A stretch of 64,000 nucleotides of DNA from the NCBI GenBank assembly GCA_035631875.1, contig DASQHX010000009.1, forward strand, positions 169,558-233,557. The letters are read 5' to 3'. Below, piece after piece: positions 1 through 64,000 of this stretch. A program made the position numbers and the translations under genes. The notes under the pieces were generated by a model. That model worked only from the letters and a program-made list of their open reading frames with translations. It had not been told where the DNA came from and ran no database searches. Source of the DNA: Nitrosopumilaceae archaeon. GTDB taxonomy: Archaea; Thermoproteota; Nitrososphaeria; Nitrososphaerales; Nitrosopumilaceae. Numbering within the stretch: position 1 is the first letter of the stretch; every line of letters starts with the position of its first letter.

Positions 1-72
1 CAATTGAGTTTATTAAAAATAGACTTTCTTTTTGATAGTTGTGAGAGAAAATTAAAATTATTTTATCATTGA

Positions 73-870
73 TTATTCTTGTTTTTTCAATATTTTAGCA
101 TAATCTGAATTTATTTCTTTGATAAGATTCAATGCATCGTATTTTATCAAATCCAAATTTGGTATGACGCAATGGCCACCAATGAATCCAGGAAACATTT
201 TTGGCCTATTTCCTAAAAATTTATGAATTTCCTCTGCAAAAGACCACATTTCATCATAATCTATTTTATTTTCAATTGCAATCATGTTACTGAGTTGTGC
301 ATAATTTATCAGCCAACCATAGTAAGATGTATCACAGACTATCTTAGCAAGCTCTAGTGTGAGTGGAGTTGACATTCGTTTTGCCTTAACCCCACATTGT
401 TTCATCAATCTAGAATATGAAATCGATGCCCAATTTTTTCTAGGAGCATTAGGCTCAACCGCATAAAATTTTACATATCTCTTTAAATCATAAAGCATTC
501 TTTTGTGAACACCTCTTGTTGCACTGTAAATAATTGGGATAGATAGATTATCTTGTAATTTTTTTGTAGTATTAGGACTCACTGTGCTATGAATTACAAT
601 TCCTTCTGGAGTAAATTCATGAAAAAGCGAAATCACATTAGAAATGAATTTTTTTGTAAATGGGATACAAATGTGTAAAAAGGAAGTTGGCAGATCTACA
701 TATTTGTTAAATTTTTTTTGATCCATTAATTTTGGATCAATGTCATATCCCACAGCAGTCGTTGTTTGTGAGATAAGCTTTAAGATCGGGCTACCTATTT
801 CTCCCAAACCTGCAACAACATTTTTTTTAATCAAACTAAGATGTATTGCATAGACTCCTAAATTAACCAA
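73..870 (-). CDS. NAD-binding nucleotide-sugar dehydrogenase-like protein
   Basis: A Rossmann motif GLGEIG at residues 21-26 gives an NAD(P)-binding N-terminus. Near the C-terminus FPGFIGGHC resembles the GxGGxC catalytic-Cys loop of UDP-glucose/GDP-mannose dehydrogenases. At 265 residues it is far shorter than that family (about 430), so it may be a reduced relative or a different NAD enzyme. About a dozen residues precede the Rossmann strand, so a TTG at 834 is a likelier start. It lies downstream of the first radical SAM cassette on the same strand, 125 bases away. Function in sugar-nucleotide oxidation is inferred from fold and context only. Confidence 0.6.
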   Translation of the reverse strand: MVNLGVYAIHLSLIKKNVVAGLGEIGSPILKLISQTTTAVGYDIDPKLMDQKKFNKYVDLPTSFLHICIPFTKKFISNVISLFHEFTPEGIVIHSTVSPNTTKKLQDNLSIPIIYSATRGVHKRMLYDLKRYVKFYAVEPNAPRKNWASISYSRLMKQCGVKAKRMSTPLTLELAKIVCDTSYYGWLINYAQLSNMIAIENKIDYDEMWSFAEEIHKFLGNRPKMFPGFIGGHCVIPNLDLIKYDALNLIKEINSDYAKILKKQE

Positions 871-995
871 TGGCTTTAATTAATTATTAAATTGTGTATC
901 TATTGTAAGAATATTATTTACGGTTTTGGGCATGTACGTGAAAATAATATTCTTATGAATAATTGTATTCTTGATAGTTCCAAATATTAGAACGG

Positions 996-2657
996 TTAAT
1001 TATTTGACGGCAGATTTAATTGAAGTTTTAATTCTTGTTTTGCCATACAGATATCACAGTATTTAGCCCATTTTTCACTATGATTCCATTGCTCCAATCC
1101 AGTTTGCTCGTATCTTTGGTGAGCCATTTGTAACATTCGTCTTGTATCATGTTTATACATGAATTGCTTCAATGCAAACAATTCTGGGATTGTAAAATAT
1201 TGGCTCACTGTGGCTGTATACTGTGTAGCATCTCCGCAATCTTGCATAAATTTATCCAGTGCCTGTAATTTCCATTTTGCAATTGTTTCTTTATCCACAT
1301 TAGAATTGTCTTTTGCCATCTTTAGCCTATCATCATATTGTTGTAGTAAGAATTCTTTGTTGTCATAGTATATCGGACTACCAACATATGGAGTACATAT
1401 GAATGGATTAATTTCTATATTATTTCGCATCCAAAACGTTACTGTTTCCATTAAATCGTTAATGTTTTCATGTGGATTTCCGATCATAAAAGTCGTAATG
1501 GGACGGAGTCCTACACTTTTCACAGTGTCGATTGTTTTTTGTAAATGTGTTTGCGTTTGGCCCTTTCCTATGTCTTGACTCAGGACTTTGTCCGAAGCAG
1601 ATTCGAATCCAAACGAAATAAAAGCACATCCAGCATCTTTCATGGTCTTCACAATAGTGGGCTGTACAGCAACACTAGGTGCATCACCTAATGTTCCCCA
1701 TTTGACTACTTCATTCAATCCCTCTTCTACGTACAGTTTGCAGAATTCCTTTGTCCATTTTAAATTGCTAGTCATATTCTCATCAACACAAAATACAAAA
1801 TCTACACCATATTTTTCTCGCAAAAACTTTATGTTCTCAACCGCATATCTTACTGTAGGCCATCTAGCAGGTAGTTGAAATGTGTCATTGTCTTTGTCAA
1901 CTTGCCTTACGATTTCTTCTCCCTTCTTTCTATCACCTGCTCCATAAATATTCTGTATATCAATACGTGACATTCCATTATGAGAGCAGAATGTACATCC
2001 CCTAGGGCAGCCTCTTTCCCAAACTACATTTACTCTCTTTTTAGAATTAAATGATTCTACTGACATCGGAAGAGATGAATATCTAAAATAAATATCCATT
2101 TCTAAGAGATGGTAAGCAGGATATGGAATTGTATCTAGATTAGAAATTAATGCTCGCGGTTGTGTAAACTTGATTTTTCCATTATTGTTTAAGCATAATC
2201 CTTTAACATTTTCGAAATTTCGAGTACCATGATTTATTTCATCATAAACTTCTGCAAAGGTTTCCTCCCCTTCTCCTACACATATCATATCAATATCTGG
2301 GACAAGTTGTAAAATTTCATCTGGATTATAAGTTGCCCAACCACCACCACTTATCAAAGTACAATCAGGACATGACTTTCGTATTATAGGTACTAATTGT
2401 TTGATACGGCGATATGCTGTAGTAAGACCACCTATTCCTATAAGATCCCATTTTGCAAGACCTATTTCCTCCTCAATTATTTTTGTAGGTACTAGTCTAC
2501 CATCATAATTCATTCTAAGTGCGTTTAAATCTAGAATTCCAACTTGAGCGCCTTTTTGTTCTGCAATTGCACCTAATATGCCAGCCCAAAACGGAATATC
2601 AAAAGGTTTGTCATCTAATCTCACTTCTGGTACTATTAATAGAACTTTCACACACAA
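996..2657 (-). CDS. Cobalamin-binding-type radical SAM enzyme, cassette copy 1
   Basis: The N-terminus (about residues 1-140) looks like a B12-binding Rossmann domain, with a GGGW...D...GEGEE pattern near 104-132. The radical SAM motif C217-x3-C221-x2-C224 follows. No clear DxHxxG cobalamin ligand is visible, so B12 binding is unproven. Residues 456-530 are identical to the paralogue at 20934-22589. The paralogue begins at the residue equivalent to codon 3 here, so a GTG at 2651 is a better start than the TTG at 2657. It is last gene of a four-gene cassette, 54 bases after the DUF115 gene. Such enzymes usually methylate or rearrange unactivated carbons; the substrate is unknown. Confidence 0.85.
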   Translation of the reverse strand: MCVKVLLIVPEVRLDDKPFDIPFWAGILGAIAEQKGAQVGILDLNALRMNYDGRLVPTKIIEEEIGLAKWDLIGIGGLTTAYRRIKQLVPIIRKSCPDCTLISGGGWATYNPDEILQLVPDIDMICVGEGEETFAEVYDEINHGTRNFENVKGLCLNNNGKIKFTQPRALISNLDTIPYPAYHLLEMDIYFRYSSLPMSVESFNSKKRVNVVWERGCPRGCTFCSHNGMSRIDIQNIYGAGDRKKGEEIVRQVDKDNDTFQLPARWPTVRYAVENIKFLREKYGVDFVFCVDENMTSNLKWTKEFCKLYVEEGLNEVVKWGTLGDAPSVAVQPTIVKTMKDAGCAFISFGFESASDKVLSQDIGKGQTQTHLQKTIDTVKSVGLRPITTFMIGNPHENINDLMETVTFWMRNNIEINPFICTPYVGSPIYYDNKEFLLQQYDDRLKMAKDNSNVDKETIAKWKLQALDKFMQDCGDATQYTATVSQYFTIPELFALKQFMYKHDTRRMLQMAHQRYEQTGLEQWNHSEKWAKYCDICMAKQELKLQLNLPSNN

Positions 2658-2711
2658 ACAGTTGCTAATTTCTTATTTAAACGAATCTGAGTAAATCATC
2701 TACAATTACAA

Positions 2712-3815
2712 TCATTTTTTGTACATATTGAGAAACTTGATCAAAGTTGTACATTTTATTCTCTCACCAAAGATTGATCCTCCTTCAGTAGCGTTAATAG
2801 TGTTAACCCATGACGGTGAACGCAAGATGAATTCTTTTAATGCTTTACTATAATATTGAAATATAGGATCTAAGATGCAAGTACAATCAAATTCTGGATT
2901 GTAAATTTTTGGAAATAATTGTTGAAATGCAGAACTGTTTTTATTCATTTGTACTAAAGGATGTGTATAACCATGTGTCATTATCAATTCCAGAGGATCG
3001 TCTTCATTCCATCCATGATTTATTCCAATGAGTGCAACTGTAGAACATTTTAAAATTTGCCAACTTACAAACCAAGATGAGGTTCCCACGTTTCCCCCAG
3101 TTTGTATTGCAGGCAAGCCATTAGGATGATTTTTTGCTCTTACCATTAATGCAGATATTTGATTAAATGATTTTTTGCCCTCGTCATAATCAAACAATGG
3201 GTGAAGCCAATGTATCTTTATTCCTGCTTGTCTTGCACGTTCAACAGTAGATGGTTTGATAACAGTTGAAAAAATTCCTTTTATTTTTGAGCCATATTTG
3301 TCTACTATTTTATCATCATAGTATTTTCTAATTTCATTTCGTGAGTCTATTGTAACAACATAAAAATTTGTAAACTTTTCAGGTGTAACTCCTGCATTTA
3401 AGGCAGTTATCAGTGCTCCATCACAGCAAACTATAGATCCCTGATAATCGCTATTCGCAAGCAATTCCAGATGATTGTATTTTTTTATTGAAGGACCGCG
3501 TCCTATTACTATAGCAGAATGTTCTTCTTTTTTGTAATTTGGATCTTTGGTAGGACCCAGTTCTTTTACAGATGATTCGTTCCAGATGTTATTCAGATTT
3601 ATAGAGAAATTTTTTACCCAATCGTCATAAAATTTATCATAGTAAACTTCCTCCCATTTTTTTTCTATTTCATCTTGTGTAGACTTTATAGAACTGGTAA
3701 AAAAATGATTGAACCATTCATCCCATCCTTTCTCACCAAAACCTGCCTTTTTCTTTAGAGACAATATCTTTTCTAGCGTACTTTCATTAATTGAAAATTC
3801 AACATCATCTGACAT
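2712..3815 (-). CDS. DUF115 (MptE/Maf-like) protein, cassette copy 1
   Basis: Residues 101-280 carry the DUF115/MptE-like signature: AIVIGRGPSI (101-110), a CCDGAL segment near 130, and TGGNVGTS (239-246) followed by ALIGINHGW. The family includes archaeal 6-hydroxymethylpterin diphosphokinase and the core of Maf flagellin nonulosonic-acid transferases. The first 95 residues form a separate, probably helical region with a GWDEWF motif. It sits 44 bases downstream of the 62-residue small-protein gene and just before the radical SAM gene, so co-transcription is likely. With nonulosonate genes nearby, a Maf-like glycosyltransferase role is attractive but unproven. A close paralogue lies at 22651-23757. 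Confidence 0.8.
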   Translation of the reverse strand: MSDDVEFSINESTLEKILSLKKKAGFGEKGWDEWFNHFFTSSIKSTQDEIEKKWEEVYYDKFYDDWVKNFSINLNNIWNESSVKELGPTKDPNYKKEEHSAIVIGRGPSIKKYNHLELLANSDYQGSIVCCDGALITALNAGVTPEKFTNFYVVTIDSRNEIRKYYDDKIVDKYGSKIKGIFSTVIKPSTVERARQAGIKIHWLHPLFDYDEGKKSFNQISALMVRAKNHPNGLPAIQTGGNVGTSSWFVSWQILKCSTVALIGINHGWNEDDPLELIMTHGYTHPLVQMNKNSSAFQQLFPKIYNPEFDCTCILDPIFQYYSKALKEFILRSPSWVNTINATEGGSIFGERIKCTTLIKFLNMYKK

Positions 3816-3859
3816 TTCTACACTAATTGATTTTAAATGATTTTAAATGGTTATTGGAT

Positions 3860-4048
3860 TTAGAGTTCCTCTAATCCAAGTTCGTTTTCTTTTTTAGTAG
3901 AACGAAAAATCATAAATGAACCAGATGCACCAGTTTTACTCATAAATTCTTCAAATTCTGATTCAGTAAAATCTTTTTTAGGATCATCATTATTTTGCAC
4001 ATCTTTTTTGATTTCATTATTTTTTTTAATATTAAAATTTGCCTTCAT
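3860..4048 (-). CDS. 62-residue conserved small protein, cassette copy 1 (possible modified peptide)
   Basis: This small, charged protein has no recognised domain. Against the 64-residue copy at 23804-23998, the first ten residues (MKANFNIKKN) and the end (ELGLEEL) are identical. A GSFM-x2-RS-x-KK core is shared and the Lys/Asn/Asp-rich middle varies. No signal peptide, membrane segment or cysteine is visible. A TATA-like element lies about 20 bases upstream of the ATG. It is the first gene of the tight small protein-DUF115-radical SAM group, a layout typical of a peptide and its modifying enzymes. Substrate, acceptor or adaptor are all possible roles. Confidence 0.8.
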   Translation of the reverse strand: MKANFNIKKNNEIKKDVQNNDDPKKDFTESEFEEFMSKTGASGSFMIFRSTKKENELGLEEL

Positions 4049-4062
4049 CTATAATAGATTGT

Positions 4063-4072
4063 CTTTATATGG
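4063..4072 (-). promoter_or_regulatory. Probable TATA box for cassette 1 small-protein gene
   Basis: The minus-strand reading is CCATATAAAG. It is centred about 20 bases upstream of the ATG at 4048, close to the spacing of leaderless thaumarchaeal genes. The second cassette has a TATA-like element in the equivalent place. Confidence 0.45.
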
Positions 4073-4182
4073 AATATTAAGTTTTAGTAGATGATTATAA
4101 TATGAATATTTTTCATGATAAAATTTGTATGCTGAATATGATATAAAATGAAATAGTTTGTAATTAGCAATATAAGATCATT

Positions 4183-4350
4183 CTAGTTAGTTTTTTTATT
4201 TCCTATTTGAATTTCGAGACATTGTGGACATATACAGTCTCCAGTATCTTTGTAATCCATTACAATTGGAGGTAGTTCATGACACCAACATGAGGAATTT
4301 GTCTTGCATGGAAATTTTTCTTTACATGATGGACAAATCTTAATTTTCAT
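4183..4350 (-). CDS. Cys-rich CWC small protein, cassette copy 1
   Basis: Translation from an ATG at 4350 gives 55 residues with CPSC at 6-9, C15, C21-W-C23, and a CICPQC cluster at 39-44. The Cys pattern and CWC triplet match the Cys_rich_CWC family, presumed zinc-binding and of unknown role. A second 55-residue protein with the same Cys layout precedes the second cassette, at 24087-24254, so the gene is real. The gap to the small-protein gene is about 135 bases, so it may have its own promoter. It could be a metal or partner protein for the radical SAM system; this is inference. Confidence 0.8.
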   Translation of the reverse strand: MKIKICPSCKEKFPCKTNSSCWCHELPPIVMDYKDTGDCICPQCLEIQIGNKKTN

Positions 4351-4454
4351 AATTATATTATTAGTTATTTGAATATTTTAGTATGGCTATTCTTTATCTC
4401 AAGTAATGTTTACTCCTTTAAAATCAAATAATTTCTATAATACTTTTCGATAAA

Positions 4455-5381
4455 ATGACAAACTATATCTTATATAATAAAAAGTGGATATTAATTAAAA
4501 TGAGTAGTAAATCTTGTGCCATATGCAAATATTCAAAATTTGATCAGATTTCTTCGCATGTAAGAGATTCAATAAAACACAAGATTTTAAAATGTAGAAA
4601 ATGCAGCCATGTTCAACTATATCCAGTACCATCACCAAGTGAAGATAAAGAATTTTACGATAAAGACATGCAAAATAAAAATATCAAATTTTATGGGAAT
4701 ATAGAAGATCACAGAAGAAAAAGCATAGATGATACGATCAGACGCGTTAATTTTATCAGAAGATTTACTCCAAAAAATGGAAAAATTTTGGAAGTTGGTT
4801 CTGGTCATGGGTTTTTTGTTGAATTGATGCGTAAAAAAAAATACAATATCACTGGAATTGAAATTTCGATAGAAAAAAGAATGATGTCTAAAAAGGTAAC
4901 AAGAGCAAAAATTTTAGATATAGACATAAACATGCAATCTCCTGATATTGGAAATTTCGATACCATTGTGATGTTTCATGTTTTAGAGCATATTGCAGAT
5001 CCAATTAGTTTCTTAAAAAATGTAAAAAAATTGCTTAAACCAAAAGGGAAGTTGATAGTAGAAGTACCAAATTACGATGATTTTCAGCTCGAACTAAATA
5101 AATCATATAGAGAGTTTTATTGGCAAAGAGCACATCTTCATTATTTTACTCCAAAAAACTTGAGGTGTGTTTTTTCTTTTGCTGGGTTTAAAGCCAAAAT
5201 TTCTGGAGTACAACGATATAGTATAGAAAATATGATTAGCTGGAAATTAACAAATAAACCACAACTAAATGAACCTACATACAGTCTTCCTGAACCGTAT
5301 GAATGGATAGAAAAATCATATAAACAAAACTTGGAAAAAAATTTGAAATGTGATACGATTATGTCTGTTGGCACAGTATAG
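4455..5381 (+). CDS. Class I SAM-dependent methyltransferase with N-terminal Cys motifs
   Basis: A pair of CxxC motifs near the N-terminus (CAIC and CRKC) suggests a small zinc ribbon. Next come a SAM-binding motif, ILEVGSGHGFF, and the post-I region VMFHVLEHI. This arrangement is common in glycan-cluster O- or C-methyltransferases. The next ATG, at 4500, opens directly onto the zinc motif and is a likelier start than 4455. It is convergent with the aminotransferase gene at 5446-6630. The likely role is methylation of a sugar or nucleotide sugar in the surface glycan; the exact substrate cannot be read. Confidence 0.8.
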   Translation: MTNYILYNKKWILIKMSSKSCAICKYSKFDQISSHVRDSIKHKILKCRKCSHVQLYPVPSPSEDKEFYDKDMQNKNIKFYGNIEDHRRKSIDDTIRRVNFIRRFTPKNGKILEVGSGHGFFVELMRKKKYNITGIEISIEKRMMSKKVTRAKILDIDINMQSPDIGNFDTIVMFHVLEHIADPISFLKNVKKLLKPKGKLIVEVPNYDDFQLELNKSYREFYWQRAHLHYFTPKNLRCVFSFAGFKAKISGVQRYSIENMISWKLTNKPQLNEPTYSLPEPYEWIEKSYKQNLEKNLKCDTIMSVGTV

Positions 5382-5445
5382 AAAAAATCAATTTGAAAGA
5401 TGATAAACATTCTAAAATAGAAATTGATCTGAAAATAAACTCGTA

Positions 5446-6630
5446 TTATGATTTATTGTTTTTAAAATAATTCAATGTTTTACTCATTACTTCCATCTGA
5501 ATTGCTCGCTCTTCTTCATTTTTCTGATTTGTTGTAAACAACATCAATTCTTTTTGAAGTGTTTCTGCTACTGGAACGTCACCATAACCAATTTTGTTAT
5601 CTCTAAAACATGGTTCATTTTTGACTAATTGATGTGCTGCGTAAATTCCATCTCCTCCAAATTTCATATACTTTTTCCTAAAATCATGCCATTTTATTCC
5701 ATAGTTTTGACCCATAAATCGTGCTGCAAATGTCCAATAGGTATTAATGAATCCTGATTGCACTTTTTGTGGTAATAACAATTCAGAATCTTTTATAATA
5801 GACAAATATCCTTCTGCCATTTTCATTCTCAGGTTAACAAATTCATCTATTCTTTCGCATTGTGCAAGACCAATTGCAGCACATAATTCTGGCATTCTGT
5901 AATTATAAGCCATCATGTTATGGCGTTCATAATTAGGATCTTGGAATTTGCTTCGATCTATTCTTACTTTACCTGTGGAGGCACCAATATTCTTGAATCC
6001 AACCCCGCCAAACTGCCTCATTTTTGTAGCTAAATCTTCGTCATCGGTAGTAACTATCCCACCATCACCTGTTGAAAGATGTTTTGAATTTTCAAAACTC
6101 CAACTTCCAACATGCCCAATTGTACCAGATTTTCTTCCTTTATCATCTCTTGCCAAAAGACATTCTGCACAATCTTCAATCACGAATAACCTGTGCTTAT
6201 TTGATAAATCCATAATCTTGTTCATATCGCACATATTTCCATACATATGAACTGGCATAATCGCCTTTGTTTTTTTAGTAATTTTTCTTTTTACATCTTC
6301 AGGATCCATCAAAAAAGTGTCACGTAAAACATCTGCATATACTGGTGTTGCGCCACATTGCCACACAGAAAAACCACACATTGCAACAGTAAGTGCTGGA
6401 ATAATGACTTCGTCACCTGGACCAACCCCAAATGCATTCAAAGCCATATGAAGAGTGGAGGTTCCAGAGTTTGCAGTAATGGCAAATTTTTTATTGTGTA
6501 TTTCAGCGAATTTTCTTTCTAGCCTCTCATTCATGGAACCTGATTCAGAAGCCCCAAAACCATTTTTTAGAACTTCATCCACGTATTTTCTTTCGTTACC
6601 ATTAAATTTCCAACCTTTATCTTTGATCAT
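5446..6630 (-). CDS. DegT/DnrJ/EryC1/StrS-family PLP aminotransferase
   Basis: The fold-type I sugar aminotransferase pattern is clear: SGTSTLHMAL (55-64), IEDCAE (151-156), and the PLP-binding lysine K183 in SKHLSTGDGG. These enzymes add an amino group to 3- or 4-keto nucleotide sugars. Length (394) is normal. Its ATG overlaps the stop of the cytidylyltransferase-like gene by four bases, implying coupled translation. With gmd just upstream in the same run, a GDP-4-keto-6-deoxymannose aminotransferase (perosamine-type) is one possibility. A nonulosonate-pathway transaminase is another. Confidence 0.85.
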   Translation of the reverse strand: MIKDKGWKFNGNERKYVDEVLKNGFGASESGSMNERLERKFAEIHNKKFAITANSGTSTLHMALNAFGVGPGDEVIIPALTVAMCGFSVWQCGATPVYADVLRDTFLMDPEDVKRKITKKTKAIMPVHMYGNMCDMNKIMDLSNKHRLFVIEDCAECLLARDDKGRKSGTIGHVGSWSFENSKHLSTGDGGIVTTDDEDLATKMRQFGGVGFKNIGASTGKVRIDRSKFQDPNYERHNMMAYNYRMPELCAAIGLAQCERIDEFVNLRMKMAEGYLSIIKDSELLLPQKVQSGFINTYWTFAARFMGQNYGIKWHDFRKKYMKFGGDGIYAAHQLVKNEPCFRDNKIGYGDVPVAETLQKELMLFTTNQKNEEERAIQMEVMSKTLNYFKNNKS

Positions 6631-7379
6631 TTTACACTCTCATTAAATTTTGCTTGATTTTTAAGGAAATCTTGTTGTCGATGAAAGTTTATTTCTGAAA
6701 TAGATTTATTTTTTTCCAAGTAATCAATTATACCTTTACCGCTTTCTAGAATATCTACATTTTCATATAATTTTCTAAAAAATGCCAGATCTTCTTCATA
6801 ATCTAATGTAAGTCGGATATTTTTATTACATTCATAATCTTTCAACTCAATTTCAGAAATTGGTAGATTGGCTTTTTCAATATATTTTATAATAACATCA
6901 GTATTAATCTCATCATTTGGTGCAACATTATACAGTTTAATAATCGCATTACGACTCATCGCATAGGTAAAAAAACCAGTAACGATGTTTTCTGGATTAC
7001 CAACAATATCTAATTTATTGGATTTTAGTTTTAACATTGCACGTAAACCAATATCATAATTACTTGACAAATCATCTCCATCAAGTAAAAGAGCATACTC
7101 TACACTAAATTTGCTAAAACAGTCATACCATCGTTTTAGTTTATTTAGTAAAGAACCTCTGAAAATTTGTACATTGTGTTGTTTAGCAACCTCCTCAAAA
7201 ATATCATCACTTACAGCAGTTGAAGTTGCGATTATTACAGGAAAATCTGTTTTTTTTGCTCTTTCAATAACAATATCAATAGAACGCAAATCTCTTTTGA
7301 TTTTCATAATTGCTTTATTAGGAAGTCGTGAGGAGGAATTACGCACTGTTACAATTGCCGCATCTTTTATGACCATCAT
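6627..7379 (-). CDS. SpsF/NeuA-like nucleotidyltransferase
   Basis: The N-terminus has R13-x4-RLPNK (18-22), the signature of the cytidylyltransferase/SpsF family, which activates sugars as CMP or similar nucleotides. DGDDLSS further on is a plausible metal-binding site. The family often sits in spore-coat and nonulosonate clusters next to NeuB-type synthases, as here. It overlaps the following aminotransferase by four bases and lies 13 bases after gmd. There are two adjacent ATGs at the start. The nucleotide and sugar specificity are not readable. Confidence 0.75.
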   Translation of the reverse strand: MMVIKDAAIVTVRNSSSRLPNKAIMKIKRDLRSIDIVIERAKKTDFPVIIATSTAVSDDIFEEVAKQHNVQIFRGSLLNKLKRWYDCFSKFSVEYALLLDGDDLSSNYDIGLRAMLKLKSNKLDIVGNPENIVTGFFTYAMSRNAIIKLYNVAPNDEINTDVIIKYIEKANLPISEIELKDYECNKNIRLTLDYEEDLAFFRKLYENVDILESGKGIIDYLEKNKSISEINFHRQQDFLKNQAKFNESVK

Positions 7380-7392
7380 AGCATCATTTGAA

Positions 7393-8382
7393 TTATTTGT
7401 TATTTAACGAATCCATTCTTAATTTATAATAATTAATATCATGTTCAACCATAGTTTTTACTAATTCTTTAAAACTTAGTTTTGGTTTCCATCCTAATTC
7501 TTTCTTAGCTTTAGATGCATCGCCCACTAATTCTTCAATATCGGCAGGCCTCTTGATTGATTCATCGATCTCAACAAAATCATTCCAATCTCCCAATCCG
7601 CTATATTCAGCCGCCAAAGTAAGAAATTCTTCTAGCGAATGTGATTCTCCAGTTGCAATTACATAATCATCTGGAGTTGGTTTTTGTAGCATCAACCACA
7701 TTGCCTCTACATAATCTCCTGCAAATCCCCAATCTCGTTTTACATGTATATTTCCTAAATGAAGTTTTTGTGTTTTTTTAAATTTTATTGCAGCAAAAGT
7801 GCTAGATATTTTTCTTGTTACAAATTCTAATCCTCTTAATGGAGATTCATGATTAAAAAGAATCCCACAACATGCAAAAATATTGTACGCATCTCTATAA
7901 TTAACAGTCATATGATGTGCAAAAACTTTTGCAGCTCCATATGGACTCCTTGGTTTAAAAGGCGAGCTTTCATTTTTTATTCCGGGATAATTGCCATACA
8001 TCTCACTAGTTGAAGCTTGATAGAATTTAGCATGTGGCGCATATTCTTTTATTGCCTCAAGAACGCGTATTACTCCAATACCTGTAACATCTGCCGTAAG
8101 AATTGGTTGTTGAAATGAGGCAGTAACAAATGACTGAGCTGCCAGATTATAGATTTCATCTGGTTGAGATTGTTTAATTGCTTGTTGAATAGAGAGTTGA
8201 TCTGTGAGATCAGCTTTAACTGTGGTTATTTTTTCAAATGTGTCCATCTCTTCTAATCTTTCAAATAATTTGTGACTTGTTCTTCTAAAAGTACCATAAA
8301 CATTGTATTTTTTCTTCAAAAGAAAATCAACCAGATAGGAACCGTCTTGTCCTGTAACTCCAAAAATTAATGCATTTTTCAT
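7393..8382 (-). CDS. gmd: GDP-mannose 4,6-dehydratase
   Basis: This extended SDR has the NADP-binding GVTGQDGSYL (8-17) followed by the RRTS typical of Gmd. The catalytic motif STSEMYGN and YGAAK complete the active site. It converts GDP-mannose to GDP-4-keto-6-deoxymannose, the precursor of fucose, perosamine, rhamnose and colitose. Length (329) is near normal. It overlaps the upstream TIM-barrel gene by four bases and feeds a run that includes an aminotransferase. A His-type dehydratase and a GDP-fucose-synthase-like reductase about 31 kb away could use the same product. Confidence 0.88.
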   Translation of the reverse strand: MKNALIFGVTGQDGSYLVDFLLKKKYNVYGTFRRTSHKLFERLEEMDTFEKITTVKADLTDQLSIQQAIKQSQPDEIYNLAAQSFVTASFQQPILTADVTGIGVIRVLEAIKEYAPHAKFYQASTSEMYGNYPGIKNESSPFKPRSPYGAAKVFAHHMTVNYRDAYNIFACCGILFNHESPLRGLEFVTRKISSTFAAIKFKKTQKLHLGNIHVKRDWGFAGDYVEAMWLMLQKPTPDDYVIATGESHSLEEFLTLAAEYSGLGDWNDFVEIDESIKRPADIEELVGDASKAKKELGWKPKLSFKELVKTMVEHDINYYKLRMDSLNNK

Positions 8383-9200
8383 CCTACAACCAATCCATTT
8401 TCAATCACCTTATCTAAAAACTCTTTAAAACCTGCTCCACCATGTTCATGGCCTTTCCATACTTCGATTGCAAAGCTAGTGTTTTTGTATTTATTTAAGA
8501 TCGGTATTATTTTTTCGAATGGTAAATCACCTTCACCAAACTGCAATCCTTCACCATCTATTCCTCCAGCATCTGATAAATGATAATGATCTACATAGTT
8601 TTCTATTTTTTGTAATTCGTCCACTAATGATAATTTTTTTGTGTTACAATAAAGTTGAGAATGACACAAGTCAAAACATACACGTAGTCCTGTTTCTTTA
8701 CAGTAATTTACCATTTCCGAGGCATCAAGAAATACATTGCTATTCCATCTGCCACCAAAAAACCAAGCATAAGGAGGCATGTTTTCTAAAAGAAAGTTCA
8801 CATTTTTTATATCTAGGTATTTTACTGCATCTACTAGTTTATCTTTCATTTTTTGAATCACAGAGGGATTTAGTTCATTTAATGAATAACCGCCAGGATG
8901 AATTATTATTGTAGGTTTACCTTTAAAGTGTTCATTAAAAGAAATTGTTTTATCAATAGCTTTTTGAATTAATTCTAGTGTTTTTTCTTGTGAGTGAATT
9001 TGATTGGTTTCTTCTAAACTCACAATGTCCAACAATTTTCTGTTAAAATATTCATAACAATGCACTATTAATTGCTGGTCAAAATTTCTATCTATATTCA
9101 GATTTAAATCACTATCAGAAAAATGAAATTCAAGTGTTTTAGGATTAAATTTTAACATATCATCTAGATCATGTTTTCTTACTTTCATGCCTAGAATCAT
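8379..9200 (-). CDS. Sugar phosphate isomerase/epimerase-like TIM-barrel protein
   Basis: The 273 residues resemble the xylose isomerase-like TIM-barrel/AP endonuclease 2 superfamily. Putative metal ligands appear in IIIHPGG, LLENMPP, CFDLCHSQ, DHYHLSD and FAIEVWKGHE along the barrel strands. The reaction is unknown; relatives isomerise or epimerise sugars. The gene overlaps both neighbours, NeuB-type synthase and gmd, by four bases each. This implies a tightly coupled operon and a job in the same sugar pathway. Confidence 0.75.
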   Translation of the reverse strand: MILGMKVRKHDLDDMLKFNPKTLEFHFSDSDLNLNIDRNFDQQLIVHCYEYFNRKLLDIVSLEETNQIHSQEKTLELIQKAIDKTISFNEHFKGKPTIIIHPGGYSLNELNPSVIQKMKDKLVDAVKYLDIKNVNFLLENMPPYAWFFGGRWNSNVFLDASEMVNYCKETGLRVCFDLCHSQLYCNTKKLSLVDELQKIENYVDHYHLSDAGGIDGEGLQFGEGDLPFEKIIPILNKYKNTSFAIEVWKGHEHGGAGFKEFLDKVIENGLVVG

Positions 9201-10252
9201 TTTAGATCTACTGGTAACAGATATTGCCCCTTTTTTATATTTCTGGTTGATTTTTTTCCAATTATATCATAATAGTATTGTGGTGAAAGTCCTTTTGCTG
9301 GTCCTTTGATTTCTACATTTTGTTCTGAAAAAATATCTCCTTCATGTATATCCAGTGAACAAATGATGCTTTTACCAAGTACCTCACGTTGCAGAATTTC
9401 TCCTCTAGTCATTTTCTTTATTGATTCACCTTTTGCCTTTTCGGATTCTCTAATGTATTGTACAAGATTTTTAAATTCGTCTGGTTCTAATGATGCAGCT
9501 TGGTCTATTCCTTCCATAGTTTTATCCAAGGTAATATGACGTTCAATCAATACAGATTCCATATTTGCGGCTGCTAGAGAGGGAATAATTCCAGGTTCAT
9601 GCCCACTATAGCCAATTGGAACATCAAATTTTGTTCTTAAAAGTGGGATTAGATTGAGATTAAGTAATTCGACTGGAGAAGGGTAAGTACTATTACAATG
9701 CAACAAAATAAAAGGAATGTTTTCTTTTTTTACAAAATTGACTGTTTTTTCAATTTCCTCAAGTGTTGACATCCCCGTAGAAATAATTAGTGGTTTTTTT
9801 GCTTTTGCAACGTAGTGTATTAATGGTAAATTTGTCATGTCAGCTGATGCAATCTTGTAAGCTGGAACATTAAATTTTTCAAGAAAATCTACACTGTGAG
9901 TATCCCAAGGTGTACACAAAAAAGGAATTTCTTTCTTCTTACAATATTCAATTATTTCTTGATATTCCGATTCATTAAATTCAACTTCCTTTAAAACGTT
10001 AATTAATATCTCAAGTCCTTGGCTATCCAAATTTGGGTTTTCTAAAACATCATTTTTATAGATACTTTCTAAAGATCTTTTTTGGAATTTTACTGCGTCA
10101 GCACCAGCTTCTACTGCAACATCAATCAGTTTTTTTGCTAGAGGTACTTGACCATTATGATTTATTCCAATTTCTGCAATTACATAACATGGCTCTCCAA
10201 TACCCACTAACTTATCTCCAATTCTAATTTTATTTTTGTAACTGTATTCCAA
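9197..10252 (-). CDS. neuB: NeuB-type nonulosonic acid synthase with SAF domain
   Basis: The N-terminal TIM barrel carries AEIGINHNG (26-34) and KFQKR (55-59), hallmarks of sialic/legionaminic/pseudaminic acid synthases. These condense phosphoenolpyruvate with a six-carbon amino sugar. The C-terminal 60 residues form the antifreeze-like SAF domain, so the enzyme is full length at 351. The start is TTG. It is first in a chain of overlapping genes reaching to 5446. A second, shorter NeuB homologue lies at 15382. The exact nine-carbon product cannot be told from sequence alone. Confidence 0.9.
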   Translation of the reverse strand: MEYSYKNKIRIGDKLVGIGEPCYVIAEIGINHNGQVPLAKKLIDVAVEAGADAVKFQKRSLESIYKNDVLENPNLDSQGLEILINVLKEVEFNESEYQEIIEYCKKKEIPFLCTPWDTHSVDFLEKFNVPAYKIASADMTNLPLIHYVAKAKKPLIISTGMSTLEEIEKTVNFVKKENIPFILLHCNSTYPSPVELLNLNLIPLLRTKFDVPIGYSGHEPGIIPSLAAANMESVLIERHITLDKTMEGIDQAASLEPDEFKNLVQYIRESEKAKGESIKKMTRGEILQREVLGKSIICSLDIHEGDIFSEQNVEIKGPAKGLSPQYYYDIIGKKSTRNIKKGQYLLPVDLK

Positions 10253-10384
10253 TCCTTAATCACTACAGAGAGACTTGTTTTTGTTTGTTTGCCATTCTAC
10301 CATAGATTATGCAACTATTTTCCTTTTTTTATAATTGCTTTATTTGAAAGTCATACGTGTAAGATTTGAAAAGACGTAGCAATT

Positions 10385-11068
10385 TTACCATATAGAATAA
10401 CCACCGTCTACAACAATTGCTGCACCTGTAACATAGCTAGATTTTTCACTGCATAGATAATCAGTCAAGTCATTCAACTCATTCTTTCTCATCATACGTG
10501 ACATGGGAGTCAATTCTGAGTATTTTTTAACAAATTTACTGCTTTGATTTAGGAAAGTCCCACCTGGTACAAGACAATTTACTCGTATATTTGGTGCAAA
10601 ATGAACAGCTAGATATTTTGTAAGATGTATTACACCAGCTTTGGATACACAGTAGCCGATATCCTTGTGTGAGCCCTCATACATATCAGGTCTTGAGGAA
10701 ACTATTCCCAAATATGATGAAAAATTAACAATTGCTCCTGTTTTATTATTTCTTGCAAATTCTCTGCAAACAGAAAATAGTGCTGTCAAGTTAACTTCCA
10801 TATAATTGGAAAATGATTCTAATGGAATATCAAATACAGTTCTTTTTTTCCTTTCAGCATTTACATGATCGTTTAATGCAAAACAATTTATCAAATAATT
10901 TGCATGGTTATTCTTAAACCATTTTTTTACAAATTTTTCATCAGTCAGATCATGTCCTAATTCAAGATCTAATTTGTAAATTTTATTGTCCTTTTCAAAA
11001 AACTTACAAATTTCAGATCCTAGAAGACCTTCAGAACCAGTAATTATTATTTTTCTCATCACATACAC
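10385..11068 (-). CDS. Short-chain dehydrogenase/reductase
   Basis: A classical SDR, with TGSEGLLGSE (10-19) for NAD(P) binding, an NFSSYLG strand holding the catalytic Ser, YCVSK as Y-x3-K, and a GAAIVVDGGYSIW ending typical of the family. Similar SDRs, called PtmA-like, occur in flagellin nonulosonate clusters. The gene may start at the GTG (11068) or at an ATG nine bases in. It is close in layout to the SDR at 16840-17661, which also ends in a VDGG-W motif. Substrate unknown; probably a sugar intermediate. Confidence 0.85.
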   Translation of the reverse strand: MYVMRKIIITGSEGLLGSEICKFFEKDNKIYKLDLELGHDLTDEKFVKKWFKNNHANYLINCFALNDHVNAERKKRTVFDIPLESFSNYMEVNLTALFSVCREFARNNKTGAIVNFSSYLGIVSSRPDMYEGSHKDIGYCVSKAGVIHLTKYLAVHFAPNIRVNCLVPGGTFLNQSSKFVKKYSELTPMSRMMRKNELNDLTDYLCSEKSSYVTGAAIVVDGGYSIW

Positions 11069-11080
11069 TCAACTCTTTGT

Positions 11081-12394
11081 TTATTGATTTACCTTTCTTT
11101 TCTCAACTAATTCAATGATTTTATTACAGATTCGTTCTCCAGCACGTCCATCCCACCTGTACATAAATTCCCTAATGAAATTTTCACGCTTTTGTTCTAA
11201 TGGAAGATCAGACAATAATGCAGTATGAATTGATGAAACTATTGAGGATGGCTCTTTACAATCAATGGCTAAACCTTGTTCCAAAAATACGTCTCCCTGA
11301 ATATTGAAAAAATTACATATTATAATTGGTCTTTTTGATAACAGTGCATAAACCTCGGCAGTGCTGGATTGAAAAGATACTACTACATCAACATCTTTTA
11401 GAAAATCCTGGATATCGCCCTTCTGGTAAACAGGTATCGATGAGTCTATTGAATGGATCAGCGATTTATAATCCGAGAGAACCGAAGACGAAGGATGAAT
11501 TTTAACTGTTAATGACATTTCCTTTCCATTTTGTACAATTTGTTTAACAGTTTCTTGAACAGCATACTCTCTTTGCTTGCTAGTCCAAAATCCATGTTCG
11601 TACAATGTTGAAGGTGCAAATAATACACGAATAATACCATCTTTTTTGTCTGTATCTTTTTGATTTGACATTTTATGAAAAGCTGCATCATAAATTGGAT
11701 TACCAGTTACAATAAGGTTTGATTTGTTAAAACCTAAATCAAGTCTTTGTTTTATGAGACTTTCATTTTCCAAAAATTGTATGGTTTCACTAGCAAATCT
11801 TGGATCAAGTCGATCAGAGAGAACAAATTTCCAAATAGTAAAGAGGGATTGTAATCTGTCTTTCTTTAAGACCATCATAGTTCTTAACATGAAAAGATAT
11901 TTGTAAATGTAAAATCTACCCCTTCGCATAAATTTCTTTTTTTGTTGTTCTGTATCAGTTGGAATTGAATCTTGAAAAAACCGGCTTAAATTAGATATCA
12001 TATTTTTAGTGGCACTTTTTGCAATCCAGATGTTGCTGTATACCACACAAAACACTGGAATATGAAAAACTTTGGCAGTTGAAGACAAGGCATAATCAAT
12101 AAACTGCCATGTCTCGCTTGCATAGATGATATCAGGTTTTTCCTTTTGGATTACATCTAGAGCATTTTTATAATTATGAATATCTAAAATAATGTTCTCC
12201 GAGTTATTTTGCTGTATTACAGGTAGTTTTTCAGGAGTATAAACCAGCCACATTATTTGTACTTTAGTTCTATTTTGTATAACTGGCAAAAGATTTTCAA
12301 AAAATAATGTGATAAAGGATTTAGTATCAGGCATGGTGTGTAGTGGAATTAAAATTTTTAAAATATCCATATTGCTTGTCATGTAATTGATCAT
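11081..12394 (-). CDS. GT-B-like glycosyltransferase with HP and SST motifs
   Basis: The C-terminal half has KIHP (298-301) and SFQSSTAE (340-347), then a KRPIIICNF strand. This pattern occurs in GT-B enzymes such as CDP-glycerol glycerophosphotransferases, and the HP/SS motif pair also marks bacterial polysialyltransferases. The N-terminal half is a Rossmann-like domain starting at ILKILIPLH. No membrane segments are evident. It lies 12 bases upstream of the SDR gene, in the nonulosonate island. The 625-residue protein at 24319 shares the same motif pair. A role in transferring a nonulosonate or similar residue is an inference. Confidence 0.65.
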   Translation of the reverse strand: MINYMTSNMDILKILIPLHTMPDTKSFITLFFENLLPVIQNRTKVQIMWLVYTPEKLPVIQQNNSENIILDIHNYKNALDVIQKEKPDIIYASETWQFIDYALSSTAKVFHIPVFCVVYSNIWIAKSATKNMISNLSRFFQDSIPTDTEQQKKKFMRRGRFYIYKYLFMLRTMMVLKKDRLQSLFTIWKFVLSDRLDPRFASETIQFLENESLIKQRLDLGFNKSNLIVTGNPIYDAAFHKMSNQKDTDKKDGIIRVLFAPSTLYEHGFWTSKQREYAVQETVKQIVQNGKEMSLTVKIHPSSSVLSDYKSLIHSIDSSIPVYQKGDIQDFLKDVDVVVSFQSSTAEVYALLSKRPIIICNFFNIQGDVFLEQGLAIDCKEPSSIVSSIHTALLSDLPLEQKRENFIREFMYRWDGRAGERICNKIIELVEKRKVNQ

Positions 12395-12454
12395 AAATGG
12401 TTATTCATATTATCAGTAAAAAATATTGTAAGTTTAAATAAAATAGATATTATT

Positions 12455-12862
12455 TCATATAATTTTTATCTTAGATTTGAATTTTGCAGGAACGCCAATC
12501 CATAATTCATTTTTTGGGATATTTTTATTAACAAATGAGTATGCACCGACAATGGAATTTTCTCCAATTATTACATTAGGCATTATAGTACTATGGGTAC
12601 CAATTTTACAGTTATTCTTTAAAACAATTCTTCCATGTTTTTTATCAATGGTAGAATTAGAATAAATTGAACAATGAGAACCAATTTGAACATTGTTACC
12701 GATTTCAACTCCGTATTGACTGTTTATGTAAGTAAATGTGCCAATGTCAAAATTCTTACCAAGTATCAGTTTTTCTGGATATTGAACTATGTAATTATAT
12801 TTGGTTAGTTTGCTATGCTTAATGATCGGTTTTTGCCATTTTCTTTGTTGGTTTTTTTTCAT
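12455..12862 (-). CDS. Left-handed beta-helix (hexapeptide) acyltransferase
   Basis: Most of the 135 residues are imperfect hexapeptide repeats (I/V-G-x-x-x-x), as in ...IGNNVQIGSHCSI and IGTHSTIMPNVIIGENSIVG. An N-terminal strand region leads in. Such proteins are trimeric O- or N-acetyltransferases using acyl-CoA, and NeuD/LegH-like members acetylate nonulosonate precursors. It sits six bases after the NeuC-type epimerase gene, supporting a shared operon and pathway. The small size suggests a minimal catalytic unit. Acyl donor and acceptor are not readable. Confidence 0.8.
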   Translation of the reverse strand: MKKNQQRKWQKPIIKHSKLTKYNYIVQYPEKLILGKNFDIGTFTYINSQYGVEIGNNVQIGSHCSIYSNSTIDKKHGRIVLKNNCKIGTHSTIMPNVIIGENSIVGAYSFVNKNIPKNELWIGVPAKFKSKIKII

Positions 12863-12868
12863 TTGTTA

Positions 12869-14020
12869 TCAATATGATAATTGTTTCTGGATTAAATTCT
12901 TATTCAAATCAAGTTTTTCAAGGAGACTTGTAATTTTCTTTGAAGCATTGCCAGTTCCATAAATATAGTTGTCAATTGAGTTTATAGTTTTTCTTGATTT
13001 TAATGCTTTTGATATTGTCCGATAAATCGTTTTTACTGCCGTATCTTTTATGTCAAATACGTTTTTACTCCTCTCTCTACCTTCTTGACGTGTTCCAATA
13101 TTAATAACAGGGATATGAAAATAGCCAGCTTCTATCATGCCACTACTTGAATTACCAACTAATACACCACAATTTTCTAGCATTCCAAGATAGTCATTTC
13201 TTGGCATAGATCTATACATTTTGATAAAAGGGTATTTTCTAGAAAATAATTTCAAGGTTTCAAAAATCTTGTTGTTCCCAGCATCTGAGTTTGGTCCAAT
13301 TGCAATAGTTATTCTTTTTGTCTTGACAATAGCATTAAGTATAGTTCGAATTTGTTTTTCAGCAAGCTCAGTTTGTGTAGTAACCGGATGTTGTAATAAT
13401 AAAATTTCCTTTCCAGTAAACTTTATCCCATATTTTTTCTCCAGATTACTTTTACTAGTGATCTGTTTATTTGCAATTTCATCCACAGTAGGAGAACCAG
13501 TGAAAAAAACATATCGTGGATTTTCCCCCATTTTTATTATCCGTTCTTTACTTTTTTTAGTTGCTGCAAAATGAATATTTGATATTTTTGTAATAGCGTG
13601 ACGATTGTATTCATCAATACCGCCAGATTTATCCCCTCCATGTATGTGCGCATTAGGAATATTCATGTGATAGGCGGCAATAGATGATGCCAACATTTCG
13701 TCTCTGTCACCTAATATCAGATTAATATCAGGTCGTACTTTGTTAAGAATTTTGGAAAATTCGATGATTCCTCTTCCTACTGCTTCTGACATAAAATATG
13801 TGGTATCTCCTTTTGGAATCATATCAACGGTAGCAAAAATTTTGAACCCATCTTTTTTAATTTCATTAATTGTTAACCCATGTTTTTTAGATAAATGCAT
13901 GCCTGTAACTATTAAGTATAGATCTAATTTTTTACTTTTCAATATAGCATGTAAAATTGGGCGCAATATTCCATATTCTGCCCTTGTTCCAGTTGTGACT
14001 AAAATTTTTCTTTTTTTCAT
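12869..14020 (-). CDS. neuC: NeuC/LegG-type UDP-N-acetylglucosamine 2-epimerase (hydrolysing)
   Basis: TTGTRAEYGILRPIL near residue 9 is the family N-terminal signature. HIHGGDKSGG, GSPTVDEI and NSSSGMIEAG are further conserved blocks of the two-domain epimerase fold. The hydrolysing members release ManNAc or its diacetamido analogue (LegG) from UDP, giving the six-carbon substrate of NeuB. Length (383) is as expected. The order amidotransferase (upstream), epimerase, acyltransferase is typical of legionaminic-type clusters. Which hexose it acts on is not determined. Confidence 0.88.
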   Translation of the reverse strand: MKKRKILVTTGTRAEYGILRPILHAILKSKKLDLYLIVTGMHLSKKHGLTINEIKKDGFKIFATVDMIPKGDTTYFMSEAVGRGIIEFSKILNKVRPDINLILGDRDEMLASSIAAYHMNIPNAHIHGGDKSGGIDEYNRHAITKISNIHFAATKKSKERIIKMGENPRYVFFTGSPTVDEIANKQITSKSNLEKKYGIKFTGKEILLLQHPVTTQTELAEKQIRTILNAIVKTKRITIAIGPNSDAGNNKIFETLKLFSRKYPFIKMYRSMPRNDYLGMLENCGVLVGNSSSGMIEAGYFHIPVINIGTRQEGRERSKNVFDIKDTAVKTIYRTISKALKSRKTINSIDNYIYGTGNASKKITSLLEKLDLNKNLIQKQLSY

Positions 14021-14064
14021 TTATAATGATATAAACAAGTTTTCATAATATTAGGTTTAATTTG

Positions 14065-15189
14065 TTATTTTATTAATCCCGTTCCCACTTTAAATTTGGG
14101 GTGCCACACTCCATCCCTATCTTGCTCAAAGAAATCATGATTATACCATTTGTCCATAATTTTCCAAAATTCTCTAGTTGATATTCCCACAAATTCACAA
14201 AATTTATCTAAAATTCCCTGATCTAATTTTTTATCAAATTCTTCAACAACAGGGATCATTTCTTCTCTGGTTTTTAATCCATATCTTATCCAACGGGAAG
14301 CATTATCGGTAGCTACGGAATGGGCAAATTTAAGGTACTTCAGATAAGGATTCAATAAATATGACAATGAGTCTATTTGGTCATAATTATCAATTGAGCC
14401 TTCTCTTTCATATTCATGTCCAAGGTGTCTAAAACCCCAACGTTTTGCTACTTCATAATTATGTACAGAATTCCAAGGCACAAAATAACTTAAATAAATT
14501 GGATTTAATCCAAATTTTTCGCATTCTTCAACTGATGGAGGAATAGTAGATGCCAAGTCCTTTTCTGATATTTGATTATCTTCAAGCCATTTTTTTGGAA
14601 AAGGTCTAACAACATCATTTGATGGTTGTAACATTGCAGATGGTGTTTCTGTATTATACTTACCACCATAAGTATAGTTTACATCTTCACCATATACTAA
14701 CAATTTCACACCTAGCTGTATTGCCATGCGATAAGGAAATGCGTAGATTAATGAATCAACATACCAAGATGGCTGACCAAATTCCTCAAATGCTTTTCTA
14801 GTTAATATTCTAGTAATGTGCCTATTGGGTTGTAATACAATTATTTCACATCCAAATACATCAGAAATATTATCGAGGTTTTTTCTTCCTGTTTCAGTCC
14901 AATCTGTATTTCCAACTGTGAGAAGAACCGGATTCATTTTCATCACCTCTTTCATAATATAAATTTGAAAGTGAGAGTCCTTTCCTCCAGAAACTGCAAT
15001 AGCACAGTCATATCCATTACCGTTACTTCCCCTATACTTATCACATAGAGTTCTAAGTTCTTTTAGTCTATTATTCCAATCAGTTGTTTTTTGTTTTTCA
15101 AAATTAATACATGCAATACAAATACCATTCTCATCAAATTTAAGTCCAGGTCTTGTATTTGGCATAAGACATTTTTTACAATATTTCAT
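14065..15189 (-). CDS. N-acetyl sugar amidotransferase (WbpG/LegA/PseA-like)
   Basis: The N-terminus has two CxxC pairs (C4/C7 and C24/C27) and the text CLMPNTRPG, diagnostic for the WbpG family. The ATP PP-loop SGGKDS lies at 67-72. These enzymes use ammonia, usually from HisH/HisF-like partners, to convert acetamido groups of sugars to acetamidino groups. No glutaminase partner is visible in the window. A TATA-like element lies about 26 bases upstream. It is the first gene of the amidotransferase-NeuC-acyltransferase run. It implies acetamidino-decorated nonulosonate or uronate sugars. Confidence 0.88.
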   Translation of the reverse strand: MKYCKKCLMPNTRPGLKFDENGICIACINFEKQKTTDWNNRLKELRTLCDKYRGSNGNGYDCAIAVSGGKDSHFQIYIMKEVMKMNPVLLTVGNTDWTETGRKNLDNISDVFGCEIIVLQPNRHITRILTRKAFEEFGQPSWYVDSLIYAFPYRMAIQLGVKLLVYGEDVNYTYGGKYNTETPSAMLQPSNDVVRPFPKKWLEDNQISEKDLASTIPPSVEECEKFGLNPIYLSYFVPWNSVHNYEVAKRWGFRHLGHEYEREGSIDNYDQIDSLSYLLNPYLKYLKFAHSVATDNASRWIRYGLKTREEMIPVVEEFDKKLDQGILDKFCEFVGISTREFWKIMDKWYNHDFFEQDRDGVWHPKFKVGTGLIK

Positions 15190-15210
15190 TTTACTCAGTT
15201 TTGTATTTCA

Positions 15211-15221
15211 ACATATATATC
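15211..15221 (-). promoter_or_regulatory. Probable TATA box for the amidotransferase operon
   Basis: The minus-strand reading contains ATATATATG, centred about 26 bases upstream of the ATG at 15189. This spacing fits a leaderless archaeal transcript starting the amidotransferase-NeuC run. It lies in the divergent gap facing the second NeuB gene. Confidence 0.45.
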
Positions 15222-15381
15222 GATTTCACTGTATATGGCATAAGAGCAATTATCATAACAATTGCACTATTAATTAGTATACAAATTAGAGATATATTTA
15301 TGAGACAAAACACAACTATAATGCTTAATTCATGGTTTGATTTCTTCTAGCTATGTCATATGACCAAAAAGTGAATGAAAT

Positions 15382-16080
15382 ATGATTTTTTTAGTGGCTG
15401 AAATTGGTGTTAATTGGGACGGAGATTTAGATCTAGCAAATGAAATGATGTTAAATGCAAAAAAAACTGGTTTTGATGCAGTAAAATTCCAAGCATTTAA
15501 TGAAAGCATAGTTAAGAATCATCCAGAAAATTCTCGTTTAATTAAAACTTCAATTTCTAAAAAAAACATAGAACAAATTGATAAATTATCAAAATCTATT
15601 GGAATAGAGTGGTTTTGTACTCCCATGTATGCCGAAGCTGTAGATCTATTAGATCCCTTTGTTAAAAGATTCAAAATTAGAGAGAGTGATAGTAGACCTA
15701 TATTAAAAAATGAAACAACCTCCTTGTTCGAAAGAGTATTGAAAACGAATAAGGAAATAATCATGAGTAGTAATGCATCACCACGTACTAGCAAATATTT
15801 TAAAAATTCTCAAATAAAATGGCTTTATTGCGTTCCTAAATACCCTTGTGAATTAAATGAATTAGATTTCACAGATTTTAGAGATTTTCATGGTTTTTCA
15901 AATCATTCTCCTAGTATCATAGCACCAGTAACTGCAGCTATCTTAGGCGCAAAAATAATAGAGGTACACATTACATCTGATAAATCAAAGAATTTCTTTG
16001 ATAATAATGTGAGTTTTAATTATTCTGAACTTGAAGAACTAGTTTCATTAATTCGTCTTTCTGAGAAAATAAAAAAATAA
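15382..16080 (+). CDS. Short NeuB-type synthase lacking the SAF domain
   Basis: AEIGVNWDG (6-14) and KFQAF match the NeuB barrel, and the sequence continues through NHSPSI and EVHIT towards the barrel end. At 232 residues it is about 100 shorter than the synthase at 9197 and has no C-terminal antifreeze-like domain. That domain normally caps the active site in the dimer, so activity and partner use are uncertain. A NeuA-type gene follows 39 bases later on the same strand. The pair may make and activate a second nonulosonic acid, or a related 2-keto sugar acid. Confidence 0.82.
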   Translation: MIFLVAEIGVNWDGDLDLANEMMLNAKKTGFDAVKFQAFNESIVKNHPENSRLIKTSISKKNIEQIDKLSKSIGIEWFCTPMYAEAVDLLDPFVKRFKIRESDSRPILKNETTSLFERVLKTNKEIIMSSNASPRTSKYFKNSQIKWLYCVPKYPCELNELDFTDFRDFHGFSNHSPSIIAPVTAAILGAKIIEVHITSDKSKNFFDNNVSFNYSELEELVSLIRLSEKIKK

Positions 16081-16119
16081 TTCGAATAGATATATTAGAT
16101 TCGGATTGAAATTCCATAC

Positions 16120-16815
16120 ATGAAACCCATCTGTTTTATAGGTGCCAGAGGAGGATCAAAAGGAGTACCAAGAAAGAACATAAGAAAATTAGCTGGAAAA
16201 CCACTCATAGCGTACACGATAGAAAGTGCTCTTGATTCAGATCTCTTTAGTAGTGTAATTGTCTCTACGGAAGATAATAAAATTGCTTCCATAGCAAAAA
16301 AATATGGTGCTGAAATACCGTTTATTCGCCCAAAAAAACTCGCTAGTGATACATCTGGAATGTATGAGGTCATAATTCATGCAATAGAAAAATTACGTTA
16401 CTTGGGATATGAATTTGACATTATGATAAATCGAGATTGTACTGTGCCGTTCATCAGAAATATTGACATCCGAGGGTCTATTGAATTATTAAAAAGAAAA
16501 AGATGTGACATGGTTTGTGGAGTTTATAGACAACATCACAATCCCTATTTCAATATGATGGAAGTAAATTCTAATGGTTTTTTGAAATTTAGTAAAAAAA
16601 AGAGCAGGAGGATTAAAAACAGACAAGATGCACCAATCGTCTATCAACTAAATGGTTTATTCACATTTTATGTTGAAAAATTGTTAAAATACAAAAGATT
16701 CTATATGCCGCATACACTTCCTTATGAAATTCTTCCTCCTACTGGTTTAATGATAGATACAGAATTTGAATTTCAGATAGCGGAAATGATAGCAAAAAAT
16801 AAAATTAAAATTTAA
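16120..16815 (+). CDS. neuA: NeuA-type acylneuraminate cytidylyltransferase
   Basis: The signature GARGGSKGVPRKN (8-20), then LAGKPLIAYTIE, is that of CMP-sialic/legionaminic/pseudaminic acid synthetases. RDCTVPF and a late TGLMIDTEFE block are also typical. It transfers CMP from CTP to the nonulosonic acid, making the donor for glycosyltransferases. Length (231) is normal for a single-domain form. It follows the short NeuB gene in an apparent two-gene operon. T-rich DNA separates its end from the convergent SDR gene. Confidence 0.9.
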   Translation: MKPICFIGARGGSKGVPRKNIRKLAGKPLIAYTIESALDSDLFSSVIVSTEDNKIASIAKKYGAEIPFIRPKKLASDTSGMYEVIIHAIEKLRYLGYEFDIMINRDCTVPFIRNIDIRGSIELLKRKRCDMVCGVYRQHHNPYFNMMEVNSNGFLKFSKKKSRRIKNRQDAPIVYQLNGLFTFYVEKLLKYKRFYMPHTLPYEILPPTGLMIDTEFEFQIAEMIAKNKIKI

Positions 16816-16839
16816 ATTTTTTTTATTGAATTTTTGGTA

Positions 16840-17661
16840 TTACCATGCAGTCCAACCACCATCAACTATCACATTAGTACCAGTAACATAAGAAGAAGCA
16901 TCAGATGCCAAAAATAACAATGGCCCATCATAATCTTCTTTGCATGCCATTCTTCCAAGCATTGTTTTTTCTGAGTATCTCTTAACAAAATTTTTGTCTT
17001 TGTGCAGCTTTGGATCAAAAACGCCACCAAGTGTAAGAGTGTTTATTCGAATGTTTTGTCTATGCCAATATGCAGCAAGGTAACGAGTAAGGTTTACCAT
17101 GGCGCCTTTTGTCGCAGCATAAAAAGCTGGTGAATTCAGTCTACTTTTTCCATAAATCCTTTGATCAGCACCAGTAATGCCATATATTGAAGAGATATTC
17201 ACAATTACTCCTTTTTTTTGCTTAGACATCACTTTACCAATTTCTTGGCAGCATAAGAAAAGGCCTCTCAAATTCGTAGTAATTGTTTTATCCCATAATT
17301 CCAAAGGATATTTTTCAAAAGGTGCATCTCTTTGTGGATGATCTCGTGGAATAAAATGTGCATTATTAACCAAAATATCAATTTTTTTGTATTTTGCTAA
17401 AACATCTTTTGTTAGTGTTTTCATGTCAGATTGCTTACTTATGTCTAGATCAAACGCAATTGGATGTGTATGATATTTTTTAGCTAAATCCTCTTCTAGG
17501 TTTTTATTTTGTTTATTTTTTATATCCACCAAAACAACATTTGCACCAGCTTCACTTAACACATGTGCAAATCGAGTTCCTAAACGTCCTGCTGAACCAG
17601 TGAGAATGATAGTCTTATTTTTTAAATTAAATAATCTATTAATAGAATTTTCTTTTTTCAA
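16840..17661 (-). CDS. Short-chain dehydrogenase/reductase
   Basis: A classical SDR with LTGSAGRLGTR for cofactor binding, NNAH, VNISSIYG with the catalytic Ser, FYAATK as Y-x3-K, and a TNVIVDGGWTAW ending. The start is TTG and overlaps the stop of the Gfo/Idh gene by four bases, so the two are likely translated together. Pairs of SDR and Gfo/Idh oxidoreductases are frequent in nonulosonate (Ptm/Leg-type) clusters. The substrate is probably an amino- or keto-sugar but cannot be read. Confidence 0.85.
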   Translation of the reverse strand: MKKENSINRLFNLKNKTIILTGSAGRLGTRFAHVLSEAGANVVLVDIKNKQNKNLEEDLAKKYHTHPIAFDLDISKQSDMKTLTKDVLAKYKKIDILVNNAHFIPRDHPQRDAPFEKYPLELWDKTITTNLRGLFLCCQEIGKVMSKQKKGVIVNISSIYGITGADQRIYGKSRLNSPAFYAATKGAMVNLTRYLAAYWHRQNIRINTLTLGGVFDPKLHKDKNFVKRYSEKTMLGRMACKEDYDGPLLFLASDASSYVTGTNVIVDGGWTAW

Positions 17662-18644
17662 TTTATTGTTATCACCTTCTTAATTTTTGAAGATTTCTTT
17701 ATTGCCAAGGCAATTTTCAATACTCGAAAACCTTCCTCAATACTATTAATGGTTTTTTGTTTTGTTTTAATAGATTTTAGAAAATGAGACAATTCTTCAA
17801 TGTACATATCATTGTTATTATAATTTTGTAATTTCAACTTTTCAATCCATTTTTTTCTTTTTACATTATACATTTTAACTGTATTAGTATCTAAATCCCA
17901 ATAAATTGTCCCATCTGTTCCTAATATCTTACAACTTCTAACAGGTGGACTCTGAAAATAATCTAGGTGTATTTCAGCTATAATGTTATTTTGAAATCTT
18001 AACAAGGCAGCTGATAAGTCTTCTGCAGATATTTTTAGATCACTGAATTTTCCAGTAATAGAAAAAACTTCTTTAACATTACCAAAAAACCAATACAGAT
18101 AGTCTATTTCATGTATACATGTCAATACTACTCCACCACCTAATTCTTCACGTGATGCATAGCTATTTGGATATTTTTCATATGGATGCCAATTAGGAAG
18201 AAATGAGCCATTCTCTACACGAACAGAGATTATTCTTCCTATTTCATTATTAGAAATAATTTTTTTTATTGCCTTTATACATGGGTGGAAACGAAAATTA
18301 CATCCCATTAATGTTACGAGTTTTCTTTTTTTTACTAATTTTAACAAAGTTTCAACTCTTTCTATTGAGTTAGAAAGAGGTTTTTCTATGAACAAATTAA
18401 TTCCAGCATTTGCCAATTTTATTGCGATCTTAACATGAAGACTGGTTACATTGGCCAGTATTGCAATATGTGGATTTTCGTTAAGACAGTCTTCTAAAGA
18501 ATGGAGTATTTTACATTTTTTTCTTCGTAAAAAGCTATCATACTTACGCCTAGTGTAAACTAAAATTTCTACATCTGGAAAAGATGATAGATTATCAATA
18601 TGACGTTTTCCAATAGAGCCATAACCTACAACAAGTGCTTTCAA
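17658..18644 (-). CDS. Gfo/Idh/MocA-family oxidoreductase
   Basis: GYGSIGKRH (8-16) is the Rossmann motif, and FIEKPLS holds the conserved EKP of the family. GGGVVLTCIHEIDYL in the C-terminal alpha/beta domain has the usual H/D positions near the active site. The family oxidises or reduces sugars and nucleotide sugars with NAD(P). Length (328) is normal and the start is TTG. It overlaps the downstream SDR by four bases. It faces the PseB-like gene across a 164-base divergent gap. Substrate not determined. Confidence 0.85.
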   Translation of the reverse strand: MKALVVGYGSIGKRHIDNLSSFPDVEILVYTRRKYDSFLRRKKCKILHSLEDCLNENPHIAILANVTSLHVKIAIKLANAGINLFIEKPLSNSIERVETLLKLVKKRKLVTLMGCNFRFHPCIKAIKKIISNNEIGRIISVRVENGSFLPNWHPYEKYPNSYASREELGGGVVLTCIHEIDYLYWFFGNVKEVFSITGKFSDLKISAEDLSAALLRFQNNIIAEIHLDYFQSPPVRSCKILGTDGTIYWDLDTNTVKMYNVKRKKWIEKLKLQNYNNNDMYIEELSHFLKSIKTKQKTINSIEEGFRVLKIALAIKKSSKIKKVITIN

Positions 18645-18808
18645 ACATCTTTCAAGTAAATAACAAGGATATTAGTTTTCAAATTCTAAAGTATTTGGTT
18701 TCTCATATCTTAATTACAATTGGAATGATAAAATTATCATTAAAATAAACAGGAAAAGTTATTATCTAATCCATTTTATAGGTAGCTGCGAAAGAATTAA
18801 AATGATTT

Positions 18809-19705
18809 TTGCACGATGTTATGACCAACAAAGACAAAATGACTAAATTGAACCCAATCCTCACTAAAGAATTAAAAAATAAAATAATTTTGATTACTGG
18901 TGGAGCTGGTAGTGTAGGTGCAGTTTTAGTAAAAAGTGTCCTAGAATATCCAATTAAATCTGTAAGAGTGTTAGATATAGATGAACATGCTTTATTTAGA
19001 TTAAATCGTTCTGTAAAAGATGCTAGATTAAGATTATTGCTAGGTAGTATAACAGACAAGGAACGAATTGAAATGGCAGGCAATAAAGCAGACATAGTTT
19101 TCCACTTGGCAGCAATAAAAAACATTGAAATTTCTGAATTCAATCCCATAGAGACCATTGATACCAACATTAATGGAACTATCAACATGATTAAAATGTC
19201 AATACGAAATAAACCAAAAAAATTCTTAAACATAAGTACTGACAAAGCAGCTGATGCCTCAACTTTATATGGAACCACAAAACAAATTGGTGAAAGACTG
19301 ACAAGTTGGGCTGGTGTTCATATAAGCCCAACCAAATTTGCCTCAGTGCGTTTTGGCAATGTAATTGAAACAAGAGGAAATGTGTTTGAAATTTGGGATG
19401 AAGAATTAAAAAATAATAAACCGCTTTCAATAACTGACATAACAATGGAAAGATATTTTTTTCACGTAAATGATGCTGTTAATTTTATTTTAGAATGTTT
19501 ACCACTAGTTAATCAAGGGGAAATCTTTGTTCCAAAAATGAAATCTCATAAAATTAAGGATCTTGCCATGAAACTTTCAAAAAAACATAAAATAATTGGA
19601 TTACGACAAGGAGAAAAAGTAGAAGAAGTTCTCATAACAAAGACTGAAAAAAAAATAGCTGAAGAAAAAAAGAATATGTGGATTATAAAGCAATATTCTT
19701 CATAA
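18809..19705 (+). CDS. PseB/CapD-like UDP-N-acetylhexosamine 4,6-dehydratase
   Basis: TGGAGSVGAVLV binds NAD(P), STDKAAD gives the T/S-D-K element of the PseB/CapD group, and YGTTK is the catalytic Y-x3-K. These enzymes make a 4-keto-6-deoxy UDP-sugar, the first step of pseudaminic- or bacillosamine-type synthesis. At 298 residues it is a short form. The gene may start at the TTG (18809) or the ATG at 18821. Its product would suit the aminotransferase encoded convergently at 19709-20881. Assignment to pseudaminic versus other routes is uncertain. Confidence 0.8.
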   Translation: MHDVMTNKDKMTKLNPILTKELKNKIILITGGAGSVGAVLVKSVLEYPIKSVRVLDIDEHALFRLNRSVKDARLRLLLGSITDKERIEMAGNKADIVFHLAAIKNIEISEFNPIETIDTNINGTINMIKMSIRNKPKKFLNISTDKAADASTLYGTTKQIGERLTSWAGVHISPTKFASVRFGNVIETRGNVFEIWDEELKNNKPLSITDITMERYFFHVNDAVNFILECLPLVNQGEIFVPKMKSHKIKDLAMKLSKKHKIIGLRQGEKVEEVLITKTEKKIAEEKKNMWIIKQYSS

Positions 19706-19708
19706 AAT

Positions 19709-20881
19709 TTAGTTATTTTGATATTTAGACTCAAAAAATTCAGCTATAGATTCAACAAGGAATTCTTTTTCTTCAGAGGTCATATTTGGATACAATGGGA
19801 GTGTTAATACTTGTTGAGAAACACGTTCTGTTATGGGTAATGACAGCTTGCTAGTTCCTATTTTTTGCATATAAAATTCTGTGAGATGAATGGGATTAAA
19901 ATAAATTTTAGAAAATACTCGTTTTCTTAAAAGATAATCATGTAAATCATCTCGTATTTTTTTATCAGATAACTTTATGGTATACATTTGGTAAATATGT
20001 TCATAATCTGAAGGCGGAGTTGGAACTCTAATCTCAGGATATTTTGAAATTCTAGAAGAAATATAATTTGCGTTTTCTTGTCTCATTCTAATAATTTTAT
20101 TGAGTTTGTTTAATTGAGATATACCTAAAGCAGCAGTTATGGAGGACATTCGCCAATTGTATCCTAATTCCACATATTGTGATTCAGAGGGATTGTTGAA
20201 ATATTCAGTTTTATCAACTCTACCATGTGAGCGTATTAATTTTATCCTATCATGAATTTCTTTTGAATTTGTTACTATTGCTCCGCCCTCTCCAGTTGTA
20301 AGTACTTTATTACCACAAAAACTAAAGATTGCCAAATCTGCTACAGAACCAACTTTTTTTCCTTTTACCGAAGAACCCAAAGATTCTGCAGCGTCTTCAA
20401 TTAGTAAAATATTATTACGTTTAGCTATTTCTTGAATCTCAAAAATATTACATGACATACCTCCGTAATCCATTGGCACTATTGCTTTTGTAAGAGGATT
20501 TATCTTAGTTAAAATAGATTTTGGATCTAAACCATAAGTACTTTCTTCTATATCTGCAAAGTTTGGTTTTGCACCCACAAAAAGAACTGAATTAGCAGTA
20601 GAAATAAACGAAAATGATGGTACAATAATTTCATGACCATGCCCTATACCATATGCCAAAAATGCAGCGTGTAGAGCAGAAGTACCTGAATTTAATGCGA
20701 CACAATAATCAGTACCAACATAATTCTTGATTGCATTTTCAAATTCTTTAATTTCTGGACCCATCGCCCAATTATTTCCACGTCTAACTATCTTTGTGAT
20801 TAAATTCAAATCTTCATCGTCAGTGTAAATCTTATAGAGAGGAATTTTCCAAGATGAAACGCTACCATCTTCATTATTCAA
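19709..20881 (-). CDS. DegT/DnrJ/EryC1-family PLP aminotransferase (PseC/LegC-like)
   Basis: SGTSALHAAF (65-74), IEDAAESLGS (161-170) and the PLP lysine K192 in GNKVLTTGEGG define a sugar aminotransferase. It transfers an amino group from glutamate to a 4-keto-6-deoxy sugar, the step after the 4,6-dehydratase. Length (390) is normal and the start is TTG. The gene is convergent with the PseB-like dehydratase and separated by only three bases. It is 52 bases upstream of no gene on its own strand except the second radical SAM cassette, which ends 53 bases beyond its start. Confidence 0.85.
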   Translation of the reverse strand: MNNEDGSVSSWKIPLYKIYTDDEDLNLITKIVRRGNNWAMGPEIKEFENAIKNYVGTDYCVALNSGTSALHAAFLAYGIGHGHEIIVPSFSFISTANSVLFVGAKPNFADIEESTYGLDPKSILTKINPLTKAIVPMDYGGMSCNIFEIQEIAKRNNILLIEDAAESLGSSVKGKKVGSVADLAIFSFCGNKVLTTGEGGAIVTNSKEIHDRIKLIRSHGRVDKTEYFNNPSESQYVELGYNWRMSSITAALGISQLNKLNKIIRMRQENANYISSRISKYPEIRVPTPPSDYEHIYQMYTIKLSDKKIRDDLHDYLLRKRVFSKIYFNPIHLTEFYMQKIGTSKLSLPITERVSQQVLTLPLYPNMTSEEKEFLVESIAEFFESKYQNN

Positions 20882-20933
20882 TGTTAAACAATAATTACAC
20901 GATATAATTAACTCATACTAAAGTATAGAACCG

Positions 20934-22589
20934 TTAATTATTTGAGGAAATTTTTATTTTGGGATTTAATTCTTCACGAGATTTGCATACGCTACAATAC
21001 TTAGTCCATTTTTCACTATGATTCCATTGCTCTAATCCAGTTTGCTCATATCTTTGATGAGCCATTTGTAACATTCGTCTTGTATCATGTTTATACATGA
21101 ATTGCTTCAATGCAAACAATTCTGGAATAGTGAAGTATTGGCTCACTGTAGCCGTATACTGTGTAGCATCACCACAATCTTGCATAAATTTGTCTAGTGC
21201 TTGTAATTTCCATTTTGCTATTGTTTCTTTATTCAAATTAGGATTATCCTTTACCAGTTTTAGTCTTTCATCGTATTGTTGAAGTAAGAATTCTTTATAA
21301 TCAAAATACAATGGGCTTCCCACATATGGTGTACATATGAAAGGGTCAACTTCTGCTCCATTTTGAATCCAAAAATCTACAGTCTCCATCAAGTCATTGA
21401 TGTTTTCATGCGGATTTCCGATCATAAATGTCGTAAGTGGTGTAAGATTTGCTTTTTTAACAGTGTCTACTGTTTTTTGTAAGTGTGCACGTAATTGTCC
21501 CTTTTGGATATCTTGGTTGAGAACTTTATCAGATGCAGATTCAAACCCAAATGAGATGTAGGCGCAACCGGCGTCTTTCATAGTTTGAACAATAGTTGGC
21601 TGCACAGCAACGCTAGGTGCATCACCTAATGTACCCCATTTTACAATTTTGTCTAGTCCTTCTTTCACATAAAGTTCACAGAATTCTTTTGTCCATTTCA
21701 AATTACTTGTCATGTTCTCATCAAGAATTGAGATAAAGTCGACATCAAATTTTTCTTTTAACAATTTTACATTTTCAACCGCATATTTTGGAGAAGGCCA
21801 TCTTGCAGGTAGCTGAAATGTATCATTTTCCTTGTCAGAAATTCTTACAAGTTTCTCTCCTTCTTTCCTATTTCCGTTACCATAGATATTCTGCAAATCT
21901 CCACGCGACATCCCATTATGTGAGCAAAAAGTACAACCTCTAGGACAACCACGTTCCCAAACAACAGATGCTCTTCTTCTTGAGTTAAAGGATTCTACTG
22001 ATAATTGTAATGAGGAATATTTGAAATAAATTTCAGTTTCCATAAGATCATAGGCAGGATATGGAACTGTATTAAGATCAGAAATTAATGCTCGCGGTCC
22101 AGTGAATTTATATGAATCCTTATCACGTAGACATAAACCGTTAACTTTCTCAAAATCTTTTGTCCCTTGATTTATTTCATCATAAAGTTCTGAGAAAGTT
22201 TCTTCGCCTTCTCCTATACACATCATATCAAATTCTGGAACTAGTTGAAGAATTTCGTGTGGATTGTATGTACTCCATCCTCCTCCTCCGATAAAAATTG
22301 AATCAGGGGAATATTTTCTAATTAACGGTGCTAATTGTTTAATACGACCGTAAGTAGTAGTAAGACCACCAATACCTACCAAATCCCATCGTTCAAGAGA
22401 AATTTCTTCAGCAATTATTTTATTTGGTACGACTTTACCTCCAAAATTATCTCTAAGTGCATTTAAATCTAGAATTGCAACTTGCCCGCCTTTTTTTTCA
22501 ACAATAGCTGCCAATATACCAGCCCAAAAAGGAAAGTGATTTGGGCCACTATCGATTCTTACCTCAGGTATGACAAATAGAACTTTCAA
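20934..22589 (-). CDS. Cobalamin-binding-type radical SAM enzyme, cassette copy 2
   Basis: A paralogue of the enzyme at 996-2657, with the same layout: a B12-binding-like N-terminus with GEGEE, then a radical SAM motif in ERGCPRGCTFC. Residues 454-528 are identical to the other copy, while the first 200 residues show scattered changes, especially near 10-60 and 145-165. The start is TTG, aligned with codon 3 of copy 1. It ends the second cassette, 61 bases after the DUF115 gene. The two copies may act on different small proteins or on the same one under different conditions; unknown. Confidence 0.85.
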   Translation of the reverse strand: MKVLFVIPEVRIDSGPNHFPFWAGILAAIVEKKGGQVAILDLNALRDNFGGKVVPNKIIAEEISLERWDLVGIGGLTTTYGRIKQLAPLIRKYSPDSIFIGGGGWSTYNPHEILQLVPEFDMMCIGEGEETFSELYDEINQGTKDFEKVNGLCLRDKDSYKFTGPRALISDLNTVPYPAYDLMETEIYFKYSSLQLSVESFNSRRRASVVWERGCPRGCTFCSHNGMSRGDLQNIYGNGNRKEGEKLVRISDKENDTFQLPARWPSPKYAVENVKLLKEKFDVDFISILDENMTSNLKWTKEFCELYVKEGLDKIVKWGTLGDAPSVAVQPTIVQTMKDAGCAYISFGFESASDKVLNQDIQKGQLRAHLQKTVDTVKKANLTPLTTFMIGNPHENINDLMETVDFWIQNGAEVDPFICTPYVGSPLYFDYKEFLLQQYDERLKLVKDNPNLNKETIAKWKLQALDKFMQDCGDATQYTATVSQYFTIPELFALKQFMYKHDTRRMLQMAHQRYEQTGLEQWNHSEKWTKYCSVCKSREELNPKIKISSNN

Positions 22590-22650
22590 TTACCTAATTA
22601 TTGCCATTTGATTATTTAAATTAATGTTACAAGCTAAAAATACATGTGAC

Positions 22651-23757
22651 TCAAACATGGAATTTTCCAATGAATTTTGCAAGTGTCATGCATAATATTC
22701 TCTTACCAAAGATTGATCCTCCCTCAGTAGCATTTACGGTATTAACCCAAGACGGTGAACGTAAAATGAATTCTTTTAATGCACTGCTATAAAATTGAAA
22801 AAGTGGATCTAAGATGCAAGTACAATCAAATTCAGGATTGTAAATTTTTGGAAATAATTGTTGAAATGCAGGGCTGTTTTTGTCTACAGATATAGTTAAT
22901 TTAGATCTACCATGCGATATAATTTGTTCCCAAGGATCATCTTCATTCCACCCATGATTGATTCCAATTAGTGCCACTGTAGAGCATTTTAAAATTTGCC
23001 AGCTTACAAACCAAGAAGAGGTTCCTACGTTCCCTCCTGTTTGTATTGCAGGTAAGCCGTGAGGGTGATTTTTTGCTCTTACCATTAATGCAGCTATTTG
23101 ATTAAATGACTTTCTCCCTTCTTTATTGTCAATTAACGGGTGAAGCCAATGTATCTTTATTCCTGCGTGCCTTGCACGTTCAACGGTAGTTGGTTTAACA
23201 ACAGTTGAAAAAATTCCTTTTATTTTTGAGCCATATTTATCTACAATTTTATGGTCATAGAATTGTTTAACAAGATCATATGGATCTATTGTAACAACAT
23301 AAAATTTTTGAAATTTTTCTGGCGTGACACCGGCACTTAGGGCATTTATCAATGCTCCATCGCAACAAACTATAGATCCCTTGTAATCACTATTTGCAAG
23401 CAGTTCCAGATGATTGTGTTTTTTTATAGAAGGGCCCCGTCCTATCACTATAGCAGAGCGTTCTTCTTTTTTGTAATTGGGATCTTTGGTAGGATCTAGT
23501 TCTCTTGCAGATGACTCAATCCAGATGTTATTCAGATTTATAGAGAAATTTTGTACCCAATCGTCAAATGACTCATAATGAAGTTTTTCCATAGTTTTTT
23601 CTATTTCATCTTGTGTTGATTTTGTATTAGAATCGCTAGCAAAAACATGATCAAACCATTCATCCCATCCCTTATTTTCAAAACCCGCTTCTTTCTTTAG
23701 TGAAAGCATTTTTACAAGGGTATTTTCATTAATTGAGAATTCAAAGTCTTTTGACAT
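22651..23757 (-). CDS. DUF115 (MptE/Maf-like) protein, cassette copy 2
   Basis: Same domain order as the copy at 2712-3815: an N-terminal helical region with GWDEWFDHVF, then AIVIGRGPSIKK, CCDGAL, and TGGNVGTSSWFV with ALIGINHGW. Between the copies the central domain is nearly invariant. The helical N-terminus and a stretch before SPAFQQLF differ most. It lies 46 bases after the 64-residue small-protein gene. A transferase or diphosphokinase activity is possible from family knowledge. Genomic pairing with radical SAM and a small protein in both copies argues for a shared pathway. Confidence 0.8.
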   Translation of the reverse strand: MSKDFEFSINENTLVKMLSLKKEAGFENKGWDEWFDHVFASDSNTKSTQDEIEKTMEKLHYESFDDWVQNFSINLNNIWIESSARELDPTKDPNYKKEERSAIVIGRGPSIKKHNHLELLANSDYKGSIVCCDGALINALSAGVTPEKFQKFYVVTIDPYDLVKQFYDHKIVDKYGSKIKGIFSTVVKPTTVERARHAGIKIHWLHPLIDNKEGRKSFNQIAALMVRAKNHPHGLPAIQTGGNVGTSSWFVSWQILKCSTVALIGINHGWNEDDPWEQIISHGRSKLTISVDKNSPAFQQLFPKIYNPEFDCTCILDPLFQFYSSALKEFILRSPSWVNTVNATEGGSIFGKRILCMTLAKFIGKFHV

Positions 23758-23803
23758 TTCTATAGTATTCTAATTTTTCCTTGATTTTAAATTGTTATTG
23801 TAA

Positions 23804-23998
23804 TTATAATTCTTCTAATCCAAGCTCTTCATCTTTCTTATCTGATCTATATACCATAAACGATCCTTTTGCACCAGATTTTATAATAAACGCCTCGAAT
23901 TCTGCTTGTGTTAATTTCTTTGAATCTTCATTATCTTTATTTTTTTCAACATCTACATTTGTTTCTAGATTTTTTTTAATGTTGAAATTCGCTTTCAT
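23804..23998 (-). CDS. 64-residue conserved small protein, cassette copy 2 (possible modified peptide)
   Basis: Homologous to the 62-residue protein at 3860-4048. The N-terminal ten residues and C-terminal ELGLEEL are identical, as are GSFM, RS and KK in the core. The middle (about residues 11-30) differs in both sequence and length. There is no cysteine, signal peptide or membrane segment. A TATA-like element is centred 26 bases upstream of the ATG, so the transcript is probably leaderless and begins here. Conservation at both ends with a variable middle is compatible with a recognised peptide, but also with a small adaptor protein. Confidence 0.8.
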   Translation of the reverse strand: MKANFNIKKNLETNVDVEKNKDNEDSKKLTQAEFEAFIIKSGAKGSFMVYRSDKKDEELGLEEL

Positions 23999-24019
23999 TT
24001 ATACGATATAACGTATTAT

Positions 24020-24029
24020 GATATTTAAG
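24020..24029 (-). promoter_or_regulatory. Probable TATA box for cassette 2 small-protein gene
   Basis: The minus-strand reading is CTTAAATATC, centred about 26 bases before the ATG at 23998. The position matches leaderless archaeal promoters and mirrors the element of the first cassette. Confidence 0.5.
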
Positions 24030-24086
24030 AATGTAGTTTCAAAGTAGAAAAGAACAGGTCTTATTTTGAAAATTTAAACAAAAATG

Positions 24087-24254
24087 TTATTTTTGGATTA
24101 ATTGTTCACTATATTTTCTCAAAAGGCATTCTTTACACATACAATCACGATCATCAATTTCATCTTTTGAGAGTCTAGACACACTAGAACACCAGCAATT
24201 CATTGAAGAATTGCACTCAAAAATAGCACTACATGTAATACAATTTTTTTTCAA
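24087..24254 (-). CDS. Cys-rich CWC small protein, cassette copy 2
   Basis: Reading from a TTG at 24254 gives 55 residues: MKKNCITC, C14, C20-W-C22, and CMCKEC at 38-43. Length and Cys spacing match the 55-residue protein at 4183-4350, and both fit the Cys_rich_CWC family. Outside the cysteines the two share little, so selection seems to hold the metal site. No ATG lies upstream in frame before a stop codon, and TTG aligns with the ATG of copy 1. It precedes the small-protein gene by 88 bases. A role as metal-binding partner of the cassette is inferred. Confidence 0.75.
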   Translation of the reverse strand: MKKNCITCSAIFECNSSMNCWCSSVSRLSKDEIDDRDCMCKECLLRKYSEQLIQK

Positions 24255-24318
24255 TGGAATACTATATTCTGTAAGTTAAAAATAGGTTTCCCTTTATATT
24301 TTTGAAAATATACTAAAA

Positions 24319-26196
24319 TTAAAAGCTGTCTAATAATTTTGCAACTTCGTGTGATGCAATACCATGATTTGCTATAGAACTGTTTAGATATTTTTTCGAG
24401 TTTTCATAAAGTTGATTTGTATAATCTTTATCATATAGAATTTTCTTCATTCCGCTTTCTATTTCTTCTATCTTGGATATTGATAGAAATGCATTAGATT
24501 TTGTTAGTTGGTCTTCCTCGGTCCATTTCTCAATTTGGAGAGAAATAGCAGGTTTGCCAAGTATCATTGATTCTAAAACAACAGTAGAATTGTTAAATGT
24601 GATGAGCAGATCACAGGAATTAATTAATTCGATTAAACTTGCATTGTATAGAATTGGAATCGATGGATCTACTTCTTTAATTATCTTTGTTATATTACTT
24701 AGAGAGTCTGGTTGAGGATGTGGTTTAACTATCAACTGTTTGTCTGGAAATTTTCTAGCCAATCTACAGACTTCCCTTACAAAACTTTCAAATTTTATGT
24801 AAGCATCCAGATGTATTTGTTCAAAAGAAATTCTTCCAGTAACAGCAGTTGTGGCAAAGAGTATAATTCCTTTTGATTTTCCTGTACCAGCAGATTTAAA
24901 AAAATCATCATGTCTTGGACTTCCAGTTACTAGCAAGTTTTCTTCTTTGTTTCCATATGTAAGTGCACGTTTCTTCACTTGTGGTCCCCATAAAGCCTGT
25001 TTATCGCTAATAAAATGTGTATAACCATTTATTACTATTGCATTATACTTATCCCATATAACAGATGATAGATCAGTAGCGTGTTGAAGTAAAATCGATT
25101 TTACATTTCTTTTTTTAGAAAGAAAGATGATCTCCTTTTCTTCCTGAGCAGATTCAGCCCATTCAAATATTACAGATAAATTGAAAGTGTTAAACATTTC
25201 ACTAGCTAATAAAATTCTTTGAACAGATTCTTGGAACCTTGAATTACAAATTTGCATGAATGATTCCTTAATGGAATACCACAAAGTAAATGAGAAAATA
25301 GAAAAAATTTCTTCGAAAACTGAATCTAAACTCCACATCTTTTCTAAGTTAGACTCAAGTATTTGAATTTCAGATTTGATTTTTTCATGAATATTTTTTT
25401 CAAAATTTTGAAGATGTATTATTTTACAATTTGAATTTTTGACTATTTTGAAACTTTGTAAATTCCAAATGGCAGGTCTGCGCTGGTTTAATAATAGTAT
25501 ATTTTTATCCAAATTAGACAATTCTTTTATAAGGATGTTATATTTCACAGGATCAAAATCCAATAAAAGAATAGATTTTTTGTGTATTTTATTTGGCTCA
25601 GGTTTTAATTTAAAGATCAAACTAATTGATTTATTAAAAAAATTTTTAATTTGTATGAAAGTATTTTTTGATATTGTAATAGAAATTGGATAAGAACCCA
25701 CATTGTATTTTATGTTTATTTTATCAAATTGTGAAGAAGGTTGTCTAATATTGTGAGAGAATACTTGAATATTCTTATTTTCACAGATTCGTTGTAAATA
25801 GTCAGAAAGAAACGTATGCGATATTATTAATTTCGGGTTTTCTTTTTCAATTATTGTATTAATCATGGCGGCATCACCATATATTTTTATGAAATAATGT
25901 AACAATTCCATTTCTATAAGAGAGCCCAAGTTGATTTCTTGAAAAACAAGGAATTTCTTTATTAGCTCATGTTCATGCCAAATTTTCGTTATATCTATGG
26001 ATTTATCATCTATATTCCTTCTATCTTCCATTCTAAGGAGATCTTCTGCTATCTCATGTGGTATGTTGTATTGATCGAGGTTCTTATGAGCAGCATAATT
26101 TAATGCGTATAATTTACAATCAGAGTATTTCGTCATTTCATTCTTAAGTTTTTCAATGTTAGTATTTCCTTCTATTATGAAAATTGTGGAGGTCAT
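24319..26196 (-). CDS. Large GT-B-like glycosyltransferase with HP and ST motifs
   Basis: The C-terminal third has KPHP (491-494) and FNNST (534-538) followed by LGKPAISL, the same motif pair as the 437-residue protein at 11081. This suggests a GT-B fold related to CDP-glycerol transferases and bacterial polysialyltransferases. The first 300 residues are not recognised; they are polar with an ISHTFLSDYL block. No signal peptide or membrane helices stand out. It lies between the second cassette and the cupin gene, on the same strand. Acceptor and donor unknown. Confidence 0.6.
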   Translation of the reverse strand: MTSTIFIIEGNTNIEKLKNEMTKYSDCKLYALNYAAHKNLDQYNIPHEIAEDLLRMEDRRNIDDKSIDITKIWHEHELIKKFLVFQEINLGSLIEMELLHYFIKIYGDAAMINTIIEKENPKLIISHTFLSDYLQRICENKNIQVFSHNIRQPSSQFDKINIKYNVGSYPISITISKNTFIQIKNFFNKSISLIFKLKPEPNKIHKKSILLLDFDPVKYNILIKELSNLDKNILLLNQRRPAIWNLQSFKIVKNSNCKIIHLQNFEKNIHEKIKSEIQILESNLEKMWSLDSVFEEIFSIFSFTLWYSIKESFMQICNSRFQESVQRILLASEMFNTFNLSVIFEWAESAQEEKEIIFLSKKRNVKSILLQHATDLSSVIWDKYNAIVINGYTHFISDKQALWGPQVKKRALTYGNKEENLLVTGSPRHDDFFKSAGTGKSKGIILFATTAVTGRISFEQIHLDAYIKFESFVREVCRLARKFPDKQLIVKPHPQPDSLSNITKIIKEVDPSIPILYNASLIELINSCDLLITFNNSTVVLESMILGKPAISLQIEKWTEEDQLTKSNAFLSISKIEEIESGMKKILYDKDYTNQLYENSKKYLNSSIANHGIASHEVAKLLDSF

Positions 26197-26265
26197 TTCC
26201 TTTTTTATAATACAGCAAGATTTACAAAAAATCTTAGATGAATAATACTATTCAATTTAATTTCC

Positions 26266-26718
26266 CTATTTCTTCCATTTTGACCAATCATAATCATCAA
26301 AAGTCACGTTTTTCATTTCATTATCATTTGGTTTCCATGCAATATCTGCTAATGCTAATACTCTTGAAATTTCACTTGATATATTCAGATGAGCTGAAGA
26401 GCAATTTTTTGGAACGTGTATTAAAACTGGATTATCATCACTTGATTCTATTTCGTTATATTTACCATTTTTATCTCTAACAATGAAAACAACTTTACCG
26501 TGAATACAAACAAAATAGCTGTTACGTTTAGTATGAAGATGCGGCCCTTTTATCTCTCCTGGATTAACCGAACTTACATATACCATTTTGGGATGATTTT
26601 TTATTATGTTATCCCAATCTCTCCAGACTACAGTCAATGTTCCATTAACATGTTGATCATTAGTATCTTTAGTAGTATGTTTTTCTAGATTTACAGAACT
26701 TATGGTACCTTTTCCCAT
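26266..26718 (-). CDS. RmlC/WxcM-like cupin sugar isomerase or epimerase
   Basis: A single cupin domain of 150 residues. GPHLHTKRNSYFVCIHGKV holds the likely metal/substrate histidines, and HVPKNCSSAHLN resembles the second cupin block of RmlC and FdtA proteins. Related enzymes epimerise or isomerise dTDP-4-keto-6-deoxyhexoses. RmlB- and RmlA-type genes lie 3 kb away on the other strand and could supply that substrate. The next downstream gene on this strand is 69 bases away. Whether it is an epimerase or ketoisomerase cannot be decided. Confidence 0.65.
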   Translation of the reverse strand: MGKGTISSVNLEKHTTKDTNDQHVNGTLTVVWRDWDNIIKNHPKMVYVSSVNPGEIKGPHLHTKRNSYFVCIHGKVVFIVRDKNGKYNEIESSDDNPVLIHVPKNCSSAHLNISSEISRVLALADIAWKPNDNEMKNVTFDDYDWSKWKK

Positions 26719-26768
26719 ATTTGTTTTAAAAGTTTGTTCAAATAAAAGTCTTGATTATAGAATATAGA

Positions 26769-28238
26769 CTAGAATTTAAAATATATGAAATCTTCAGGTT
26801 TGCCGTCAAAAAACAATAAAATCAAAAGTGTAATTGCTACTAAGAATACAATCCAATACCTTAATTTATAATTAGATATTTTTTCTGGCAAGTTTATCTT
26901 TTTGTATGAAATATAATGTAATGAAATGAATAATATCATAAACATAAATGGAATTTTATGAGATGACAAAAACGGTATTGTATATGTAGTTTGAAAATCA
27001 AGAAAAACATATTTTTTCATAGAATAAATCATATAATCAAAATTATTTACTCGAAAAGCAATCCAAGCTAAAAACACAAAATATTGGGTAATGAAAACAG
27101 ATAACATTATTCCAATCTTACTTTTGAAAAACACATGATTTTTAAGAATTGGAATTTTATCAACAATCATTTTATGTAATGCAAGATACGAACCATGTAA
27201 CATTCCCCATATGACAAAATTCCAGGATGCACCGTGCCAAAGACCGCCCAAAAACATGACAATGAACAAATTCAGATATGTTCTAAGATAGGATCTGCGG
27301 TTTCCACCTAACGGAATGTAAAGATAATCTCTTAACCAGGATGACAATGAGATATGCCAGCGTCTCCAAAAGTCTGATGGTGAAGTGGCAAAATACGGTT
27401 TGTTAAAGTTAAGAGGAAGTTTGAATCCAAGAATTGTTGCGGCACCCAATGCGATATCGGTATAACCTGAAAAATCACAATAGATTTGAATTCCAAAGGC
27501 AATTGTGCCCAAAATAATGGTAAATGATTCACTTCCTACAGGATAATTAAATACGTCTTTAACCAATGGTGCTATGTTATCGGCAAAAAACATCTTTTTG
27601 AAAAACCCAAATGCCATCAACGTAATTCCAAATTTCAGGTTAGAATTGTGAAGTAAGATTTGTTTTAGTTTGTAAGTTGCTCCTGAATTTTCTAGTTTTT
27701 CTCTGAGTTGGGGCAAAAATTGATGTGCTCTCATAATAGGGCCAGCTACTAATTGAGGAAAAAATGCAACAAAAAGTGCATATTCTCTAAGACGTACTGG
27801 GGTAATTATTCCACGATAAATCCCAACAGTATAGGTTATTGAATGAAAGGTGTAGAATGAAATTCCAATTGGCAATGCCAAATTGAGTAATGGAAGGTGA
27901 GTATCTAGATTAAAGTAATGACCTAAAATATTGAATTGTGTTGCAACAAAATCGGAATATTTAAAGAAACCCAATAATCCAAGATTTCCAGCCAGACTGG
28001 TTATCAAAAGCGCTTTTTTTATTTTAATATTTTTTGCTTTCCAAATAGCCCGACCAAAATAATAATCCCAAATAGTTGTGAAGAGTAAAAGTGAAATTAA
28101 ATAATTGCTAGAATAATAGAAGAAAAAGTAACTTGCAAACAGAAGAAATAGATGTTGAAACTTGCGATTTTTAATAATTACAATCATAGCTAAAACAACA
28201 ATGAAGAAAATAACAAAATCAAGAGTGTTAAAAAGCAT
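26769..28238 (-). CDS. MBOAT-family membrane O-acyltransferase (AlgI-like)
   Basis: About ten hydrophobic segments and the AlgI/DltB signatures FWRRWHISLSSWLRDY (H295) and GGLWHGASWNF (catalytic H335) are present. These proteins pass an acyl group across the membrane for O-acetylation of extracellular polysaccharide. Length (489) is typical. Its ATG overlaps the stop of the SGNH gene by one base, giving an AlgI-AlgJ/X-like pair. In an archaeon this pair suggests acyl decoration of the surface glycan. The donor is unknown. Confidence 0.9.
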   Translation of the reverse strand: MLFNTLDFVIFFIVVLAMIVIIKNRKFQHLFLLFASYFFFYYSSNYLISLLLFTTIWDYYFGRAIWKAKNIKIKKALLITSLAGNLGLLGFFKYSDFVATQFNILGHYFNLDTHLPLLNLALPIGISFYTFHSITYTVGIYRGIITPVRLREYALFVAFFPQLVAGPIMRAHQFLPQLREKLENSGATYKLKQILLHNSNLKFGITLMAFGFFKKMFFADNIAPLVKDVFNYPVGSESFTIILGTIAFGIQIYCDFSGYTDIALGAATILGFKLPLNFNKPYFATSPSDFWRRWHISLSSWLRDYLYIPLGGNRRSYLRTYLNLFIVMFLGGLWHGASWNFVIWGMLHGSYLALHKMIVDKIPILKNHVFFKSKIGIMLSVFITQYFVFLAWIAFRVNNFDYMIYSMKKYVFLDFQTTYTIPFLSSHKIPFMFMILFISLHYISYKKINLPEKISNYKLRYWIVFLVAITLLILLFFDGKPEDFIYFKF

Positions 28239-29290
28239 TATTGATTAATTCCTTCTAAAATTATCTTTGAGATATCTTTACTGTAGATTGAAGTATTATT
28301 GAATATGGCAATGTGTTGAGGATCGTACCATATGGACAGATCTTTGTATTTATCCTCAAGAGAATAAATTTTTACTTTGTAATCTTTTGATAAATTTTGT
28401 ATCAGAGTATCAAATGAGGTCTTTTCAGAACTTGGCATCGCGTCTAAATAATATTTAGATTGGGGGGTAGTAAAAATTAGGATTTTGATGTTATTTTGCT
28501 GTAGTTTGGCTATGATTTCTTTTAATGCAATTAAATTTACATTTTTATTATAATCTCCAATTCCATTAAAAGATGCACCTTCTACAAAAAATGTGTTTTT
28601 TAATTCAGCGTCACTTTTAGGAACATCGTTTTTGCTATCATTAAAAAGTGCGTTTGGATATGGACGTACTAATAAAATACTTTCAGTAGATTTTTTTTTA
28701 ATTGATTCATTTACATTATTTTCTAGTAATTTCAAGGCAGTTAGAGTTACAAGTTTTGGGTTTTCTATAAACCCAAGATCATAATTTGAAAGCAATTTTG
28801 TCGGTATTTCATTAAAAAAGTCATGTGCATCAGGCAAAAAAGAAGCAGGTTTACTTGCTAATTGCCCAGAAGGGAATGGATCCATAAAATCACGATATGA
28901 AATACCATAAACAACAATTTTGGGGTTAGATGAAATCAAAAGATCCATATTCTTCAATCTTTCTTTAGGGCTATCAGCACCTATTGCCAAATTATAAACA
29001 TCAAAATCTTGATTATTTTTTAATAATTCCTCCTGAATGTAAGTAGTGTTTAATGGTTTTATGTGGCTAGACCCTATTAGATAAATTTTATTTCTGTTAG
29101 GATCTAAATGTTGTGAGAGAAATTTTGTTTGAGTTATCTTTTCTTGGTCTTCTTGATCTAATGCTTTTGAAAATTCTTTAGTGTTATTTTGAATTGAGTA
29201 TTGTTGGAAAAAATCAACAACAAACAAAATAGAAAACGCTATAATAATTGCGCAGATAGCAGAGATCGCAATTTTTGCAGTAAAATTCAA
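28238..29290 (-). CDS. Membrane-anchored SGNH-type acyltransferase/esterase (AlgJ/DltD-like)
   Basis: One membrane segment spans about residues 6-25, with the rest probably outside. LIGSSH (71-76) gives the nucleophile region and WYDPQH (321-326) the Asp/His pair, as in AlgJ/AlgX and DltD-like proteins. It likely takes acyl groups from the MBOAT partner, encoded immediately downstream with one base of overlap, and places them on the glycan. Similarity is mainly in motif and context, so the exact family name is tentative. Confidence 0.75.
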   Translation of the reverse strand: MNFTAKIAISAICAIIIAFSILFVVDFFQQYSIQNNTKEFSKALDQEDQEKITQTKFLSQHLDPNRNKIYLIGSSHIKPLNTTYIQEELLKNNQDFDVYNLAIGADSPKERLKNMDLLISSNPKIVVYGISYRDFMDPFPSGQLASKPASFLPDAHDFFNEIPTKLLSNYDLGFIENPKLVTLTALKLLENNVNESIKKKSTESILLVRPYPNALFNDSKNDVPKSDAELKNTFFVEGASFNGIGDYNKNVNLIALKEIIAKLQQNNIKILIFTTPQSKYYLDAMPSSEKTSFDTLIQNLSKDYKVKIYSLEDKYKDLSIWYDPQHIAIFNNTSIYSKDISKIILEGINQ

Positions 29291-29382
29291 TCACTGTATA
29301 TGACAAAATGTTTATTTATTTAGTATTCTATTACGAATAATTTTATGTTTTTTGCCATCGTCTGTATATTCAATAATGTATA

Positions 29383-30414
29383 ATGTTAAATAAAGAAAAC
29401 AAAACACGGATTATAGAATTTACTATGAAACTATTAGTTACTGGAGGATTAGGATTTATTGGTAGTAATTTTATTTTACATGTATTAGCCACGAATAAAA
29501 ATTTCAAAATTACAAATATTGATGCAGAGCTCCCTGGTTCTAATAAACAAAATCTAATTGATTTACAGAATAATAAAAATTACAAATATGTAAAAGGCAA
29601 CATAACTAATAAAAAACTAATTAACAAACTAGTTTCAAAAACAGATGCTGTTATCAATTTTGCTGCAGAATCTCATGTAGATAGAAGTATTTCCAATCCA
29701 AAACCGTTTGTAAACTCCAACATACTTGGAACCTATACAATCCTAGAGGCAATACGAAAACATAGGAAGAAACTCATCCAGATTTCAACTGATGAAGTTT
29801 TTGGCAGTTTAAAAACGGGCAGCGCCCCAGAAAGATATCCGTTTAATCCCTCTAGTCCATATGCTGCATCAAAAGCCTCTGCAGAATTACTTGTTCAGTC
29901 ATATGTAACAACTTATGATTGCTATGCAATAATCACAAGGTGCACAAATAATTATGGCCCCCATCAATCTCCAGAAAAGCTTATTCCCAAAGTAATTTTT
30001 CTAGCAGAAAATAATAAAAAAATCCCAATATACGGAACAGGGAAAAATATTCGTGACTGGATATTTGTTCTGGATCATTGTGATGCTTTACTGAAGGTTT
30101 TTTTCAAGGGGGAAAAAGGCGAATCATACAATATTTCATGTTCCAATGAAATAGATAATCTGACAATAGTAAAAAAAATACTAGAAATCATGGGAAAACG
30201 AAAAGATCTAATTCATTTTACAACTGATCGACCAGGTCATGATTTTCGTTATAGCTTGAATTCTTCTAAAATTTACAAGGAATTAAAATGGAAACCGTCA
30301 CATAATTTTGAGAAAGGATTGGAATATACGATAAACTGGTATCTTAGAAACAAAAAATGGTGGAAAAAGACTACAGCAAAAGAACTAGGTTCCAATCCTT
30401 GGAAAACTAGATAA
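29383..30414 (+). CDS. rmlB: dTDP-glucose 4,6-dehydratase
   Basis: TGGLGFIGSNF, AAESHVDRSI, STDEVFGS and YAASKASAE are the RmlB-type NAD-binding and catalytic blocks. The enzyme makes dTDP-4-keto-6-deoxyglucose. The ATG at 29425 begins right at the Rossmann strand (MKLLVTGG) and lies downstream of a TATA-like stretch near 29384, so it is preferred to 29383. An RmlA-type gene follows 20 bases later. RmlC-like cupin is on the opposite strand at 26266; no RmlD was clearly seen. Confidence 0.88.
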   Translation: MLNKENKTRIIEFTMKLLVTGGLGFIGSNFILHVLATNKNFKITNIDAELPGSNKQNLIDLQNNKNYKYVKGNITNKKLINKLVSKTDAVINFAAESHVDRSISNPKPFVNSNILGTYTILEAIRKHRKKLIQISTDEVFGSLKTGSAPERYPFNPSSPYAASKASAELLVQSYVTTYDCYAIITRCTNNYGPHQSPEKLIPKVIFLAENNKKIPIYGTGKNIRDWIFVLDHCDALLKVFFKGEKGESYNISCSNEIDNLTIVKKILEIMGKRKDLIHFTTDRPGHDFRYSLNSSKIYKELKWKPSHNFEKGLEYTINWYLRNKKWWKKTTAKELGSNPWKTR

Positions 30415-30434
30415 GCTAAATAAAATAACCGATT

Positions 30435-31511
30435 ATGAATTCATTGAAAGGCATAATTTTGCATGGAGGACATGGTACAAGATTAAGGCCCTTAACTCAT
30501 ACAGGTCCTAAACAACTTCTTCCAATAGCAAACAAACCAATGTCACAATATTGTATAGAATCACTTAGAGATGCAGGAATAACTGATATTGCTATCATCA
30601 TAGGCGGTTTGGGTTCAAACAAAGTACAAGAATATTATGGCTCAGGAGAAGGATTTGGTGTAAAATTAACTTATATTGAACAAGATTCTCCACGTGGAAT
30701 TGCTCATGCAATACGTTTGTGCAAAGAATTTGTCAATGACCAAAAATTCATAGTTTTTCTTGGAGACAATATCCTTAAGCGAAGTATTTCTGATTATGCA
30801 ATAAATTTTCAACAATCTGATGCTAAAGCATCGATCTTACTTTGTGAGGTAAGTAACCCCACACAATTTGGTATAGCAGATGTTAAAGATGGAGTTATTA
30901 AAAAAATAATGGAAAAACCAAAGAATCCTCCTACAAATCTTGCAGTAACTGGAATCTATTTTCTGACACCTACAATATTTGAAATAATAGACAGACTCAA
31001 ACCTTCTTGGAGAAATGAGCTTGAAATTACTGATGCTTTACAGATGCTTTTGGAAGAAGGTAATAAAATCACCTATTATATGGTAACAGACTATTGGAAA
31101 GACACTGGAACTCCCCAAGATATCATACATGCAAACAATGTCATTTTAGAAGACATGAAGCCGTATTTTCTTGGAAAAAAAGAGACGGATGTTTTTATTA
31201 CTGGAAATGTAATGGTTGGTGAAAATACTTTACTTGAGACTGGTTCAAAAATTATAGGACCTGTAATCATAGGAAAAAATTGTACGATACATGCTGGAAC
31301 GCAGATAGGCCCCAATACCAGCATCGGAGATGAATCTCACATAGCTAAATGCAATATTGAGAATTCTATAATAATGTCAGGTTGTAAGATTGATTGCGAT
31401 ATTAAAATACGAGACAGTATAATTGCATTTAATTCTGAAATTATATCAAAAGATGACAATAACAAAAACAAAATTTTCTTACTAGGTGAAGGTACTAAAA
31501 TTTCACTTTAA
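30435..31511 (+). CDS. rmlA: RmlA-like glucose-1-phosphate nucleotidyltransferase, long form
   Basis: LHGGHGTRLRPLTHTGPKQLL near residue 8 is the nucleotidyltransferase signature. GDNILK and EKPKNPPT follow in the usual places. The last 110 residues form left-handed beta-helix repeats, as in archaeal long RmlA and GlmU-like proteins. It activates glucose-1-phosphate with dTTP to supply the upstream RmlB. The gene lies 20 bases after rmlB on the same strand, an obvious two-gene operon. Confidence 0.88.
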   Translation: MNSLKGIILHGGHGTRLRPLTHTGPKQLLPIANKPMSQYCIESLRDAGITDIAIIIGGLGSNKVQEYYGSGEGFGVKLTYIEQDSPRGIAHAIRLCKEFVNDQKFIVFLGDNILKRSISDYAINFQQSDAKASILLCEVSNPTQFGIADVKDGVIKKIMEKPKNPPTNLAVTGIYFLTPTIFEIIDRLKPSWRNELEITDALQMLLEEGNKITYYMVTDYWKDTGTPQDIIHANNVILEDMKPYFLGKKETDVFITGNVMVGENTLLETGSKIIGPVIIGKNCTIHAGTQIGPNTSIGDESHIAKCNIENSIIMSGCKIDCDIKIRDSIIAFNSEIISKDDNNKNKIFLLGEGTKISL

Positions 31512-31583
31512 GGTAGAAATAATTTCTGAGATAAATTTGAGAATGTTAAATAACCTAAGATTAAGCTAGACAGTAAGAACAGT

Positions 31584-32630
31584 TTGATAAAAGATCACTC
31601 TAATTCATTGGTAAGCATAGTAATCCTAAATTATAATGCAGGCGACTTGCTGATAAATTGTATCGAGTCTATTTTTAAAACAAATTATGATAATTATGAA
31701 GTAATTTTGGTTGACAATGCTTCTACTGATAAAAGCTATAAAAAATGCAAGGAAAAATTTAGCGAGATTCATTTAATTGAAAATAAAGAGAATCTTGGTT
31801 ACTGTGAAGGAAATAATGTTGGCATAAGGAAAGCAAGAGGACAGTATGTGGCAATACTTAATCCAGATACTAAAGTGGAACCAAATTGGCTAAATGAACT
31901 TGTAGCAGCTCATAACAAATACGGAGAAGCTCTCTATCAACCAAAAATATTGGCATTTGAGAACAGAGTCTTTGAGAGTGCGGGTAACATGTTACATGTA
32001 TTTGGTTTTGGCTATCCAAAAGGAAGAGGAGAGATAGATGAAGGTCAATATGGGAAAGTAGAAGTTATCGGATATGCATCAGGTGCATGTTTGTTTACAT
32101 CTATAGAAGTGTTAAACAACATAGGTTATTTTGATCCATTCTTGTTTTTGTATCATGATGACCTAGAGTTAGGTTGGAGAGCCGCACAAAGAGGCATAAA
32201 ATCATACTATATACCCTCAACAACTATCTATCATCTTGCTAGTTATAATTTGAGATGGAGTGCACAAAAGTTCTTTTGGTTAGAGAGAAACCGACATTAT
32301 TGTTTACTGACTCACTATTCAAAAAAGACATTTTACAAAATGTTACCTGCTCTGATAGCTGTAGAAATAATGGTGCTCCTTTTCTATTTATCAAAAGGAT
32401 TCATAGGTGCCAAATTCCGAGCTTATTCAGACATTATAAAAAATAGAAAAAAAATATCGGAGAAATATAAAGAAATAGAGTCTAAGAAAATACTTGCCGA
32501 TAAAGAATTAATAAAAGATTTTCCTAATCATATGTTAGTACCTAATTTCCTATCAACTTCATTTGCTAACAGAATTTTTAATTCCATAATATCAAACTTG
32601 AGTAAAATTACAAAGAAAACATTATTGTAG
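31584..32630 (+). CDS. GT2-family glycosyltransferase
   Basis: VSIVILNYNAGD and VDNASTDKS define a GT-A fold, with NPDTKVEP as the metal-binding region and HDDLELGWRA as a likely catalytic block. These resemble rhamnosyltransferase-type GT2 enzymes. A single hydrophobic segment near residue 255 (ALIAVEIMVLLFYL) may anchor it at the membrane. The start is TTG. It is 72 bases downstream of rmlA, so it may use the dTDP-sugar; this is an inference. Confidence 0.85.
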   Translation: MIKDHSNSLVSIVILNYNAGDLLINCIESIFKTNYDNYEVILVDNASTDKSYKKCKEKFSEIHLIENKENLGYCEGNNVGIRKARGQYVAILNPDTKVEPNWLNELVAAHNKYGEALYQPKILAFENRVFESAGNMLHVFGFGYPKGRGEIDEGQYGKVEVIGYASGACLFTSIEVLNNIGYFDPFLFLYHDDLELGWRAAQRGIKSYYIPSTTIYHLASYNLRWSAQKFFWLERNRHYCLLTHYSKKTFYKMLPALIAVEIMVLLFYLSKGFIGAKFRAYSDIIKNRKKISEKYKEIESKKILADKELIKDFPNHMLVPNFLSTSFANRIFNSIISNLSKITKKTLL

Positions 32631-32640
32631 AATCACATAT

Positions 32641-33693
32641 TTAGAAAACATCATAGTCACCAAATGAAAAGAACCAGTTATCGTATTTCTTTAATTGTTC
32701 CATCCCGCTGTTTGAATCAGAATGAATTAGTATAAAGTGAGAGGATTGAGGTTTTAGGAATTTTGGTGCAATTTTAAAACCATTCTGACGAAGTAATTGG
32801 AATTCCAATGCAGAAGTTCCACATGTTGCAATTACAAATGATACTCCCAAATTCCAGAAATATTCAAGTGTTGCAATTAACAAGTCCTTGATTACTTCAC
32901 TATTTTCATCAGAATCTACCACAAAGTCTACAATTATTCCAACTGATTTGCCATTTACTTGAGTTTTCCTTGCAATTGTGTATCCTTTTAGTATAGAGTT
33001 TTTCTTCAATACAAAGGTCTTGTACTTTCTTGTCGGATTATTTCTATATCTCCAGTTAAGAAATTCTTTTGTTCGTCTTTGAATAATAGGAATTCTTTTG
33101 CTTGCTTTTTCAGACAATATCTCAAAACTTTCATCAAAATCTACATCATAATCAGATATCATGGGATTGATCTTTCTGTCAACTTTCCATAAATTATCAA
33201 AAGGACGCAAAATGACATTCAAAGGAAAAGAAAAATAATCTGATAATCGTAATGGCCGAAATAAAATTGGCAGATCAACAATCTCAAATGATCCCTTCTT
33301 CATAAATGAGTTAAACGAGTTATCATTTGCAACTCCGTAAATACATGAAATTCCTTTTTTTACAGATTCTTCTTGAACGGTTGAAATTAGCTTAGAAAAT
33401 ATTCCTTTTTTCCTATAATCTGGATCTACGTATGAATTACATGATAGTGATGCTTTCACGATCTTTTGATTAACAATGATGCTCATTGGAAGTATAGATT
33501 CAACTCCCACAACAGAATTACCATTTTCATCATCTTTTGCAGTTATAACAATGGCGTTTCCTTCCGGGTTCTTCAAATATTGCCATTCAAAAAAATCGGG
33601 ATTAGATATCTCTGTTTCACCAAAGATTTTTCGTGTTAGTTTTAGAATAGAATCCTTATCATATTCCAAATTACCAGACTGTGAAAATATCAT
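32641..33693 (-). CDS. GNAT-family N-acetyltransferase
   Basis: YVDPDYRKKGIFSKLI is the acetyl-CoA binding motif A of GNAT enzymes (R/K-x-x-G-I/L-F/G). IYGVANDNSF and the second half, with DFVVDSD, suggest a two-domain or FemAB-like arrangement at 350 residues. No membrane segments are seen. Such proteins in glycan clusters acetylate amino sugars. It is convergent with the GT2 gene, ten bases away, and divergent from the deacetylase at 33785. Substrate not known. Confidence 0.75.
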   Translation of the reverse strand: MIFSQSGNLEYDKDSILKLTRKIFGETEISNPDFFEWQYLKNPEGNAIVITAKDDENGNSVVGVESILPMSIIVNQKIVKASLSCNSYVDPDYRKKGIFSKLISTVQEESVKKGISCIYGVANDNSFNSFMKKGSFEIVDLPILFRPLRLSDYFSFPLNVILRPFDNLWKVDRKINPMISDYDVDFDESFEILSEKASKRIPIIQRRTKEFLNWRYRNNPTRKYKTFVLKKNSILKGYTIARKTQVNGKSVGIIVDFVVDSDENSEVIKDLLIATLEYFWNLGVSFVIATCGTSALEFQLLRQNGFKIAPKFLKPQSSHFILIHSDSNSGMEQLKKYDNWFFSFGDYDVF

Positions 33694-33745
33694 ATGGTTT
33701 AATTTTGATTACAATAAGATATGAGTATTTGCGAGTTCTCTGAAA

Positions 33746-33756
33746 GGATATAAACT
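33746..33756 (+). promoter_or_regulatory. Probable TATA box for the deacetylase gene
   Basis: GATATAAAC is centred about 34 bases before the ATG at 33785, giving a predicted short leader of a few bases. Confidence 0.45.
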
Positions 33757-33784
33757 TGATCAAATCTCAAAGAGTAACTATAAG

Positions 33785-34630
33785 ATGAATCTCCTCGGAA
33801 TAGACTTTGAGGATTGGTTTCACCCAGAACTTATCCAACGTCACATAACCGGAAAAGAAAAGAATCCCACGGTAATAAATGGTATAAACAAGATATTAGA
33901 TTGGCTGCGTAAAAATGAAACTTTTGCTACTTTTTTTATCGTAGGAGAATTAATTGAAGCAAGACCTGAACTTTTGGACAAAATAACTAATGGCGGACAT
34001 GAGATTGCATTTCACACCATGTATCACACTAGAATAGATGCTCCAAACTTTAAAGAGAAATTCATAGAAGAATTAAAGCTATTTGATAAGATTACTTCCA
34101 AGCGGTCAAAAGGTTTCAGAGCACCTTCATTTTCGTTAAACCACTCTAGTTCATGGTTAATCGATGTTTTGTCAAGTCATAACTATCAGTATGATAGCAG
34201 TGTAGTGCCTGCAAAAACAAAATTATATGGAATTCCTAACGCAGAAACTAAACCATATAGAATAACCAGTTCAACATTAGAACACAACGATCCAGTTGGT
34301 ACAATAATCGAATTTCCCATGTTAACTACACGCATTATGGGGTATACAATTCCAGCTTGTGGAGGATTTTATTTGAGATTTCTTCCATTAAATATCATAG
34401 AAAGAGCAATCAAACATGAGAACAAACAAGGTATTCCTGCTACATTTTTCATTCATTCCTGGGAACTCACACCTGAATTAATGCCAAAAATTGATTTGCC
34501 TTTCTCAGACAGTTTCATTACATATCACAATCTTGGTAAAGCACTTTCCAAGATGGACACTTTGATAAAGAAATTCAAGTTTACTTCTTTTGAAAGATTT
34601 ATTTCTCAAAAAGGCGTGTCTTCGTTTTAA
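33785..34630 (+). CDS. NodB-type polysaccharide deacetylase
   Basis: GIDFEDWFHPE carries the catalytic/metal Asp, HEIAFHTMYH gives the H-x-x-x-H metal site, and KGFRAPSFS is the third motif of carbohydrate esterase family 4. FFIHSWEL near the end provides another conserved His. It removes acetyl groups from N-acetylated sugars. There is no signal peptide, so it likely acts in the cytoplasm on lipid- or nucleotide-linked sugars. Length (281) matches the PEP-CTERM/DUF3473-related group. Confidence 0.88.
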   Translation: MNLLGIDFEDWFHPELIQRHITGKEKNPTVINGINKILDWLRKNETFATFFIVGELIEARPELLDKITNGGHEIAFHTMYHTRIDAPNFKEKFIEELKLFDKITSKRSKGFRAPSFSLNHSSSWLIDVLSSHNYQYDSSVVPAKTKLYGIPNAETKPYRITSSTLEHNDPVGTIIEFPMLTTRIMGYTIPACGGFYLRFLPLNIIERAIKHENKQGIPATFFIHSWELTPELMPKIDLPFSDSFITYHNLGKALSKMDTLIKKFKFTSFERFISQKGVSSF

Positions 34631-34667
34631 AAAAATTTCACAAAATTAACTATTCATAATTTGTTAG

Positions 34668-35609
34668 TTATTTTCCTTCTTTTTCAAAGAATTGAATTGT
34701 TTTTTTTATCCCATCTTTTACAGGAACCTCGATCTTCCATCCTAGAGAACTCAGTTTTGTATTGTCCACTAGAAAATTTCCCACATCGACTTTTTCAGTG
34801 TATTGTGGAGGATCTATGTATTTTATTTTAGAACCTGTTAGTTCCTCCAACCAAGTTCCTATTTCATAAAACCAAGTTTTCTTATATGATGAGATCCAAT
34901 ACAAATTTCCAGATTTTCCTTTATTCATCAGAGTTTTAAGAGATGATACAACATCAGAAATGTAAATCACATCTCTAAAGAATTGTCCTTTGTTGTAAAT
35001 TGTGACCTCTTTGCTTTTGTATGCTTGATATATCAAGAAATTCAGAGCGTTTTTTATCGGAGTTTCTGACTGCTCTCTAGGTCCAAAAGAATTCGTTATT
35101 CTAAATACAACAGTATCTAAACCATATACATTATGATATATTTTTGAAAAGTGTTCGCTTGATAGCCTATTGATACCATAAACAGTTGTGGGATTACAAG
35201 CCGTTTCTTCAGTAACTGGAAGTTGAGATGGTCTTCCTATTACAATGAATGTACTACCCAAGATAAATCTGCATTTTGGATTTATTTTCTTAATTTTCTC
35301 CAAAATGCAAAGAGTAGATTTTGAATTCACGTCCACATCATAGAGAGGATTATCAAATGATTTCTTATGGGAAGTCTCACCGGCCAGGTGAAATATAACT
35401 TCAGGATTATTATTTTCTATACTTTTTTCAAGTTGAGTAAAATTTGTAACATCGACATATTCCAATCGTATTTTGTCTAGATTTTGTATAACATTCTGTC
35501 TTTTGTCATCATTTCTTGCCAACAGCGTAACTTCGTGTCCATCTTTTAGCAATTCATCACATAGATGACTTCCCACAAATCCTGTTCCGCCAGTAATTAG
35601 TACTCTCAT
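34668..35609 (-). CDS. NAD-dependent epimerase/dehydratase with Arg in place of the catalytic Lys
   Basis: TGGTGFVGSHLCDEL and LAGETSHKKSF mark an extended SDR of sugar-nucleotide type. The catalytic block reads TTVYGINRLSSE, so the expected Y-x3-K is Y-x3-R. The Ser/Thr region is LGSTFIVIGRP. The Lys-to-Arg change may lower or alter activity. Length (313) is normal. The gene is convergent with the deacetylase and divergent from the GT gene at 35759. Reaction unknown. Confidence 0.8.
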   Translation of the reverse strand: MRVLITGGTGFVGSHLCDELLKDGHEVTLLARNDDKRQNVIQNLDKIRLEYVDVTNFTQLEKSIENNNPEVIFHLAGETSHKKSFDNPLYDVDVNSKSTLCILEKIKKINPKCRFILGSTFIVIGRPSQLPVTEETACNPTTVYGINRLSSEHFSKIYHNVYGLDTVVFRITNSFGPREQSETPIKNALNFLIYQAYKSKEVTIYNKGQFFRDVIYISDVVSSLKTLMNKGKSGNLYWISSYKKTWFYEIGTWLEELTGSKIKYIDPPQYTEKVDVGNFLVDNTKLSSLGWKIEVPVKDGIKKTIQFFEKEGK

Positions 35610-35758
35610 TTACTGCACCCTAAAATAATCAAAGATCATCATAGTTAGCATTACAGAGTTTGAATTTAATATTATCTCATATCATGAACTTATCGAATTT
35701 ACAAAAATAGATAGCAATTGAAGAGTAATATAGAGTAAACAAGAAAAAATACAAGATA

Positions 35759-36925
35759 TTGAAAAATGTAATTCTTAAAACTCGATTCAAAGGTGCCATA
35801 TTACATGGCTTATACAATGAGATGATCAAGAATCCGCCTCAAGGCTATAAAATTCTGACACCAAGCGGGCAAGAAAAAAGCCCACTTACAAAAGTCACAT
35901 TCCAAATAGACAATAATTTCTATAAAAGATTCTTGTATCAATTTGGTGCACTACCATATCTTACCATACAATTGAGAGGTGAAAAAATCGATTATAATAA
36001 CTGTGATTTAATTTTTGCAGCTCAACACCTTCTCAAAACAGAAAAACCGTGGGTTGTTGATCTTGAATTTGTAAATGCACTTGCTGGTTACTGTAACATT
36101 TACTTGGTAAGAAATTCAATTTCAAAAAAATTGAAGTCAAAAGAATGCAAAGCCATCTTACCATGGAGTAATTGGGGTTCAGATACATTGCAAAATTCAA
36201 TTAATTGTACAGCATTCAAAGACAAGATAAGAGTTGTGAGATACACAGTACCTCCTAAAAATAAAAGAAACTATGTAGGAAAATCTGGAATTCGTATGCT
36301 TTTTGTTGGCAGCATAAATCAATGTGGAAGAATGAGAGAGATGTACAAGGCGCTGTATGAAAATGTAGAGGCTTTTATTCAATTACAAGACAAATATGAT
36401 GATCTTGAGCTTGTGATCAGATCAAGTGTTACTCCAGAGGTAAGAAAAAGAACAAGCAAGTATCCAAACATCAAGATAATAGACACTCTCCTGTCAGATG
36501 CTCAAATGGAGGACCTTTATCGCTCTGCCGACATATTTCCACATGTAGGATATGAGGCCTTGAATTTGTCAACTTTGGAGGCTATGAGTTATGGGATTCC
36601 AGTAATAGCAACCAATCTCTACAACATACCAGAAGCTATAGCCCATATGAAAAATGGAATGTTAATAGACTTGCCAGATTCTAGGTTATTTTACACCAAA
36701 TATGGATGTCCAAATGAATATTCAAATCCTCCCATTGACACTATGAAAAAATTCAGAACGTCAATGATAGATAAAACCAAGGATTGTATGAGGATGTTAA
36801 TTGATGATTCATCTTTACGTCATAGTATAGGAAGAGAAGCACAACATGCAATTGAAAGCGGGGAATTTTCAATGAAACATAAAAATTCTATTTTAAAAGA
36901 AATTTTTGACAGGGCCACAGGTTAA
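35759..36925 (+). CDS. GT4-family glycosyltransferase
   Basis: The C-terminal half shows the GT4 pattern: FVGSIN, then SADIFPHVGYEALNLSTLEAMSYGIPVIAT, with the E-x7-E motif. The N-terminal half is less typical and contains an ALPYLTIQLRGE segment. No membrane helices are visible. The start is TTG. It is followed by a 125-base gap with a TATA-like site before the epimerase at 37051. Likely adds one sugar to the growing glycan. Confidence 0.85.
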   Translation: MKNVILKTRFKGAILHGLYNEMIKNPPQGYKILTPSGQEKSPLTKVTFQIDNNFYKRFLYQFGALPYLTIQLRGEKIDYNNCDLIFAAQHLLKTEKPWVVDLEFVNALAGYCNIYLVRNSISKKLKSKECKAILPWSNWGSDTLQNSINCTAFKDKIRVVRYTVPPKNKRNYVGKSGIRMLFVGSINQCGRMREMYKALYENVEAFIQLQDKYDDLELVIRSSVTPEVRKRTSKYPNIKIIDTLLSDAQMEDLYRSADIFPHVGYEALNLSTLEAMSYGIPVIATNLYNIPEAIAHMKNGMLIDLPDSRLFYTKYGCPNEYSNPPIDTMKKFRTSMIDKTKDCMRMLIDDSSLRHSIGREAQHAIESGEFSMKHKNSILKEIFDRATG

Positions 36926-36947
36926 GTTAACCTTTGCATTAGGTGTT

Positions 36948-36958
36948 ACTATATAAAT
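36948..36958 (+). promoter_or_regulatory. TATA-like element upstream of the epimerase gene
   Basis: ACTATATAAATC fits an archaeal TATA box. Transcription would start near 36980, leaving roughly 70 bases of leader before the TTG at 37051. Confidence 0.4.
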
Positions 36959-37050
36959 CATAAAATGTATAAAGTACAATCTAAAATTTCCAATAATCAT
37001 TTAGACAATGGTGATAAACAAATGGTTCTAATACCACTTGTACAGAAATT

Positions 37051-38076
37051 TTGCCATTGAACAAAAATAGCAGATTAAGAAACAGACGAGTTCTTGTTAC
37101 TGGTGGTGCAGGCTTCATAGGCTCTGAAGTTGTAAGACAGCTACATGGTTTGGGAGCAAAAGTAATTGTGTTTGATAATTATTCTTCTGGTAGAAGAAGA
37201 TATTTGGATGAAATTCTTGGTGTTCATCAGATCAAAGGCAACATTACAAATTCTGTGAAGGTAAACGAAGTTGTCAACAAATCTGATTACATAATAAACC
37301 TTGCAGCTTTGCCATTCATACCTGATTCATACTATTATCCTGCAGAATTTTTCAAAGTAAATGCAGAGGGTACTATTAACATGGCAATGGCAGCAATTAG
37401 ATCCAAGCGAATCAAAGGTTTTGTTCACATCTCAACTAGTGAAGTATATGGTAGTGCCAAAACTGTTCCAATGTCAGAAGAACACCCAACTTTACCACAA
37501 TCAACATACGCAACAAGTAAACTTGCCGGGGAAAGAGCGATATTTACTTTACATAAAGAGCATGGCTTTCCAGCTGTTATCATAAGGCCATTTAATAGCT
37601 ATGGACCAAGGATAACTCAACCATATATAATTCCAGAAATAATAAGCCAGATGTTTCATAACAAGAATTTTGTGAAATTAGGAAATGTTGAATCATTCAG
37701 AGACTTTACATATGTTTCAGATACAGCTAGAGGAATAATATCAGCACTGACAGAAGATAAAGCGATAGGAGAAACTATCAACATAGGAAGCAACAAAAGT
37801 TATAAAATAAAAGACCTTGTATTGTTGGTAGCAAAAATTCTCGAGAAAAAGGTCAAGATAGTGATAGATAAAGAACGATTTAGACCATTTGATGTTCAAA
37901 AGTTGGTATGCGATTATCACAAAGCCAAAAAATTACTTGGGTGGACACCCACAGTACCTATTGACGAAGGTCTGACAAAAACAATAGATTGGATGAGGAA
38001 CAATTCACCAGATTTTGCTACTCCTTTTGAGGGATGGGCAAAAACATACAGAATGAACCTAAGTCACAAGAAATGA
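37051..38076 (+). CDS. NAD-dependent nucleotide-sugar epimerase/dehydratase
   Basis: TGGAGFIGSEVV, STSEVYGS and YATSKLAGE supply the Rossmann motif, catalytic Ser/Thr and Y-x3-K. The layout fits GalE-like or UDP-glucuronate-type decarboxylase/epimerase families. The start is TTG at the first codon. It is 4 bases upstream of the His-type dehydratase, pointing to a three-gene unit with that and the fucose-synthase-like gene. Exact substrate unclear. Confidence 0.82.
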   Translation: MPLNKNSRLRNRRVLVTGGAGFIGSEVVRQLHGLGAKVIVFDNYSSGRRRYLDEILGVHQIKGNITNSVKVNEVVNKSDYIINLAALPFIPDSYYYPAEFFKVNAEGTINMAMAAIRSKRIKGFVHISTSEVYGSAKTVPMSEEHPTLPQSTYATSKLAGERAIFTLHKEHGFPAVIIRPFNSYGPRITQPYIIPEIISQMFHNKNFVKLGNVESFRDFTYVSDTARGIISALTEDKAIGETINIGSNKSYKIKDLVLLVAKILEKKVKIVIDKERFRPFDVQKLVCDYHKAKKLLGWTPTVPIDEGLTKTIDWMRNNSPDFATPFEGWAKTYRMNLSHKK

Positions 38077-38080
38077 AATC

Positions 38081-39355
38081 ATGACCTCAGTAAAACCAAC
38101 AATTATCAAATTAATACGAAAGAACTTTGAAAAGCGACACGAATTCATCCCTGGAAAAACTAGAATAGCTCTTATCGAGCCAGCGTTTGGGCCAGATGAA
38201 GTTATAGAAGCATTGGATTCACTGCTTACCACAAATGTTACAATGGGCAAGAAAGTAAAGAGATTTGAGCATCTTTTTTCAAGATACATCAAATCTCGTT
38301 TTTCATCAATGGTAAATTCTGGTTCTTCAGCTAATTTAGTTGCGCTATCAGCATTAACTAATCCTTGGTTCCAACGAAGGATTAAAAAAAATACAGAAGT
38401 AATAACACCTGCAGTCACATGGGCTACTACAGTATATCCTCTATACAATCTTAATTTAAAACCAAAATTCGTGGATATCAATTTAGAAAATTTCTGCATG
38501 AAAACAGACGATTTGGATAGAGCAGTTTCTTCTAATACTTCCTTGCTTTTGCCAGTACATCTACTTGGTAACGTTTGTGACATGTCTATTATAAAAGAAG
38601 TAGCTACAAAAAAAGATCTTCTGATAATGGAGGATTGTTGTGAAGCTCACGGCGCAGAATTTAAAGGAAAAAAGGTCGGAACATTAGGAGACATAGGAAC
38701 TTTCAGTTTCTTTCTTTCTCATCACATCACCACCATGGAAGGTGGAATGGTAGTAACGAATGACGAATCATTGCACGAATTGTCAAAAGCATTAAGAGCA
38801 TTTGGTTGGATTCGAGATCTCAAACTAAAAGAGAAATTCATGAGTAAATACCCGCACATAGATCCAAGATATTTATTTGTAAACTTGGGATATAATTTTA
38901 GGCCTTTAGAGATTCAAGGAGCTTTTGGCATTCATCAAATAGCAAAACTAGAAAACTTCATAAAAATAAGAAAAGAAAATGCAAGATATTGGAGTAGGAG
39001 ATTTTCACAATATGAAGATTACTTCATACTAACTAAGGAAACTCCCCATACAAGGTCGGTTTATTTTTGTTATCCATTAACAATTAAAAAAGACGCTCCT
39101 TTTGACAGAAAACATTTGTTAAATTATTTGAAGACAAAGAAAATAGAAACGCGCCCAATAATGTCAGGTAACTTTTTAGAACAACCAACTATAGAGTTTA
39201 TTCCTCATGCAAAGTATGGTAAATTAGAAAATTCAAAATTAGCTATGCGTAACTCATTTTTCTTTGGAAATCATCATGAAATAGATAAGCCCCAACGAGA
39301 ATATGTTGTAGATGTGATAGCACAGTTCATAGAATGCAAATTGTGGAAACGATGA
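38081..39355 (+). CDS. His-type PMP-dependent sugar 3-dehydratase (ColD/RfbH-like)
   Basis: A DegT-fold protein of 424 residues with NSGSSANLVALS (79-90) and MEDCCEAHG. In the PLP-lysine block it reads SHHITTMEGG, with H214 where related aminotransferases have Lys. A His there marks ColD and RfbH, which remove the 3-hydroxyl from 4-keto-6-deoxy nucleotide sugars. It follows the epimerase by four bases and precedes a GDP-fucose-synthase-like gene. This suggests a 3,6-dideoxyhexose such as colitose. A CDP-linked (RfbH) role would need a ferredoxin-like partner, not seen here. Confidence 0.8.
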   Translation: MTSVKPTIIKLIRKNFEKRHEFIPGKTRIALIEPAFGPDEVIEALDSLLTTNVTMGKKVKRFEHLFSRYIKSRFSSMVNSGSSANLVALSALTNPWFQRRIKKNTEVITPAVTWATTVYPLYNLNLKPKFVDINLENFCMKTDDLDRAVSSNTSLLLPVHLLGNVCDMSIIKEVATKKDLLIMEDCCEAHGAEFKGKKVGTLGDIGTFSFFLSHHITTMEGGMVVTNDESLHELSKALRAFGWIRDLKLKEKFMSKYPHIDPRYLFVNLGYNFRPLEIQGAFGIHQIAKLENFIKIRKENARYWSRRFSQYEDYFILTKETPHTRSVYFCYPLTIKKDAPFDRKHLLNYLKTKKIETRPIMSGNFLEQPTIEFIPHAKYGKLENSKLAMRNSFFFGNHHEIDKPQREYVVDVIAQFIECKLWKR

Positions 39356-39408
39356 GCCTTTGTAATTCTTGAAAATCGTTATTTAGCGTCAACATCATTG
39401 AATAATAA

Positions 39409-40347
39409 ATGGATTTGAAAGGGGAAAAAACTGTAGTAACAGGCGGATCAGGATTCCTTGGATCTAGAATAGTAAAATTCCTTGAAGAAAAAGGAGTAGA
39501 AGACATCACAGTACCACGTTCAGATACTTGTGATTTGAGAATTGCTGAAAATTGTGCAATGATTACAAAAGGTGTAGATATTGTATTTCATGCTGCAGGA
39601 AATGTTGGAGGCATAGGGTATAACAAAGATCATCCCGGTTCTGTGTTTTATGATAATATAATGATGGATACATTGATGATGGAAGAAAGCAGAAAGAATA
39701 ACGTAAAAAAATTTATTGCTATAGGTACTGTGTGTAGTTATCCCAAATTTGTGGATGTACCATTTTCTGAAGAAAAAATTTGGGAAGGATATCCTGAGGA
39801 AACAAATGCGTCATATGGTCTTTCCAAAAAAATGTTAATAGTTCAATCAGATGCATATCGTCAACAATATAATTTTAAATCAATAGTGCTTGTACAAACA
39901 AATCTATATGGACCAGGTGATAATTTCGATCCCAGTACCTCCCATGTAATACCGTCCTTGATAAAAAAAATTCATGATGCAAAAATACTTAATCAACACG
40001 AAATTGAGCTTTGGGGAGACGGAAGCCCGTCACGAGACTTTTTATATGTAGATGATGCCGCAAGAGCTGCTATTTTAGCAGCTGAGAAATATGAAAAAAG
40101 CGAACCAATCAATATAGGAAGTGGTAAAGAAATTACCATAAAAGAATTGGCAGAATTAATAATTAAATTAATGAATGCAGATCTCAGGATAAGATGGAAT
40201 ACACAAAAACCAAACGGACAACCACGTCGTTGTCTTAATATCGAAAAAGCAAAAAAAGAGATAGGGTTTATTCCAATTGTGAATATAGAAGACGGTTTAA
40301 AGAAAACTATAGAATGGTATGAAAGACAGCAAGAAAATAACAAATGA
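39409..40347 (+). CDS. GDP-L-fucose synthase/GDP-colitose synthase-like epimerase-reductase
   Basis: TGGSGFLGSRIV, HAAGNVGGIGYN, IGTVCSYP, YGLSKKML and TNLYGPGDNFDP-STSHVIP are all typical of the Fcl/WcaG and ColC group. It epimerises and reduces a GDP-4-keto-6-deoxy sugar to an L-sugar. Because the gene before it is a ColD/RfbH-type dehydratase, GDP-colitose synthase is a reasonable alternative to fucose synthase. Length (312) is normal. Gmd, which would supply the starting ketosugar, lies at 7393. Confidence 0.85.
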   Translation: MDLKGEKTVVTGGSGFLGSRIVKFLEEKGVEDITVPRSDTCDLRIAENCAMITKGVDIVFHAAGNVGGIGYNKDHPGSVFYDNIMMDTLMMEESRKNNVKKFIAIGTVCSYPKFVDVPFSEEKIWEGYPEETNASYGLSKKMLIVQSDAYRQQYNFKSIVLVQTNLYGPGDNFDPSTSHVIPSLIKKIHDAKILNQHEIELWGDGSPSRDFLYVDDAARAAILAAEKYEKSEPINIGSGKEITIKELAELIIKLMNADLRIRWNTQKPNGQPRRCLNIEKAKKEIGFIPIVNIEDGLKKTIEWYERQQENNK

Positions 40348-40398
40348 AAATCTGGTGAATAACAGTCTACCATATTGTTTGAGCATTTAATCTGAATA

Positions 40399-40410
40399 GT
40401 ATACTTATAT
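40399..40410 (+). promoter_or_regulatory. TATA-like element for the DPM-like gene
   Basis: TATACTTATAT lies about 34 bases before the TTG at 40438, giving a predicted leader of under ten bases. Confidence 0.4.
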
Positions 40411-40437
40411 CACACATGTATAGTCAATTCAGTAATT

Positions 40438-41322
40438 TTGATAGTAGTAGGAATACCAGCATATAACGAAGAAAAAAACATAGCAAGAATAATCGTAAAA
40501 TTACAAGAAGTCGCTGACAAAATAATAGTATGTAATGATGGTTCTACTGATTCCACGGGAATCATAGCTGAAAAAATGGGCGCCGTTGTTGTAAATCATC
40601 CAAAAAATCTAGGATACGGTGCTGGTATTAGAAGTATATTTCTCAAAGCATCAGAATTAGATTCAGATATACTTGTGACATTTGATGCAGATGGGCAACA
40701 TAGAGTAGAAGATATTCAGGCAGTATTAGAACCAATTATTAAAAACGAGGCAGATATTGTTATTGGATCTAGGTTTCTAAGTGGAAATGACAAAAATGTT
40801 CCAGCGTATAGAAAAGTCGGCATAAAAACAATAACAAATATTACAAATACTTCAACAGATCTGAACCTAACTGATTCTCAGAGTGGTTTTAGAGCGTATA
40901 ACAAAAAAGTTCTAAAAGATATTGTTCCTTCTGAATATGGAATGGGTGTTTCAACTGAGATTCTTATAAAAGCTAGTAAAAGAGAATACAAAATAAAAGA
41001 AGTTCCAATAACTGTATTGTATGATGGTGATACATCAACTCACCATCCAGTTTCACATGGGATATCAGTAATACTTAGTACGATGAAATTTGTATCCATA
41101 GAGCATCCTCTAAAATTTTATGGAATTCCTGGATTGATTTTCTTGACAATTGGTTTATTCTTTATAGTATGGACTCTTGAGGAATTTACATTAACACGTC
41201 AGGTTTGGACCAATATTTCATTAATAGGTATAGGTTCCATAATATTGGGTACAATGTTAACAATGACTTCAATAATGCTTTACTCCTTGATAAATGTCGT
41301 AAGAGAACGTCGTAGTGACTAA
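40438..41322 (+). CDS. DPM-like GT2 glycosyltransferase with two C-terminal membrane segments
   Basis: GIPAYNEEKNI, NDGSTDSTG, FDADGQH and GSRF are the GT2/DPM motifs. Two hydrophobic stretches at about residues 222-243 and 255-283 anchor it in the membrane. Such archaeal enzymes charge dolichol phosphate with a sugar for later extracellular transfer. The start is TTG, about 35 bases after a TATA-like site near 40400. The flippase-GT fusion follows 37 bases on, a good fit as user of its lipid-linked product. Confidence 0.85.
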   Translation: MIVVGIPAYNEEKNIARIIVKLQEVADKIIVCNDGSTDSTGIIAEKMGAVVVNHPKNLGYGAGIRSIFLKASELDSDILVTFDADGQHRVEDIQAVLEPIIKNEADIVIGSRFLSGNDKNVPAYRKVGIKTITNITNTSTDLNLTDSQSGFRAYNKKVLKDIVPSEYGMGVSTEILIKASKREYKIKEVPITVLYDGDTSTHHPVSHGISVILSTMKFVSIEHPLKFYGIPGLIFLTIGLFFIVWTLEEFTLTRQVWTNISLIGIGSIILGTMLTMTSIMLYSLINVVRERRSD

Positions 41323-41359
41323 AAAGCATATTACATGAAGTTAATGAAATTCATTTAAT

Positions 41360-44152
41360 ATGAGTAGTTGGAATAATATCAAAAATATTGTTACAAAATT
41401 CAAAGGTTTAACCACTATAGGATTTACAAATATAATAGCTAGTGCAATTTCTGGTCTTTTTTGGTTCTACATTGCTAGACTATTAGGGACAACACATTAT
41501 GGTGAGGTTAGCTATATCATTGCAATTTCTGGTATTGCACTTACGTTTTCACTTTTTGGATCTGGTAACGCTCTTTTAGTTTACACAGCTAAGGGAGTGA
41601 AAATTCAACCTCCAGTCTATTTTATTTCTATTGTCGCAATAGCAATTGCGTCTATTGTATTATACTTTATTTTTTACAATATTGGACTTTGTTTACTAGT
41701 TGTTGGTAATGGAATTTTTGGACTATCTACACTAGAATTACTTGGTTTAAAATCATACAAAAAATATGCACAGTATTTTATCATTCAAAGAATTCTAATG
41801 GTGGTTTTAGCAATTTCTCTTTATTATTTTATTGGTTATAATGGTATAATCATAGGCATTGGTTTATCTTACTTTCCAGCTTTGATACAATTATACAAAG
41901 TATTTAGAGGCTCAAAAATTGATTTTTCTCTAATAAAACCTCGTTTCAGTTTTTTGTTTATTAGCTATATACTGGATATTTCAAGAACATTTGGGAGTAG
42001 TATTGACAAAATTATTGTTGCACCAATGTTAGGTTTTGCTCTTTTGGGAAATTATCAGCTAGGAATACAATTTCTTTCAGTTTTAACCATTTTCCCTAGT
42101 GTTGTATATTATTACCTAGTACCACATGATGCAAGTGGAAATCCAAATGCGAGATTAAAAAAGATTTCAATTGTCATTTCTGTCGGTCTTGCAATTCCAT
42201 CAATTGTGTTATCCCCATTTATCGTACCTATTTTATTTCCAAAATTCACTGAAGCAGTTCAAGTAATTCAAATCGTAAGTTTGTCAATAATACCAATTAC
42301 CATAAGCAATATGTACATATCGAAATTTCTAGGAAATGAAAAGATTAGAATTGTACTTATAGGAGCAGGAATATTCATTGCAATTCAGATTCCAACCATT
42401 TTATTGTTTGGAAAAATTTTTGGAGTCAATGGAATTGCTTTGTCATATGTTTTAGCAACAACTGTAGAAGCAATATATCTAATCACTATAGATCGTTTGT
42501 ATTTCAAAAAGAGAATAATAAAGTTTGAAGATCAAAGTACAAAGTTTGAAGATCAAAGTACAAAGTTTGAAAATCAAAGTACAAAGTTTGAAAATCAAAG
42601 TACTACTAATAATAGAGTTTCAAACATTGATTTTATCGAGAGAAAAATTGAATTTTTAGTAAGAAATCCAATTATTTCTATTTTCATACTATGTACCATT
42701 GGTCTATTTTTCCGATTGTATTATTTTCCTTATAATGTTCCATTAACTCTTGATGCACTAAATAGTTATTTTTTCTATGCAAGTGATACCAGTATTTTGG
42801 GCCATTTCCCTACCAATCACATAGTAGGTAATAATGGATGGCCTGCATTTTTATCAATTTTCTTTACTATTTTTCGATTTGAAAATACGCTTGATTATAT
42901 GACATTACAACGTCTCATAACAGTATCATTTTCTGTATTAACAATCATTCCAGTTTACCTATTATGTAGAAGGTTCTTTGAGAAACCATATGCGCTTATC
43001 GGAGCAGCTATTTTTGCACTTGAGCCTCACATAATTCAAAATTCTTTACTAGGATTGACCGAACCGCTCTATATCATTCTGATAACGTTGTCATTAGTTT
43101 TGTTCTTTAGTTCAAATAAAAAAATTACATATGCTTCATTTGCTATCACAGGACTTGCATCTCTTGTTAGAACTGAAGGTTTGTTCTTATTTTTCCCATT
43201 AATAATTATGTTTTATGTAAAGAATAGAAAAGGAGGAGGGGCGATAGCCAAATCTGCATTTGCGGTTTCCATTTTTATTGCCACAATAATACCAATGGCA
43301 ATAATTAGAATCAAAAGTTATGGACAAGATTCATTGAGTAGTCGTATATCAGATGGTGTAACTGGTGTCTTGGCAACATCATCAGTTGGAAAAGATTCGT
43401 TTATTATTTTTATAAAAGGCATAATCAATATAGTAGAATTTACTGCGTGGTCACTAATTCCAATTTTAATATGTCTGGTACCAATAGGTATTTTTCTCAT
43501 ACTAAAGAAAAAATCATCAGAAAATATAACAATAATAGTAACCACAATTTCAATGAGTTTACCAGTAGTTTTTGCATTTTATTATCTACAAGATACACGT
43601 TTCATATACCCATTATTTCCAATATTTTGTATTTTATCAATTTTTACTATAAAGAAATTAGGAGCCAAGTTTAAAGATCAAAATATATTTTTGGTTTTAA
43701 TTATTGGTGGCATTATTCTTTCATCAGGCATCTTTTTAGATATCAAAAAATATGATTATGAACATCAAAAAGAATCATTTGGCATTGCACAAAGTATTAT
43801 CAGCATTGCAAAAGGAGTTAATGATTATTACCCCGATGATAGCTTTATCAAACCAGCTGAAATACCTCAAAAGTGGCCAGTTCTGAGTTCAACAATTCCA
43901 ACAAACACAATCATAATTCCTACCCAAGGTTTTGATTCCCTAGAAAAATACATTGAATCTTCAAAAAGTAAAGGTTTGACTGATTTAGTTGTAGATGGTG
44001 CAAAAAATCGCCCATATTTTCTTAATGATGTATTTTACCATGATGAAAAATATCCATATTTGGTAAAAGTGTTTGATTCTTGGAATCATGGTTACAAATA
44101 CCATTTAAAAATATACAAGATTGAATACCAGAATTTTGATCAGAATAAATGA
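41360..44152 (+). CDS. Wzx-like flippase fused to a GT-C (family 39/ArnT-like) glycosyltransferase
   Basis: Residues 1-385 are a multi-pass flippase of the polysaccharide-biosynthesis/MATE-like group (IIASAISGLFWFYIARLLG). Residues 388-415 are four heptads of KFE(D/N)QST. From about 430 a second multi-pass domain begins, with PLTLDAL, GNNGWPAFLS and LLGLTEPLY, resembling the PMT_2/GT39 membrane transferases. One uninterrupted frame of 930 codons joins them. The likely role is flipping a lipid-linked sugar and transferring it outside the membrane. The upstream DPM-like gene could make the donor. Confidence 0.8.
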   Translation: MSSWNNIKNIVTKFKGLTTIGFTNIIASAISGLFWFYIARLLGTTHYGEVSYIIAISGIALTFSLFGSGNALLVYTAKGVKIQPPVYFISIVAIAIASIVLYFIFYNIGLCLLVVGNGIFGLSTLELLGLKSYKKYAQYFIIQRILMVVLAISLYYFIGYNGIIIGIGLSYFPALIQLYKVFRGSKIDFSLIKPRFSFLFISYILDISRTFGSSIDKIIVAPMLGFALLGNYQLGIQFLSVLTIFPSVVYYYLVPHDASGNPNARLKKISIVISVGLAIPSIVLSPFIVPILFPKFTEAVQVIQIVSLSIIPITISNMYISKFLGNEKIRIVLIGAGIFIAIQIPTILLFGKIFGVNGIALSYVLATTVEAIYLITIDRLYFKKRIIKFEDQSTKFEDQSTKFENQSTKFENQSTTNNRVSNIDFIERKIEFLVRNPIISIFILCTIGLFFRLYYFPYNVPLTLDALNSYFFYASDTSILGHFPTNHIVGNNGWPAFLSIFFTIFRFENTLDYMTLQRLITVSFSVLTIIPVYLLCRRFFEKPYALIGAAIFALEPHIIQNSLLGLTEPLYIILITLSLVLFFSSNKKITYASFAITGLASLVRTEGLFLFFPLIIMFYVKNRKGGGAIAKSAFAVSIFIATIIPMAIIRIKSYGQDSLSSRISDGVTGVLATSSVGKDSFIIFIKGIINIVEFTAWSLIPILICLVPIGIFLILKKKSSENITIIVTTISMSLPVVFAFYYLQDTRFIYPLFPIFCILSIFTIKKLGAKFKDQNIFLVLIIGGIILSSGIFLDIKKYDYEHQKESFGIAQSIISIAKGVNDYYPDDSFIKPAEIPQKWPVLSSTIPTNTIIIPTQGFDSLEKYIESSKSKGLTDLVVDGAKNRPYFLNDVFYHDEKYPYLVKVFDSWNHGYKYHLKIYKIEYQNFDQNK
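42521..42604 (+). repeat. Four tandem 21-base repeats encoding KFE(D/N)QST
   Basis: Each 21-base unit encodes seven residues. The first two units read D at position 4 and the last two read N, a single base change. The array lies in the linker between flippase and GT-C domains and keeps frame. Length variation between strains is likely by slippage. Confidence 0.95.
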
Positions 44153-44190
44153 TGCACAAAAAATTATGTTTTCAAATTGCCTATAACCCA

Positions 44191-44202
44191 AGATATATAA
44201 AT
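44191..44202 (+). promoter_or_regulatory. Probable TATA box for the methyltransferase gene
   Basis: AGATATATAAAT is centred about 42 bases before the ATG at 44238, allowing a short leader of roughly 15 bases. Confidence 0.45.
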
Positions 44203-44237
44203 TTTTATGATAATTCCATTTCACAAGGTTTGATCAA

Positions 44238-45089
44238 ATGAATTGTATTTCTTGCGGTAGTACGTCATTTACTCCCTATTCAGAAAACTCGAATATGGAT
44301 TTACCCGTGTACAAATGTATAAAGTGTAATCTGTTAGTTACAGGTTCTACAGAAAGTGAGATCAGAGATAAATCAAAAAAGATCTATACCACCACATATT
44401 GGGAAGAACGAAAAGCAATTCAGTCTTTAGAGTCTAATTTTATGGATAAAACATCACAGTATAAATGGAAACATTGGAAGTCTCAGATTGAATACTGTAA
44501 ACCATATCTGGACAATAAAAAAGATCTACTAGAGATTGGCTCTGGTGCAGGACAATCACTATTTTATTTTGAAAATATAGGATACATGGTAACTGGAATT
44601 GAACCAGATTCAAGAAATGTTTCTCTAATAAACAGCAAGTTAAAGCATGGACAGTGTATAACCGGTTTTGCAGAAGATTCGAATATTGATGGAAAATTTG
44701 ATATAATTTGGATAAATCATGTTTTTGAGCATCTAATAAGACCCGATTTATTCTTAGTTAAATGTAAAAATAACTTGCGTGAAGATGGGATAATTTTCAT
44801 TGAGGTTCCAGAATGCAAAAACCCCAAAATTTTAAATGAATCAATACGTGAGAATCCATCCACATTTCATTTTACGAGAGAAACCTTAACGAATGTTGTT
44901 AGAAATTGCGGATACAAAGTAATACGATGTGATTCATTACGTGTTCCAACACTTATTGAAGCAGGGATTTGGAGAATAATGAAAAAATGTAGTTTTATAC
45001 CAATGAATCTTTATCCCTACTATCCTAGACTCATTACAGACAAAAATGATGGCCAACTAATCAGAATTATACTTTCAAAGGAACGATAG
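44238..45089 (+). CDS. Class I SAM methyltransferase with N-terminal zinc ribbon
   Basis: CISCGSTSF and CIKCNLL at the N-terminus make a two-CxxC zinc ribbon. LLEIGSGAGQSL is the SAM-binding motif and WINHVFEHL the post-I block. The general build is like the protein at 4455-5381. Such proteins are usual in glycan clusters and probably methylate sugars. The ATG follows a TATA-like site by about 40 bases. It is convergent with the next methyltransferase gene, eight bases away. Confidence 0.82.
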   Translation: MNCISCGSTSFTPYSENSNMDLPVYKCIKCNLLVTGSTESEIRDKSKKIYTTTYWEERKAIQSLESNFMDKTSQYKWKHWKSQIEYCKPYLDNKKDLLEIGSGAGQSLFYFENIGYMVTGIEPDSRNVSLINSKLKHGQCITGFAEDSNIDGKFDIIWINHVFEHLIRPDLFLVKCKNNLREDGIIFIEVPECKNPKILNESIRENPSTFHFTRETLTNVVRNCGYKVIRCDSLRVPTLIEAGIWRIMKKCSFIPMNLYPYYPRLITDKNDGQLIRIILSKER

Positions 45090-45097
45090 TCAAAAGA

Positions 45098-46141
45098 TCA
45101 TAATTTTTTTCCAGTTACGCTAATTCCACTTTCTATTTCCTTAAAATGAACTATTTTGGTTTTTGTATCTGCATACCATTTTCTAACTTGATCAGGTGTA
45201 TGTCTAAAAGCAAATTTTGGAAAATACCAATCAAAGTTTACACCTACACTTCTTTCAAAGTTTCCGTCTTTTGCCCAAAAGCATTTGAGAAAATACCAAT
45301 AAATGAATCTCTGTACATCATAAGTTCCAGATTTAATTTTCAAAACTGGAATGTCTCTAGGAATTTTTATTCTCTTTTTTAGTTGAGACAAGATCTTACC
45401 TAAATAAGTCATGTCTTTTGAAAATTCAATACATTCTTTTTCTGACATTATGGTTGTGTGTTCACGAATAAAATTGTCAGCAAATTCTCGCATTGGAGCT
45501 TTTTTGTTATAGACATAAATCGATATCATGCCATTTTTTTCCAAATATTTTGTGAGATTCTTAAATGATGTTTCTGTGTTTTTTGTGTGATGCAAAACTT
45601 GATCAGAACAAATAAAATTAAAAAATCTTTTTCTAAATGGCAGTCTTCGTATATCTGCTTGAAGAAAATGAATGTTTGTGGTTGTGCCATATCTTTTGTA
45701 TGCAAAGTCTATGCTTTCACTTGCATCTATAGCAAAAACATGAGATTTTGGATTTGAGGAAAACAATTTTGCGCTGTTTCCTATTCCTGTTCCTGCATCC
45801 AAGATTTTGCTTCTAGTTTTTAGAAATTTGTTAAAATTGGCAAGATTTTTCCAGCCAAATCTATCTAAAAACCAATTTTGTTGGTGAAGGAACCAGTTTT
45901 TTTGATGGTAAAATTTATTATATTTTTTCCATTTAGAAGAAAATGCCGCTTCGGTCTTAACAAAACCTGTTGTTTCATCAATAACTAGTCTTGGAATACC
46001 TCTGATAATTCTAAATTTATGCCTGTTATTACATACTAACAAACCGCTAACAATCTCATTTTTTTCATATTTTTCAGATTTGAGTGTAAAGCCTTTGTAG
46101 CATTTGGGGCAAACAATATAGTTTACTAGATTAGCTTTCAA
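45098..46141 (-). CDS. Class I SAM methyltransferase with Trm112-like N-terminus
   Basis: The first 60 residues (IVCPKCYKGF ... GLLVC ... IIRGIPRLV) resemble the Trm112/zinc-binding start of UbiE-like methyltransferases. ILDAGTGIGNSAK is the SAM-binding motif and FICSDQVLHHT the active-site block. The C-terminal third has a WYFPKFAFRHTPDQVRKWY segment. The start is TTG. The target is likely a lipid or sugar of the surface pathway; not determined. Confidence 0.82.
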   Translation of the reverse strand: MKANLVNYIVCPKCYKGFTLKSEKYEKNEIVSGLLVCNNRHKFRIIRGIPRLVIDETTGFVKTEAAFSSKWKKYNKFYHQKNWFLHQQNWFLDRFGWKNLANFNKFLKTRSKILDAGTGIGNSAKLFSSNPKSHVFAIDASESIDFAYKRYGTTTNIHFLQADIRRLPFRKRFFNFICSDQVLHHTKNTETSFKNLTKYLEKNGMISIYVYNKKAPMREFADNFIREHTTIMSEKECIEFSKDMTYLGKILSQLKKRIKIPRDIPVLKIKSGTYDVQRFIYWYFLKCFWAKDGNFERSVGVNFDWYFPKFAFRHTPDQVRKWYADTKTKIVHFKEIESGISVTGKKL

Positions 46142-46287
46142 GATCAGTCTTCAATTTTACCTAGGTAAATAAAAAGTAATGTAATAAATTCAAAAATTTT
46201 TAAATAATGTTAATGAATAGATTGCGGTGTAATGATTTTAGGCAGCATGTCTTAATATTAGTAAATGTTCTTGTGATGTAATTAAAA

Positions 46288-47349
46288 TTGAAATTACTTA
46301 TTGCAGGAGCTAAAACAAAGTTTTTCCATCTTAAGGAATTTGGTGATGCGTTAGAAAGACTAGGTGTTGATTACAAGCTGGTACATGATGTGGATGTTTA
46401 TGATGGATTTCCGAGCAGAAACATTTCACATTGGTTTCAATCAACTACAAAATTTGATAATTTGGTAGAAGAATTCAAGCCTAATGCAGTTTTTGTGGAT
46501 AGACAAAGGCATTTCAGTTTAGCTGTAATCAAGAAAAAAATTCCATTGTTTATGCTTCTTAGAGGCGAATATTGGACAGAAATAAAATGGGCCAAAGAAA
46601 CATTATACAAATCTCCACATAGACGTCTAGCACTCTGGCGATGGCAGAAAATAGCGGAAAAATGTTTTAGTGGAGCTACAGAAATCATCCCAATTTGTAG
46701 ATATCTTGAAACAGTTGTAAAGGAACATTATCCAAACAAACCCACTCATGTGTTACATGGAGGTATAGATGCTTCTCGCTGGTATCCTGTTAATGGAATG
46801 GAGCTAAAACATCCATGTGTTGGATTATTACAAGGAGCATGGATTTGGGGAAAAACCAAAGAAATGCTGACCTTGACAAAAGTATTAGAAGCAATGCCTA
46901 ATGTGACGTTTTATTGGGCAGGAGATGGGCCTTACAGAGATAACGTCCTTGAAACACTCAAAAAATATGATAATTTCAAGTGGTTAGGTCCCTTGGAATA
47001 TCCAGATAAGGTAAGGGAATACCTTGCTGCAATAGATGTTTACGCATTGGTAAGTGGGCTTGACATGTCTCCCCTCACGCTCCAAGAAGCTGCATTAATG
47101 GAAAGACCAGTAGTTGCAACAAATGCAGGAGGAATACCAGAATTAATGGACAATAACAACACGGGATTTCTAGTTGAGAAAGGAGATCATAATGGGTGGA
47201 TACAAAAATTATTTATTCTAATTAATGATAATAAAAAAGCAAAACAAATGGGTACAGCTGGCCGAGATTTTGTTAAAGACAATTTTAGTTGGGATCAAAT
47301 AGCAAAGAAATTCATTACAATACTTGATTCTACTCTTCAAAAATCATAA
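46288..47349 (+). CDS. GT4-family glycosyltransferase
   Basis: The C-terminal domain has FYWAGDGPY, LGPLEYPDKV and LTLQEAALMERPVVATNAGGIPE, the usual donor-binding E-x7-E region of GT4. The N-terminal domain starts with LLIAGAKTKF and has a basic LRGEYWTEIKW segment. The start is TTG. It is 25 bases from the end of the convergent AsnB-like gene. Sugar and acceptor are unknown. Confidence 0.88.
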   Translation: MKLLIAGAKTKFFHLKEFGDALERLGVDYKLVHDVDVYDGFPSRNISHWFQSTTKFDNLVEEFKPNAVFVDRQRHFSLAVIKKKIPLFMLLRGEYWTEIKWAKETLYKSPHRRLALWRWQKIAEKCFSGATEIIPICRYLETVVKEHYPNKPTHVLHGGIDASRWYPVNGMELKHPCVGLLQGAWIWGKTKEMLTLTKVLEAMPNVTFYWAGDGPYRDNVLETLKKYDNFKWLGPLEYPDKVREYLAAIDVYALVSGLDMSPLTLQEAALMERPVVATNAGGIPELMDNNNTGFLVEKGDHNGWIQKLFILINDNKKAKQMGTAGRDFVKDNFSWDQIAKKFITILDSTLQKS

Positions 47350-47374
47350 TTTCTACATTGTGATATCAATACAA

Positions 47375-48601
47375 TCAACCTAGTGTATCATTAGGTTTGA
47401 TTTCTTTAGTAATAAATAACCTAAACCAAACCTCAAAAGCTAATAACCCTAGAAATTTGTTCACATATCTCACGTCTGGATTCTTGTCAAGTTTTTTAAT
47501 ATGTTTTTTTACCCATTCTTTTTTTATCCAGCCTTCTTTTATGATTCTTGCATCAGACAAATAATAATCACATAGTTCACGTCCATGTGAATTCAACAGA
47601 TTGATAGTATTAACTGAGAAACCTTGTTTAGTTTTAAACATCATACTATCACTTACGTATTTTCTAAGAATTTTTCTAAGTAAGATCTTTCCTAGATCTC
47701 TTTTATTGTCATATTTTAATTTGTATGGCAAATGAACTGCATAAGATATCAACTCCTTTGAAAGTATGGGAGATATCGACCGTACTCCAAAATGTTTGTG
47801 AATTTTTGTATAAATTGGAGTCCAGTTGTATAATAGTTTACCATTAAAATCTGCAAGAAAAACTTGCGCTATAGGTGGAAGCGGATTATCAAAATATGGT
47901 TTTAAAGTATCATAGATTTCATTCCAAGAAAAGTGTGCTTTTTTACCAAATAGATCTTCTTGGTCAGGAACCCAATCTCTTTCATGACATTTCAAATATG
48001 CTTTTACTTTCTCAGTTGGAGAAAAACCTGGTTTTATTAAAGACAGGAATTTTTTATATCTAAAAGTATACCCTCCAAAAAGCTCATCCCCGCCATCACC
48101 AGATACTAGAGTCTTTGAAAGGGATTTTGTCTTTTTAACAACATAATACCAATGTAAATCCCAAAAAGGGAGTTTTATTATGCTTAATGCTTTTGGCAAT
48201 TCTTTGAGATAATTTTCTATGTATATGACATGGTGATCTGCTTCAAATTTTTCTGCAATTTTTGCGGCATGTACTGATTCATCAACACTATCAGCAAATT
48301 TAACAGAAATTGCATCAATGGATAGACAGGGACATGTCTTTCTTAGCAAGCTAAGAATCAAAGTAGAATCTATGCCACCACTAAGAGCAATTGCAACTCT
48401 TAGTTTTGAATTATTAAAATTTTTTTTAATAGTATTTCGTATGGTTTTTTCAATATGAGTAGAAGGTTCTCTAACTGGTTTTTCTACAAAATCTTTCCAT
48501 GTTAATTTTGGTAGAAAAGTTTTTTGTGTAGAATCATATCTGAGAGTAAGAGCATTTTTTATAGAATCAGGATTGATGTGGTTAAACTCCCCCACGTCCA
48601 A
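47375..48601 (-). CDS. AsnB-like amidotransferase lacking the glutaminase domain
   Basis: SGGIDS (74-79) is the PP-loop of asparagine synthetase, with SGDGGDELFGGY as the second ATP/substrate block. The N-terminal Cys glutaminase domain of AsnB (about 200 residues) is absent, so it would need free ammonia or a partner. The gene starts by TTG or GTG within the last 20 bases of the upstream dehydrogenase gene. Next to a uronate-making dehydrogenase, amidation of a sugar acid is plausible. Confidence 0.8.
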   Translation of the reverse strand: MDVGEFNHINPDSIKNALTLRYDSTQKTFLPKLTWKDFVEKPVREPSTHIEKTIRNTIKKNFNNSKLRVAIALSGGIDSTLILSLLRKTCPCLSIDAISVKFADSVDESVHAAKIAEKFEADHHVIYIENYLKELPKALSIIKLPFWDLHWYYVVKKTKSLSKTLVSGDGGDELFGGYTFRYKKFLSLIKPGFSPTEKVKAYLKCHERDWVPDQEDLFGKKAHFSWNEIYDTLKPYFDNPLPPIAQVFLADFNGKLLYNWTPIYTKIHKHFGVRSISPILSKELISYAVHLPYKLKYDNKRDLGKILLRKILRKYVSDSMMFKTKQGFSVNTINLLNSHGRELCDYYLSDARIIKEGWIKKEWVKKHIKKLDKNPDVRYVNKFLGLLAFEVWFRLFITKEIKPNDTLG

Positions 48602-49976
48602 TGCCTCTAAAAATTAAGCCAGCTTTTTTTGCGGCATGAATGTCAATTAGTCCTCTAGCATCTACCAGAACTGGAGTTTTCATTTTGGCAGTAAATAATG
48701 TAGGTTCTATACTATGAAATTCTTTATGTGCGGTAGCAATTATTACTGCATCTGCATCTATTATTGCACTTACAAGATCATCTTCAGTCTTATGTGAGAA
48801 TACTTCGGTTGATTTGAAATAAGGATCATAAATTTTTATTTTTGCATCAAGTTGATCTAGTCTTTTTATTATTGCCTCAACAGGGGACAATTGAACATCT
48901 CCTACATTTGGCTTGTAAGATAACCCCAGTACTGCAATTGTACTGCCCTTTACTGATTTGCCAGCTTCATTTAATGCATCAGCTAATAGCTCAACAACAT
49001 GATATGGCATAGATTCGTTAGTCTCTCTAGCTGCTCGAATTATCCTTAACATACCATTATTTTCCATTCCTCGTGCAGAATTTAGAATCTGATATGAGTT
49101 TACAGGTAAACAAGGTCCACCTACTCCTGCTCCTGGATAATGTGTCTCAAAGTTGTATTTTTTATCACATGCTTCTAGCACTTTGATTATATCTATTCCA
49201 AGATTTTCAAATAAAATTGCAAGTTCGTTTACAAATGCAATATTGATGTCACGAAATACATTGGCAGTGAGTTTTGCAGCATTTGCTGTTTTGCAGTCAG
49301 GCATTTTTATCATCTCTACATTAAAAACATGCTTGTATATTTCAGATACAAGATCGGTTGTTCTTGCATCTATGCCACCCACTAGTCGTGGCAATTTTTT
49401 GAAATCATGCATTATTACCCCAGGATTGGCAGTCTCGGGGCATGTAGCTATGCTAAAATCTTTGCCAACTCTTAATTTTTGATCATTGTTTTCAATAATT
49501 GAAATTAATTCATTTTCAACAAATCCCGGCTCAATTGTACTTTCTACCACAATCAGAGAGCCTGGCTTTAGTAATTTGCTAAGGATTTTTACAACCAAAA
49601 TCAATGCAGAGTAATCAGGTACGTTATTTTTATCCATTGGAGTAGGCAATGACAGAATTATAAGATTAGATTTTGGAATTGCTTCGCTAATATCTGCTGT
49701 TGCAGAGAATGTTTTACTTTTAATTACATCTTCAAATATTTTATCAAATTCAGGTTCATCTTTTAATGGATAATTACCAGAATTTATCATTTGAACCAAT
49801 TTGGCATTAATGTCAACTCCAATGGTAGGCAAACCAGAATGTGCAAACGATAGGGCTGTTGGAAGACCAATTCTTCCTATGCCTATTACAGAGACTCGTA
49901 CTTGGCCAGATTTTAGATAATTTCTGATTTCATCAACAGTCAATGAAATTATATTTTTAGAAATTCCTTGACTCAA
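48582..49976 (-). CDS. UDP-N-acetylhexosamine/hexose 6-dehydrogenase family
   Basis: GIGRIGLPTALSFA (32-45) binds NAD, K235 sits in AAKLTANVFRDINIAFVNE, and the catalytic Cys is C289 in GVGGPCLPVN. The three-domain length (464) and the third-domain VLGLSYKPNVGD match WecC/WbpA-type nucleotide-sugar dehydrogenases. It oxidises the 6-hydroxyl to a uronate. The start is TTG. It overlaps the amidotransferase gene by 20 bases and faces the epimerase gene at 50098 across a 121-base gap. Confidence 0.9.
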   Translation of the reverse strand: MSQGISKNIISLTVDEIRNYLKSGQVRVSVIGIGRIGLPTALSFAHSGLPTIGVDINAKLVQMINSGNYPLKDEPEFDKIFEDVIKSKTFSATADISEAIPKSNLIILSLPTPMDKNNVPDYSALILVVKILSKLLKPGSLIVVESTIEPGFVENELISIIENNDQKLRVGKDFSIATCPETANPGVIMHDFKKLPRLVGGIDARTTDLVSEIYKHVFNVEMIKMPDCKTANAAKLTANVFRDINIAFVNELAILFENLGIDIIKVLEACDKKYNFETHYPGAGVGGPCLPVNSYQILNSARGMENNGMLRIIRAARETNESMPYHVVELLADALNEAGKSVKGSTIAVLGLSYKPNVGDVQLSPVEAIIKRLDQLDAKIKIYDPYFKSTEVFSHKTEDDLVSAIIDADAVIIATAHKEFHSIEPTLFTAKMKTPVLVDARGLIDIHAAKKAGLIFRGIGRGGV

Positions 49977-50030
49977 TTTTTCAACTCAGCCCTTTTTTTA
50001 TCATTAACAGAACATGATTGACTTTTCTGA

Positions 50031-50041
50031 GTTTATATAAA
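50031..50041 (+). promoter_or_regulatory. Probable TATA box for the epimerase gene
   Basis: GTTTATATAAA is a strong archaeal TATA match 60 bases before the ATG at 50098. The predicted leader is about 35 bases. Confidence 0.5.
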
Positions 50042-50097
50042 TTTGTGTCTAATTTTGTCTCTCAAAACTTAAAGATGAGACTAGAAAAGCATTCAAT

Positions 50098-51012
50098 ATG
50101 AATTTTATAGTAACTGGCGGGGCAGGATTCATTGGAAGTCACATAGTAGAGCATCTCGTGGAACAGAATCATTCTGTAACGGTAATTGATAATTTCCATA
50201 CTGGTAAGCTAGAAAACTTGGCAAGATTCAGAAATAAAATAGAAATTTTAGATATAGATATTTTAGATTATGAGAAATTGAGAAATGCTGTTAAAAATAC
50301 TGATGGTGTATTCCATGAAGCTGCACTCACTTTGGTACAAGAATCGTTTACAAAACAAAAAGAGTATCATGATGTTAATGTTACAGGTACAGAAAATATC
50401 TTCAAGCTTGCAAAAGAATTTGGTTTCAAGGTTGTCTATGCAAGCAGTTCAAGTGTATATGGTGATACAAAAAAAATTCCAATCAAAGAAGATGTTGAAA
50501 GAAAACCACTTAATCCATATGGGAATACAAAATTAGAAGATGAGTATCTTGCAGAAAAATATTCAAAATTAGGAGTGTTTATCATAGGATTAAGATACTT
50601 TAACGTGTATGGACCAAGACAAAATATTGCTTATGCAGGTGTAATTACAAAATTTTTAGAAAATATTGCAAATGGCAAAGCTCCAATAATTAATGGCGAT
50701 GGTTTGCAAGTAAGAGATTTTGTTCATGTAGGAGATGTTGCAAAAGCAAATCTAATGGCCATGGAAAGCAAAGTGAATTTTGCTTTTGCTAACATAGGAA
50801 CAGGTACAGTACTATCAATTAATGATCTAGCGGATATCATCATAAAAGCGTCAGGTCTTGCCATAAAACCAGTTCATAACCCACCTCTTGAGGGGGATGT
50901 TAAAGATAGTCAAGCAGATGTTAGTTTAACAAAAAAATTACTTGGTTGGAAAGCTGAAATTAAACTTAAAGACTGGTTAAATGAGACAGTCCAGAAAATC
51001 ATGAAAAATTAA
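50098..51012 (+). CDS. NAD-dependent UDP-sugar epimerase (GalE/WbpP-like)
   Basis: TGGAGFIGSHIVEHL, ASSSSVYGD and YGNTKLEDE give the cofactor site, catalytic Ser and Y-x3-K. LRYFNVYGPRQN is typical of UDP-glucose/UDP-GlcNAc 4-epimerases. Length is 304, normal for the archaeal form. A TATA box precedes it. It overlaps the convergent GT4 gene by four bases at its end. Substrate is likely a UDP-hexose or UDP-HexNAc. Confidence 0.85.
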   Translation: MNFIVTGGAGFIGSHIVEHLVEQNHSVTVIDNFHTGKLENLARFRNKIEILDIDILDYEKLRNAVKNTDGVFHEAALTLVQESFTKQKEYHDVNVTGTENIFKLAKEFGFKVVYASSSSVYGDTKKIPIKEDVERKPLNPYGNTKLEDEYLAEKYSKLGVFIIGLRYFNVYGPRQNIAYAGVITKFLENIANGKAPIINGDGLQVRDFVHVGDVAKANLMAMESKVNFAFANIGTGTVLSINDLADIIIKASGLAIKPVHNPPLEGDVKDSQADVSLTKKLLGWKAEIKLKDWLNETVQKIMKN

Positions 51013-51959
51013 TTTTTGAGAAGGGTTTCATAAAAATTAACGTATTTTGGCATCAATACATCACATGTAAAATTTTTTATTAAATATTCGTAACCTGCAT
51101 CAGCTAATTTTTTTGCAAGTTCTTTGTTTTCTAATATTTGATTGATTGCATCAGTCAATTTTTTTGGTTCATTTGGAGGAACAAGAATACCAGTAACGTT
51201 ATTTGTAATAATTTCTGGAACGCCGCCTACATTTGTTGCAACAATTGGAATTCTAAAATAATATGCTTCCTTGATAACTTGTGGAATGCTTTCCATTCTT
51301 GATGGAATTACCAAGAGATCAGATGCTTTTAGTGTCATCATTGCTTCTTTCCATGAAACATCTGTACAATAAACTACTTTTCCTTTGATTTGAGTTTCAA
51401 TGCTTCGAAGTATGTCTATTCCTTTTTCAAAACTGTCTCTGCCAACATATGCTATTTGATTTTCAATTTTTGGAAGATCTGGAATGTCTTTGAATAATGA
51501 TACATCAAGAGGAGCAGGTAAATATTCAAAGTCAAATCCTAATTTTTCTTTGTATGCTTTTTGTACTGCTTTTGAATCAGTAGTAATTTTATCTGGCCAC
51601 TTTAGCATGTTTGGTTCTGCAATATCTACCATTTTTTTTGTTGTAGTTGAATGAATTTTTCCTACTTGATCAGCATAAACTCCATGCACAGACAAAACTT
51701 TCTTTTTTGCCTTTGTGGCGCGCATAGCAAATGCTGACGGCACATTAAATGCGTGAACAATATCATATTTTTCTTTATCCATTTTTGCTTTTAGCGTGCT
51801 CAATAGTGCAAAGCTTGGATTCTTCAAATTTTTAATTGGTATGTGAGGTGCATGCATCAATTTCACATCAAATCCTTGTTCTTTCAGTTTTCTAGCAATT
51901 CTAGCAGCATGTCCTCCTATGCCACCAGTATATCTTGGGGCAATAAACAAAATTTTCAT
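51009..51959 (-). CDS. GT4-family glycosyltransferase
   Basis: IAPRYTGGIGGHAARIAR near the N-terminus is the GT4 glycine loop, and ASDLLVIPSRMESIPQVIKEAYYFRIPIVATNVGGVPE the donor site. The whole protein is 316 residues, compact for the family. No membrane segment is obvious. It is the last surface-glycan gene before the conserved core genes that begin at 52068. Confidence 0.88.
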   Translation of the reverse strand: MKILFIAPRYTGGIGGHAARIARKLKEQGFDVKLMHAPHIPIKNLKNPSFALLSTLKAKMDKEKYDIVHAFNVPSAFAMRATKAKKKVLSVHGVYADQVGKIHSTTTKKMVDIAEPNMLKWPDKITTDSKAVQKAYKEKLGFDFEYLPAPLDVSLFKDIPDLPKIENQIAYVGRDSFEKGIDILRSIETQIKGKVVYCTDVSWKEAMMTLKASDLLVIPSRMESIPQVIKEAYYFRIPIVATNVGGVPEIITNNVTGILVPPNEPKKLTDAINQILENKELAKKLADAGYEYLIKNFTCDVLMPKYVNFYETLLKN

Positions 51960-52067
51960 TTATACATCATCAATTTTTCAACTCAATGTATTACCCTACA
52001 AAGCAGTTTATAGTATTTTTGTGGTTTAGAATTAAATCGATTAAATATTTTTCAAAGGTTAAAGGAT

Positions 52068-53732
52068 TTACATTAAAGCTTGTGAAGATTCGTGGAACAT
52101 TTGGCTTTTTGCACAGCCTGCAGCAAGTTCATCGCCTGATCCTCTTCGCATGATTCCCCTATAGAGACCATCTTCTAGTTTTGCTCCAACTCGTTGTTCC
52201 CATTCCTCTACTGATGTAGAATATTTCTTTTGGATTCTATCTCTATACCACTCTGGTATTACATTAAATGCACAGAATGGAATTATTCTAAGATCTGGTG
52301 TTACGTAGTGAATGTCACATCTTTGCAGTCTTTCAAGATCTTCGTTATACTTGTCTTGGAAATGCATCATGCCTAAGAAGAGTCCTTTGACATGCCATGA
52401 ACCTACAGAATCAAATGATCTTTTCATCAATATATTACTAAACATCTTTGCTAGATCAAGGCCTGCTGGTTGTTTCTTCTTGTCTACAAAGCTTGAGAGT
52501 TTTTTTACAACCTCTAGCATTGTAAAGTATTTGTTTTTGCCAGAACGAATTTCGTCTGCCTTGTCTTCAAAGAGTTCTAACATTCCTTGAATATCTGCAA
52601 ATTTTGTTAGTGGAACGAATTTTTTGGTATCTTGGTCTTCAAAGATGTAAGTACCAGCACCACATGCAAAGTGAATTGATAATTCGTATTTTGGTTTACT
52701 TGAAAATGCTTCAATAACGTTTGTCAGCGGCATACAGCTTGGGACTGGGAACCAGTCATCAACTGTTACTTCAGCTCCTGTTTGCTCTTCGATTCTTTGT
52801 ATGCAATCAGGAATTGTGATTCTGTATTTCTCACGTTCTTTCTTGCCCATTCTTCCTGTCAATGAAACTGGCTGGAAGTTTACTGCGTGTACAACATCAA
52901 GATTCTTTTGTGCATATCTAATAATGCCACCTAGTTCATGATCATTAATTGATTTGATAACTGTTGGAACAAAGACAACTGTAGTTCCTGTCTTTCTTGC
53001 ACTTTCTAATGCATATGGAACTTCCCAGTGATTCTTTGGATTTGTTCTTGGAGTTACACCGTCAAAACTTAGATAAAGATTATTGACACCTGCTAGTCTT
53101 ACTTCTCGCATTGCTTCTGGATCTAAAGCAAATCTAATTCCGTTTGTATTCATTTGAATATGGTCAACACCTTCTTGTTTCATTATTTTTATAACATCAA
53201 CAATGTCTTCTCGTAACATTGGTTCTCCTCCAGTAATTTGCATAGAGTTTCCTGGAATTGGTCTTTCTGCTCTTAACGTCTTCATCATTGCTCGTACTTG
53301 ATCTTGTGAAGGTTCATACATGTATGCGCCTTCAAGACCTTTCTTTACATAGAAAAAGCAATACCAACATGTCAGATCACATCTGTTTGTTACTATCATG
53401 TTTGCCAGTCCAGTGTGTGACAAGTGATTCGAACATAAACCACAGTTGTTTGGACATGAACATTTGTCAATCATTACGTTTGGAGCATGAGCACCTTTTC
53501 CATCCATCCAGTAAGTACTAAATTTCTTGTACATATCATAAGAACCAAAATAGAGTTCTTCGCATTCACCATGCGTTGGACAGGTTTTTGTCATGAATAC
53601 CTTACTGTCTCTCTCAAAGACTTCTGCATCAAGTATCATGTTACAGTCTGGACAGATACTTTGAGTAAATCTTATCGTGGCCTTTTTTCCTAATGTAGGT
53701 ACCTTCTGGTTGGATATCTGTATCAGTTCCAT
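52068..53732 (-). CDS. tes: Radical SAM tetraether lipid synthase-like enzyme
   Basis: Four Cys-rich clusters are seen: CPDC (27-30), CPTHGEC (51-57), CSCPNNCGLC (91-100), and the radical SAM motif C118-x3-C122-x2-C125. This layout and the text QITGGEPMLREDI match the Tes family (MJ0619-like). Tes joins the phytanyl tails of archaeol lipids to form membrane-spanning tetraethers (GDGT). Length (554) fits the family. It shares a 148-base divergent promoter region with a TrmB regulator. Paralogues with other C-C coupling roles exist, so the exact role is inferred. Confidence 0.82.
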   Translation of the reverse strand: MELIQISNQKVPTLGKKATIRFTQSICPDCNMILDAEVFERDSKVFMTKTCPTHGECEELYFGSYDMYKKFSTYWMDGKGAHAPNVMIDKCSCPNNCGLCSNHLSHTGLANMIVTNRCDLTCWYCFFYVKKGLEGAYMYEPSQDQVRAMMKTLRAERPIPGNSMQITGGEPMLREDIVDVIKIMKQEGVDHIQMNTNGIRFALDPEAMREVRLAGVNNLYLSFDGVTPRTNPKNHWEVPYALESARKTGTTVVFVPTVIKSINDHELGGIIRYAQKNLDVVHAVNFQPVSLTGRMGKKEREKYRITIPDCIQRIEEQTGAEVTVDDWFPVPSCMPLTNVIEAFSSKPKYELSIHFACGAGTYIFEDQDTKKFVPLTKFADIQGMLELFEDKADEIRSGKNKYFTMLEVVKKLSSFVDKKKQPAGLDLAKMFSNILMKRSFDSVGSWHVKGLFLGMMHFQDKYNEDLERLQRCDIHYVTPDLRIIPFCAFNVIPEWYRDRIQKKYSTSVEEWEQRVGAKLEDGLYRGIMRRGSGDELAAGCAKSQMFHESSQALM

Positions 53733-53847
53733 GCTTAACTACGCATTTCTAAAATTAGTATTTAATCAATTTCCTACTATACACCAGATGAATTGGTAGA
53801 GAGTCATATCTTGTATGAGAAACCTAGGCACACCCAGCCATAATTGA

Positions 53848-53858
53848 CATATATAACA
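53848..53858 (+). promoter_or_regulatory. Probable TATA box for the TrmB-like gene
   Basis: CATATATAAC is centred 28 bases before the ATG at 53881, so the message is probably leaderless. The element lies in the gap shared with the divergent tes gene. Confidence 0.55.
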
Positions 53859-53880
53859 AATATTCTCGAATGATCAATAG

Positions 53881-54645
53881 ATGAGTCTTTCAGATAAGAC
53901 ACGTAAAGCACTTGAAAAGATTGGTCTTACAAGTTATGAGATAAAGGTATACTCTGCCTTATTGAAAACAGGTCAGATAAATGCCTCTGATCTAAGTCAG
54001 AAATCAAGTGTTCCATATTCAAAGATATACGAAGTTTTGGGCACATTAGAAGAAAAAGGATGGATTGGTTCTGATGATTCTAGACCTACACAGTATTTTG
54101 CAAAGCCACCTACAACTGCTATAGAGACTTCACGACAAAATTTTGAATCTGATTTTAAAAACAACGAGTCTATTATTTTAAAAGAACTCACACCACTTTA
54201 CGAACAAAGTGGCACAAGTGAAAGACCTGATATTTGGGTTCTTTCTGGAGTAGTAAATATTGCTTCTAAAATTTTAGAGATGGTAGATTCGTGCAGAAAC
54301 GAAGTATTGATTGCAATACCAAAGGTTGCAGAAAATCTAGCAAAGGAGGCATTACCAAAACTCAGATCATTGCACGACAAAGGAGTTGAAATAACAATAT
54401 TAGTTTCCGAAGATGTTGATTCTGAAACTCTCAAATCTTTGTCAAGAGTAGCCAAAGTAAAGGTGAAAAAGGGACTCTTTGGAGGTGGAATAATATCAGA
54501 TAAGAGATATGTTGTAATATTACTTGGAGAAGATCTTGGTGCCTCTGCAGAAGCAGTTGCAATCTGGGCTGATCATTCAGGTTTAGCTGGTTTTGCGCGC
54601 GAATATTTTGAATATTTATTAAAAGAATCAAAAGACGTAAAGTAA
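53881..54645 (+). CDS. TrmB-family transcriptional regulator
   Basis: Residues 1-75 form a winged helix (LTSYEIKVYSALLKTGQINASDLS ... YSKIYEVLGTLEEKGWI), the TrmB DNA-binding domain. The rest (about 110-254) resembles the effector domain with PLD-like features. Family members sense sugars or other small molecules. The gene is divergent from tes and followed 20 bases later by a DtxR-like regulator. Control of tes is possible but only a guess from position. Confidence 0.85.
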   Translation: MSLSDKTRKALEKIGLTSYEIKVYSALLKTGQINASDLSQKSSVPYSKIYEVLGTLEEKGWIGSDDSRPTQYFAKPPTTAIETSRQNFESDFKNNESIILKELTPLYEQSGTSERPDIWVLSGVVNIASKILEMVDSCRNEVLIAIPKVAENLAKEALPKLRSLHDKGVEITILVSEDVDSETLKSLSRVAKVKVKKGLFGGGIISDKRYVVILLGEDLGASAEAVAIWADHSGLAGFAREYFEYLLKESKDVK

Positions 54646-54665
54646 AGTATCGGTGATAATATAAT

Positions 54666-55106
54666 ATGAAAAAAGACGAAGTACTATTTGTTGGTACTGC
54701 AGAAGCAGAACATGTAGAAATGTACCTAAAAGCTATATGGCATATCAAAGAAAGTGGAGATCCTGTAAAGATAAGCACCATTTCTAAGATGTTAAACGTT
54801 AGGCAGCCAAGTGTTGTGCAAATGTTAAAAAAACTAAATGAATCAAAGCTTGTAAATTATAACAAAACTGGAGTATCTCTTACCAAAAGTGGCGAACAGG
54901 TAGGTACTAACATGATGCGAAATAGTAGATTGCTTGAAGTGTTGATGGACAGTGCACTTAAGGTAGATATTGACGAAGAGATGGTTTGCGGAATTGAACA
55001 TCACATGAATGAACAATTCACAGATGCTCTTTGTACTATGTTAAAACATCCAAGACAATGTCCACATGCACACGATATTCCACGTGGTAAATGCTGTAAA
55101 AATTAA
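54666..55106 (+). CDS. DtxR/MntR-family metal-dependent regulator
   Basis: VEMYLKAIWHIKES and VRQPSVVQMLKKLNESKLVNY make the winged-helix DNA-binding domain of DtxR-type repressors. The dimer/metal region follows with E and H residues in GIEHHMNEQF. The C-terminus CPHAHDIPRGKCC is Cys-rich. At 146 residues there is no SH3-like third domain. It likely controls iron or manganese uptake genes elsewhere. It sits 20 bases after the TrmB gene. Confidence 0.88.
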   Translation: MKKDEVLFVGTAEAEHVEMYLKAIWHIKESGDPVKISTISKMLNVRQPSVVQMLKKLNESKLVNYNKTGVSLTKSGEQVGTNMMRNSRLLEVLMDSALKVDIDEEMVCGIEHHMNEQFTDALCTMLKHPRQCPHAHDIPRGKCCKN

Positions 55107-55146
55107 TTTTGAAACAAGTTATATCACAGTATAAGTTTGTAATATC

Positions 55147-55302
55147 ATGACCTGCTTCTGTGGATGCGAGACTTATGTAAAAGATGTTAATGGCTTTAAG
55201 GTTGGATGTGTAAAGTGCGATCATGGTCCTCAAAACCATGAAGAGAGTTTCAAGCTAAAATCAAACCTAGAAGATAGTCAAAAGCGCGGTTCTCTTTCAT
55301 AA
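55147..55302 (+). CDS. Small Cys-rich protein (51 residues)
   Basis: ATG at 55147 opens a 51-residue frame starting MTCFCGCE, with CVKC near residue 23. C3, C5, C7 and the later CxxC could bind a metal. The rest is polar. It lies 40 bases downstream of the DtxR-type gene on the same strand and may be co-transcribed. No family recognised. A protein of this size and composition may help sense or store metal. Confidence 0.55.
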   Translation: MTCFCGCETYVKDVNGFKVGCVKCDHGPQNHEESFKLKSNLEDSQKRGSLS

Positions 55303-55722
55303 TCATTCTCCAATTAATTTAACAAGCACTCTTTTTTGATCTTTTTCCGTCAAACTCTCCATAGAAAATTTGTTCCCAAGGTCCAAAGTCAAGTTTTTCC
55401 TTTTGTTATTGCTATAACAACCTCTCTTCCCATGATCTGTCGTTTTAAATGCGCATCAGCATTGTCTTCACCTGTTCTGTTGTGGTGGTATTGATCTATT
55501 GGTTCATGCGGAGCTAGCCGCTCAAGCCATTTTTCATAATCGTGATGTAATCCAGTTTCATTATCATTAATAAACACACTAGATGTTATGCATTGCATTT
55601 ACCAAGCAAAGACCATTCTTGATTCCACTTTTTTGAACAATCTTTTCAACTTGTGATGTTATGTTCATAAATCCCCTTCTTGATGGTGTGTTGAATGTAA
55701 GATATTCTGTAACCGAATTCAT
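55303..55722 (-). pseudogene. yjbQ: YjbQ/UPF0047 family gene broken by frameshifts
   Basis: Reading from an ATG at 55722, the product starts MNSVTEYLTF and runs to LVNAMH. The family sequence resumes in another frame as [19 protein letters not shown] and KGK, then in a third as [19 protein letters not shown] last shift is needed to read RVLVKLIGE before a TGA at 55303. Three frame changes near short A-runs or an ATGCATA stretch interrupt it. Intact members are 130-140 residue YjbQ proteins, linked to thiamine-phosphate-like chemistry. It is either a true pseudogene or a site of assembly errors. Confidence 0.7.
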
Positions 55723-55845
55723 TATCAATCATAATGTATATTTATGATAAATATTTAGTGCAGGCTCAGAACTCAAGATCCTTCTCATCAAATCAAAGGG
55801 ATTTGGTCATCAACGCCTGCAGTATATAATTTTCATTGTTCCTAA

Positions 55846-56322
55846 TTGAGTCTTTCAAGAAGCTTGATAAAAGGCAGAGGCCAGAATTTAGATCATATGG
55901 TCGCAATAGATGCTGCGTGCTCCCTTGAAAGTTTCAGGAAGTTTGTGATCCTTAGTACATGCAATTCTTTCGTTCCTGAAAGCTACTTTGAGGATTACGA
56001 GGTATTTCCAGAACGTGAAGAAAGTCCTGGGCTTATTTATGTAGAAGCTGCAGACAAGGTAACTCTCAAGAAAATTCGTGACATGACTTTTGTCAACGCA
56101 AAGGACGTTTTAGGAATAATATATTCATCAAAAAGTGGAAACACCAACTTAAAGTGGCGTCAGATTAGGCGAAACAGCGGAAAAGTAATTGGTGATGCAT
56201 CTACCAATACGCTCGTAAATTTGACAGAAGCAGGCGTTATTACGCAAGAATGGGTCCAAAATTATCTAAGAAAAAAAGCTGGAGAAAAACAGCAAGCCAA
56301 AACAAGCGAACTAACTAACTAA
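55846..56322 (+). CDS. Conserved-looking protein of unknown function (158 residues)
   Basis: I do not recognise a family. The protein is soluble and mixed in charge, with basic and polar stretches at the C-terminus (EKQQAKTSELTN). A TATA-like AGTATATAAT at 55821-55830 lies only about 20 bases before the TTG at 55846. The true start may therefore be a TTG at 55864 or the ATG at 55897. It precedes pelA by 40 bases, with a T-rich stretch between. Conservation could not be checked. Confidence 0.6.
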   Translation: MSLSRSLIKGRGQNLDHMVAIDAACSLESFRKFVILSTCNSFVPESYFEDYEVFPEREESPGLIYVEAADKVTLKKIRDMTFVNAKDVLGIIYSSKSGNTNLKWRQIRRNSGKVIGDASTNTLVNLTEAGVITQEWVQNYLRKKAGEKQQAKTSELTN

Positions 56323-56325
56323 ACC

Positions 56326-56346
56326 TCTTTTTATTTTTGTTTTTTA
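56326..56346 (+). terminator. T-rich probable terminator after the 158-residue protein gene
   Basis: A run of T-rich sequence (CTCTTTTTATTTTTGTTTTT) directly after the stop codon fits archaeal oligo-T transcription termination. No stem-loop is evident. Confidence 0.5.
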
Positions 56347-56362
56347 ATGTTAAAGTTACAAA

Positions 56363-57415
56363 ATGATCGCAAAATCAATTGATGAAAATTCAGTAGCGTT
56401 GATTCCAGAAGAATCAGATGATCTATTTACATTACGAAGAATAATAAAAAAAGGAGACAGACTTGCTGGAGACACTACACGTGCAATAAAACAAGAAAAA
56501 GAGTTTTCGAGACCAGATAGGGGTGAACGAGTTAAAATTAGAGTTGCATTAGAAGTTGAAAAAATTTCTATTGACGATGTGGTAGACAGACTAAAAGCTC
56601 ATGGAACAATAATAGAATCAGACAATGAATCAGTTAAAAAGGGATCACATCATTCTCTGGCACTTAAGATTGGAGAATCATTTACCTTAACAAAAAAGAA
56701 TTGGGCAGATATTGAAAGAAAACTAATCTATGAAAAAAAAGAAAACCATAGTTTCTTGCTTGTAGCCATAGATACTGGTGATAGTGGAATAGGAAGGCTA
56801 AGTGGTACGCATCTCAGGTTAATGCCAAACATGTATTCTGGAGCAAGTGGAAAAAGATACAAGTCGAAATTTAATATTGAGACCTTTTTTGAGGATGTTC
56901 AAAGTGCAATCTCAACTTCCATACGAGAGGGCGATCTCATAATAATATTTGGCCCTGGAGAGACAAAAAATAGATTTAGAAATTTTCTTGCAGATATGCC
57001 TATTGGCAAAAAACACAAAATTCAGGTTGCTGAAGGCATAGACTCTGGAGGTGAAGATGGAATTTACACTTTCATAAAATCAGAGGCCATGAAACAAGTG
57101 ATGGCACAAAGCAAGATTGCCAAAGTATCTTTGATCATTGATGAAATAATGCTCAGAGTCAACAAGAAGAGTAATAAATTTACCATGGGTTTTGATGAAA
57201 CCACAAGAGCAAATGACGCAGGAGCTGTAGAATCACTTGTTTTTTCAGATAAAGTTTTTGAAAAACAGGATGAAGATAAAGTGATAGAATTCCTCAATCA
57301 AGCAGAAAGTAAAGGAGTCAACGTATTTGCAGTTGATTCGACGACAGATGTTGGATTAAGAGTTTCATCGTTAGGCGGAATTATTTCACTTTTGAGATTT
57401 GTTCCGCCTAGTTGA
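56363..57415 (+). CDS. pelA: mRNA surveillance protein Pelota (Dom34)
   Basis: The N-terminal Lsm-like domain starts IDENSVALIPEESDDLFTL and runs through VRVALEVEKI; eRF1-like domains 2 and 3 follow (VAIDTGDSGIGRL, then VFAVDSTTDVGLRVSSLGGI). Pelota binds stalled ribosomes with aEF1alpha and ABCE1 to free them. Length (350) is typical. Its last 30 bases overlap the end of the convergent cutA gene. Confidence 0.93.
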   Translation: MIAKSIDENSVALIPEESDDLFTLRRIIKKGDRLAGDTTRAIKQEKEFSRPDRGERVKIRVALEVEKISIDDVVDRLKAHGTIIESDNESVKKGSHHSLALKIGESFTLTKKNWADIERKLIYEKKENHSFLLVAIDTGDSGIGRLSGTHLRLMPNMYSGASGKRYKSKFNIETFFEDVQSAISTSIREGDLIIIFGPGETKNRFRNFLADMPIGKKHKIQVAEGIDSGGEDGIYTFIKSEAMKQVMAQSKIAKVSLIIDEIMLRVNKKSNKFTMGFDETTRANDAGAVESLVFSDKVFEKQDEDKVIEFLNQAESKGVNVFAVDSTTDVGLRVSSLGGIISLLRFVPPS

Positions 57416-57754
57416 TTGAACTAGCCAATCAAAATAAGACTTGTTTATGGAATTTATTTTTATCTCTGCAATTTCTGGAATTTGGTATGGATGTAATTTT
57501 TTGATCTCAATTTTTAGTGGTGAACTTGATGTAGATGTTGTTTTAAAAAATGCCAAAAATTCTTCTGTTTTTTCCATCTTGCCTTTCCATATGTAAACTG
57601 AATTTATTTTGGTAAAGTTTACACATGCAGCAAGCTGTTTTTGTACCACTATATTTGCAGTTTTTAGAACGGATTTCTTGTTAGGATATGTTGAGATTAT
57701 TATCATTGCTCCCATAGCAACCGATAAATTTGCCCTGATTAAAAAGAGTATCAA
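57386..57754 (-). CDS. cutA: CutA-family divalent-cation tolerance protein
   Basis: IIISTYPNKKSVLKTANIVVQKQLAACVNF followed by VYIWKGKMEKTEEFLAFFKT is the CutA1 fold signature. The protein forms trimers. The first 16 residues (MILFLIRANLSVAMGA) are probably not translated; the ATG at 57706 begins at the first strand. The 3' end overlaps pelA by 30 bases in tail-to-tail orientation. Its link to metal or lipoate chemistry is by family only. Confidence 0.88.
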   Translation of the reverse strand: MILFLIRANLSVAMGAMIIISTYPNKKSVLKTANIVVQKQLAACVNFTKINSVYIWKGKMEKTEEFLAFFKTTSTSSSPLKIEIKKLHPYQIPEIAEIKINSINKSYFDWLVQSTRRNKSQK

Positions 57755-57759
57755 TTAAC

Positions 57760-58962
57760 TTGGCATATAATTTTTTGACGCAGAACTCTATCATTTATGT
57801 TTTGATTGTATGGGTAATAGTATTCGTGGTTGCAAAAGTTTCCAAGCTTGATAAGCATGGTTTTGAGATAAAGCCATACAGCCTAGTATACAAAAATCAA
57901 AAGGTACAGGTTGTCTTAACTAGGATTTTAGGTAGGACTCAAAAATTGACAAGATTATTTTCTAATACAAGTGTAATTGCCGGTTTCATAATGATGGGAT
58001 TTGCTTTTTGGTATCTCATATCCAATCTTTCCAATTTCTTTGTAAAGCCAGAATCATTTTCTGAGATGACAGTCCTAATACCAGGTGTCACTATCCAATC
58101 AGGGCCAAACATTGCATATTTTTTACTAGCTGTTCCGATTGTTCTTGTCATTCATGAAGGTGCACATGGTATTGTAGCAACTTTAGAAAAAATAAAAATC
58201 AAAACTGGCGGCTTTGCTGTATTTATCGCATTATTTGCAGGATTTGTAGAACCAGATGAGGAAGAGTTTGCAAAGTCACGTAAGATTTCAAAACTTAGGG
58301 TAATAGGTGCAGGAGCAACATCAAATGTTCTTTTTTCATTTATTATAGCTGGCCTGCTAATTTTCAATCCCTCATTTGCATTATTAATGCCAGATCCAAT
58401 TCGCAATGCATTTTACCACGAACCTTTAGGTGTACCAATAATTTCAGTGACTGAAGGATCAGGTGCATCAAAAGCAGGACTGCTCAAAGATGACATCATT
58501 ACTGCAATTAATGGAGTACCCATTGTTAATCCACAAGATTTTCAAAAAATAAATTTGAAACCGGGAGAAACTGCGTCAGTATCAATACTCAGAGAAGGAC
58601 AAGCTTTACAAATTTCTGTGGTACCTACACCTTCAAAAGATAATCCTCAAAAAGGAATGCTTGGAATTTTAAGAGCGGCATTTCCAGCATATCAACCAGT
58701 TGTACCATATTACATTCATTGGAGCCCAGAAGTATTCATGTTTCTTCTTTGGCTTTGGATGCTTTCATTTTTTATTGGCATATTCAACATGCTTCCTCTT
58801 CCCATACTTGATGGTGGAAAATTCATCCAAAGCATAATTGAGAAAAAGATCTCAGACAAAGCGGTAAAGGTTACCATGTGGTCAGTTTATGCACTAACCT
58901 TTGCTTTGTTTGCACTCAACATAGCACTATCAGTAGTCAAATCCGGTTTTATTACAATATAA
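57760..58962 (+). CDS. Site-2 protease (M50 family) with PDZ domain
   Basis: HEGAH (132-136) is the zinc-binding HExxH, and NMLPLPILDGG near residue 350 supplies the third ligand region. A PDZ domain lies about 205-295 (EGSGASKAGLLKDDIITAING). Several hydrophobic segments surround these. Such proteases cut membrane-bound regulators within the bilayer. Start is TTG, six bases after the divergent cutA start region. The substrate is unknown. Confidence 0.92.
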   Translation: MAYNFLTQNSIIYVLIVWVIVFVVAKVSKLDKHGFEIKPYSLVYKNQKVQVVLTRILGRTQKLTRLFSNTSVIAGFIMMGFAFWYLISNLSNFFVKPESFSEMTVLIPGVTIQSGPNIAYFLLAVPIVLVIHEGAHGIVATLEKIKIKTGGFAVFIALFAGFVEPDEEEFAKSRKISKLRVIGAGATSNVLFSFIIAGLLIFNPSFALLMPDPIRNAFYHEPLGVPIISVTEGSGASKAGLLKDDIITAINGVPIVNPQDFQKINLKPGETASVSILREGQALQISVVPTPSKDNPQKGMLGILRAAFPAYQPVVPYYIHWSPEVFMFLLWLWMLSFFIGIFNMLPLPILDGGKFIQSIIEKKISDKAVKVTMWSVYALTFALFALNIALSVVKSGFITI

Positions 58963-59026
58963 AATAGAATTTACAGATTTTCAAAAAATCACATATGGTT
59001 AAATTTAGGTATGAAAAAAATCTAGT

Positions 59027-59935
59027 ATGAAATGTGACAGATGTGACAATATGGCAGCATATTCCAGAAAATATTCTGGAGAAAACCTTTGTGCCGATTG
59101 CTTTTCAAATTCCATATTACAAAAAACTACAAGAGCAATATCAAAATATAACATGATAAAAAATGGCGATGTTGTTGGCGTAGCAGTATCCGGTGGAAAA
59201 GACTCACTTTCTCTTTTACACATACTTAAAAAAATGTCCGAATCGCATAATTTTGAGATCAAAGCTATAACAATAGATGAAGGAATACCTGGTTATAGAG
59301 ACGAAGCACTAGAAATTGTAAAAAATTTTTGCAACAATATTGGAGTAGAGTACAAAGTATTTTCATACAAAGATCTTTTTGATATAACCTTAGAGGAATC
59401 TCTTGATCTTAGAGAAAATGAAAAAACATCTTCGTGTTCTATATGTGGAACCCTAAGGAGACGGGCAATTGATTTTGGTGCAAAAGATTTAGGTGTAGAT
59501 GTAGTTGCAACAGGTCACAATCTAGATGACGTCCTTCAGACTTTTGTTATTAATATAATATCTGGCGATACAAACAAGATAGGTTGGATGGATCCCGACA
59601 CATCTTCCAACAAAACTAGAAAGATAAAGCCATTTTGCGACATATATGAAAATGAGATTGTGTTTTACGCGTTTGTAAATGATATTCCTTTCCAGTCAGA
59701 ACAATGTCCTCATATGAATGAAGGAGTAAGAACAGAGATACGCGAATTCTTGAATTCTTTGGAAAATAAACACAGTGGAATTAAAAATAACATGTACAAA
59801 TCAATAATGAGGATTTCTTCAGTGGTTAAAGACTCTAACTACAAGCAAAGAAAAATTTGTTCCAAGTGCAGTAGTGAATGTACTGGAGATATCTGTTCAG
59901 TCTGCAGTATTCTTGTAAATCTAAAGCATGATTGA
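59027..59935 (+). CDS. ncsA: tRNA 2-thiolation protein NcsA/TtuA
   Basis: Two zinc sites frame the protein: C3/C6/C22/C25 at the start and C278/C281/C290/C293 at the end. SGGKDS (55-60) is the PP-loop, and C137/C140 with a later SEQC are the iron-sulfur/catalytic cysteines. The enzyme thiolates uridine in tRNA using ATP and a sulfur carrier. Length (302) fits. The SRP RNA gene begins about 36 bases downstream. Confidence 0.9.
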   Translation: MKCDRCDNMAAYSRKYSGENLCADCFSNSILQKTTRAISKYNMIKNGDVVGVAVSGGKDSLSLLHILKKMSESHNFEIKAITIDEGIPGYRDEALEIVKNFCNNIGVEYKVFSYKDLFDITLEESLDLRENEKTSSCSICGTLRRRAIDFGAKDLGVDVVATGHNLDDVLQTFVINIISGDTNKIGWMDPDTSSNKTRKIKPFCDIYENEIVFYAFVNDIPFQSEQCPHMNEGVRTEIREFLNSLENKHSGIKNNMYKSIMRISSVVKDSNYKQRKICSKCSSECTGDICSVCSILVNLKHD

Positions 59936-59942
59936 TCCTAAT

Positions 59943-59954
59943 GCAAATATAAGA
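59943..59954 (+). promoter_or_regulatory. Probable TATA box for the SRP RNA
   Basis: GCAAATATAAG is centred about 25 bases before the RNA 5' end near 59971, and overlaps the end of the ncsA operon. Confidence 0.45.
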
Positions 59955-59970
59955 TTTGATTGTAAGAGTA

Positions 59971-60290
59971 AGTGGTAGTAGGGAAGATCGGGGCGCTAGC
60001 CGTGCCCCAAATCTGAAACCGGCTATACGCAGAGATCAGATAACTGCTGGGTAAATCTCTAGATGGATAGTACTCGCTTGACTTGCGGAAATGAAATCAC
60101 GCCGAAGCGGGTGGATACAGGACTGGAGCTGTCCGAAGGGATAGCCTCCAAGACCGAACTGCTGAAAGGGATGAGGTCCGGGAGGGAGCAATCCTAAGGC
60201 GGAGTATCCACGCTGCGTCGTCTACGTGGCGGATCTTGCTTGACATGAAATGAGACTATCTGCCTAGACTGGAACTGGTAGAGCTACTAC
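59971..60290 (+). ncRNA. Archaeal SRP (7S) RNA
   Basis: The stretch is GC-richer than its surroundings. The helix 8 region AGGTCCGGGAGGGAGCAATCC matches the SRP54-binding loop (GGTCCGGAAGGGAGCAGCC type), with a GGGA tetraloop. The 5' GTGGTAG near 59972 pairs with CTACTAC ending at 60290, closing the molecule. Length, about 320 bases, fits archaeal SRP RNA. Its exact ends are approximate. Confidence 0.85.
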
Positions 60291-60318
60291 TAAATATTCC
60301 TTATTCAATGCGATAAAC

Positions 60319-60648
60319 GTGGATCTAATTTCTTCAGGACGTGCAAGAAGCTATGATGATTTTAAAAAGCAGATTACTCCTTTAATGAAACCAGTATTTG
60401 ATTCATTAAGAGAGTATTGTTTGTCTCTTGGAAAAAATGTGGTTGAAGATGTGCGGATGCACAGAGTAGTGTTTTGTAAATCAATAACTTTTAGATTCTT
60501 TGCAGATATGGAGCCTCAACGTGACTTTATCTCAATAAAAATAAGAAGAGATAGAAAGGAACTGCAAAAAGAAATTGAGATAAAGGCTGATCAGAGTCTT
60601 GATGAGATAAAAAATCTTCTTCTTGATGCATATAATACAATACACTAG
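60319..60648 (+). CDS. Uncharacterised protein of 109 residues
   Basis: The frame starts at GTG 60319, 28 bases after the SRP RNA end. The protein is basic and soluble, with RSYDDFKKQITPLMKPVFDSL and DFISIKIRRDRKEL; it has no clear family signature. Coding appears real from codon use and lack of stops, and its 3' end abuts the convergent acylphosphatase gene by overlap of four bases. Role unknown. Confidence 0.6.
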   Translation: MDLISSGRARSYDDFKKQITPLMKPVFDSLREYCLSLGKNVVEDVRMHRVVFCKSITFRFFADMEPQRDFISIKIRRDRKELQKEIEIKADQSLDEIKNLLLDAYNTIH

Positions 60649-60923
60649 ATCAGAATTTCAAATTTTGAAAATTCATCCATATAGTTTTCATTTATAATTT
60701 CAACGTAATCTACAATGGCGCTAGGTGGTCCCATGTGACTCCATTCTATTACTGAATTTACATCAATATCTTTTCCTTCAAGAACTGCCTCTACTCTTTT
60801 ATCTTGAAGGTTTCTTACCCAACCTGTCACATTTTTCTTTTCTGCAATATCTTTCATTCCCTGTCGGAAATAAACTCCTTGAACTTTTCCTTTAACAAAG
60901 ATATGAACACGTTTCTGTAACAT
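60645..60923 (-). CDS. acyP: Acylphosphatase
   Basis: IFVKGKVQGVYFRQGMKDIA is the phosphate-binding signature, with the catalytic Arg in YFRQG, and GWVRNLQDKRVEAVLEG holds the conserved Asn. It hydrolyses acyl phosphates. Length (92) is standard. It is 50 bases downstream of rpl2 on the same strand. Confidence 0.93.
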   Translation of the reverse strand: MLQKRVHIFVKGKVQGVYFRQGMKDIAEKKNVTGWVRNLQDKRVEAVLEGKDIDVNSVIEWSHMGPPSAIVDYVEIINENYMDEFSKFEILI

Positions 60924-60973
60924 ATCAAATATTTTTATTAAAGTCTTAATTAGTTTTAGGAATTTTTTTAAAA

Positions 60974-61705
60974 TTATTGTCTTTCTTTAATTCGTGCTCT
61001 ACCAGTCTTTCTAGCGGCTATGCTACCCACTTTGCGTCCTGGCGGTGCATTCCTTGATACCGTAGAACTTTTACCTACATGTTGGTGCCTGCCTCCTCCA
61101 TGTGGATGTACATAAGCAGCTTGTGCAACTCCTCTTACGATTGGATATTTGTGACCCTTAGATCGTTTTCTTCTCCATGCTGGACCTGCCCTCATGAATG
61201 GTCTATCACCAGTACCACCACCTGCAAGAATTCCAATCATGGCTCTATTTTGAGGATTGAGTGTAGTAAATTTTCCAGATGGAAGTTTTATTGTAACTCC
61301 TTCTGAACTATGAGAGAATACAGTGGCATAAGTTCCAGCTGATTTTACAATAGAACCGCCGTCACCAAAGTGCTTTTCAACATTGCTTACGATAGTTCCA
61401 TCTGGAATGTTTTGAATACTAATTACATTTCCTGAAGAAACTTTTGAATTTAACCCAAATTGTACTTTTGAGCCAATCTTAGTACCAAGAATTGATGGAA
61501 AATAAGAAACAGCGCCATTATCAAATCTAACCTTTGCAAGAGGCGCATCACGACCTGTCTCATGAACAAGATCTATGACTTCGCCTTCTCGTTGTTCAGC
61601 GAGTGCAAATCTTGGATATTTTGCTGGAAGTAACTTGCCAGTAGATGCAGCACGGAATTGCATTCCTCCTCGGCCACGTCTTCTAACTAGAGGTCGTTTA
61701 CCCAA
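60974..61705 (-). CDS. rpl2: 50S ribosomal protein L2
   Basis: The start MGKRPLVRRRGRGG and the C-terminal GVAQAAYVHPHGGGRHQHVG are characteristic of archaeal L2. The protein binds 23S rRNA near the peptidyl transferase centre. Length (243) is normal. The start is TTG. It stands apart from the main ribosomal operon here, next to cdc48 on the opposite strand. Confidence 0.95.
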   Translation of the reverse strand: MGKRPLVRRRGRGGMQFRAASTGKLLPAKYPRFALAEQREGEVIDLVHETGRDAPLAKVRFDNGAVSYFPSILGTKIGSKVQFGLNSKVSSGNVISIQNIPDGTIVSNVEKHFGDGGSIVKSAGTYATVFSHSSEGVTIKLPSGKFTTLNPQNRAMIGILAGGGTGDRPFMRAGPAWRRKRSKGHKYPIVRGVAQAAYVHPHGGGRHQHVGKSSTVSRNAPPGRKVGSIAARKTGRARIKERQ

Positions 61706-61776
61706 AGTAACAAGCCTGCTTTATCTTGTAAATTTTAAGCTTGTGATCGATCTTGTAATGAACAAATGACGACAAA

Positions 61777-61788
61777 GGTATAAAAATT
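61777..61788 (+). promoter_or_regulatory. Probable TATA box for cdc48
   Basis: GGTATAAAAAT lies about 26 bases before the ATG at 61809, so the transcript is probably leaderless. Confidence 0.55.
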
Positions 61789-61808
61789 AGTTTTAGCCTG
61801 TTTAATTC

Positions 61809-64000
61809 ATGAGCCAAAATGCACTCTCCCTTAAAGTACTTGAGGCTTATACTCGTGATGTTGGAAGAGGAGTGGCACGTATTGATTATGATTCTATGGA
61901 TTCACTTAGTGCGTCAACTGGTGATGTTATAGAGATTAAAGGAAAGCGGAGAACTGTAGCTAAATGTCTTCCACTTTATCCATCAGATGAAGGAAAAGGA
62001 ATTATCAGAGTAGACGGACTTGTACGAAATAATGCTGGAATAGCAATTGGTGATACTGTAGCAGTTAGAAAGATAAAAGCAGTAGCTGCAGAGAAAGTTG
62101 TAGTTGCTCCATTAGAAGCAATTCCTCCAATAGATGAAAGATATCTTGCAGATGCATTAGAAAGTGTTCCTTTGATTAAAGGAGATAATGTTATGGTACC
62201 ATACTTTGGAGGCAGACTTACTTTTCAGGTAATTGGTGTAACACCAGCTGCAGATGCAGTACTTGTAACTCAAAAAACAGTATTCCACATTGCAGAAAAA
62301 GGAGAAACACTGCGTGGTGTTCCGCAAGTAACCTATGAAGACATTGGAGGTTTAACTGATGAAATTAAAAAAGTTAGAGAGATGATTGAGCTTCCTTTAC
62401 GACATCCAGAGATTTTTGAAAAACTTGGAATTGAAGCACCAAAAGGTGTCTTGCTTTATGGACCACCAGGTACTGGTAAGACACTATTAGCTAAAGCAGT
62501 TGCTAATGAAAGCAATGCTCACTTTATCAGCATATCAGGTCCTGAAATCATGAGCAAATTTTATGGTGAAAGTGAAGCAAGACTAAGAGAAATTTTCAAA
62601 GAAGCAAAAGAAAAATCGCCTTCTATAATTTTCATTGATGAAATTGATTCTATTGCTCCAAAAAGAGAAGAAGTAACAGGTGAAGTTGAAAGAAGAGTTG
62701 TCTCACAGTTACTTTCTCTAATGGATGGTTTAGAGGCAAGAGGCAAAGTGATTGTCATATCAGCAACAAACAGACCAAATGCAATAGACCCTGCCCTTAG
62801 AAGACCTGGTAGATTTGATAGAGAAATAGAAATCAAAGTTCCAGATAAGAAGGGAAGAAAAGACATTCTCATGATTCACACAAGAAACATGCCACTAAGT
62901 GATGATGTAAACTTGGATAAAATTGCAGGAATTAGCCATGGTTATGTTGGTGCAGACTTGGAATATCTATGCAAGGAAGCTGCAATGAAATGCCTAAGGA
63001 GATTATTACCTGAGCTAAACCTTCAAGACGAAAAACTTCCACCCGAAACCCTTGACAAACTAATAGTAACCGGAGATGATTATCAAAATGCGATAAGAGA
63101 AGTCACACCGTCAGGAATGCGAGAAGTTTTCATTGAAAATCCAGATGTAAGTTGGGACGAAGTAGGAGGATTAGAAAATGTAAAACGCGAATTACAAGAA
63201 GCAGTAGAATGGCCAATGAAATATCCAACTCTCTACGCCAAACTAGGACACAGAATGCCACGTGGAATATTATTACATGGACCAAGTGGAACTGGAAAAA
63301 CACTTTTAGCTAAAGCTGTAGCAACAGAAAGTGAAGCTAATTTCATTTCAGTAAGAGGTCCTGAGCTACTATCAAAATGGGTTGGCGAATCAGAGCGAGG
63401 AATAAGAGAAATATTCAGAAGAGCAAGACAAGCTTCTCCCTGTGTAATTTTCTTTGATGAAATTGATTCTATTGCTCCTGTCAGAGGAGTAGGTGGCGAA
63501 ACAGCAGTTACTGAAAGAGTTGTTAGTCAGCTTTTGACAGAACTTGACGGTATTGAAAGCTTACATGGAGTAGTAGTCCTTGCAGCAACAAACAGGGCAG
63601 ACATGATAGATACAGCCCTATTACGACCAGGAAGATTTGATAAGATAATTCTTGTACCAATGCCAGACAAAGAAGGTAGAAAGAAGATATTAGAGATAAG
63701 TACAAAAGAAATTCCAATAGACAGAGAACCAAAATCTGAAGCAGGTAAAAACCCAGATTATGTAGATTTGGAGAAACTTTCAGATTCCACAGATGGACTT
63801 AGCGGAGCAGATGTTGCGTCCATTGCAAATACGGCAGTTTCTCTCGTTATACATGAATTCCTTGACAAATACCCAGATCAGAAAGAAGCTGAAAAGAAAG
63901 CCTCTGAAGCCAAGGTAACCATGAGACACTTCGAAGAAGCTGTGAGAAAAGTCAGAACACAAAAGGAACTCAAGATTGGTGAAAAGATCGCAGTTCCTTA
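61809..64000 (+). CDS. cdc48: Cdc48/VCP-type AAA+ ATPase (3' end cut by window)
   Basis: The frame begins [21 protein letters not shown], the N-terminal double-psi barrel of Cdc48. Walker A1 is GPPGTGKT at 218-225, with IIFIDEIDS as Walker B. Walker A2 is GPSGTGKT at 491-498, with Ser where Pro is usual, and Walker B2 is VIFFDEIDS. The protein unfolds ubiquitin-like- or tag-marked targets and feeds the proteasome. It remains open for 730 codons and the final VPY suggests that only a few residues are missing. Confidence 0.95.

Follow-up and report, generated by a model that had tools for sequence, protein, structure and literature searches.

Two copies of a three-gene set encoding a small protein, a Maf-like protein and a B12-binding radical SAM enzyme in a Nitrosopumilaceae archaeon: a candidate peptide-modification module

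The DUF115 domain (PF01973) is found both in Maf enzymes, the known members of which modify flagellin, and in MptE, the archaeal 6-hydroxymethyl-7,8-dihydropterin pyrophosphokinase. Those PF01973 Maf enzymes that use nonulosonic acids (NulO) have a protein as substrate, and Maf glycosylation sites lack a sequon and occur near hydrophobic residues or in stretches of low complexity (PMC11339370). The glycobiology of ammonia-oxidising archaea is largely unexplored (PMC12153357), and the addition of NulO to the S-layer has been proposed for Nitrosotalea (PMC4836417). The locus described here combines a DUF115 protein with a small protein (SP) and a B12-binding radical SAM enzyme (rSAM). The open-licence literature yielded no described system with this gene set, in line with the preliminary description, although such an absence is not proof, and it likewise yielded nothing relevant on RiPPs with nonulosonates or on Maf enzymes with precursor peptides.

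The window, that is the whole analysed stretch of 64,000 nucleotides, contains two copies of the gene set, copy A at 996-4350 and copy B at 20934-24254, at the positions and in the common order and orientation reported previously, with all genes on the minus strand. The deduced features are as follows:

996-2657, minus strand: B12-binding radical SAM enzyme, copy A, 553 aa (PF02310 and PF04055 above cut-off)
2712-3815, minus strand: DUF115 (PF01973) Maf-like protein, copy A, 367 aa (PF01973 E 7.6e-12)
3860-4048, minus strand: small protein SP, copy A, 62 aa (open reading frame conserved in 16 loci)
4183-4350, minus strand: CWC-like Cys-rich protein, copy A, 55 aa, outside the core (PF14375 23.1 bits, cut-off 24)
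5446-11068, minus strand: NulO-type gene set beside copy A (homologues beside the triads of loci L025 and L027)
12455-20881, no strand assigned: NulO-type gene set beside copy B (homologues around the triads of loci L006 and L028)
20934-22589, minus strand: B12-binding radical SAM enzyme, copy B, 551 aa (B12-binding and Radical_SAM domains above the Pfam cut-offs)
22651-23757, minus strand: DUF115 Maf-like protein, copy B, 368 aa (PF01973 E 6.4e-14)
23804-23998, minus strand: small protein SP, copy B, 64 aa (open reading frame of a conserved family)
24087-24254, minus strand: CWC-like protein, copy B, 55 aa, outside the core (PF14375 19.0 bits, cut-off 24)

The alignment suggests that the rSAM of copy A may start at a GTG two codons downstream. 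The two copies share 75% identity in rSAM, 78% in the DUF115 protein, about 60% in SP and 31% in the CWC protein. The DUF115 proteins of copies A and B are sisters in the phylogenetic tree (96/97 support), whereas the rSAM proteins are not, that of copy B clustering with Nitrosopumilus enzymes (93/99 support). In view of these discordant trees, the plain duplication that had been assumed as the origin of the two copies was rejected. Moreover, the 3' parts of the two rSAM genes have a near-identical tract in common that looks like the product of gene conversion.

The preliminary description regarded all four genes as a functional unit. This view held for SP, DUF115 and rSAM, which recur together in many genomes, and failed for CWC, which is carried by 18 of 101 relatives, the rest of the set being absent in most cases; the functional unit thus comprises three genes and not four. 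Separate carriage in relatives, named beforehand as the finding that would speak against a unit, accordingly applies to CWC, whereas the three core genes were never seen apart in the sampled genomes. CWC is an occasional neighbour of the triad outside its conserved core; both copies fall just under the PF14375 gathering cut-off, and eight Cys residues are invariant among five proteins encoded next to triads. Of 398 genomes from the phylum, an identical set of six carries each of the three core families, a coincidence that does not amount to six independent events since linked genes are inherited together. Within the family, 15 intact triads were detected in 14 genomes, along with one further triad interrupted by a contig end, and their four different gene orders indicate that the linkage outlasts rearrangement. 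Ca. Nitrosopumilus salaria BD31 is among the organisms that carry the triad. A lone SP gene in genome G001 was dismissed as a counter-example, as it lies 55 bp from a contig end. No relative of the DUF115 protein was found on viral contigs, which disfavours a viral origin, or on plasmids, where the rSAM matches listed reached at most 26% identity. Bacteria provided only distant DUF115 relatives (24-31%) in deltaproteobacterial MAGs, and these were rejected as counterparts because they lack SP and a triad-type rSAM.

The SP family has no Pfam match and no convincing NCBIfam match. The acidic, Cys-free protein consists of an N-terminal KxNF motif, a variable linker and a conserved C-terminal half (GSFMIFRS...ELGLEEL), in which the pattern GS[FYH]M[VI][FY]RS contains an invariant Ser (S44) amid hydrophobic residues as well as an invariant Arg (R49). 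The structure model of copy A (mean pLDDT 61) is mostly disordered with one helix at residues 29-39, so that SP is predicted to be a disordered protein. In every tested pair dN was far below dS (dN/dS about 0.05-0.21), and SP is under purifying selection; its intact preservation in 16 loci together with this low dN goes far beyond chance. Two loci, L025 and L027, carry two SP-type genes for a single enzyme pair. The two genes of L027 are identical over about 95 bp, comprising some 35 nt upstream and 20 codons, and then diverge, a pattern of shared leader and differing core that resembles that of peptide precursors, with L027 as the one clean case and L025 as a weak one, both ends of SP being conserved elsewhere. 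Partial gene conversion could mimic this pattern.

All 14 DUF115 proteins matched PF01973 (best E 1.6e-22), and for 11 of them the sole NCBIfam match was the Maf-type PseD model, below its cut-off (FlagModPseD E 4.7e-7 for copy B). The structure model of copy A (pLDDT 79.5) found its best PDB fold match in Maf 5mu5 (E 8.1e-9), followed by MptE 8sd5 (E 1.8e-5). The alignment with 5mu5 gave a TM score of 0.48 over the query and covered part of Maf in 267 columns, the 367 and 368 residues of the triad proteins falling short of the full three-domain length of about 630 aa. On the basis of domain and predicted fold the DUF115 protein is considered Maf-like, as had been proposed. It is highly improbable that it instead represents an MptE-like pyrophosphokinase of pterin synthesis in an incidental neighbourhood, despite the MptE-like name of the Pfam domain, the second rank of 8sd5 among the solved folds and its position as the only significant match in a PDB sequence search. 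The occurrence of DUF115 in only six of 398 genomes does not resemble that of a general cofactor enzyme, the fold agrees better with Maf, PseD is the sole NCBIfam match, and the protein is always accompanied by SP and rSAM in glycan islands. Distribution and fold therefore disfavour a pterin role.

The shortness of the DUF115 protein raises the question of whether SP serves as a non-catalytic adaptor or chaperone, which the transferase would need to bind an acceptor such as an S-layer protein or a pilin, with rSAM modifying this true acceptor or the sugar. Only 267 columns align with the 632 residues of Maf 5mu5, the C-terminal half of SP is as highly conserved as might be expected of a binding peptide, and the proposed addition of NulO to the S-layer of Nitrosotalea (PMC4836417) would supply an acceptor. 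Conservation of the SP core between genomes is strong, unlike that of many RiPP cores, and SP could hence be a structural partner. Nevertheless, the fact that L025 and L027 each have two different SPs for one enzyme pair, those of L027 differing in the core after an identical leader, fits substrates better than a subunit, and no gene for a candidate acceptor protein recurs beside the triad, so that an adaptor role is somewhat doubtful.

The expected proximity to nonulosonate genes was borne out, each copy adjoining its own NulO gene set. The set beside copy A encodes a DegT aminotransferase, a CTP_transf_3 protein, a GDP-mannose-dehydratase-like protein, a TIM barrel protein, NeuB with a SAF domain and an SDR protein, and most members are 61-77% identical to genes adjoining the L025 and L027 triads. 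The set beside copy B comprises genes for a hexapeptide protein, NeuC, WbuX and a short NeuB along with PseF-, PseB- and PseC-like genes; homologues of the PseC-like, short NeuB, NeuC and hexapeptide genes surround the L006 and L028 triads. Accordingly, the two copies adjoin different NulO gene sets, each of which recurs beside triads elsewhere. NeuB was detected in 14 of 15 SP-bearing genomes, G001 being the exception, compared with 25 of 101 relatives, and among 14 triad loci it was located within 9 kb in ten and a CTP_transf_3 gene in eight. An archaellin was present in genomes G032, G210 and G318 and was not detected in G004, G049 or the window's own genome (G000, 99.99% complete), which thus lacks the type of acceptor usual for Maf. 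Archaellin glycosylation as a general role of the triad is disfavoured by these host genomes without a detected archaellin.

The assignment of a B12-type radical SAM enzyme was confirmed by matches to PF02310 and PF04055 above the Pfam cut-offs and by a CxxxCxxC motif whose Cys residues 217, 221 and 224 are invariant in 14 sequences. Its nearest solved relatives are CysS and TokK; against named NCBIfam equivalogs all scores were far below cut-off, the best being 118 bits compared with 481 for BchE. Many of these nearest NCBIfam matches, such as BchE, act on small molecules, and the triad sits in large surface-glycan islands that also encode other transferases. Both observations would suit a pathway in which DUF115 moves NulO to a polysaccharide, either lipid-linked or on the surface, rSAM methylates the sugar or alters it in another way, and SP regulates or stabilises the enzymes. 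This pathway is unlikely, as it leaves unexplained both the retention of SP as faithfully as the enzymes and its duplication with a diverged core, and NulO-using PF01973 Maf enzymes modify protein (PMC11339370).

We favour, with a rough probability of 0.4, the reading that the triad is a three-gene peptide-modification module in which a Maf-like NulO transferase and a B12-binding radical SAM enzyme share SP as their dedicated substrate. The observations in its favour are the six-genome coincidence, the 15 linked triads, the PF01973 and PseD matches with the Maf-like fold, the link to NeuB, the two different NulO gene sets, the host genomes without a detected archaellin, the acidic, Cys-free and predicted disordered nature of SP and the loci with two SPs; the traits of Maf glycosylation sites (PMC11339370) fit the SP pattern and were counted for SP as acceptor. 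In this module the KxNF motif of SP would serve for recognition, followed by the disordered variable linker and the conserved core. Neighbouring genes would make the CMP-sugar donor, the short Maf-like transferase would transfer nonulosonic acid from it to a Ser of SP, and rSAM would additionally modify the SP core or the attached sugar, most likely by C-methylation. We infer SP as acceptor, NulO as donor, the rSAM reaction and the fate of the product; a modified SP is plausible as the product, and most likely SP is modified, or used to modify another protein, in a way that has not been described. Against this reading, an exported peptide usually needs a peptidase or transporter, and neither recurred within 9 kb of the triad in the 14 loci; a general Pfam search reported no leader-binding domain in the triad enzymes.

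A bolder and tentative possibility is that SP serves as precursor to ribosomal peptides of a new class, which carry a sialic-acid-like sugar, attached by a short Maf-type transferase, and a modification by B12-rSAM, the two copies in the window making two versions with two nonulosonates. A Maf-like enzyme that is constantly accompanied by SP and rSAM in archaea with no archaellin detected would reveal that ammonia-oxidising archaea employ nonulosonic acids in a new way and glycosylate a new protein or peptide target. The small size of the triad (three genes, about 3 kb) makes its reconstitution feasible and the role of SP directly answerable.

With respect to known systems, the triad has PF01973 in common with the Maf flagellin glycosyltransferases (M. 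magneticum Maf 5mu5, C. botulinum CbMaf and PseD), and its DUF115 gene is likewise linked to NeuB and cytidylyltransferase genes. It differs in the shorter protein (367 versus 632 residues), in hosts that partly lack a detected archaellin and in the constant company of SP and rSAM, companions found in no described Maf system. The DUF115 protein shares its Pfam domain and a related fold with MptE; it is longer, patchily distributed and located in a glycan-island context. The rSAM enzyme has its domains and the CxxxCxxC motif in common with the B12-dependent radical SAM methyltransferases of the CysS, TokK and BchE-like group, and differs from them by scores under every named-family cut-off and by a C-terminal region of its own. 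As in radical SAM RiPP systems, a small encoded protein is tied to dedicated enzymes and, in L027, a shared leader precedes a diverged core. In contrast to these systems, the triad comes without a peptidase, an exporter or a recognised leader-binding domain, and it combines a Maf-like transferase with an SP core that is conserved across genomes.

Two sets of four genes were detected in the window, and re-examination of the open reading frames, their order and their protein families confirmed that the preliminary description of both copies was accurate:

996-4350, minus strand: copy A, encoding in transcription order a Cys-rich CWC-like protein (CWC), a small protein (SP; 62/64 residues), a DUF115 protein and a B12-binding radical SAM enzyme (rSAM)
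20934-24254, minus strand: copy B, encoding CWC, SP, DUF115 and rSAM in the same transcription order

Profile searches of 398 phylum genomes (thresholds of 1e-10 for DUF115 and 1e-90 for rSAM) yielded the same six genomes for SP, DUF115 and rSAM, and all SP matches beyond these six were weaker than E 0.04. When 250 family genomes were surveyed with the SP profile, 15 proved to contain a clear SP, and 14 of these carry an intact triad of SP, DUF115 and rSAM; the genome of the window contains two, resulting in 15 loci. In the fifteenth SP genome (G001), the contig ends 55 bp past the SP stop codon, cutting the locus. Eleven loci show the gene order SP-DUF115-rSAM and two (L032 and L072) the order DUF115-rSAM-SP, while in L008 rSAM lies upstream of SP-DUF115 at a distance of 2.5 kb and locus L033 is arranged as rSAM-SP-DUF115 with an antisense CWC gene in between. 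The preservation of this linkage despite reordering provides good evidence for a joint function. CWC adjoins five triads; it occurs in 18 of the 101 relatives, most of which have no triad beside it (loci L056-L063). The proposal that all four genes form one unit was thus upheld for SP, DUF115 and rSAM, which were never seen separately in the genomes sampled, but not for CWC; the core consists of three genes. Bacterial relatives of DUF115 (24-31% identity) lacked both SP and a triad-type rSAM, the triad was not found beyond thaumarchaea in our searches, and no description of the set was found in the open-licence literature searched.

Copies A and B share 75% identity in rSAM, 78% in DUF115, about 60% in SP and 31% in CWC. 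The two DUF115 proteins are sisters in the respective tree (96/97), whereas the rSAM proteins are not, copy B clustering with Nitrosopumilus sequences (93/99). Moreover, the rSAM genes contain a near-identical tract toward their 3' ends (about 1121-1301 and 21059-21239) that includes an exact run of 68 bp and two 90-bp bins with identities of 0.89 and 0.96, compared with about 0.67-0.80 elsewhere; this tract likely resulted from gene conversion. Since the trees disagree and the 3' tract is near-identical, we read the two copies as the outcome of a mosaic history with some gene conversion and not of one recent duplication.

A NeuB gene is located within 9 kb of the triad in 10 of 14 loci, several of the other loci ending early at contig ends, and a CTP_transf_3 gene in eight of 14. 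NeuB is encoded in 14 of the 15 SP genomes (the exception being G001) versus 25 of 101 relatives. Copy A lies next to DegT, CTP_transf_3, GDP-mannose-dehydratase-like, TIM-barrel, NeuB and SDR genes, most of which recur next to the triads of L025 and L027 with 61-77% identity. Copy B adjoins PseC-like, PseB-like, PseF-like, short NeuB, NeuC and hexapeptide-protein genes; the triads of L006 and L028 likewise have PseC, short NeuB, NeuC and hexapeptide-protein homologues at their flanks. Because the copies adjoin different gene sets that largely recur by triads elsewhere, each copy would appear to have a sugar of its own. The region 5446-20881 holds two distinct nonulosonate-type sets within one island, the first with GDP-mannose-dehydratase-like, TIM-barrel and NeuB-SAF genes and the second with PseB/PseC/PseF-like genes and a short NeuB, in addition to NeuC and a WbuX amidotransferase. 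In L006 (72%) and L028, the NeuC/short-NeuB set is also accompanied by a conserved counterpart of a 265-residue protein without Pfam match (73-870). A 489-residue multi-spanning membrane protein (26769-28238) resembles MBOAT O-acyltransferases by eye, which is notable for an archaeal glycan island. Genes read by eye as eIF2B/MtnA-like isomerase and DUF59-like recur near the triads of L007, L028, L032, L033 and L035, which suggests that the glycan islands share a chromosomal hotspot.

The rSAM protein carries B12-binding and radical SAM domains and a CxxxCxxC motif. It scored far below all named NCBIfam families; among solved structures, CysS and TokK, both B12-dependent methyltransferases, are closest to it. 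By this kinship C-methylation is the likeliest reaction, although rSAM may perform other chemistry, as BchE-like relatives do. In L035, the triad and NeuB are accompanied by another B12 radical SAM gene (5283-6785) that is only distantly related (about 24% identity).

SP is acidic, devoid of Cys and without match in Pfam or convincing match in NCBIfam. Pairwise dN values of 0.07-0.30 and dS values of 0.8-3.7, the ratios being rough because high dS values are saturated, indicate a real gene under sequence constraint. Among 14 sequences, K2, N4, F5, E31, E33, G40, G43, S44, M46, R49, E56 and E61 are invariant, and a variable linker joins the N-terminal motif to the C-terminal half. The predicted structure is mostly disordered, with a single helix (29-39) and a mean pLDDT of 61. 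Two loci contain a second SP-type gene upstream of SP:

L025:9780-9932: second SP-type gene, ending in WNLWSIRSSKNLHN; KxNF motif and Arg retained
L027:9923-10075: second SP-type gene, ending in MNVWTYRSKSGLNIK; KxNF motif and Arg retained

The two L027 genes share an identical stretch of about 95 bp that begins some 35 nt ahead of the start and extends through codon 20; beyond it they diverge into different cores (GSFMVFRN... versus MNVWTYRS...). One enzyme pair with two peptides of common leader and different cores would fit precursor paralogues; this pattern is suggestive only, since recent partial gene conversion could mimic it and the L025 pair is far more diverged.

Archaellin (PF01917) is present in G032, G210 and G318 but was not detected in G004, G049 or the genome of the window, which argues against archaellin as the general target. 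The remaining candidate acceptors are SP itself and other proteins, for instance the S-layer, which has been suggested to receive nonulosonates in Nitrosotalea (PMC4836417). The analysis shows the three-gene unit, the Maf-like fold of DUF115, the nonulosonate genes and the conservation of SP, and from these we infer the acceptor, the sugar donor, the rSAM reaction and the fate of the product. In the best explanation, SP would serve as dedicated substrate (probability about 0.4), to which the Maf-like enzyme would attach a nonulosonate, most plausibly at S44, and rSAM would methylate either the SP core or the sugar. The chief weakness of a secreted-peptide reading is that no recurring peptidase or exporter was found within 9 kb of the triads in 14 loci. 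Of the two main rival readings, that SP instead acts as adaptor of a shortened Maf is doubtful, and that the triad acts on glycans only is unlikely. We group the set with Maf-type nonulosonate modification; there is a real, though less than even, chance that it instead makes ribosomal peptides of a new, glycosylated class.

Maf enzymes O-glycosylate Ser/Thr residues of flagellin with nonulosonic acids at sites that lack a sequon and lie near hydrophobic residues or within low-complexity regions (PMC11339370). All 14 DUF115 members match PF01973, and 11 of the 14 match, among NCBIfam models, only that of PseD flagellin modification, under its cut-off. Among solved structures, the predicted DUF115 model (pLDDT 79.5) best matches 5mu5, a Maf glycosyltransferase from Magnetospirillum (E 8e-9); MptE, an enzyme of pterin synthesis, comes second (8sd5; E 2e-5). 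By sequence and predicted fold DUF115 is Maf-like; it is, however, much shorter than the Maf enzyme and therefore not a full Maf.
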